IMG/VR virus record: IMGVR_UViG_3300009151_000274
Span: 1 to 29,439 of that record
Source: a virus
DNA length: 29,439 bases
Direction: 5' to 3' (one strand)
Shown: positions 1-29,439 of the stretch, piece by piece
Numbering within the stretch: position 1 is the stretch's first letter
Layout of the letters: every line of letters begins with the position of its first letter
Program-made: the position numbers and the translations under genes
Notes under the pieces: model-generated
What the model saw: only the letters and a program-made list of their open reading frames with translations
Database searches by the model: none
What the model was told of the DNA's origin: nothing

Positions 1-146
1 CAGGCTTTGTGTGCGGCATCGCTACCTTTAACTCCGTGTACACGCTTTGCCCAGGGAAATATTTCCAATAACTTAGCATAGTTTTTTTCAGCATTAGGTT
101 CATCGTAGCTGAGGAATATAATATCTTGTTCAATAATTTTAATCAT
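1..146 (-). CDS. Putative glycosyltransferase-like protein, N-terminal 48 residues (cut by window edge)
   Basis: An open frame begins with ATG at 146-144 and runs off the left edge without a stop. Visible motifs are DIIFLSYDEPNAEKNY near residues 8-23 and WAKRVHGVKGSDAAHKA near 32-48. From memory, this kind of start occurs in phage proteins with a GT-A-like nucleotide-sugar fold, but the catalytic DxD region would lie beyond the edge, so the function is an inference. The start overlaps the end of the upstream gene by 8 bases (ATGATTAA), the same junction geometry as the two junctions before it. That argues for translational coupling and membership in the same cassette as the two GT8-like genes. 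A weak GGA ribosome site lies about 10 bases upstream. It could instead be a conserved phage protein of another role. Confidence 0.6.
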   Translation of the reverse strand, partial: MIKIIEQDIIFLSYDEPNAEKNYAKLLEIFPWAKRVHGVKGSDAAHKA

Positions 147-666
147 AAATGTTTAATCCGTAGGACTTAAATGTAAAGCGTGTCGCTAACTCTATTTTAG
201 ATAAATCACATTCAATTTCTGTTGAAAATGGTACTGTAACTGTATCTGCAACTAAATCAGCAATACTAATAATTATAGTTTTATAAAGAAGATTGAAATT
301 TTCTTTTGATACTACAAAAAACAATATTTTGTCAGATGAATCATCAACCTTATATTCATCCGAAATTGAAAAGCTCCAGCATTTGTCTTTTAAATTCCAG
401 TCTACTATCAATTCTGTTTTTTTCTTAGGCTTTTCGTTAATTAAGAAAAATATACTATTTGACGGTGCGGCAACTACTTCATTATACAGCACAAGGCTTT
501 TTTTACTTACAGTGTAATTATGAAAATCTTTTGCGCCAGTCATAAATTCTAAAAACTCATTGGGTGTAATTTCAACACTATCTTCAGATGATTTATGATT
601 TGCAATACCGTAAACTCTTTTATTATCTACATTATAATGTGCATAGAATTTTTGAACTTTAGACAT
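139..666 (-). CDS. Hypothetical protein, 175 aa, in glycosyltransferase cassette
   Basis: I do not recognise this protein. It is a soluble-looking 175-residue chain with no signal peptide or membrane segment. An aromatic, charged N-terminus (KFYAHYNVDNKRVYGI, residues 6-21) leads into alternating hydrophobic stretches that look like beta strands (IFFLIN, ILFFVV, LYKTIIISIADLV). The ATG at 666-664 is preceded by GGAGA nine bases upstream. It overlaps the stop of the preceding glycosyltransferase by 8 bases (ATGTCTAA), and its own stop overlaps the next gene by 8 bases. Such coupling suggests co-production with the glycosyltransferases, perhaps as a partner or target, but nothing in the sequence fixes a role. 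An open frame on the other strand at 293-517 is a shadow of this gene. Confidence 0.75.
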   Translation of the reverse strand: MSKVQKFYAHYNVDNKRVYGIANHKSSEDSVEITPNEFLEFMTGAKDFHNYTVSKKSLVLYNEVVAAPSNSIFFLINEKPKKKTELIVDWNLKDKCWSFSISDEYKVDDSSDKILFFVVSKENFNLLYKTIIISIADLVADTVTVPFSTEIECDLSKIELATRFTFKSYGLNIYD

Positions 667-1498
667 TTGCTAAGTTCTCCAATTTTTTTAGTATAGATTT
701 AGTAATGAAGTCCTTTTCAACATAGTGGAACAATTTATGTTGACGTATGTTAGCAACTTCGAGATAGCCGTTACTGTTTAAATTAACTGGCACAGTATTG
801 CTCCAACTGGCTGCTCCTGAAGACCACCCCTGGAGTGGAACTTTCATATGTATGAATTCAAGCGGACTATTTTTATCTAGAGCTATCTCTGTTAATCCCA
901 TCATGTCAACTGTGATAGCCGCTGTTAAATCCATGCTTAACCATTTTTGATATTCTTTTACAGCAAAATGATCATAACTCCATTCCCAGTTATTACATAC
1001 AAATTCTAATACTTTATAAAAATCATACGCTGGTTGAGTTTTTTTAAAATAGTGTAATCCGAAATACACGTTAGGTAAGTTATTAGCAATAAATGCACGG
1101 CGGTGGACTGTGTCGTATACTTCTTCTAATTTATAATTCCTAATTCTAGAGCAAAATTTAATATCGTAGTTGCTACAATATGTCCACCATCCACTAATAT
1201 CCTCTAGTAGCAACATATCAACATCGAGTACTATAGTTTCATCATATGGTGTAGCATGAAATATTTTCCAACGATTTTCAACTTTCCAATCTGTATCAGA
1301 GGCATCGTCATTAAATGGAATAGGAATAATTTGATCAAATATCTTTTGATATTTTTTTGGTACTGGATCGTTAGTTATTAGACTGATAGAATTATTCTCG
1401 TGTTGACTTGCCTTAATACTTAACGCTAGTGCATATGCCTGAGTAATATAGTCAACTGTTTTATTATTTTGGGCGAGGACGACGAAACCTTTAGACAC
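659..1498 (-). CDS. GT8-like glycosyltransferase (second of tandem pair)
   Basis: A probable sugar transferase of the GT-A type, closest in look to family GT8. An N-terminal strand GFVVLAQN is followed by ITND near residue 43. A DxD motif in VLDVDMLLLED (aspartates 92 and 94 from this start) would bind the metal and nucleotide-sugar. A late histidine in KLFHYVEKDF matches the C-terminal metal-binding histidine typical of the family. A TTG at 1513-1511 would add five residues. I prefer GTG at 1498 because it gives an 8-base GTGTCTAA overlap with the upstream stop, identical in form to the next junction (ATGTCTAA), and puts SKGFVVLAQN right at the N-terminus. A G-rich tract lies just upstream. 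It is paralogous to its upstream neighbour. The acceptor is unknown; virion proteins, phage DNA and host surface glycans are all possible. Confidence 0.8.
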   Translation of the reverse strand: MSKGFVVLAQNNKTVDYITQAYALALSIKASQHENNSISLITNDPVPKKYQKIFDQIIPIPFNDDASDTDWKVENRWKIFHATPYDETIVLDVDMLLLEDISGWWTYCSNYDIKFCSRIRNYKLEEVYDTVHRRAFIANNLPNVYFGLHYFKKTQPAYDFYKVLEFVCNNWEWSYDHFAVKEYQKWLSMDLTAAITVDMMGLTEIALDKNSPLEFIHMKVPLQGWSSGAASWSNTVPVNLNSNGYLEVANIRQHKLFHYVEKDFITKSILKKLENLANV

Positions 1499-2339
1499 CG
1501 TTGCCCCCGTCAATAAATCTTAAAAGACTATATTTGTTCATAACATGTACATCGAGACCTGATGTTTTTGCTACTAAGTACTCACCAGGATAATTTTTCT
1601 TTTCAACTAAAAACTGCATATTGTTATCATTAGCAGTAACTAGTATATCAGTATCAGCTGAATAAGTCATTTTTCCAGGTAATTCTGTAGAAAAGCTATT
1701 TGTAGTATTTCCCGACATAATATGTATAGCGATACTGAAAGCAAAATCATTTCTAAATAGAGCAGAATCAATAGTGTATAGTGTCCGATAATATACCCAA
1801 TTAGCTTTAATATAATCTATCAGATCAAAGAATACTGCTGTTAATGGTGTTTTTTGAAATATAAAAACTGTAGCCCAGAAAAAAGGAATACTATATTGAT
1901 TTATAGTTTTAAACTCGACCGGATCTCTTCCCAAGGCAAGATCAAAACTATGTTGATAGATTTGAAAATCATGATCAAGATCTAAAGCAGATTTTAATAC
2001 ATTAGAATTTAATATATAATCGCTATCTAACACTAGTGTTTTATCATACGGTGTTAAATTGTATACTTGATTTCTTGAAAGATTTTTCCAATCTAATACC
2101 TTAGATGATAACTTGCCGTCATTAAATTTCTTAGTCTGTCTTGACGTATCTTTAGGGAGGGAAATTATTTGATCAAAATTATGATCAGGAAAATTCGACT
2201 GTAACCACTTACTACTATCAGTAATGATACTAACCGGAATATCTAAATGTTGTTTTACTCGCAAGGCAGCAAAGTTTGCTAACTTAACATAGTCAATGCC
2301 GCCGTTATTTTGAGCAAATATTACTGCGCCGACGGTCAT
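1491..2339 (-). CDS. GT8-like glycosyltransferase (first of tandem pair)
   Basis: A 282-residue protein with the same architecture as the following gene. It has an N-terminal strand GAVIFAQNN, then IITDSSKW near residue 38, a DxD motif in TLVLDSDYIL (aspartates 105 and 107), a conserved aromatic stretch FFWATVFIF near residue 155, and LDVHVMNKY near the C-terminus as the candidate metal-binding histidine. These features fit a GT-A fold retaining glycosyltransferase of the GT8 type; the donor and acceptor cannot be read from sequence. The ATG overlaps the upstream stop by 4 bases (ATGA), so the genes are coupled. Low residue identity with its neighbour but matching motif order suggests an old tandem duplication. 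Both paralogues keep the DxD, so neither looks dead. Confidence 0.82.
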   Translation of the reverse strand: MTVGAVIFAQNNGGIDYVKLANFAALRVKQHLDIPVSIITDSSKWLQSNFPDHNFDQIISLPKDTSRQTKKFNDGKLSSKVLDWKNLSRNQVYNLTPYDKTLVLDSDYILNSNVLKSALDLDHDFQIYQHSFDLALGRDPVEFKTINQYSIPFFWATVFIFQKTPLTAVFFDLIDYIKANWVYYRTLYTIDSALFRNDFAFSIAIHIMSGNTTNSFSTELPGKMTYSADTDILVTANDNNMQFLVEKKNYPGEYLVAKTSGLDVHVMNKYSLLRFIDGGNGV

Positions 2340-2686
2340 AGATTAACTATGTCCTCAACTTTTCTTTTGTTTTTTATTTCTGCGTATTTTGCAGAATAGT
2401 CGTTTGTAGATTCAAAGTATATTAGCATAATGTCATCGAAGAATTGCTGAACATCATTAATAACTATTGGAAGATTATTACTATCAACGAACGGAACATC
2501 AGATGTATAACCGAGATCAATAACTGACTTAGTAAAGGTAATTAGTTCTTGTGATACTTTAAATGTTGCACCATTAGTATAGTAAACTAATTTTTGGCTA
2601 TATTCTTCTAGCAGAATTCTTTTCTGATTAGACAGGGTTGCCATATAATTGGCAACTGAAAAGGCTTTTTGAATTTTTTCGTCCAT
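2336..2686 (-). CDS. Small conserved-looking protein heading the glycosyltransferase cassette, 116 aa
   Basis: A mostly helical-looking protein beginning MDEKIQKAFSVANYMATLSN, with a central YYTNGATFKVSQELITF and an acidic-aromatic C-terminal half (DVQQFFDDIMLIYFES). It has no membrane segment. From memory it resembles small hypothetical proteins of marine T4-like phages; I know no function. A longer frame begins at GTG 2698, but that codon is part of a GTGAGA ribosome site lying 6 bases before ATG 2686, and the inferred transcript start (about 2705) leaves almost no leader for it. I therefore take ATG 2686. It is the first gene after the sigma-70-like promoter and overlaps the first glycosyltransferase by 4 bases. 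It may be an assembly or chaperone-like factor, but that is speculation. Confidence 0.78.
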   Translation of the reverse strand: MDEKIQKAFSVANYMATLSNQKRILLEEYSQKLVYYTNGATFKVSQELITFTKSVIDLGYTSDVPFVDSNNLPIVINDVQQFFDDIMLIYFESTNDYSAKYAEIKNKRKVEDIVNL

Positions 2687-2692
2687 TGATAA

Positions 2693-2698
2693 TCTCAC
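2693..2698 (-). promoter_or_regulatory. Ribosome binding site deciding the start of the 116-aa gene
   Basis: GTGAGA on the minus strand, followed by a 6-base spacer (TTATCA) and ATG at 2686-2684. The GTG that a longest-frame rule would choose as a start is itself within this site. Confidence 0.55.
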
Positions 2699-2711
2699 GA
2701 GTAATGTATAA

Positions 2712-2740
2712 AGTATACACTACTTTAATTATCAAGTCAA
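2712..2740 (-). promoter_or_regulatory. Near-consensus sigma-70 promoter for the glycosyltransferase cassette
   Basis: On the minus strand TTGACT (2740-2735) is separated by exactly 17 bases from TATACT (2717-2712). Each hexamer matches five of six bases of the bacterial housekeeping consensus. Transcription would begin near 2705, leaving a leader of about 18 bases that contains GTGAGA. It lies in the 60-base gap between the 347-aa structural gene and the small gene at 2686. None of the TATAAATA-type late elements seen upstream of other genes is present here, so this cassette appears to use unmodified host polymerase. Confidence 0.75.
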
Positions 2741-2758
2741 CGATTTAGGAGTTTAATT

Positions 2759-3802
2759 TTAGAGCGTAGTTTGAGTCGAAACTACAGGCACAGGTACTGT
2801 TACGTTAGTATTAGCTGTAGGATATCTTGCTTTAACAAAACTAAACAATGCGCCAGTTACTGATTCGTCAATACCAAAAGTTGGACTATGACCTGTGACT
2901 GTTGCCAAGTCATTGTACAGTACTCTAAATGTCAATGCACCATTAGAGGCGGCGCTTGCATAGATTCGCCATTCGTTTGGAGTATATAAGTCTGCTCCTA
3001 CCCCGAGGGCGTTTACATACTGTAGGAATTCTCTGCCAACGTTATCACCGGATATTAGGTTATAAAATCCATATGTTCCACCACCTGCAATCGTACCGTT
3101 CGTGTTAGATTTAGTAGTGTCATTGGCATTAAAACTAATAGTACCTGAATTATTTAAGAGTTGATTCCAAGAATAGTTTTTTGAACCGGCGACACCAGCG
3201 CCAGTTTTGTCTAAGTTATCCCAGCGGGCGGCACTAAATTGAATTGCTCCGCCAGAGTTGAAGAAAAATCTTGCAACATCCAAACTAGATAACCCAGCAG
3301 TAACTTGTGAAGCTGTTGGGGGGAATGTTACTGTTATAGTATGACTAACTGTTGTATTCCAAGTTGCAGTTCTGATACCGTTGGCTGTTGAACCTGTTGG
3401 ATTTAATATATCAAATGTAGACATCTGATTAATATCGTATAGCATTTTATCGGTAGCGCAGGCATTAGCCATTGTTAACATAGCTAATCGATCTGCTTCT
3501 TTGATCTGGACGCTAGATGTTGGGATCTTTAAACATGAACCGGCTACATACCCAGGATCATACGGGCCAAGATCTTGAATGGTAGTACCATTTTGATGTT
3601 GGCGGCATGCGACAATATCTAATCGTAAATTTGTCCATTGAGTTGATGTGATTTTACTATTCTGTACAACACCAACGGATGAGCTTTGGACTGACTGTCC
3701 GTACCCAGAGGTACTAGACCCTGTTCCTAAAATCGGAGCGATTACGGATTGAATTGCAATATATTCGGCAGCTTCAATTTTATTACCTACACCAGCAGTC
3801 AT
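2759..3802 (-). CDS. Putative tail or fibre structural protein, 347 aa
   Basis: A Ser/Thr/Gly/Asn-rich 347-residue protein with no signal peptide. The N-terminal part (AAEYIAIQSVIAPILGTGSS, then YGQSVQSSSVG and WTNLRLDIVACRQHQNGTT) resembles, from memory, a structural protein repeatedly found beside tail genes of marine T4-like phages. Residues about 150-260 are beta-rich (HTITVTFPPTASQV, then ARFFFNSGGAIQFSA), followed by NEWRIYASAASNGALTFRV near residue 280. I infer a virion surface or tail component from composition and neighbours. The ATG has a strong AGAGGA ribosome site 5 bases upstream and a perfect TATAAATA late element 25 bases upstream of the start. It is the last gene before the promoter switch at 2740. 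Confidence 0.75.
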   Translation of the reverse strand: MTAGVGNKIEAAEYIAIQSVIAPILGTGSSTSGYGQSVQSSSVGVVQNSKITSTQWTNLRLDIVACRQHQNGTTIQDLGPYDPGYVAGSCLKIPTSSVQIKEADRLAMLTMANACATDKMLYDINQMSTFDILNPTGSTANGIRTATWNTTVSHTITVTFPPTASQVTAGLSSLDVARFFFNSGGAIQFSAARWDNLDKTGAGVAGSKNYSWNQLLNNSGTISFNANDTTKSNTNGTIAGGGTYGFYNLISGDNVGREFLQYVNALGVGADLYTPNEWRIYASAASNGALTFRVLYNDLATVTGHSPTFGIDESVTGALFSFVKARYPTANTNVTVPVPVVSTQTTL

Positions 3803-3807
3803 AATTA

Positions 3808-3813
3808 TCCTCT
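3808..3813 (-). promoter_or_regulatory. Strong ribosome binding site, 347-aa protein
   Basis: AGAGGA on the minus strand with a 5-base spacer to ATG 3802-3800. It supports that start and high translation. Confidence 0.6.
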
Positions 3814-3827
3814 TTTTACGTTCAGTT

Positions 3828-3835
3828 TATTTATA
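3828..3835 (-). promoter_or_regulatory. T4-type late promoter, perfect TATAAATA
   Basis: TATAAATA reads on the minus strand at 3835-3828, two bases after the stop of the preceding fibre gene and 25 bases before the start of the 347-aa gene. In T4-like phages this octamer is the late promoter recognised by the phage sigma factor gp55 with the gp45 clamp. I assume an equivalent factor exists outside this window. The match is exact and in one of the few non-coding gaps. Confidence 0.75.
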
Positions 3836-3836
3836 G

Positions 3837-5333
3837 TTATAAAACTATACATTCAATAAGTTTGATTCCAGAATCATCGCTAGATTCCAATGCGATTGCA
3901 AATAGTACATCTGAATTACTATAATCATTCGCTATTGAAATAGCAGTGCCAGCTGTAAATGCTCTCATTCGGTCGCCTTTAGCAACTGGTCCAAACACTT
4001 TAACTGGAACACGGCCTTTAAGTGCGATGTATGTGCCACCTACTAGATCTTTATTCATCATAAACGCTGGTTTATCACTGACTACGCCGATTGCACGACT
4101 GTTAGTTTGGCAAGCAGTAACTTCTTTCTCACCGCCAACTGCTACTACTGTACCAACAGGATATTCTGCATCAGCTAAGTATTTTTCTGCTAAGTCAGCA
4201 TATTGTGCCGCCGTAGCCGTACCGCTGAATAAGTTGGCAGCAATATTTTGGTTACTATCTCTAGCAACAATGGTGCTAGCTGCCGATGCAGTACTAGCAG
4301 AAACAAAACTGCTTCCTAATAATAGTGTATTAGCTTTTTCTGAAATTCCAGTGAAGTTTGCTCCGTAAATTGTTACAAACTTTACCGTAGCAGAACCAAT
4401 ATTCGATGTAGCATCTTGTCCTGGGAGAATATCTGCGCCGGCTAATGTCATCGGCTTATATACTGCCGCAGTAGAAGCGTTTCTTGTTCTAAACTGTATT
4501 TGTTCGTTTGATTGATTTTCAATAATCGGAGTTAAGCTACCTTCATTAAATACATGCAATCTTGCTACAGAACTACCAACAGTATATCCTACATCAGCAA
4601 AATTAACTAATGCTGTAAATCCTGCATTGGCAGATTTTACAAAATCAGCGGCAGCAAATCCGCCTAACCTATCCGAGTTAGTTGATGTTCCCCAGAACCT
4701 AGTAGCATCTGTAGTCTGGCCTGGTTGTGAATCATTAGCTGTAGAAGCAAGTGTTATACCTCTGCGTATGGTACTAAAATTAGAAGCAACTAATGAAGCT
4801 TCAGTTGTCGGATCTAATGGAAAACTATCGGCAGCACTAACTGTAAATATTGTAGCATTGTTACTTAATGCTTCAACGATAGGATAAGTGGTTCCGCTGA
4901 GTGATCGAACAGTTCTCGATCTAACTTGCGTAGTTGAATATCCAGCGGCAACTTGCGGTCCGACTAGTGTAAAGTCACTACCGTTCCATGCATTAAGTTG
5001 ATTATTAATAGTATCAAACCAAAAATCGCCAATTGTTAAGCCTGTTGGGCGGGTTGATCCAGTTTCTGCGCCGCCTGTTGTGCGGAATTTATTACCGTCA
5101 AAGAATTTTAACTTGCTGTTGGCGCTGTCAAACCAAATTTGGCCTGAAAGTGGTTTAGGTGGTTGGGTAGTATTAGCGAAGTTTTCTAGCAAATATACAA
5201 AATTTTCATTCTGTACGCCGCCGTAACCAGCATAATTTTTACCGATTAATTTAAGATCAAGGGTAGCGTCAACAGTGCCGTCGGCTACTACTGTAATTTG
5301 TGTACCGTTATATCTATTTATGGTGTATGACAT
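3837..5333 (-). CDS. Tail fibre, shared N-terminal module with G2-peptidase-like C-terminus, 498 aa
   Basis: Residues 1-127 form the attachment-like module shared with the next two upstream fibre genes. They include LIGKNYAGYGG, FVYLLENFAN (46-55), GQIWFDSANSKLKFFDG (64-80) and a second half-repeat GDFWFDTINNQL (102-113). Residues 130-370 are Ser/Thr/Ala-rich beta-type shaft. Near 305-330 lies a GQDATSNIGSATVKFVTIYG motif common in phage fibres. The C-terminal 120 residues (YADLAEKYLADAEY at 378-391, GVVSDKPAFMMN at 416-427, VPVKVFGPVAKGDRM) resemble C-terminal fibre domains related to the self-cleaving G2 peptidase type; I cannot identify a nucleophile with confidence. A CATAAATA late element lies 24 bases before the start, and AAGGA is the ribosome site. 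It is probably one of several alternative host-contact fibres. Confidence 0.82.
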   Translation of the reverse strand: MSYTINRYNGTQITVVADGTVDATLDLKLIGKNYAGYGGVQNENFVYLLENFANTTQPPKPLSGQIWFDSANSKLKFFDGNKFRTTGGAETGSTRPTGLTIGDFWFDTINNQLNAWNGSDFTLVGPQVAAGYSTTQVRSRTVRSLSGTTYPIVEALSNNATIFTVSAADSFPLDPTTEASLVASNFSTIRRGITLASTANDSQPGQTTDATRFWGTSTNSDRLGGFAAADFVKSANAGFTALVNFADVGYTVGSSVARLHVFNEGSLTPIIENQSNEQIQFRTRNASTAAVYKPMTLAGADILPGQDATSNIGSATVKFVTIYGANFTGISEKANTLLLGSSFVSASTASAASTIVARDSNQNIAANLFSGTATAAQYADLAEKYLADAEYPVGTVVAVGGEKEVTACQTNSRAIGVVSDKPAFMMNKDLVGGTYIALKGRVPVKVFGPVAKGDRMRAFTAGTAISIANDYSNSDVLFAIALESSDDSGIKLIECIVL

Positions 5334-5357
5334 CTGACTCGTTTCCTTATTCTTATA

Positions 5358-5365
5358 TATTTATG
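5358..5365 (-). promoter_or_regulatory. T4-type late promoter variant, CATAAATA
   Basis: CATAAATA on the minus strand matches the TATAAATA late octamer at seven of eight positions. It lies 24 bases before the 498-aa fibre start, almost the same spacing as the perfect copy at 3835-3828. It falls in the 58-base gap 5334-5391, in which I see no terminator hairpin. Confidence 0.55.
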
Positions 5366-5391
5366 CTGTTTTATCTTAAATTTCTAATAGC

Positions 5392-7608
5392 TTACAGGTC
5401 ATTCTGATAAACCCAGACACCTGATTGCATTGTAAACTTTCTAATTGCTGTGCCGGCACCGTCTGTGCAAACTGCTCTACAGATAGAACTATCTAACCAT
5501 TCGGTATTCGGGAACAATTTAGCTAGATATGTTATTGCAATTTGAGCGTTAGTTAGGCCAGTTGTCGTTAAACTTATGGCTACAGATCGTGTTTTTACCT
5601 GGGTATCTACATAATTCTTAGTTGCGGCGTCTTGTGCAGAAGCAGGATCGGCTACATTGCTTATTTTAGAGCTACTTGCGCTGATAATGCCTGCGCCCTT
5701 GGGATCTAAAACTATATTTCCGTCTGTAAATGCCGGTGTGCTATTCGCTAATGTTACGTTACCGCTTAGATCAGCAGTTATTGATAAGTTAGTTACGTTT
5801 AAAGATGTTAATGTTCCTACACTAGTCAGGCTTGAATTTGTAATCCCAGCACCTAATGTATTTGTATCTAACACTGTAGTACCGTTAATTTTGTATGCTC
5901 TACCAGATACTAAATTTATATGCTCAGAACTACTCCAATATGCCCCTACATTTGTCCAGATAAATGTCTTATCTGTTGTACCTTTAAGTGTAAATCCGCC
6001 GCCGTCTGCGTATATGTCTGATGCACCTATAGTAATATCAGTTAAAGTTCCTATTACAGGTGTTGTGCCGCCAGTAACAGTGTATTTAATACTAGTTCCG
6101 CTGACAACAGTTGTTACTAATACGCTTGTAGGTGTGCCTCCATATAGTACACCTGTACCGCTTGTTGCAGTAATAAAACTGCCGACATTTGCCGCGCTGG
6201 TTGAAGAGATACTTGCAATAGTTGCAATCCACGGGCTACCTAATGCACTGCTTACAACTGTTAATGTTAAATTATTTGTAGGAGCTGTACCGCCTAAATC
6301 TGCTCCTGAAATTACAATAGTATCACCTACAGCATAATTACTGCCAGCTGAAGTAACTGTTATAGTAGCTGTACTATAGTTCGTGGCGGCACCAGATTTA
6401 ACGATTGTAAACACTGCGCCTGTACCGCTACCGCTGGTAGATAACTGTGTTTTTCCAGCATATGTTGCGGCGGCAGTAACACTAGTACCACTTTTTGTAA
6501 CTGCAACAGACCCTAAGTTAAAAGGTCCTGAAACACTTGTTATACTTCCTGTACCGATATTAGTAGTAACCTTAGCTAATTCAAAGTTTTTATCATCAAT
6601 GTTAATAGTTGTTGAATTAATAGTTGTTGTGGTACCATTAACTGTTAAGTTACCTTCAACAATTAAACTTCCAGGGCTTGAAACTGTACCAACATGTAAT
6701 GTTGCAGTTGGTGCTGAATTGAAAAGCCCGATATAATTATTAGTAGCATCAACAAATAATGCTGTTGGGTATGTTGACCCATTTCTAGTAGTAATTTTGA
6801 AGTTCTGACCAGATGTGTTTGATTGAATATTAAATAGTGTCGATGATACATTAATTTCAGTGTTGCCACTTGCACCTAACACTAATGGTTTAATATTATT
6901 GATAGTAAGTGTTCCTGCCGTAGCTGAATCATCGCTTGTTGATATAAAATTTTCTGCTGTCTTAATAGAACCGTCAGCGGCTAGTAATGTGTCAGCTTGT
7001 GTTACTGGAACTCTTAATTTAACGCCGGTAAATGTACTTGCATTAAATCCAACATATATCTGTCCAGTGTATTGAGAAATTGGAGAACTAGGAGTAAATT
7101 GTGTATTACTCCAGATACCGAGTAAAGTTGTACCTACAAACATATTTGTAACAATGTGTGTAAGTCCATCTGTTCCAATTATGCTTTCTACAACAAAACC
7201 ACTTAACCCTTGAGATCTTGTAAAGACCGGACCTGCTAATACTGTTGCTGTGCCATCATTGAATCGCAGTTGGCCATTATTGCTATCAATCCAAATATCA
7301 CCTGCATTAATTCCGCTCGGTGAAGATGCAGATACTATTGTGCCGCCGCTAACCTTAAAATTAACACCATCATAAACTTTTAATCTATTTTGTGTAGTGT
7401 CAAACCAAAGCTGGCCAACTATTGGTGTTCTCGGTTGTACTGAGTTAGCAAAATTTTCCAACAGATATACAAAGTTTTGATTAAGAGCTGTGCCATATGC
7501 ACTTGCACTTTTAGCTACTAGGGTGAGACTAGAATGAACTTGGTCAGTAGTTCCATCGACTAGCTCAGTTAAAATTGTTCCATCGGATTTTGTTATTATA
7601 TAGCTCAT
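5392..7608 (-). CDS. Tail fibre with shared N-terminal module, 738 aa
   Basis: Residues 1-127 carry the shared module: FVYLLENFAN (46-55), GQLWFDTTQNRLKVYDG (65-81), GDIWIDSNNGQLRFNDG (103-119), then VVESIIGTDGLTHIV. The shaft (about 130-350) contains GLFNSAPTATLHVG and NLTVNGTTTTINSTTINIDD, the low-complexity repeat type typical of phage fibres. Residues 355-560 hold Gly/Ser/Thr-rich repeats (GSGTGAVFTIVKSG, SAGSNYAVGDTIVISGADLG). A C-terminal tip of about 80 residues starts after DAATKNYVDTQVKTR and contains LFPNTEWLDSSICRAVCTDG, with two cysteines. The ATG overlaps the upstream fibre's stop by 4 bases (ATGA); no strong ribosome site is visible, so coupling likely drives translation. The antisense frames at 5657-6337 and 6383-6736 are V/L/P-rich shadows of this Thr/Gly-rich sequence. 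Confidence 0.82.
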   Translation of the reverse strand: MSYIITKSDGTILTELVDGTTDQVHSSLTLVAKSASAYGTALNQNFVYLLENFANSVQPRTPIVGQLWFDTTQNRLKVYDGVNFKVSGGTIVSASSPSGINAGDIWIDSNNGQLRFNDGTATVLAGPVFTRSQGLSGFVVESIIGTDGLTHIVTNMFVGTTLLGIWSNTQFTPSSPISQYTGQIYVGFNASTFTGVKLRVPVTQADTLLAADGSIKTAENFISTSDDSATAGTLTINNIKPLVLGASGNTEINVSSTLFNIQSNTSGQNFKITTRNGSTYPTALFVDATNNYIGLFNSAPTATLHVGTVSSPGSLIVEGNLTVNGTTTTINSTTINIDDKNFELAKVTTNIGTGSITSVSGPFNLGSVAVTKSGTSVTAAATYAGKTQLSTSGSGTGAVFTIVKSGAATNYSTATITVTSAGSNYAVGDTIVISGADLGGTAPTNNLTLTVVSSALGSPWIATIASISSTSAANVGSFITATSGTGVLYGGTPTSVLVTTVVSGTSIKYTVTGGTTPVIGTLTDITIGASDIYADGGGFTLKGTTDKTFIWTNVGAYWSSSEHINLVSGRAYKINGTTVLDTNTLGAGITNSSLTSVGTLTSLNVTNLSITADLSGNVTLANSTPAFTDGNIVLDPKGAGIISASSSKISNVADPASAQDAATKNYVDTQVKTRSVAISLTTTGLTNAQIAITYLAKLFPNTEWLDSSICRAVCTDGAGTAIRKFTMQSGVWVYQNDL

Positions 7609-9782
7609 TGTAGATTACCAGTAAAAATAATATAATTAATAGTTAAGTAAGGATTCATAATATCTATCGCCTGGCCGTATTGTGTTTCACCGGTTATAGC
7701 GCCTGTTTTAGGATTACCATATGCCGTTGATGTACCAACGCCTACTTGGATATTACCAGTACCTACTGTGACCGAGTCGGTTGAGGCTGCTCCTTGGCTA
7801 GCTGGCATACTATAATAAGCATTTGTACCAGATTGTAATGTATGTATATGTTGTGGTAAATTTCTAACTGATAGTGTAGCAGTGTCAAAACCTGCGCCGG
7901 ATCCTATGTTGTCAGCTGTAACACTTGTAACTCTGTTAGCAGGAGCTGTTACTGTTTGCATATTTTGGATGGGATTAATAGCTAATGGAACTGATATGCC
8001 GTTGTTCATACTATCTTTACCTAAAGCAAATCTACCCCTTAAATCAGGTAATCTAAATGTTCCGTAACCTTGCAACGGTTCAAGTGTAATATCTCTTATA
8101 TATGCATCTTTAATAACATCATATAGTAGTTGATATGTTGTTTTAGAAACTTCTGCGCCGTCACACAACAAATACCCTCTCGGTGCGGCTGGACCTGCAA
8201 ACGGTAGTATCGCACCGACTGGCATTACTGGCAAATTATTTTGTAAAGATTGTTTGCTTACTTTTAATAGTCCAACATCTTTACGTTGAACTAAAAAATA
8301 ATCTGAATCATCTGGTGTTGTTGTAATTGTTTGAGAGGAGATTGCAGTTTCATTTAATACTGTATTAAGAGTTAATGTACCGTTATTTGTTTGTCCGTCA
8401 AACGATTGAGAATCACTATCAAGCTGTCCTTGTAATTTAAAAGTCGTCGGGCTAGAAAGTCTAGCGGCAGAACCTGTTACACTGCCGTCTAAAACACCCG
8501 AAAATGCACCGGAGAAATTTCCAACGAATGTTTGAGCATAAACATTTCTAAATTTATTGGATGCGCCACCTATATCGTATTGCTGGTCTGTAGTCGGTAA
8601 AATTGCCGAAGAGCCAGTAGTAGTAGTAAGATAAAGTTTACCAGTTAATCTAATGTCGTTTGTAAACGTAGATTTCTTTACTACTGATAGGCCACCTAAA
8701 GTTTGTATACTTGCGCCGCCGACATCAGTCGTGTCAGCCGTCCCAGCAACTTTTAATCTACCTAGTTCGGGTTTAACAAGATCATCTTTAATAAGAACTG
8801 CGCCAGCAACGTCTAAAGTTGCTAAGGGATCTGCATTATTTGTTCCAATACCTATTCTAGTAGTAGCACCAATATGCATTACTGTATTAGTTATTGAATT
8901 ATATTTTAACTTAAAATCAATAGCATCTCCATCGTTTTTAGAATAAAATATTGTAGATGATCCGTCAACACCTAAGTTAAAACTTAGATCACTACCTATA
9001 CTAAGACCAGCATTTGCTCTAATATTAAGTGCTGAAGTACTAGTGCTTGACACATCACCTCTTAGGAAATTTTTAGCAAGAATAGTAGCGCCATCGACTA
9101 CTAACGCTTCGGCTCTTTCCGATGTTCCCCAAATTTTGCTTGGAGATGTTTCACTATTACTATCAGTTAATGATAAATTAAAACCTTGTCGGATGACTGG
9201 AAATCCTGAAACGATTGATTTAGGTGTAAATGTATCTTTACTAATTATACCTACTCTATAATTACTAGTATCAGTAATGTTGCTAGTGGCGCCATAAAAA
9301 CTTATCACGCTATGTGCAACATTGCTAGTATCAATTATAGATTCTACTATCGGACCTGTTTGCTTGCCTGCACTATACTGAGGACCAACTAATAACCAGT
9401 TACTTCCCGAATACAAATAAAGTTGACTATTATTAGTGTCAACCCATAAATCGCCCTTAGCACTACTAACTGATTCCGGAGTAGCACTTGATTTCTTTAG
9501 AGATCCGGCGGCTGACCAAGCGGTGCCGTCATACACATTTAAAAAATTATGTGTATTATCATACCACAACTGTCCTTGAACTGGATTAGCTGGCGGATTA
9601 TCTGAAGGACTAGCAAAATTTTCTAATAAATGTAAAAAGTTTTCAGCAAGTACTGGAGCAAATCCTTTATAATTTTTACCGATAAGAGTTACTGAAGTTT
9701 GATTATTCAGTGTCTGATCAGCGACTACTATTGCAGGTTTACTAGGATTAGTAATTTCAGTAAATCTAACGCTATAACTCAT
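7605..9782 (-). CDS. Tail fibre with phage tail-collar domain, 725 aa
   Basis: The shared N-terminal module spans residues 30-135: LIGKNYKGFA, FLHLLENFAS, GQLWYDNTHNFLNVYDG at 70-86, GDLWVDTNNSQLYLYSG at 110-126. The shaft contains TRIGIGTNNADPLATLDVAG (308-327) and QQYDIGGASNKFRNVYAQTF (400-419). A Phage Tail Collar domain follows at about 519-590 (PVGAILPFAG, GYLLCDGAEVSKTTYQLLY, TFRLPDLRGRFALG). The C-terminal tip has PQHIH (644-647, a histidine pair as in metal-binding fibre tips) and ends NPYLTINYIIFTG, a usual ending for this family. The role is adhesion: the tip probably contacts the host receptor. The ATG follows the upstream stop by three bases, and an AGGAG ribosome site lies about 9 bases before it. 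Confidence 0.88.
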   Translation of the reverse strand: MSYSVRFTEITNPSKPAIVVADQTLNNQTSVTLIGKNYKGFAPVLAENFLHLLENFASPSDNPPANPVQGQLWYDNTHNFLNVYDGTAWSAAGSLKKSSATPESVSSAKGDLWVDTNNSQLYLYSGSNWLLVGPQYSAGKQTGPIVESIIDTSNVAHSVISFYGATSNITDTSNYRVGIISKDTFTPKSIVSGFPVIRQGFNLSLTDSNSETSPSKIWGTSERAEALVVDGATILAKNFLRGDVSSTSTSALNIRANAGLSIGSDLSFNLGVDGSSTIFYSKNDGDAIDFKLKYNSITNTVMHIGATTRIGIGTNNADPLATLDVAGAVLIKDDLVKPELGRLKVAGTADTTDVGGASIQTLGGLSVVKKSTFTNDIRLTGKLYLTTTTGSSAILPTTDQQYDIGGASNKFRNVYAQTFVGNFSGAFSGVLDGSVTGSAARLSSPTTFKLQGQLDSDSQSFDGQTNNGTLTLNTVLNETAISSQTITTTPDDSDYFLVQRKDVGLLKVSKQSLQNNLPVMPVGAILPFAGPAAPRGYLLCDGAEVSKTTYQLLYDVIKDAYIRDITLEPLQGYGTFRLPDLRGRFALGKDSMNNGISVPLAINPIQNMQTVTAPANRVTSVTADNIGSGAGFDTATLSVRNLPQHIHTLQSGTNAYYSMPASQGAASTDSVTVGTGNIQVGVGTSTAYGNPKTGAITGETQYGQAIDIMNPYLTINYIIFTGNLQ

Positions 9783-9785
9783 AGA

Positions 9786-10400
9786 TTATACTCCTGCCAG
9801 GCCGGTTAAACTTTGAATACGAACTGTATAATCAATTTGTATTAAACGGTTTAACGATTTTTGTACAGGGTGAAATATAACATGAGTTAATAACAAACCT
9901 GTTCCAGATGCACTATAACTTTTTAAACCCAACTCGTCAAATACCAATGCTGTTGATGTTGAAGTAGCATTATCAAATGCTTGTTGGCCTGCTGAATTTC
10001 CGTCTCCGTAATCTAATAAACAAGTCACAAATAAATCTGTATAGTTTGTACCAGTAACGTGGCGGGCTTCTGTATAATTACGTGTAGGATCAACGTTGTT
10101 ACTGCTACGTTCATCTACAACTTTTTTAAATTGTTCGCTGTAAAGACTTGCATTTGCTCCGGAACTATTTGGTGTCAAGTATGTAATAATACCTGTCGGA
10201 TCTACTGATGTTCCACCACTTCCAAAGGCCATTTCATAAACAAAACCGTTACCGCTATTAGATAGAGTATTAGCTAGTGCTATACTCATGTTTTCATAAT
10301 GTATAGCGTTACGCTTGTTAACATAAATTTCATTAGAAATGGGATCAAAGATCTTGATATGACCTTCTATATGAACTCCCGTTAAGTCTTTGCTCTGCAT
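9786..10400 (-). CDS. Structural-region protein, 204 aa, conserved-looking
   Basis: A 204-residue protein beginning near GVHIEGHIKIFDPISNEIYV, then KRNAIHYENMSIALANTL (residues 29-46) and YEMAFGSGGTSVDPTG. Later segments are RSSNNVDPTRNYTEARHV, LLDYGDGNSAGQQAFD and VFDELGLKSY, ending with HVIFHPVQKSLNRLIQIDYT. From memory, proteins with this motif order sit among tail genes of marine T4-like phages with no assigned role. I infer a small virion or fibre-attachment component. It lies between the subtilase and the collar fibre, has its own GATAAATA late element 21 bases before the start and a GAGA ribosome site, and its stop is three bases from the collar-fibre start, so it probably leads the fibre transcript. 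Confidence 0.78.
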   Translation of the reverse strand: MQSKDLTGVHIEGHIKIFDPISNEIYVNKRNAIHYENMSIALANTLSNSGNGFVYEMAFGSGGTSVDPTGIITYLTPNSSGANASLYSEQFKKVVDERSSNNVDPTRNYTEARHVTGTNYTDLFVTCLLDYGDGNSAGQQAFDNATSTSTALVFDELGLKSYSASGTGLLLTHVIFHPVQKSLNRLIQIDYTVRIQSLTGLAGV

Positions 10401-10421
10401 AGTAATGTTCTCTTTATCTTG

Positions 10422-10429
10422 TATTTATC
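10422..10429 (-). promoter_or_regulatory. T4-type late promoter variant, GATAAATA
   Basis: GATAAATA on the minus strand matches TATAAATA at seven of eight positions and lies 21 bases before the 204-aa gene, inside the 63-base gap 10401-10463. Together with the copies at 3835 and 5365 it forms a set of octamers at near-constant distance from start codons. I see no convincing terminator hairpin in this gap. Confidence 0.5.
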
Positions 10430-10463
10430 AATGATTATTAACTGCTAGTTTAATCGCTAATGG

Positions 10464-12110
10464 TTAACCGTATCTTCGTATCTTTGATCTTGGGTATGTT
10501 GAACCGGTTGTTGGCCTATTTTGGTACCTAGTCATCGGTGAAACTGCTCCTGTTATAGGGCGAACTGCTACGTAGTACAAATATCTATTATTTGAATTGT
10601 CACCGAGTGATGTGTAATCTCCTGCAAGTCCGCCAGTTGATCCAATTTGATTTTTTGTTGAGTTAGCAATTAAATAAGCTAATGCGGCTGTTTGACGCAT
10701 ATTAGGAAATTGTTCTAACAAACACGCTAAGTATCCTGTTACTTGCGGGCCTGCCATACTAGTTCCCGATATACTTCCTATTTTATACGCAGAATTTCTC
10801 GGGTCGTCTGCAAGAGTAATTCCAAATTCCGTAGCGGCATTTGCATCATACACGCTAGAAACAATATATTGTCCCGGAGCCCATATATCAACTCGCTTAC
10901 CGTAATTACTAAAATTACTTTTATATTCAAGAGTAGAAGTAGCTGTAGATCCGACGCAAATAACTTGGTCAGCGGCACTAGGAGAAGAGCCGCGAGTAAG
11001 GTAATATGAGCCGTTGTTGAGAGTGTTATTATAATCTGCTAGGTCTGAAGTTGCACAATTCCAGTAACTATTTCCGGCGCTGCCTACTACAATAACGCCG
11101 TCTGCTATTGCGTCTTGAATATCTGCATCAAGCGCGGCATATCTTGCCGGTGAACGATATAGATAAGTGCCGCCAGGTACCGGAATTCCATTTGCTTCTA
11201 ATACAGTTCTTTTGGCAGCATCAGTTCCTGATAGTGCTGTAGTAGTTCCTCGATATGTTACTGAGGTAAGTCCGCTAAGAAAAATGGAGCCATAACTATA
11301 TCCCCAACTGTTATTTGTAATAGTTGGATTACGTTTTCCAGTTGTTGAATTAATTGGTTTATTTTTATGGAAATATCGAATATAATCAAATATGAATAGC
11401 TCCCAAGAGCCAGACGGGCCATTGCCGCCTAGATAGCCGAATTCCATATTATAAATGTTTGCATCACGAGCCCAACCTTGAGTATTTCCTGCTGTTGTGC
11501 CTGCGGTATGTGTACCATGGGCGCTTGAAATATTAGCATAACTATATGTTCCAGTAGAAGAATATCCTAGTGCCGCGCTATGTTGGAACCAATCATATTG
11601 TATAGCTCTAGATCCGCCTGTGCCATCTATGTTCACTGCAAACTCTGGATGATTAAAATTTATATGTGCATCGACTATTACAACGTCTACATTTTTTCCT
11701 GAACTAGTAGTAGTTACAGTTTGCGTTGTTTGTGTAAATGATCCATTAAGACCCCAAGTTGCTAGATTTGATCCTGCTGTGCATCTATATAATCCCCAGT
11801 TTTTATCATTAGTATCAATAGTTACACTTTTCTCAAAGTTTCCAGTTTGAGTCCAATGCGGGGTTACTTCTATACCTTGTAAACTAGGAATTAGTTCTAC
11901 TGCGATAACTCTCGAATCGTTACGTAACTGTTCAGCTTCGTCAGCAGTTAACAAGAAATGTGTGTTTCTACTAATCTCTCTACGTTGGGTTACCTCTACT
12001 GCCCTGTCGGGAATATAAAGGTCGCCACCAGGAGTTTCTAAATCTTCGAGAAGAGACGTGGCATCGTCCATAGTCTTTGCTGTAACAACATATTCTTGAG
12101 TGTCGGACAT
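10464..12110 (-). CDS. Subtilisin-like serine protease (peptidase S8), 548 aa
   Basis: All the subtilase signature motifs are present in order: catalytic Asp147 in VDVVIVDAHINFNHPEF, His198 in SSAHGTHTAGT, oxyanion Asn347 in VVGSAGNS, and Ser451 in SGTSMAGPQVTG. NNSWGYSYG near 266 is the usual substrate-cleft strand. Residues about 6-80 (EYVVTAKTMDDATSLLEDL to LTADEAEQLRNDSRVIAVEL) look like an I9-type propeptide, so the protein is probably made as a zymogen that cleaves itself. There is no signal peptide, which argues against ordinary secretion and for action in the infected cell or packaging into the virion. An Arg-rich tail ends the protein. It is embedded between fibre genes with a 1-base gap from the upstream stop and a strong GGAGG. 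Possible targets are fibre precursors, or host surface proteins during entry. Confidence 0.93.
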   Translation of the reverse strand: MSDTQEYVVTAKTMDDATSLLEDLETPGGDLYIPDRAVEVTQRREISRNTHFLLTADEAEQLRNDSRVIAVELIPSLQGIEVTPHWTQTGNFEKSVTIDTNDKNWGLYRCTAGSNLATWGLNGSFTQTTQTVTTTSSGKNVDVVIVDAHINFNHPEFAVNIDGTGGSRAIQYDWFQHSAALGYSSTGTYSYANISSAHGTHTAGTTAGNTQGWARDANIYNMEFGYLGGNGPSGSWELFIFDYIRYFHKNKPINSTTGKRNPTITNNSWGYSYGSIFLSGLTSVTYRGTTTALSGTDAAKRTVLEANGIPVPGGTYLYRSPARYAALDADIQDAIADGVIVVGSAGNSYWNCATSDLADYNNTLNNGSYYLTRGSSPSAADQVICVGSTATSTLEYKSNFSNYGKRVDIWAPGQYIVSSVYDANAATEFGITLADDPRNSAYKIGSISGTSMAGPQVTGYLACLLEQFPNMRQTAALAYLIANSTKNQIGSTGGLAGDYTSLGDNSNNRYLYYVAVRPITGAVSPMTRYQNRPTTGSTYPRSKIRRYG

Positions 12111-12111
12111 A

Positions 12112-13428
12112 TTATGCCTCCAGTTGTAGTACTGTTAACGTAGCAGTAATTGCCGCGGCAGACCCGGAAAGGTTTGTAATGTTTATTGGGATTGTAGTAG
12201 TTGGGGAATTTTCACTATTAAAACCAAATGCCCCCGGACTGATAAGAATCGTCTGGGCACCGGTTGTAATTACTTCTGCAATAACTCCAGCACTAGGTAA
12301 CGGATCAGTGGTAGATGCTCTCGATGCATCAGAAGTTCTAGATGCGGCATCTGAATATATTCGAACCCAGGCTGCTGCCGATGTTTGAATTTTTAATAGT
12401 GCATAGGATTTAAATCCAGTAATATTGGCATCTGCATTGGCATTGTTAGCTATACTTGCAGTAGTAGCTGTCACTGTTGTTCGAGCTACTAGTCCAGCTA
12501 CCGTCGCCCAACTTGCAGTCGTGCCGTCTGTCGTTAAGTATTTTCCGCTATTACCAGTTTGAGTCGGGATCGTACCGCTCGGTGTTCCCCAACTAAGTGC
12601 AGTACCGTTAGTAGTTAAATATTTTCCACTATTACTAGATTGGGTAGGAATAGTATCTATCGTCACCCAATTACTTGCTGTTCCGTTAGTAGTTAAATAT
12701 TTTCCAGTTTGTCCTGTTTGTGTTGGTAACACCTTTGTTTCGCCGATGCTGGTAATCCAAGCAGGATCTGCATATGTCTGAGATGTTACTACACCGTTTG
12801 TTGCTACTACTGTTCCAGTTAGTTTACTAGCGGCTAGACTTGTAATCCAACTAGGGTCTGCATAGGTACCGGATGTAACCACGCCGTTGGTCGCTAATAC
12901 TGTTCCAGTTAACTTTGATCCTGCTAAACTAGTAATCCAACTAGGGTCTGCATAAGTACTAGCACTCGATACTGCGTTAGTAACTTTACTAACAGCTAAC
13001 GATGTTAACCAAGCAGGGTCTGCATATACTGTAGTTGTTAGTACAGCGTTAGTAACTTTACTACCTGCTAAACTAGTAATCCAACTAGGGTCTGCATAGG
13101 TACCGGTAGTATAAACCCCATTAGTTACTGTGCTAGCATTACCAATAGCAACGTCTGCCCAGCTAGAAGTAGTTCCGTTAGTTGTTAAGAACTTTCCAGT
13201 ATTGCCGGTTTGTGTCGGTAATGAGTTAGCTGAGGGGTTAGCCCAACTTAATGTAGTTCCGTTGGTCGCTAAAAATAAACCTGAATTTCCAGTCTGACTT
13301 GGAATATTATTACTACTATTTGAATACAGTTCAGTAAAGTTTGCATTTATTTTTATCGCACCTGAACGAAGGGTGTCCCCAGTGCCGTCGTTTGCAGTTG
13401 AACCTGCGTTTAAGAGTTGTTGTGCCAT
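12112..13428 (-). CDS. Repeat-built tail fibre, 438 aa
   Basis: An N-terminal fibre motif (LLNAGSTANDGTGDTL, then INANFTELYS, residues 5-36) is followed by two nested repeat families. Family A (PTQTGNSGKYLTTNGT..W) occurs at residues 43, 71, 235, 261 and 288. Family B (TYADPSWITSLAGSKVTNAV) occurs at residues 111, 135, 159, 189 and 219, with steps of 24, 24, 30 and 30 residues, and sits between copies two and three of family A. The C-terminal 120 residues (YALLKIQTSAAAWVRIYSDA, GVIAEVITTGAQTILISPG, ending LTVLQLEA) form a non-repetitive beta-rich tip that I remember from other marine phage fibres. The likely role is a trimeric adhesion fibre. A 4-base gap follows the giant gene's position in the transcript, and AGGA is the ribosome site. 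Confidence 0.83.
   Translation of the reverse strand: MAQQLLNAGSTANDGTGDTLRSGAIKINANFTELYSNSSNNIPSQTGNSGLFLATNGTTLSWANPSANSLPTQTGNTGKFLTTNGTTSSWADVAIGNASTVTNGVYTTGTYADPSWITSLAGSKVTNAVLTTTVYADPAWLTSLAVSKVTNAVSSASTYADPSWITSLAGSKLTGTVLATNGVVTSGTYADPSWITSLAASKLTGTVVATNGVVTSQTYADPAWITSIGETKVLPTQTGQTGKYLTTNGTASNWVTIDTIPTQSSNSGKYLTTNGTALSWGTPSGTIPTQTGNSGKYLTTDGTTASWATVAGLVARTTVTATTASIANNANADANITGFKSYALLKIQTSAAAWVRIYSDAASRTSDASRASTTDPLPSAGVIAEVITTGAQTILISPGAFGFNSENSPTTTIPINITNLSGSAAAITATLTVLQLEA
12117..12121 (-). promoter_or_regulatory. Strong ribosome binding site, subtilase
   Basis: GGAGG on the minus strand, 6 bases before ATG 12110-12108. It lies within the last codons and stop region of the upstream repeat-fibre gene and confirms the chosen protease start. 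Confidence 0.65.
12502..12729 (-). repeat. Family A coding repeats, copies 3-5
   Basis: Three in-frame copies of a unit of about 26 residues with core PTQTGNSGKYLTTNGT followed by W, in the 438-aa fibre. The remaining two copies lie on the other side of the family B block. Confidence 0.7.
12733..13104 (-). repeat. Family B coding repeats, five copies, 72- and 90-base periods
   Basis: Five in-frame copies centred on YADP(S/A)W(I/L)TS. DNA conservation is visible: the plus-strand core ccaactagggtctgcata recurs three times and two diverged copies read ccaagcagg(g/a)tctgcata. Spacing is 72, 72, 90 and 90 bases. The longer unit contains an added ATNGVVT segment. Recombination between copies could change fibre length without breaking frame. 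Confidence 0.8.
13153..13305 (-). repeat. Family A coding repeats, copies 1-2
   Basis: Two in-frame copies of the PTQTGN(S/T)GK(Y/F)LTTNGT..W unit at residues 43 and 71 of the 438-aa fibre, with a 28-residue step. Confidence 0.7.
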
Positions 13429-13432
13429 CTTT

Positions 13433-16400
13433 TTATCCTTGTTTGTCGAATGTTATATTGCTTATATCGAATGTTCCGTTATTACTATCAAAACTTGTTA
13501 CGCTAAGGCCTGTAGGAACACTTGTTCTTAGCGGAGAATAGCTAATTCCCGGAGTTGCCCTTAGGAAATTAGCAATCTTACTATCATTATTTAAGCTAAT
13601 ATCCCAATTAATTCCTGTTCGTTGTACAACGGTTATTCTAGTACCAACGGATAATGGAGTTAATAATGTAATTTTTTTGCTCGTGCCATCTACTGTAAAA
13701 TCTGCTGGAAGTATTATGTCACCTTCTGAACTGTTAGGAGCAATATTGCTATTATGCATAGTATATGATTTCTTACGTAATCTAATATTTCCTATAAAGA
13801 AAGTGTATACTGAATTAGCACTAATATTTTTAGAAATTATAGTGCCATCTTGTTGTATAGTAGTAACTAAACTACCCCATGCGGATCCGCTTATATGATT
13901 TGCTGTTACTTTATAAGTGTAGCTAGCATATGAAAATATAGATCCAACAAAATAATTGGTGCTAGGTGTCCATTCTGCTATATCGTAGCCGCCTACAAAG
14001 ACTTCAACAGTATCATAATTATGTTGATTAACTAGTGAAGTAGTTGCTGTGAGTTTCGGAATAAACGATATAGGAACATTAGTTGTGCCGTCAGATATTA
14101 CTTGTTCTATATTAGTTGTTTCGGTATATGGGATCGTTTCGCTTGGACCGATATCCTGTACAATCGAACCTGCTGTATGTTTGTTAGGAATTCCTGTACC
14201 CAATGTACCTCTACGGATATTGCTTAATACATTTCCAACTAAGGAGAAATATTCAAGACGTTCTCCTTTAATTTCAATTACCCCTGGTTTATTTTGTGTA
14301 AGATTAGGTTTATCAAAATTACTAGCATCAGCAACTATAATTTGTAAATCATTATAATTTAAATCCTGTACTAGTGTTGTTTTCTTATTAAGACTTAATC
14401 TCTTATAATGTACCCTATTAAGCATATCTTTAAATTGCATGTAGGCAACGCCAGAAGTAATAACATTACTGCTAAACGTAATCAGCATAAACTTATCATT
14501 TGACTGAGGATAAACTGCTAATGTAATACTGCTTCTGTCATCATTAACTTTATAATCAACTGTTGGTGATAGTAACATATTATTTTTTGTCACCCATACA
14601 TAACCGTCATCTATTACTGGTCTCGATAGCACTAGCTGTCCGCCTGCGATATCTTTATAGTAATAGTATTCCGGAGTGTCTGCTACAACTGATTGTGAGA
14701 ACGATACACTAATACTTGTTCTATTAATATCTAAAATATCATGTTGATACGAACTAATAACTTCTATGTAATTAGAAGATGTATATGCTTGAGCAAATAC
14801 TATACTGCCCGCAACTGGCGTTATTGTAGTTTCATGGGCTATCAAGTACGTACCTGGATCTGATGCATACTGTAAGGTAATTGATGTTACTGTGCTAGCA
14901 GTACAGACATATGTTCCGTTGTATAACGGATTAGAATTTCCGTCAACAATATAATTTACACTGGTTAGTGGCGGAGCATCTTGTTGAGTAATTCTAAATG
15001 TTACTTGATATGGTCCTATACCAGTTTTTCCAACTAATAATGTTACAGTATTTTGTGTTGGTGGATAATAAACATATCCAGCACCTGCTGATACTATTAT
15101 AACTAATTGTTTTCCTTTGTTTATGTTGTAAACACGTTTATTAATTTTTATATTAATTCCGGTAAGGTCAACTGAGTAGTCAGAACCTAGTTTTAATAAT
15201 TTGCCATCTACTAAAATAGTTATATCTGATGAGTTCAACGATCCGGATGCAAATGTGCTCGGATCGATTGAATATGTTAATCTATTACTACCAATTGTAT
15301 AATAGGTATTGCTCGGGCCTGGTAATATTGTTTGATCAACTCTAACTATAATACTAGCTTCGTTTGGTAGTGAATTTCCGATCGGATACGTTAGAGGAAA
15401 TACTGATGCAGAAACTGTAGGTGTAATTTTTTCAGTAGTAGTTACAGCAAATGTTTGCTGGTTACCGCTAACAATAATATAATTAATTAAATCTCCGATT
15501 GCAGGAGCCGTATTAAATCTAATTCCTACACGGTTAGGACTTTCATAAGTATTATCTGTTTTAAACAATTGAGCAATTGCCGCTTTGCCGTTTAGATATA
15601 TCAATGATGTCGTTTCATCTATCCACGGAGCCTTGGTGATAAATTCAACTGTTGTTCCGTTGCCTGTTGCATGATCGAGATCTAAAATATTTGCTCCGCT
15701 AAAACCAATACTAAAAATAGTAACTGTTTGGCCAGCAGTTGGGGGTGTTGCTACTAAATTTATCACTGTAATAGTAGTACCAGCGGCTGGTCCTGGAACT
15801 GTTGTTGATACAGCGGTAACAAATGTTATTGTTTTATTTTTATAATCAAGTGTGTAGTCTGTATTATAGTTTTTAATAGTGTTTCCAACTTTAACAATAA
15901 CAGCTCTTGGGCTGTTAGGTGTTTGTGATATAACAAAACTTGATTGTATTCCGTTGGTAATATAATTGTCAATTTTAACTGAGGCTGATCCAGAATTTGG
16001 TTGATCGTATACCTTAATAGCTACAGTATCAACTACTTGGCCTGGAACAACTTCTTCCGGTGCTGGACTTGAAGTCGGTGTTACAAATCCGTCACCGTCG
16101 AGAATAATATCATCAGCGGCTAATCCTGTTGCTGAAGCAAATGCCCCTGTAATAGTTTTAGAAGTGTCACCGCCGCTAATTGCTGAATCATAATCAACCT
16201 GAGGCGTAACGGAACCGTCACTTGTACTCTTTCTCCAAATAAATTCATCTTTATTATTAACTACAAATGTATTTGGAATTGTAAACGCACTATTCAATCC
16301 GTTAGCTACAGGCGATAACATAATAGCATTATGATTAGTTTGTTGCGCTGTTCCGTAGAATGGATCGTCAAGTCGTATTGATGCCGCTGGGCCTTCAATT

Positions 16401-19400
16401 GTAAGGGTAGTACCAGATGCTAACGGGCTAGTCAGTGTAATCGTACCAGTTGCATATATTGTTATGTCGGCCGGAGTTAATAATACTCGAGAAAATGTTA
16501 TAGCTGAGTTATTAGGAATATTAGCTATTAAAATCTGATCTAGTATAAGTGTAGTACTGTTTACAATTGTCTTAATTTTAGCATTGGAATTAAATGCATT
16601 AACTGCCGTGCTAGTTACTACATCGCCCGCTTTTAGTGAGGAGGTACTTGATACCAGTATTGTACTAGATCCTGCAGAGTTATTAACAAAATCTAAAGTT
16701 ATGCCAATAGCTGATATCGGTGCTTTGTTAATTCTTAAGGTAGTCGAATTGACTATCTCTGTTACTTTGTGTAATGAATTAAATCCTCCGCCGACAATCC
16801 CCATTCCAACAATAATACCTGTCGTATTTACAAGTTTTAAACTAGTTCCACTACTGCCCGAACCTGTAGTTTTAGTAACTACGCCAGTTGAATTAACTAA
16901 GACAGATGCTGTAGCGATTGGTCTTGTGTTTGCAATCTTATACTTGTACTGAGTCTGTGCACCGTTAGATGTGTATGTGTCTAGAATATTTTTTATATAA
17001 TAAACATTAAGCACTGTTAGATTTGCTGGTACATACGGTAAGATAAATGAATGTGTATTTGCAGATACTACTGTTATATAATCATCAAATCCTTCATCGA
17101 ACTCATCCCATGCGTCTGTTCCGTAGCCGTTTGAATCCCAGCCGGTGCTGAGATCAAAATTGAGACCATCAACAATAACTCCGCCGTAGTCTACTCCGGT
17201 CATTAACTGACCTAAATCTTTTCCCAAGTCTCTAGATTTTGGATTGTAATAATACTGTATACGATCAGCGGCATTTAATAACGACCAATCTTTTAAATAA
17301 GTTATAGAAATAATTGAGCCAGCGGCTGGTGCTGTAGAAAATTCTAAAAGTCCACTATAACTTGTATATCCTTTAGTTGTAGATTTTACAATACTTAATT
17401 TGTATAAATCTCGTAATACTGATACACCGTTAATAGTAATACTCGATGTTCCTATTCTAATATCAGGTGCCCAAGTTAACTTAAACTGATACAATCCATT
17501 AGATCCGGTTTTTGTTTCTGTTTGTTGCAAAGTAGTTATAAAATAAGATTGTGTAATACGATCAAATTTTATTTTTATTAAATTAGAACGCACAACGTTA
17601 TTACCTATTATAGGATCTGAACTAGTTCCAATTATTGCAACTGCTCTTGCAGGAGTTCCACCTTCTATTAATCCTCCAGTAAACGTAATTGTCGGTGCTG
17701 ACAGGTAACCTTTACCGTGTGTTAACAATATAATTCTACTAACTACTCCGTTAGATGTTAATGCTTTTGCTGTTGCACCTGTTCCTGCTCCATTAGAAAT
17801 AACCACAGTAGGGTCTGAGATATAACCCGACCCTGAACTTACTAATTCTATAGATGTTATAGTGTATCCAATATTATCAAGCCAGTGCTTCCACGGATAT
17901 GTCTGTACGACTGGGTCGGCGACATTAATAGTGTTATTATTAATCGAAGTTAGTATAGCTGATAGTATTTTATTTTCGTAGGCTGATGGTAAATCAAAGT
18001 CAGTAATAGATGTTTGACTAGTGTCAACTTTCTCATACGAACTTACATATTCTCGAATATTTGTTCTGTATGGTTTAACTTCATCAACGTAATCTTCAAA
18101 GTTACTTAAATTATCATTACGATATGTTACCGGCTGTTTTAATTCGCCAACATTATGCTTTGCTTTGATGAAACTAGTTTTAAATATCCAATCAACATAA
18201 ATCTGTTCTGTAAATATATATCGTACACTAACAAAGAACAAATCTAAATATGCACTAGATAAATCATCAATAAAGATATTATCTCGTAAGGCTGTTAAAA
18301 TAATTCTTAATTCATTTGATGCAACTGTATCAAATAATGTTCCATCATAAGTTGAAGCATCATAACCTACAGGAGTTCCTAAGAAACTATATAGATCGGA
18401 ATTAAGCTGTATCGTTCCTTTCTCTATACCGACTACTGTATATGATTGTGTCCAGTCAATACTAGATGAATTTGCATATTTTACTAGCAGTTGCCATCCC
18501 GATGTGCCAGTATATCTTACAATTACTAATTTTCCAATAGCTACTGAATCTGATATCTGAGATAGTTCCGAGTAGGTATTTACAGAATAATCTGCGGCTG
18601 AAAACGAGCTATATCCAGGCGAGTACCAATCAACTTTAGACCAATAATCAGTAACATCATATGTTTTAGTTTTTATTCTTGACCAAATTGCACCAATCGG
18701 ATCGTATGAATAAATGCTCCAGTTGTTTGATGCATTTTCATCCTGATATACTAATACTGAGAAATCTCTAATCAATGCTACAGTATTATTATCATATCCC
18801 GATCCAGAATTTATAACAGTTGCGCCTGTAATTTTTCCAAGACCGTCTGTGCTAATTGTAGCTTTTATCGTTGCTCCTTCCCCGGACCCAACTATGTCAA
18901 TATACGGTGCGGCAGTATAACCTTGTCCTGCATATACAATATTAATGCCTGTAATCTTTCCGTCGATGATAGTCGGTGTTATTGTAGGACGTCTAAATCC
19001 TCCAATATTAGCATAGACTAATTCTGCGGCAGTATCCGCTGTGGTATCGTATTGACCTGAAATCAAACTTGGATAAACATCTGCCGACTGTAGTGCTGAT
19101 AAATTTCTATTTTCAACAATTTGATTCTTTAATAATACTGTGTTTGCTTTTTCCACTACTTGTTTAAGTGCTTCGATGCGATTGATAAACATGCCCTGAC
19201 GTGGGCGATTTTCAATGCCATAACGTAACTTAGCTGGTAAATCTATATCTGGCACTACCCTATCGTAGTCATCTTTGCCGCATAGACTGTCAAACCATTT
19301 CTTTTCAATATTTTTAGGAATAGTTGTACTTGTAGATGAATTAATTAACTTCCACTGACTATGCACATTTTGATCAGTCTTATCTATTGTCCAATATTCT

Positions 19401-22400
19401 ACTGACAATGCTATATCTTTGTCAATTAACAATGGCTTGGCATTAACTATACTAAATGAATTTATTCCAGTTATCGCAACATACGTGTATCCCTGACCTC
19501 TTGGATTTGCAATTAGATTAGAAACTTCTGCGGCAGAAATATGTCTTCCTGTTATATTAGGAACAACTTTTTTATTTTTTACCCAGTAGCAATATGTATT
19601 TTTAAACGTCTGACTTATTGTATCATACTTCTTTTTAATAGAATATGCACTATTTCCGTACAATGAGGTACCACTAATTCCCTGTGCTAATCCAACTTCG
19701 GTGTCAGCTTTTTTATCCCAGTCTACTGGAAGCAGTGTTGTTGATATCCACTCATATACATCAATGCTTGCGCCGTGCGCTAAAGTATTCCATGTACTGT
19801 TTCGATATGCAACTGACGAATCATAACTTTCTATAAATTTAGCAGTTCTAAGGTCCCACCATAGTTGACCAACTTGATCGGTAGTCCATTGAGCATTAGG
19901 ATCAACAGTAACATCTACTCCAATAGAATAAATCGCTGGATCATAAAAAGTGGCATATTTTAATTCTTCAGAAGCAATACCTGGAATTTTTCCTTGCAAT
20001 GGATCGATAATGTCAAGTTTATTCAATAACTGGTCTGTTGTCTTGTTGTATAAAAATGCCTGCTTAATTTTATATGGATCTGGTTTTTCAATTTCAATAT
20101 CCTTAATCGTCCACGAGTATGTATTTGGTGTTTTAATATAATTATAAACTTTACCCGAACGTAATCCTTGGTCAGTTGTAAACGGTGCTCCCACAAACAC
20201 ATTATTATTGCCAATCGCGATTGCCGCACCGTAGCTATCGGCAGTTCTTGTATTAGCTGACAATGTTTCACTGAAGACCCACTTTGATGCATACCTATCG
20301 TATATGTCTACACGGCCGGTATTTGTATTAGTTGTTATAAAATTTGTAGACTTTTTATCAAAGGTAGTTGGTTGACCTGAAATAGTCGGATTCTCAGTTT
20401 GATCTTCATTGAATGTTACAATTGCCTCAGTATCGCCGTGTGTACTATAGACAACTAATGTTTTAAAATCATTCATGAAGGACATTTCGCTTCCGAATCT
20501 TCCATTTATTTGAGGTTGATGATTTTCTAATGCTTGGTACAGGCTGTATGTAGATCCATTGAACTTATACACACTAACTCCGCCCTGCTGTATTGTGCGG
20601 ACACCATCTGTAAGATCGTCTGATATTGCCAAGTATTCGCCGCTAGTCGATAGTGATATCGCTTGTCCGAAATCGTAATCAGTACCTAAGATTGTTTGTG
20701 TTGGTGTTGTACTAAATGTTCCGCTGGCCTTTTTATAAACATATACTTTGCCCGGAACTGATCCTGCGCAAGCAGATATGCTTAGTACGCTAGTATCAGT
20801 ACTTAATGATATAGAATTTCCAAAATTACTTTGAGTTGTTTCTCCTGCATAAATTTTAGATAAGTCATACGTCCAGCTTACTGTTACAAATTTAATAACA
20901 CCGCTAGGGGTAGAATTAGGGCTACCACTTAATACTATGTTCATCGGTGTTACTTGTACTACTGTACGAGTTAATGATGTTGTACCATCAGAAAACGTAA
21001 CATTTGAAATATTTGATAAATCTTGGTGGGCTTGAACTACTACATAGCCTCGGCGAACTGCGGTTGAATCATAATATACTGAGTACACCTCAGTAGGAAA
21101 AGTTACATTTGTTCCGCTCACAAACATACCAATTTTAACTCTTGAAATATCATCGCCAATAGCAAAAAATAGTTTAGTTAATGTATATAGAACAGTTTGC
21201 CCTGAGGTGAATCCTGTTCCGATGATCGACATGCCTGCTTGTACTCCGGTAGTAGAAGTAACTGCTACTGCTCCAAACGCACTGCCTACTGAGTTGTAAG
21301 TTGTAGAAACATGTTCAATTGTAGTATAATTTAATTTGTAAACTCGTCCTCGATTTGTATCGTATCCTAAAGCAGATATGTAAAGTTCATTATCTCCAAA
21401 TACTAAACTTGAACCAAAACGTTCTCCGGCTCGAAACCCGGGGCTTAGTATAGTATCAACTAAATCATATAGTCCGATTGGGTTTCTTTTGTAAAGGGTC
21501 ACTGCGCCATGCAATGTCTTATCTGTGTTTGTTCCAACAATATCTGTGCTAAGATACGGTAGTAATTCCCATACTAAATTAACGCTTGCTGGATTAATTC
21601 CGATAATGCCAGATTGCAATGCTTGATAGTACAAGTTACCTATTGATACAATATCATCAACAGCATATGTTGTAGAGTTGGACCACACACCGACTAGTTT
21701 TGTAGATGCATTCTTAGCTAATGGTGAACCAATAGCAAGCCAAGTACCGTCAGGAGAAAATGCGGCAGAGTCGCCGATTACGCTAGAAGTGACTGTCCGG
21801 CCAACTACAGTAGTATTCGGATCTACACCAAAAACCTCTTTAGCGATACTTGGTCTAGATAAAGTCTGTTGTTGAACCCACAACAAGTTAGATCGTTGAT
21901 AGATTATTGTTTCGCCTGGGCCGTTTAATATTGCTACAACATTTCCAGATGTACTAATAGCTAGTGTTTTTCCGTATTTTAATTCAGGTATAGGAAGAGA
22001 ATTCTTAATATCAACTTCTGAGTAAACCTGATTATATTCCCACGATGCCCATTTTCCAGTACCACTGTCGTCAGTCCATAATAGATCACCCGGCGATACT
22101 GCCTTGGATAAAGCTGTATCAATAGTATCGATTGATGCTGTTCGTTGGCTGATTAACGCAAACACTATTAAATCATCTGCCGGTGTCCATGATGGTTGGG
22201 CACCTTCTGGTGGCTTTGGGGGCCAGCCTGATAGAGTAGTTGATACTGTGAATGTGTTTAATTCTACAGATGTAATTTTATAAAAACCGGATAATCCTAC
22301 AACACCGGATAGGCCAACATACGTTCCTACAGGTAGAGATATTAAATCCTCGCACTTGATTGTAAGTGTTTTATTAGAAGAATTATATACAACTCCTGCG

Positions 22401-25400
22401 TTTAATTCACCTTTTAATACACGTAACTGAAGGTCGGCATACTTGTAAACATTCCATGATATACCTTCAAATGTGCACCAAATATAATCACCGTTATTAA
22501 ACAAATCAATATTAGCTGTGAGTACTTCGTCAATTGTTTTAAAAGTAAATGCAACATCATTTGATTTTACGTAACCTGCACTTCGCAAATACGGATTATA
22601 ATTCTTTAACTTAGGCCAAGGTGCAGAAGCATACCCTAACGGTTTTACATAAACTAAGTTAGGAGTTTGTCTAATAATAAAATCATAATAATTAGTTGAA
22701 TTAACTTGATTTACTAATTCAAATCCTTGCGGATTATTTTTAAATAGTGATTCATCTAAAGTAAATTCAATACTTTCAAATCCAGAACTAGCACCATACT
22801 GCCCGGCCCTAACAGCCCATTCTTCATAGAAGTTTAAACTTTCTTTTCCGTCTGCACTTAATACGTCAAATAATTTATTGAGAACATTTTGTGTTCCTTT
22901 TTCACGAATCATCCCTTGATAGAATTTAAATTCGCTAACATCATCTTGAATAATGTTATTAAGATACTGACGCTTTTGATATCCGATGAGATGTTGGGCA
23001 ACTTTTTGTTGATTAATATCAAAGTTATCGCTGTCTAGACTATAGAAATCAGTAAATTGATTTGCTTTATAATTCCAATTTGGCAATAGTTGAGAGGTAG
23101 GTCTCGTATCAAGTTTTACCCAGTTAGTTGGATTAAACACTTCAGAGCCAGGAAGGAAATGAATAGCACTATAGTAAAAATCTTTGTACTTAACAATATC
23201 ACCCAGGGCATAATCTTTCCATGCCTCCCATGAGTTTACAATAGCCTGATCAAATATAAATCCCGGAATGTCGAAGCCGCCATACCAACCATCACTTACA
23301 TAACCTGATACTTTAATTCGATCTTGTTTGTAGCCGCTTGGGGGATTATAAATCGTATCATTAAACATAGTAGTATTTTTAAGAATTACTACTTGTTCTT
23401 TTTGTACTAGATAGAATGTTGCACAATATATTCCATCAGCAGTTCGAGGTGAATACGTAACATAGTTTTCTTTTCTATACGACTGAATAAAATTAGATTG
23501 AAGCGGTGTACCGTCTACTTTAAATATTTCATAGCCATTAAACGCATTTCTAATATCATCTATTACGCACAAATCTGAATTAAAAGTTAATCTTCCAGCA
23601 GATGGACTTAAACTAATAACACTACTGCCGACTGTACTCAATCCATCTAATTTTATAAAATCTTCTGGGTTAAATATTGCAGTTGCTGGAATAGTTTTAA
23701 TAGCCTTGTAATAATCTCCGTTATATCGTAATATAGAATCAAATACTACTGGGGTATTAGGTGTCCACTCTGCCCATTTATCCTGGCCTGAGGACCAATT
23801 TTGAGTGGTCCAGAATAGAAATTCCTTGGCGCTAGTTTCCCAATTGGTAATTGCATCTAGATTAGAATTATAATCGTCAAATACAAATCCCTGATCCTTT
23901 AACCATTCTCCGTATCCAATAATTACATCATACACTTCTTGTATCGTATCAAATTTAGTGCCGTATGGTATTGTAATTGCTTCAGTTCTATCCCATAACT
24001 TACGTGATAGAACAGTTCTTCCACCTATAATCGGAATTGATTTTAATGCTTGAACATAAGATGAATTAAAGGTTCCAGTAGCAGTATGAGTAACTTGTAC
24101 TCTATAATACACATTATTAAATTTAACAATAGTGCCGGCGGCATATTTCTGATTAGCAGTCCACTGTGCAAATCCTTCAGAGATACCGCCAACATTAATC
24201 GGATTACCAGTCTGCACCCAGTTGTAATAATTAAGGTATGGTCTTGTTAGGCTGTAACCTTTTAATTCATATCCGTCAGATAATTTTGTTACTAGAATTC
24301 CGCTATATGTAATTTTCTTAAGAGGGCTAGAGCTATTTAAAACAATATCGTAATCTTCTTGCGGGACAAATATACTACCTGAACCTAGTGGAGACTTACT
24401 ATCTAGTAGTAAATTAAATTTTTCTTTACTACTAAAAGCGCCAATACGATAGCTAAGTTTAGCTGATAAATTTAATAAATCATACTTGTATGAAGTGTAA
24501 GATTTTAAACTATCACTTAAAATATAATTTACAATATAGTTGATAATACCTGCAGTTTGTACTCTAGTAGAGCTTGTAGAAATATTAGGTAGAACTATGT
24601 CTGACGGTTTTATACGTCTGTTTGTTGCTTTATATACAAGTTGACCTGTCAAATCTCTTACTATTCGTGATCGGTCTAATACTAATCCAAAAGTTTTAGA
24701 TGGTGTTAATAACATAGAAGTTATTAGTATACTAAAAGGATAGTGGCTGCTTCTTCTCCAGGCTGCTTCAACTGGGCTATTATCACCGAATACAAAATTA
24801 TTTGTAGTCGACGGAGTAATTACACCTGATACAACATCTGACTGGAGGGGACTAACTAATACACCTGAATCATCCACTGGTAAGTGTGCCATTAACCAAG
24901 GCTTAATGTATTGTGGTAGTACGGTCGGCGGCACGCCTGGCTGTTTAACAACACCTTGTGAAATATCTGTCCACAACACTGTATTATCTTTAGTATATGG
25001 AGCAGGTCCATATACACTTTGCCACCAGCTAGGTTCGATGGTAAAGCCTAGCATTTCCCAAGGATGGGTATGTGGTCTATCAGTATTATACATCCAAGTG
25101 TAAATACCTCTCCAATACGCAGGTGCATTCTTTCCATCAGGAGTAGCATGCCCTTTATAATTGTAAGTAAATGGATTGTTTCTATCGTAACTTAACGGTT
25201 TAGAAAAATCTCTGTTAATTGATGATGTCCACTTGTAAAAATTCGGAGCAAGTACTTGATCAAATTCTGTTCTGCTGTATGTTTGGTCGTGGCCGTAGCT
25301 CGGAATAACATCAAAAATATTATATATTTTAGGATCATATTCTACTTTAATATTATTAAAGATACGTTTTTCTAATTCTAAAATAATGTTATCTCGATAA

Positions 25401-28400
25401 TCTCCAAATGCCAATGTTAAGCTGCCGTCATGCCCTTGAATCATCATCCGAGGGGTAACTAAAGTAGTATCAAGATAAATTTTAGGTTCGTACTTTGGCC
25501 AAATGCCTAACTTAGTCGGGGTTTCTGGTACAAAACTACCGTCAGTATTGTCATATTCGTAAGTACTAATAGTATCAGTATTAGTCATCACTACTTTATC
25601 TGCAATAATTACAAATCCAGAGCTATCAAACGTATATTCACTTCCGTATATTAATTGAACACCGTTTAAATATATCCCAATTGCTTTATTGCTCAATGTA
25701 GCTAATGTAAAAACGTTAGTTAAAGGATAAGTTTTAATTCGATAATCAACTACTTTGATTTCTGTTCGTATAGCAGAACCATAAGGAACCATATCACTAA
25801 AATAATATGGCAAGTTGGTTGGCTTATCTTTGTTAATCCTATCTAAAATTTGATCTACTTGTTTAGCCGGAGTAGAATCTACTCCTAGTTTTTCAGCAAT
25901 CGTTAGAAATATTTTCTTAAAATTATTATAATCGTCTCTTGCTTTTTCTATAGATCTTACTATATTGTTTGTCTGTGAAGTTATATGATATGTTGATAAA
26001 CTTCCAGGGCCACTATGCTGTACAAACTTTGTACCGTATTGAGTTATGCCGCCAATGTCTCTAATATTTGGATGATCGGGATCAAATGTTTGTCCACTGA
26101 TAGTAGTTGTACTAGCACTCTCGGGTGACACGTCTACTGAGAGCGGCAGATTTTCTATTATTGAACTAACATGATCTTTTACTTCACCCAGGGTGAAGTC
26201 AGTCATGTAATCGTTGAGAGGATTGTTTTGAAAGTTTAACGGTATTTCATAGTAGCCATTACTATTAATTGGCTGAGATGCATACGCTTTAATTGTTAAT
26301 ACTTCAGAATCTTTTAACGGAGTAACTAATTTAACTGATTTGTAAGCAGAGCCTGTGACAATAGACCAATAGCTGTTATCTAGTAAGATACCATTAATGT
26401 AAACTTTAACAACTAAATCTTTTAGGTTCGATATATCGTCAAAAATATCAATGTTGAATGTATTTTTAATGTTTGAATTTTTATAAATTCTAACAGCGGC
26501 TTGAGTATTTTTTACTTCACAGGTTTTCCATCCGTTGACATATAAAGCATTGCCAGCATAGTCACGATTTACTAGGTATCCTAAATCGACTTTGAGCGTT
26601 GCAATGCTAAGATTGTCTTTTTTATAATTAAATTTGTCAGTAGTTAGATCAAAATTGAAAACTATATCGCCGATGTTGTTAATATTTTTATAAGTTAATG
26701 GGAATCCTAAAACAACATCGTTGCTACCTGCAGATGAAACTTTATAAGAAAACAATTTTGTACCTATAAATGTACTACCCGGATAATATAAAATATCACC
26801 ATAACTATGTGAGTTTGCATCAACTACATCAAACAATGGTGGTTGATTTACTGTTAGTTTTTGCTGGGCCGCTGCCCAATTATTGATCGTTTCATTATAC
26901 CAGTACATCTGGCTTTGATTTTTTAAACCTTGCCTTACTAATACTACATCATTGTTAGACGGTGAAGTAAGTTCGATTAAATGAATTTGTCGTCTTCCTT
27001 CTATATTAACAAACTCTACTTGATATATTTTATTTTTAACTAGAGGATCAGTGTCGGCAGTAAATAATATCTTATGGCCTGATGCTAGTGGTGTGCCGTC
27101 AACATTATATCCTAACGATCCCTCAACCGTAGAAAACACATCTTTAGTAAATGTATCAACTAGGTCAATATCGCTAATTGCCTTAGTACCAAAATTAAAT
27201 AACTTTAAGTTTGCTTCAAATTCAATAATAGGACGGGTGGCTCGTGCTGTTTGGTCTAATGACGATGTATTCCCATTAAATTTTGCACTAGCTTCTATAG
27301 CATCTTTATGGAACCATCGATTATACCTTGCCCACGGATTGTGGTCAGCACTTCCTCGATTAGAAAGAATATAATCAGTCTTACCAGCGTATCCCTCAAC
27401 GTCGCTAAACGGTAAAGTATCAAACGGTGTTGAATCAAATAATACAGCAATGTTACTAGAAAAAGGAAATACAACTTCAAGAATAGATTCGTTGACTAGA
27501 GTAATTGCTGTTCCTACACCTTCTACATAATAGTTTCCGGTAGCATATTTTTCAGGAATTACTGTTCCGCCAAAATTCACTTTCATGCCATTAGTCAACG
27601 GTGTTCCGTCGGCTAATACATATTGTGCTTTGCCTAATATATTTTGTTCAACATCGATAATAGAATTATCATCTAATGATAATACTTGTATTACACCACT
27701 TAGTGCTAAATCAGTTTCGCTTTGATAATACAATATACTCGGTGTATCTGACGGTAGTGTTACAGTTATTGTGCCATCAACTACTCCGTACTTGTCAATC
27801 TGTGGTATTGTATATCGGTCAGCTGTTCCTAGTGTCGGTAGTAATTTAATACTAAAAGGATTGCCGGGACTTTTAATTTTAAATGTATATGTTTGTCCTC
27901 TGTATAATCTAAGTACAGGATTGCGTGTTAATCCATTAGGTGTAAATAGATACTCATTACCGTCACCTTCAGATTCTATTGATACAGTATATGTGCTCTC
28001 AATCTTTTGTTTCTGGCCGTAGATGGTAATAAGGTCAGGGCCGTAAGGTAACCAGTAATAGTTTTGAAAATTAACAAACTTATCCCAATCAATGTGCGGG
28101 TTCCAACTATAGAATTCTTGAGAGTTTAATCTAGAATGGTTTGCAGTATTACTTCCAAACACCCCTAACTGATTAATATAGTCAATATAGTCTTTAAAAT
28201 AAGTTGTATTACCTATCGTATCATTAATAACAAAGCTAGGTTCAAACTGATAATTCTGTCTTGTCGTAGTTGGTGCGTTGATATACACATCACTACCAAC
28301 CGCAGCCTTAGCATTCTTGCGGCCGACGAATCCGTTAATCTTTTTAACAGTACCTGGCTGTACTAACTGATCAACTGTTGCTTGTAAAAACTTCTTATTA

Positions 28401-28477
28401 GAATCAGTTTTATAAAAATTTGGAAGAAAATTCGCAGAAACGCTATTTGATCCCGATGGATTAATGCTATCAGCCAT
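13433..28477 (-). CDS. Giant multi-domain baseplate-region virion protein, 5014 aa
   Basis: One uninterrupted frame of 5014 codons starts at ATG 28477, which overlaps the gp6-like stop by one base (TAATG) and has GGAG about 10 bases upstream. Domains that I can see: an N-terminal motif FLPNFYKTDSNKKFLQATVD (17-36) and NPHIDWDKFVNF (about 125-137), both remembered from giant proteins beside gp6 in marine T4-like phages; a cupredoxin-like fold at about 185-265; five short W..Y..G..V....YY modules near 1439, 1571, 1750, 2265 and 4836; a probable seven-bladed FG-GAP-type propeller at about 2165-2785; four GxGY repeats at 3181-3590; G-M-x-I-x-G-x-G-F elements near 2413 and 3883; and GERLEYF..RRGTLGTG near 4739. 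No signal peptide is visible. Its position after gp6 suggests it takes the place of gp7 or the cyanophage VrlC-type gene as a baseplate periphery and adhesion protein. That role is an inference. Confidence 0.85.
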   Translation of the reverse strand: MADSINPSGSNSVSANFLPNFYKTDSNKKFLQATVDQLVQPGTVKKINGFVGRKNAKAAVGSDVYINAPTTTRQNYQFEPSFVINDTIGNTTYFKDYIDYINQLGVFGSNTANHSRLNSQEFYSWNPHIDWDKFVNFQNYYWLPYGPDLITIYGQKQKIESTYTVSIESEGDGNEYLFTPNGLTRNPVLRLYRGQTYTFKIKSPGNPFSIKLLPTLGTADRYTIPQIDKYGVVDGTITVTLPSDTPSILYYQSETDLALSGVIQVLSLDDNSIIDVEQNILGKAQYVLADGTPLTNGMKVNFGGTVIPEKYATGNYYVEGVGTAITLVNESILEVVFPFSSNIAVLFDSTPFDTLPFSDVEGYAGKTDYILSNRGSADHNPWARYNRWFHKDAIEASAKFNGNTSSLDQTARATRPIIEFEANLKLFNFGTKAISDIDLVDTFTKDVFSTVEGSLGYNVDGTPLASGHKILFTADTDPLVKNKIYQVEFVNIEGRRQIHLIELTSPSNNDVVLVRQGLKNQSQMYWYNETINNWAAAQQKLTVNQPPLFDVVDANSHSYGDILYYPGSTFIGTKLFSYKVSSAGSNDVVLGFPLTYKNINNIGDIVFNFDLTTDKFNYKKDNLSIATLKVDLGYLVNRDYAGNALYVNGWKTCEVKNTQAAVRIYKNSNIKNTFNIDIFDDISNLKDLVVKVYINGILLDNSYWSIVTGSAYKSVKLVTPLKDSEVLTIKAYASQPINSNGYYEIPLNFQNNPLNDYMTDFTLGEVKDHVSSIIENLPLSVDVSPESASTTTISGQTFDPDHPNIRDIGGITQYGTKFVQHSGPGSLSTYHITSQTNNIVRSIEKARDDYNNFKKIFLTIAEKLGVDSTPAKQVDQILDRINKDKPTNLPYYFSDMVPYGSAIRTEIKVVDYRIKTYPLTNVFTLATLSNKAIGIYLNGVQLIYGSEYTFDSSGFVIIADKVVMTNTDTISTYEYDNTDGSFVPETPTKLGIWPKYEPKIYLDTTLVTPRMMIQGHDGSLTLAFGDYRDNIILELEKRIFNNIKVEYDPKIYNIFDVIPSYGHDQTYSRTEFDQVLAPNFYKWTSSINRDFSKPLSYDRNNPFTYNYKGHATPDGKNAPAYWRGIYTWMYNTDRPHTHPWEMLGFTIEPSWWQSVYGPAPYTKDNTVLWTDISQGVVKQPGVPPTVLPQYIKPWLMAHLPVDDSGVLVSPLQSDVVSGVITPSTTNNFVFGDNSPVEAAWRRSSHYPFSILITSMLLTPSKTFGLVLDRSRIVRDLTGQLVYKATNRRIKPSDIVLPNISTSSTRVQTAGIINYIVNYILSDSLKSYTSYKYDLLNLSAKLSYRIGAFSSKEKFNLLLDSKSPLGSGSIFVPQEDYDIVLNSSSPLKKITYSGILVTKLSDGYELKGYSLTRPYLNYYNWVQTGNPINVGGISEGFAQWTANQKYAAGTIVKFNNVYYRVQVTHTATGTFNSSYVQALKSIPIIGGRTVLSRKLWDRTEAITIPYGTKFDTIQEVYDVIIGYGEWLKDQGFVFDDYNSNLDAITNWETSAKEFLFWTTQNWSSGQDKWAEWTPNTPVVFDSILRYNGDYYKAIKTIPATAIFNPEDFIKLDGLSTVGSSVISLSPSAGRLTFNSDLCVIDDIRNAFNGYEIFKVDGTPLQSNFIQSYRKENYVTYSPRTADGIYCATFYLVQKEQVVILKNTTMFNDTIYNPPSGYKQDRIKVSGYVSDGWYGGFDIPGFIFDQAIVNSWEAWKDYALGDIVKYKDFYYSAIHFLPGSEVFNPTNWVKLDTRPTSQLLPNWNYKANQFTDFYSLDSDNFDINQQKVAQHLIGYQKRQYLNNIIQDDVSEFKFYQGMIREKGTQNVLNKLFDVLSADGKESLNFYEEWAVRAGQYGASSGFESIEFTLDESLFKNNPQGFELVNQVNSTNYYDFIIRQTPNLVYVKPLGYASAPWPKLKNYNPYLRSAGYVKSNDVAFTFKTIDEVLTANIDLFNNGDYIWCTFEGISWNVYKYADLQLRVLKGELNAGVVYNSSNKTLTIKCEDLISLPVGTYVGLSGVVGLSGFYKITSVELNTFTVSTTLSGWPPKPPEGAQPSWTPADDLIVFALISQRTASIDTIDTALSKAVSPGDLLWTDDSGTGKWASWEYNQVYSEVDIKNSLPIPELKYGKTLAISTSGNVVAILNGPGETIIYQRSNLLWVQQQTLSRPSIAKEVFGVDPNTTVVGRTVTSSVIGDSAAFSPDGTWLAIGSPLAKNASTKLVGVWSNSTTYAVDDIVSIGNLYYQALQSGIIGINPASVNLVWELLPYLSTDIVGTNTDKTLHGAVTLYKRNPIGLYDLVDTILSPGFRAGERFGSSLVFGDNELYISALGYDTNRGRVYKLNYTTIEHVSTTYNSVGSAFGAVAVTSTTGVQAGMSIIGTGFTSGQTVLYTLTKLFFAIGDDISRVKIGMFVSGTNVTFPTEVYSVYYDSTAVRRGYVVVQAHQDLSNISNVTFSDGTTSLTRTVVQVTPMNIVLSGSPNSTPSGVIKFVTVSWTYDLSKIYAGETTQSNFGNSISLSTDTSVLSISACAGSVPGKVYVYKKASGTFSTTPTQTILGTDYDFGQAISLSTSGEYLAISDDLTDGVRTIQQGGVSVYKFNGSTYSLYQALENHQPQINGRFGSEMSFMNDFKTLVVYSTHGDTEAIVTFNEDQTENPTISGQPTTFDKKSTNFITTNTNTGRVDIYDRYASKWVFSETLSANTRTADSYGAAIAIGNNNVFVGAPFTTDQGLRSGKVYNYIKTPNTYSWTIKDIEIEKPDPYKIKQAFLYNKTTDQLLNKLDIIDPLQGKIPGIASEELKYATFYDPAIYSIGVDVTVDPNAQWTTDQVGQLWWDLRTAKFIESYDSSVAYRNSTWNTLAHGASIDVYEWISTTLLPVDWDKKADTEVGLAQGISGTSLYGNSAYSIKKKYDTISQTFKNTYCYWVKNKKVVPNITGRHISAAEVSNLIANPRGQGYTYVAITGINSFSIVNAKPLLIDKDIALSVEYWTIDKTDQNVHSQWKLINSSTSTTIPKNIEKKWFDSLCGKDDYDRVVPDIDLPAKLRYGIENRPRQGMFINRIEALKQVVEKANTVLLKNQIVENRNLSALQSADVYPSLISGQYDTTADTAAELVYANIGGFRRPTITPTIIDGKITGINIVYAGQGYTAAPYIDIVGSGEGATIKATISTDGLGKITGATVINSGSGYDNNTVALIRDFSVLVYQDENASNNWSIYSYDPIGAIWSRIKTKTYDVTDYWSKVDWYSPGYSSFSAADYSVNTYSELSQISDSVAIGKLVIVRYTGTSGWQLLVKYANSSSIDWTQSYTVVGIEKGTIQLNSDLYSFLGTPVGYDASTYDGTLFDTVASNELRIILTALRDNIFIDDLSSAYLDLFFVSVRYIFTEQIYVDWIFKTSFIKAKHNVGELKQPVTYRNDNLSNFEDYVDEVKPYRTNIREYVSSYEKVDTSQTSITDFDLPSAYENKILSAILTSINNNTINVADPVVQTYPWKHWLDNIGYTITSIELVSSGSGYISDPTVVISNGAGTGATAKALTSNGVVSRIILLTHGKGYLSAPTITFTGGLIEGGTPARAVAIIGTSSDPIIGNNVVRSNLIKIKFDRITQSYFITTLQQTETKTGSNGLYQFKLTWAPDIRIGTSSITINGVSVLRDLYKLSIVKSTTKGYTSYSGLLEFSTAPAAGSIISITYLKDWSLLNAADRIQYYYNPKSRDLGKDLGQLMTGVDYGGVIVDGLNFDLSTGWDSNGYGTDAWDEFDEGFDDYITVVSANTHSFILPYVPANLTVLNVYYIKNILDTYTSNGAQTQYKYKIANTRPIATASVLVNSTGVVTKTTGSGSSGTSLKLVNTTGIIVGMGIVGGGFNSLHKVTEIVNSTTLRINKAPISAIGITLDFVNNSAGSSTILVSSTSSLKAGDVVTSTAVNAFNSNAKIKTIVNSTTLILDQILIANIPNNSAITFSRVLLTPADITIYATGTITLTSPLASGTTLTIEGPAASIRLDDPFYGTAQQTNHNAIMLSPVANGLNSAFTIPNTFVVNNKDEFIWRKSTSDGSVTPQVDYDSAISGGDTSKTITGAFASATGLAADDIILDGDGFVTPTSSPAPEEVVPGQVVDTVAIKVYDQPNSGSASVKIDNYITNGIQSSFVISQTPNSPRAVIVKVGNTIKNYNTDYTLDYKNKTITFVTAVSTTVPGPAAGTTITVINLVATPPTAGQTVTIFSIGFSGANILDLDHATGNGTTVEFITKAPWIDETTSLIYLNGKAAIAQLFKTDNTYESPNRVGIRFNTAPAIGDLINYIIVSGNQQTFAVTTTEKITPTVSASVFPLTYPIGNSLPNEASIIVRVDQTILPGPSNTYYTIGSNRLTYSIDPSTFASGSLNSSDITILVDGKLLKLGSDYSVDLTGINIKINKRVYNINKGKQLVIIVSAGAGYVYYPPTQNTVTLLVGKTGIGPYQVTFRITQQDAPPLTSVNYIVDGNSNPLYNGTYVCTASTVTSITLQYASDPGTYLIAHETTITPVAGSIVFAQAYTSSNYIEVISSYQHDILDINRTSISVSFSQSVVADTPEYYYYKDIAGGQLVLSRPVIDDGYVWVTKNNMLLSPTVDYKVNDDRSSITLAVYPQSNDKFMLITFSSNVITSGVAYMQFKDMLNRVHYKRLSLNKKTTLVQDLNYNDLQIIVADASNFDKPNLTQNKPGVIEIKGERLEYFSLVGNVLSNIRRGTLGTGIPNKHTAGSIVQDIGPSETIPYTETTNIEQVISDGTTNVPISFIPKLTATTSLVNQHNYDTVEVFVGGYDIAEWTPSTNYFVGSIFSYASYTYKVTANHISGSAWGSLVTTIQQDGTIISKNISANSVYTFFIGNIRLRKKSYTMHNSNIAPNSSEGDIILPADFTVDGTSKKITLLTPLSVGTRITVVQRTGINWDISLNNDSKIANFLRATPGISYSPLRTSVPTGLSVTSFDSNNGTFDISNITFDKQG

Positions 28478-29439
28478 TAGTTAGATGCTCCAAATGATGA
28501 ACTAGTTATTACTTGTGTTGAGGCAGCGGTTGATAACGCTGATCCTGTAACTGATTTAATGTTGCCGGATGTTATTCCGGAAATAATCTCAATATCATCA
28601 ACTGTTGCTCCGTTGATGAACAACTGATTACTTGGACATTTTATTTCAAATAGCCCTCCGAAGTATACTCCGCTTTCTCGTGGAACAATAATAAAATTAG
28701 TAACATCGGGAGCTAACTGTGTCATAATATATGTAGATAGTTCAGAGAAATAAAATGTATCTCCAAAATCCCAGTTGTCTAAACTAAAGAATTGGTTGAT
28801 TGCGCTTATAGTTCTTGCTTTAATATCGTTATCAGAAACTACGCTGTTAGCATTTTTAGTAATTTTAAATATGGCTTGTAAATTTGAATCGGCGGTTGCT
28901 CCGAATAGTATTCTATAGTTAACTGGGTGATATATAATCTCATCACTGATTGATTTAATTAAATTCAACGACGGTGCAATAGTGTTGTACAATTCGTCAG
29001 AGCCCGGAGGCAACGGCTCAGATGTACCAGAACCGTTCAACCATTGCCTAAATTGTGTATCATAGTTTTTCGTCAATACATAAATGTCTATTATATTGCT
29101 TACTCCCGGATCAATTCTAGATTCATAATCTGCACTATGAGTATACTGAAATTTTAATTTATCTCTTCCAGTATACATCTTATAATCTAAGGTAGGTTCT
29201 AAAATACCAGTAGATATGTTTAAGGTAAGAACTGTATCAGTGTCAATACAATAAAAATAACGACCGGCTACTGCATTGCTATATGGAATATCCGCTTTGG
29301 TATTTACAATAACAACTACGCCGGCATCATTATTAAAATATGTATAATCTTCCTGAGCTTGATTAATAATGTATTTCTGTTCAACAATATACTTTGTGGT
29401 TGCATTTACTGTTGGATTAACAATATTAACAAAATATTC
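28477..29439 (-). CDS. gp6: Baseplate wedge subunit, gp6-like, C-terminal 320 aa (continues past right edge)
   Basis: The frame remains open from the stop at 28479-28477 to the right edge with no stop, so the ATG at 29178 is an internal methionine rather than the start. Recognisable segments are FQYTHSADYESRIDPGVS, NIIDIYVLTKNYDTQFRQWL, SLNLIKSISDEIIYHPVNYR, WDFGDTFYFSELSTYI and ATVDDIEIISGITSGNIKS. This order matches, from memory, the C-terminal part of the T4-like baseplate wedge protein gp6, which forms the ring of the wedges and joins neighbouring wedges around the hub. Residues before the internal methionine (KYIVEQKYIINQAQEDY, then GRYFYCIDTDTVLTL) are consistent with the same protein. 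The stop overlaps the giant gene's start by one base, implying coupled translation. The alternative is another Mu gp47-type baseplate protein. Confidence 0.75.
   Translation of the reverse strand, partial: EYFVNIVNPTVNATTKYIVEQKYIINQAQEDYTYFNNDAGVVVIVNTKADIPYSNAVAGRYFYCIDTDTVLTLNISTGILEPTLDYKMYTGRDKLKFQYTHSADYESRIDPGVSNIIDIYVLTKNYDTQFRQWLNGSGTSEPLPPGSDELYNTIAPSLNLIKSISDEIIYHPVNYRILFGATADSNLQAIFKITKNANSVVSDNDIKARTISAINQFFSLDNWDFGDTFYFSELSTYIMTQLAPDVTNFIIVPRESGVYFGGLFEIKCPSNQLFINGATVDDIEIISGITSGNIKSVTGSALSTAASTQVITSSSFGASN

Follow-up and report, generated by a model that had tools for sequence, protein, structure and literature searches.

We analysed the complete IMG/VR virus record IMGVR_UViG_3300009151_000274, a 29-kb fragment of 29,439 nucleotides (hereafter, the window). 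The features of the locus are collected in Table 1. The largest is a single gene that begins with an ATG at 28477 and whose stop codon ends at 13433, with zero internal stops. Its start overlaps the stop of a gp6-like gene by one base; because the window is the whole record, this upstream gene is cut, and its 5' end lies beyond the record. The gene order from there on is giant gene, gp10-like gene, subtilase gene, phrog_11259 gene, and fibre genes.

Table 1. Features of the window (positions of the 29,439-nucleotide stretch; residue numbers refer to the giant protein).
Feature	Coordinates	Strand	Basis
gp6-like baseplate wedge gene, C-terminal 320 aa	28477..29439	minus	phrog_10646 baseplate wedge subunit, E 2.5e-72
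Giant gene, predicted virion protein, gp7 position	13433..28477	minus	5014 aa, 552.6 kDa
Block A, residues 1-2089, nearly fixed length	22211..28477	minus	segment lengths, conservation
Cupredoxin-fold insert without copper ligands, residues about 158-273	27662..28006	minus	AlphaFold2 model
CBM5/12-like module, residues 1438-1468, better of two stretches in its slice	24074..24166	minus	PF02839
Candidate gp7 core motif, residues 1831-1900 (KGT at 1860)	22778..22987	minus	rank 1 of 165 windows, joint cyanophage and T4 profile
Variable region 1, residues 2090-2789, FG-GAP propeller repeats	20111..22210	minus	PF14312 match at residues 2743-2778
Block B, residues 2790-3799, nearly fixed length, G-x-G-Y modules	17081..20110	minus	model of 2781-3560, mean pLDDT 78.6
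Variable region 2, residues 3800-4299	15581..17080	minus	279-1071 aa in 21 copies
Module resembling cyanophage gp7 profile columns 52-156, residues 4682-4804	14066..14434	minus	hhalign score 53.4, probability 44.7%; best reversed 22.4
438-aa baseplate/fibre protein, T4 gp10-like N-terminus	12112..13428	minus	phrog_958 E 5.5e-8, phrog_677 E 6.7e-6
Subtilase-family protein	10464..12110	minus	PF00082 97.4 bits; phrog_9158
204-aa protein, frequent downstream neighbour of the giant gene	9786..10400	minus	phrog_11259 E 7e-61, function unassigned; synteny

The 438-aa protein, whose gene starts 4 bases past the giant gene, matched T4 gp10 at 44% over 59 aa. Tandem repeats of 90 and 72 bases were found within this gene, at 12752-13113. 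Among 20 relatives, the gene next to the giant encodes a gp10-like N-terminus in 12, phrog_11259 in seven, and neither in one, and phrog_11259 lies downstream of the giant in 11 of the 20 within the DNA examined. Compared as an alignment of four sequences, the phrog_11259 protein matched none of T4 gp8, gp9, gp10, gp11, and gp53 or P-SSM2 gp8. Farther downstream (3837-9782), three consecutive genes have a common N-terminal domain and differing C-terminal ends, one of them a collar domain. phrog_14394 was matched near the N-terminus of all three and phrog_15511 in two; the trio is perhaps a fibre set mounted on one anchor type. Two ORFs in tandem (284 and 282 aa) at 659-2339 look glycosyltransferase-type; both lack a Pfam match, and the only PHROG match was that of the first ORF to phrog_1903 (function unassigned; E 0.0027).

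The initial annotation had described a single uninterrupted gene of 5014 residues, and the frame proved exact. A scan of IMG/VR with residues 1-1000 returned at least 592 relatives among 600 stretches, and 80 loci were kept. From these loci, 36 of 36 records contained a single open frame of 4461-5659 aa that matched without stops, although frames in this whole-record search may be clipped by the contig end. In twenty of these copies, of 4520-5658 aa, both the start and the stop codon are present. Since the median of the 21 complete copies, the window included, is 5014 aa, the window copy is average for the group, and its size is not exceptional at this locus. The giant was also compared with one relative of 4978 aa (L089), to which it is 84-85% identical across residues 1-1000. 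The dN/dS ratio was 0.11 overall (dS 0.83, dN 0.089); individual 500-codon windows, ten in all, gave 0.07-0.14, and the 14 codons left over at the end 0.30. The open frames in relatives, the complete copies, and the dN/dS ratio rule out an assembly artefact or a chance frame; the giant frame is one real gene under purifying selection along its whole length.

For family assignment, the giant was searched against PHROG as six overlapping slices. Slices 1 to 4 matched PHROG 10938, "virion structural protein" (E 4e-105, 3e-131, 7e-55, and 5e-79), with the best stretches between profile positions 23 and 2140 of 3324; the match covers roughly residues 1-3100. Slices 5 and 6 (residues 3601-5014) had no PHROG 10938 match. 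As for the adhesin-like repeats of the initial annotation, neither of the last two slices has a Pfam or PHROG match naming an adhesin. The repeat modules of slice 4 additionally matched PHROGs 2885 and 708, "baseplate wedge subunit" (E 1e-15). Two results count against a baseplate reading: the same modules match PHROG 460, "head closure Hc2", and the PHROG category of 10938 is "head and packaging", not tail.

The named members of PHROG 10938 are shorter than the 5014-aa window giant, with 3326 aa in RaK2 (ORF070), 3340 in CBB (gp236), 3857 in Ettore, 4449 in Atu_ph07 (gp180), and 4555 in Phosso. They are homologous to it over blocks A and B. In all five phages, the giant directly follows an annotated baseplate wedge gene. 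However, RaK2, CBB, and Ettore have 176-226 aa where the window giant has the 700-aa propeller region, and they lack the cupredoxin insert. Ettore, Phosso, and Atu_ph07 resemble the window in having phrog_11259 close downstream, whereas in RaK2 it is 7 kb off on the opposite strand, and in CBB it was not found within the DNA examined. Table 4 of PMC5259590 lists CBB_236 among proteins detected in purified virions by mass spectrometry (21 unique peptides, 7.72% coverage); we equated locus gp236 with CBB_236 by gene number. Both this detection and the family membership agree with the earlier description of the giant as a phage virion protein. The giant is thus predicted to be a virion protein, virion presence being shown by mass spectrometry for the CBB relative. 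For RaK2, 54 virion proteins are reported, and ORF070 goes unnamed in the section on virion proteins (PMC3622015). The consulted parts of PMC6102473 and PMC10253068 do not name Atu_ph07 gp180 and RaK2 gp070, respectively.

Another relative was recovered from BFVD, the uncharacterised "YHYH domain-containing protein" A0A6J5L0K2 (UniProt) of an uncultured Caudovirales phage, which was compared as one 1165-residue piece. It is 58% identical over residues 2781-3560; therefore, a relative of the giant is already in public databases. The search of BFVD with the model of residues 2781-3560 otherwise returned members of the giant's own family; cyanophage structural proteins were matched over short or partial stretches, among them the baseplate wedge initiator of phage Bellamy (E 2.7e-4).

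Segment borders within the giant were set manually on the conservation profile, and segment lengths were measured in the 21 complete copies. Block A varies little (SD of 12, 4, 1, and 27 for residues 1-899, 900-1429, 1430-1789, and 1790-2089), and so does block B (SD of 6 and 4 for residues 2790-3559 and 3560-3799). Variable region 1 has 514-939 aa in the 21 copies and about 1310 aa in Phosso and Atu_ph07, and the part from residue 4300 to the end has 530-1072 aa. We read the giant as blocks A and B, both fixed in length, separated by a variable region with the FG-GAP propeller and followed by a variable tail. This pattern of fixed blocks and variable inserts is modestly new. Alignment A1 started from 137 candidates including the window, of which 76 were kept and 75 used, near-identical rows and L120 (wrong start) being dropped; A3 comprised 30 of 45 kept rows; and A4 comprised 54 rows (116 reduced to 55, two short rows dropped, and L002 added).

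Most of the modules named by the initial annotation were found again. Its propeller is backed by one FG-GAP repeat, for which PF14312 scored 33.7 bits (cut-off 23) in slice 1801-2900 and 22.3 bits for the same residues in slice 2701-3800; we read the repeats of variable region 1 as a putative seven-bladed propeller. Its sugar-binding-like modules correspond to CBM5/12, as PF02839 reached 34.1 bits (cut-off 26.2) in slice 901-2000, with 14.1 and 21.3 bits in two other slices, where the sub-cut-off matches lie at residues 2265-2289 and 4835-4867. These modules may bind carbohydrate. The G-x-G-Y repeats occur six times. By profile, residues 2781-3560 matched only the tailspike Dpo31 (E 0.0073), over the G-x-G-Y region. 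The fold search with the model of these residues gave no PDB match below E 0.21; its best VIA Z score was 3.7 over 46 residues, to a tail chain of Klebsiella phage Kp7. No gp7 chain is among the listed fold matches of this model, which excludes nothing. Searches against PDB sequences with residues 1-1100 and with a profile of residues 1-1040 gave a best E of 0.46 (a chance CD4 chain), and none at E 10 for the profile.

The cupredoxin-like domain was confirmed at the level of fold on a predicted structure. In the AlphaFold2 model of residues 1-1040 (mean pLDDT 82.2), residues 158-273 aligned to 2dv6_A with a VIA-align Z of 11.6 and an rmsd of 2.2 over 100 residues; this domain fills the listed matches, and the rest of the model is barely covered. 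In the alignment, RaK2, CBB, and Ettore have a gap at the insert, which is unrecognisable in Phosso and Atu_ph07. The ligands of type 1 copper sites are His, Cys, His, and Met, and the corresponding positions of the window giant read Asn, Ser, Asp, and Leu. Among 75 aligned rows, seven of them gapped there, the Cys was found in none, the first His in two, the second His in none, and the Met in none. The insert has therefore retained the fold but not the metal site. In contrast, the cupredoxin module of P-SSM2_028 (match of 97.5%) keeps all four ligands as judged by eye.

The upstream context was resolved with relatives. As stated initially, the giant follows a gp6-like wedge gene, as T4 gp7 does, and in 20 of 20 IMG/VR loci examined, an ORF of 1148-1216 aa ends less than 200 bases from the giant start. 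The gp6-like family (25 sequences, from these 20 loci and the five named phages) matched T4 gp6 with an hhalign probability of 65.6%, against 0.2% for the reversed control; three more weak segments, each at 2.2% or below, kept their order. The match to P-SSM2 gp6 reached 96.4%. Further genes were sought in ten relatives, namely the five named phages and five IMG/VR contigs of 161-170 kb. In every one of the ten, gp25 is located 3.6-4.1 kb upstream of the giant. P-SSM2 likewise has gp25 before gp6. The T4 gp25 gene is not near gp6 and gp7, so that this arrangement is P-SSM2-like and not T4-like, which counts against the wedge reading. All ten also have a gp23-type (T4-type) capsid gene, one match being clipped by the contig end; this result comes from the relatives, as the 29-kb window record contains no capsid gene. 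A T4 gp7 profile built from seven sequences, which recovered T4 itself, found no other gp7 in any of the ten at E 10.

In T4, the slot after gp6 is occupied by gp7, a protein of 1032 aa. The part of PMC3004832 consulted describes it as a monomeric wedge protein present six times in each tail. In P-SSM2, the gene between gp6 and gp8 is annotated as gp7, "baseplate wedge initiator" (5195 aa), and the annotated gp7 of P-SSM4 has 7312 aa. By record coordinates, the gene after gp6 encodes 4458 aa in MED4-213, 4225 in ACG-2014f, 3891 in S-8S53, 3544 in ACG-2014b, 3007 in S-SSM7, and 1454 in S-CRM01. The names of these six differ: two are called baseplate wedge initiator, and the other four baseplate wedge subunit, structural protein, gp7, and gp7-like. 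A protein of 1454-7312 aa thus follows gp6 in eight cyanophage records (P-SSM2 and seven more); four of the eight carry the name gp7 or gp7-like, and another two that of "baseplate wedge initiator". A gp7 of such size is known from GenBank annotation, not from a paper. Given the P-SSM2 and P-SSM4 proteins, the view that the size of the giant is remarkable is not supported. At the other extreme, a 242-residue protein of phage XM1 is called a T4 gp7 ortholog and binds tail spikes, according to the part of PMC10457771 consulted; proteins called gp7 or its ortholog therefore span 242 to 7312 residues. The gp7 of PMC10966104, in the part consulted, is a neck protein and is irrelevant here.

The giant was also compared in sequence with gp7 itself. 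The whole giant matched T4 gp7 with an hhalign probability of 0.2%, against 0.1% for the reversed control, which is not significant. With a larger alignment, the comparison with T4 gp7 remained negative for the slice 1650-2080 (score 22.2; reversed control 25.4), and in a HMMER search with the gp7 motif the giants fell within noise. In contrast, cyanophage gp7 matched T4 gp7 at 95.8% over 89 columns. The N-terminal match to gp7 foreseen by the initial annotation did not appear; weak resemblance to gp7 was instead seen around residues 1831-1900. The core motif of gp7 (FYxxKG...LF) was scored in 165 windows of 70 residues. The window at residue 1831 ranked first with the joint profile, scoring 19.6 against a mean of 9.3 and an SD of 2.1 (4.9 SD above the mean) and a best reversed score of 14.7. 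It also ranked first with the cyanophage-only profile (22.0) and fourth, at noise level, with the T4-type profile alone. The three profiles comprised 15, 8, and 7 sequences, respectively; S-CRM01 lacks the motif pattern and was left out, so that eight of nine cyanophages were in. This test was designed after the resemblance had been noticed, the motif itself being defined from T4 and cyanophages alone.

The best matches between the giant and cyanophage gp7 were the module at residues 4682-4804 and the G-x-G-Y repeats. Such common modules do not prove common descent. The P-SSM2 and P-SSM4 proteins share with the giant the slot after gp6, a same or larger size, and modules; however, cyanophage gp7 is recognisably related to T4 gp7, whereas the giant is related only weakly, at one motif, with no significant end-to-end similarity. 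T4 gp7 likewise lies directly after gp6 in a T4-superfamily phage, but it is far shorter and its sequence similarity to the giant is not significant. Given the weak motif hint, the negative whole-protein comparison, and the post hoc nature of the test, we therefore regard the giant as a positional and probable functional equivalent of gp7, not as a proven homologue. Other tail proteins were compared as well. Among 16 P-SSM2 tail proteins besides gp7, PSSM2_028 matched through its cupredoxin module (97.5%) and PSSM2_019 through G-x-G-Y repeats (72%), and the other 14 did not stand out; T4 gp5, gp8, gp9, gp10, gp11, and gp53 did not match the giant.

Other explanations were weighed against this assignment. 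The giant might be a receptor-binding fibre or adhesin that is merely encoded beside the wedge genes, which we consider unlikely. The CBM5/12-like modules, the FG-GAP repeat, a C-terminal third rich in serine and threonine, and a length that varies between phages past residue 3800 would all suit such a protein, but the dN/dS values of the ten 500-codon windows reveal no fast-evolving tip. Furthermore, mean identity to the window over aligned positions of 20 relatives is at least 0.39 in every 100-residue bin, with only half to three quarters of the relatives having residues in some C-terminal bins (about half in one bin); there is no hypervariable tip as expected of a receptor-binding protein. 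The presence of gp25 upstream in all ten relatives and of separate fibre-type genes downstream, one with a collar domain, also speaks against a fibre.

We give very little credence to a polyprotein that the adjacent subtilase would cleave into several baseplate proteins. The subtilase-family gene does begin only 1.3 kb downstream of the giant stop, but just 3 of 20 relatives have one in the 1.6-4.2 kb of downstream DNA examined (some of the others may have it farther away), and the five jumbo-phage loci (L082-L086) have no subtilase match. Moreover, the main virion proteins of RaK2 run at their predicted mass in the consulted part of PMC3622015, the giant not being among those named. The PHROG label "head and packaging" might point to a tape measure or a head protein, but this is highly improbable, given that both modelled regions (1-1040 and 2781-3560) are strand-rich in their predicted structures, with few long helices, and that RaK2 has a separate tape-measure-like gene and a capsid gene.

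The giant is thus probably the third chain of the baseplate wedge in a contractile-tail phage of the T4 superfamily, equivalent in position to T4 gp7 but enlarged to 5014 residues. The interpretation in the initial annotation is partly supported: the virion family, the gp6-adjacent position, and the many modules hold, whereas the N-terminal gp7 match and the remarkable size do not. By analogy with T4, one copy would most likely be present per wedge, hence six per virion, which amounts to about 3.3 MDa per baseplate (six times 552.6 kDa) if the T4 stoichiometry holds. A short conserved core may pack against the gp6-like dimer, and a long multi-domain arm would extend outward on the baseplate. 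This arm may carry fibre proteins, with the gp10-like 438-aa protein, the phrog_11259 protein, and the products of the collar-fibre genes as candidates for docking. Blocks A and B would form the constant framework, whereas the propeller region and the region past residue 3800 would be sites of domain gain and loss between phages. Tentatively, and with more doubt than conviction, we propose that a single chain makes up most of the peripheral baseplate, for which T4 uses several proteins (gp7, gp8, and the attachment sites of gp9 and gp11). It would then combine a constant gp7-like framework, two loading sites for surface-binding or spacer domains, and a cupredoxin recruited as a plain structural domain.

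Jumbo phages and marine cyanophages already offer examples of a giant protein at the gp7 position, which makes the window protein one of a known kind. Connecting the PHROG 10938 giants with the gp7 slot is modestly new; this connection was not found in the literature searched, which took in few subscription papers. With that same coverage, searches on giant or very large phage and baseplate proteins returned nothing on the PHROG 10938 giants, and a search on the largest ORF of RaK2 returned the CBB paper only. No role had been named for the RaK2-type giant virion proteins; linking them to the T4 gp7 slot makes their role testable. At this locus, a 15-kb phage gene is the norm in a large group of uncultured phages, and cyanophages have counterparts of the same size. 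In Synechococcus phage S-SKS1 (HQ633071.1, 137911-140279; locus L215), the gp7 locus is unannotated, yet a long P-SSM2 gp7-like frame is present.
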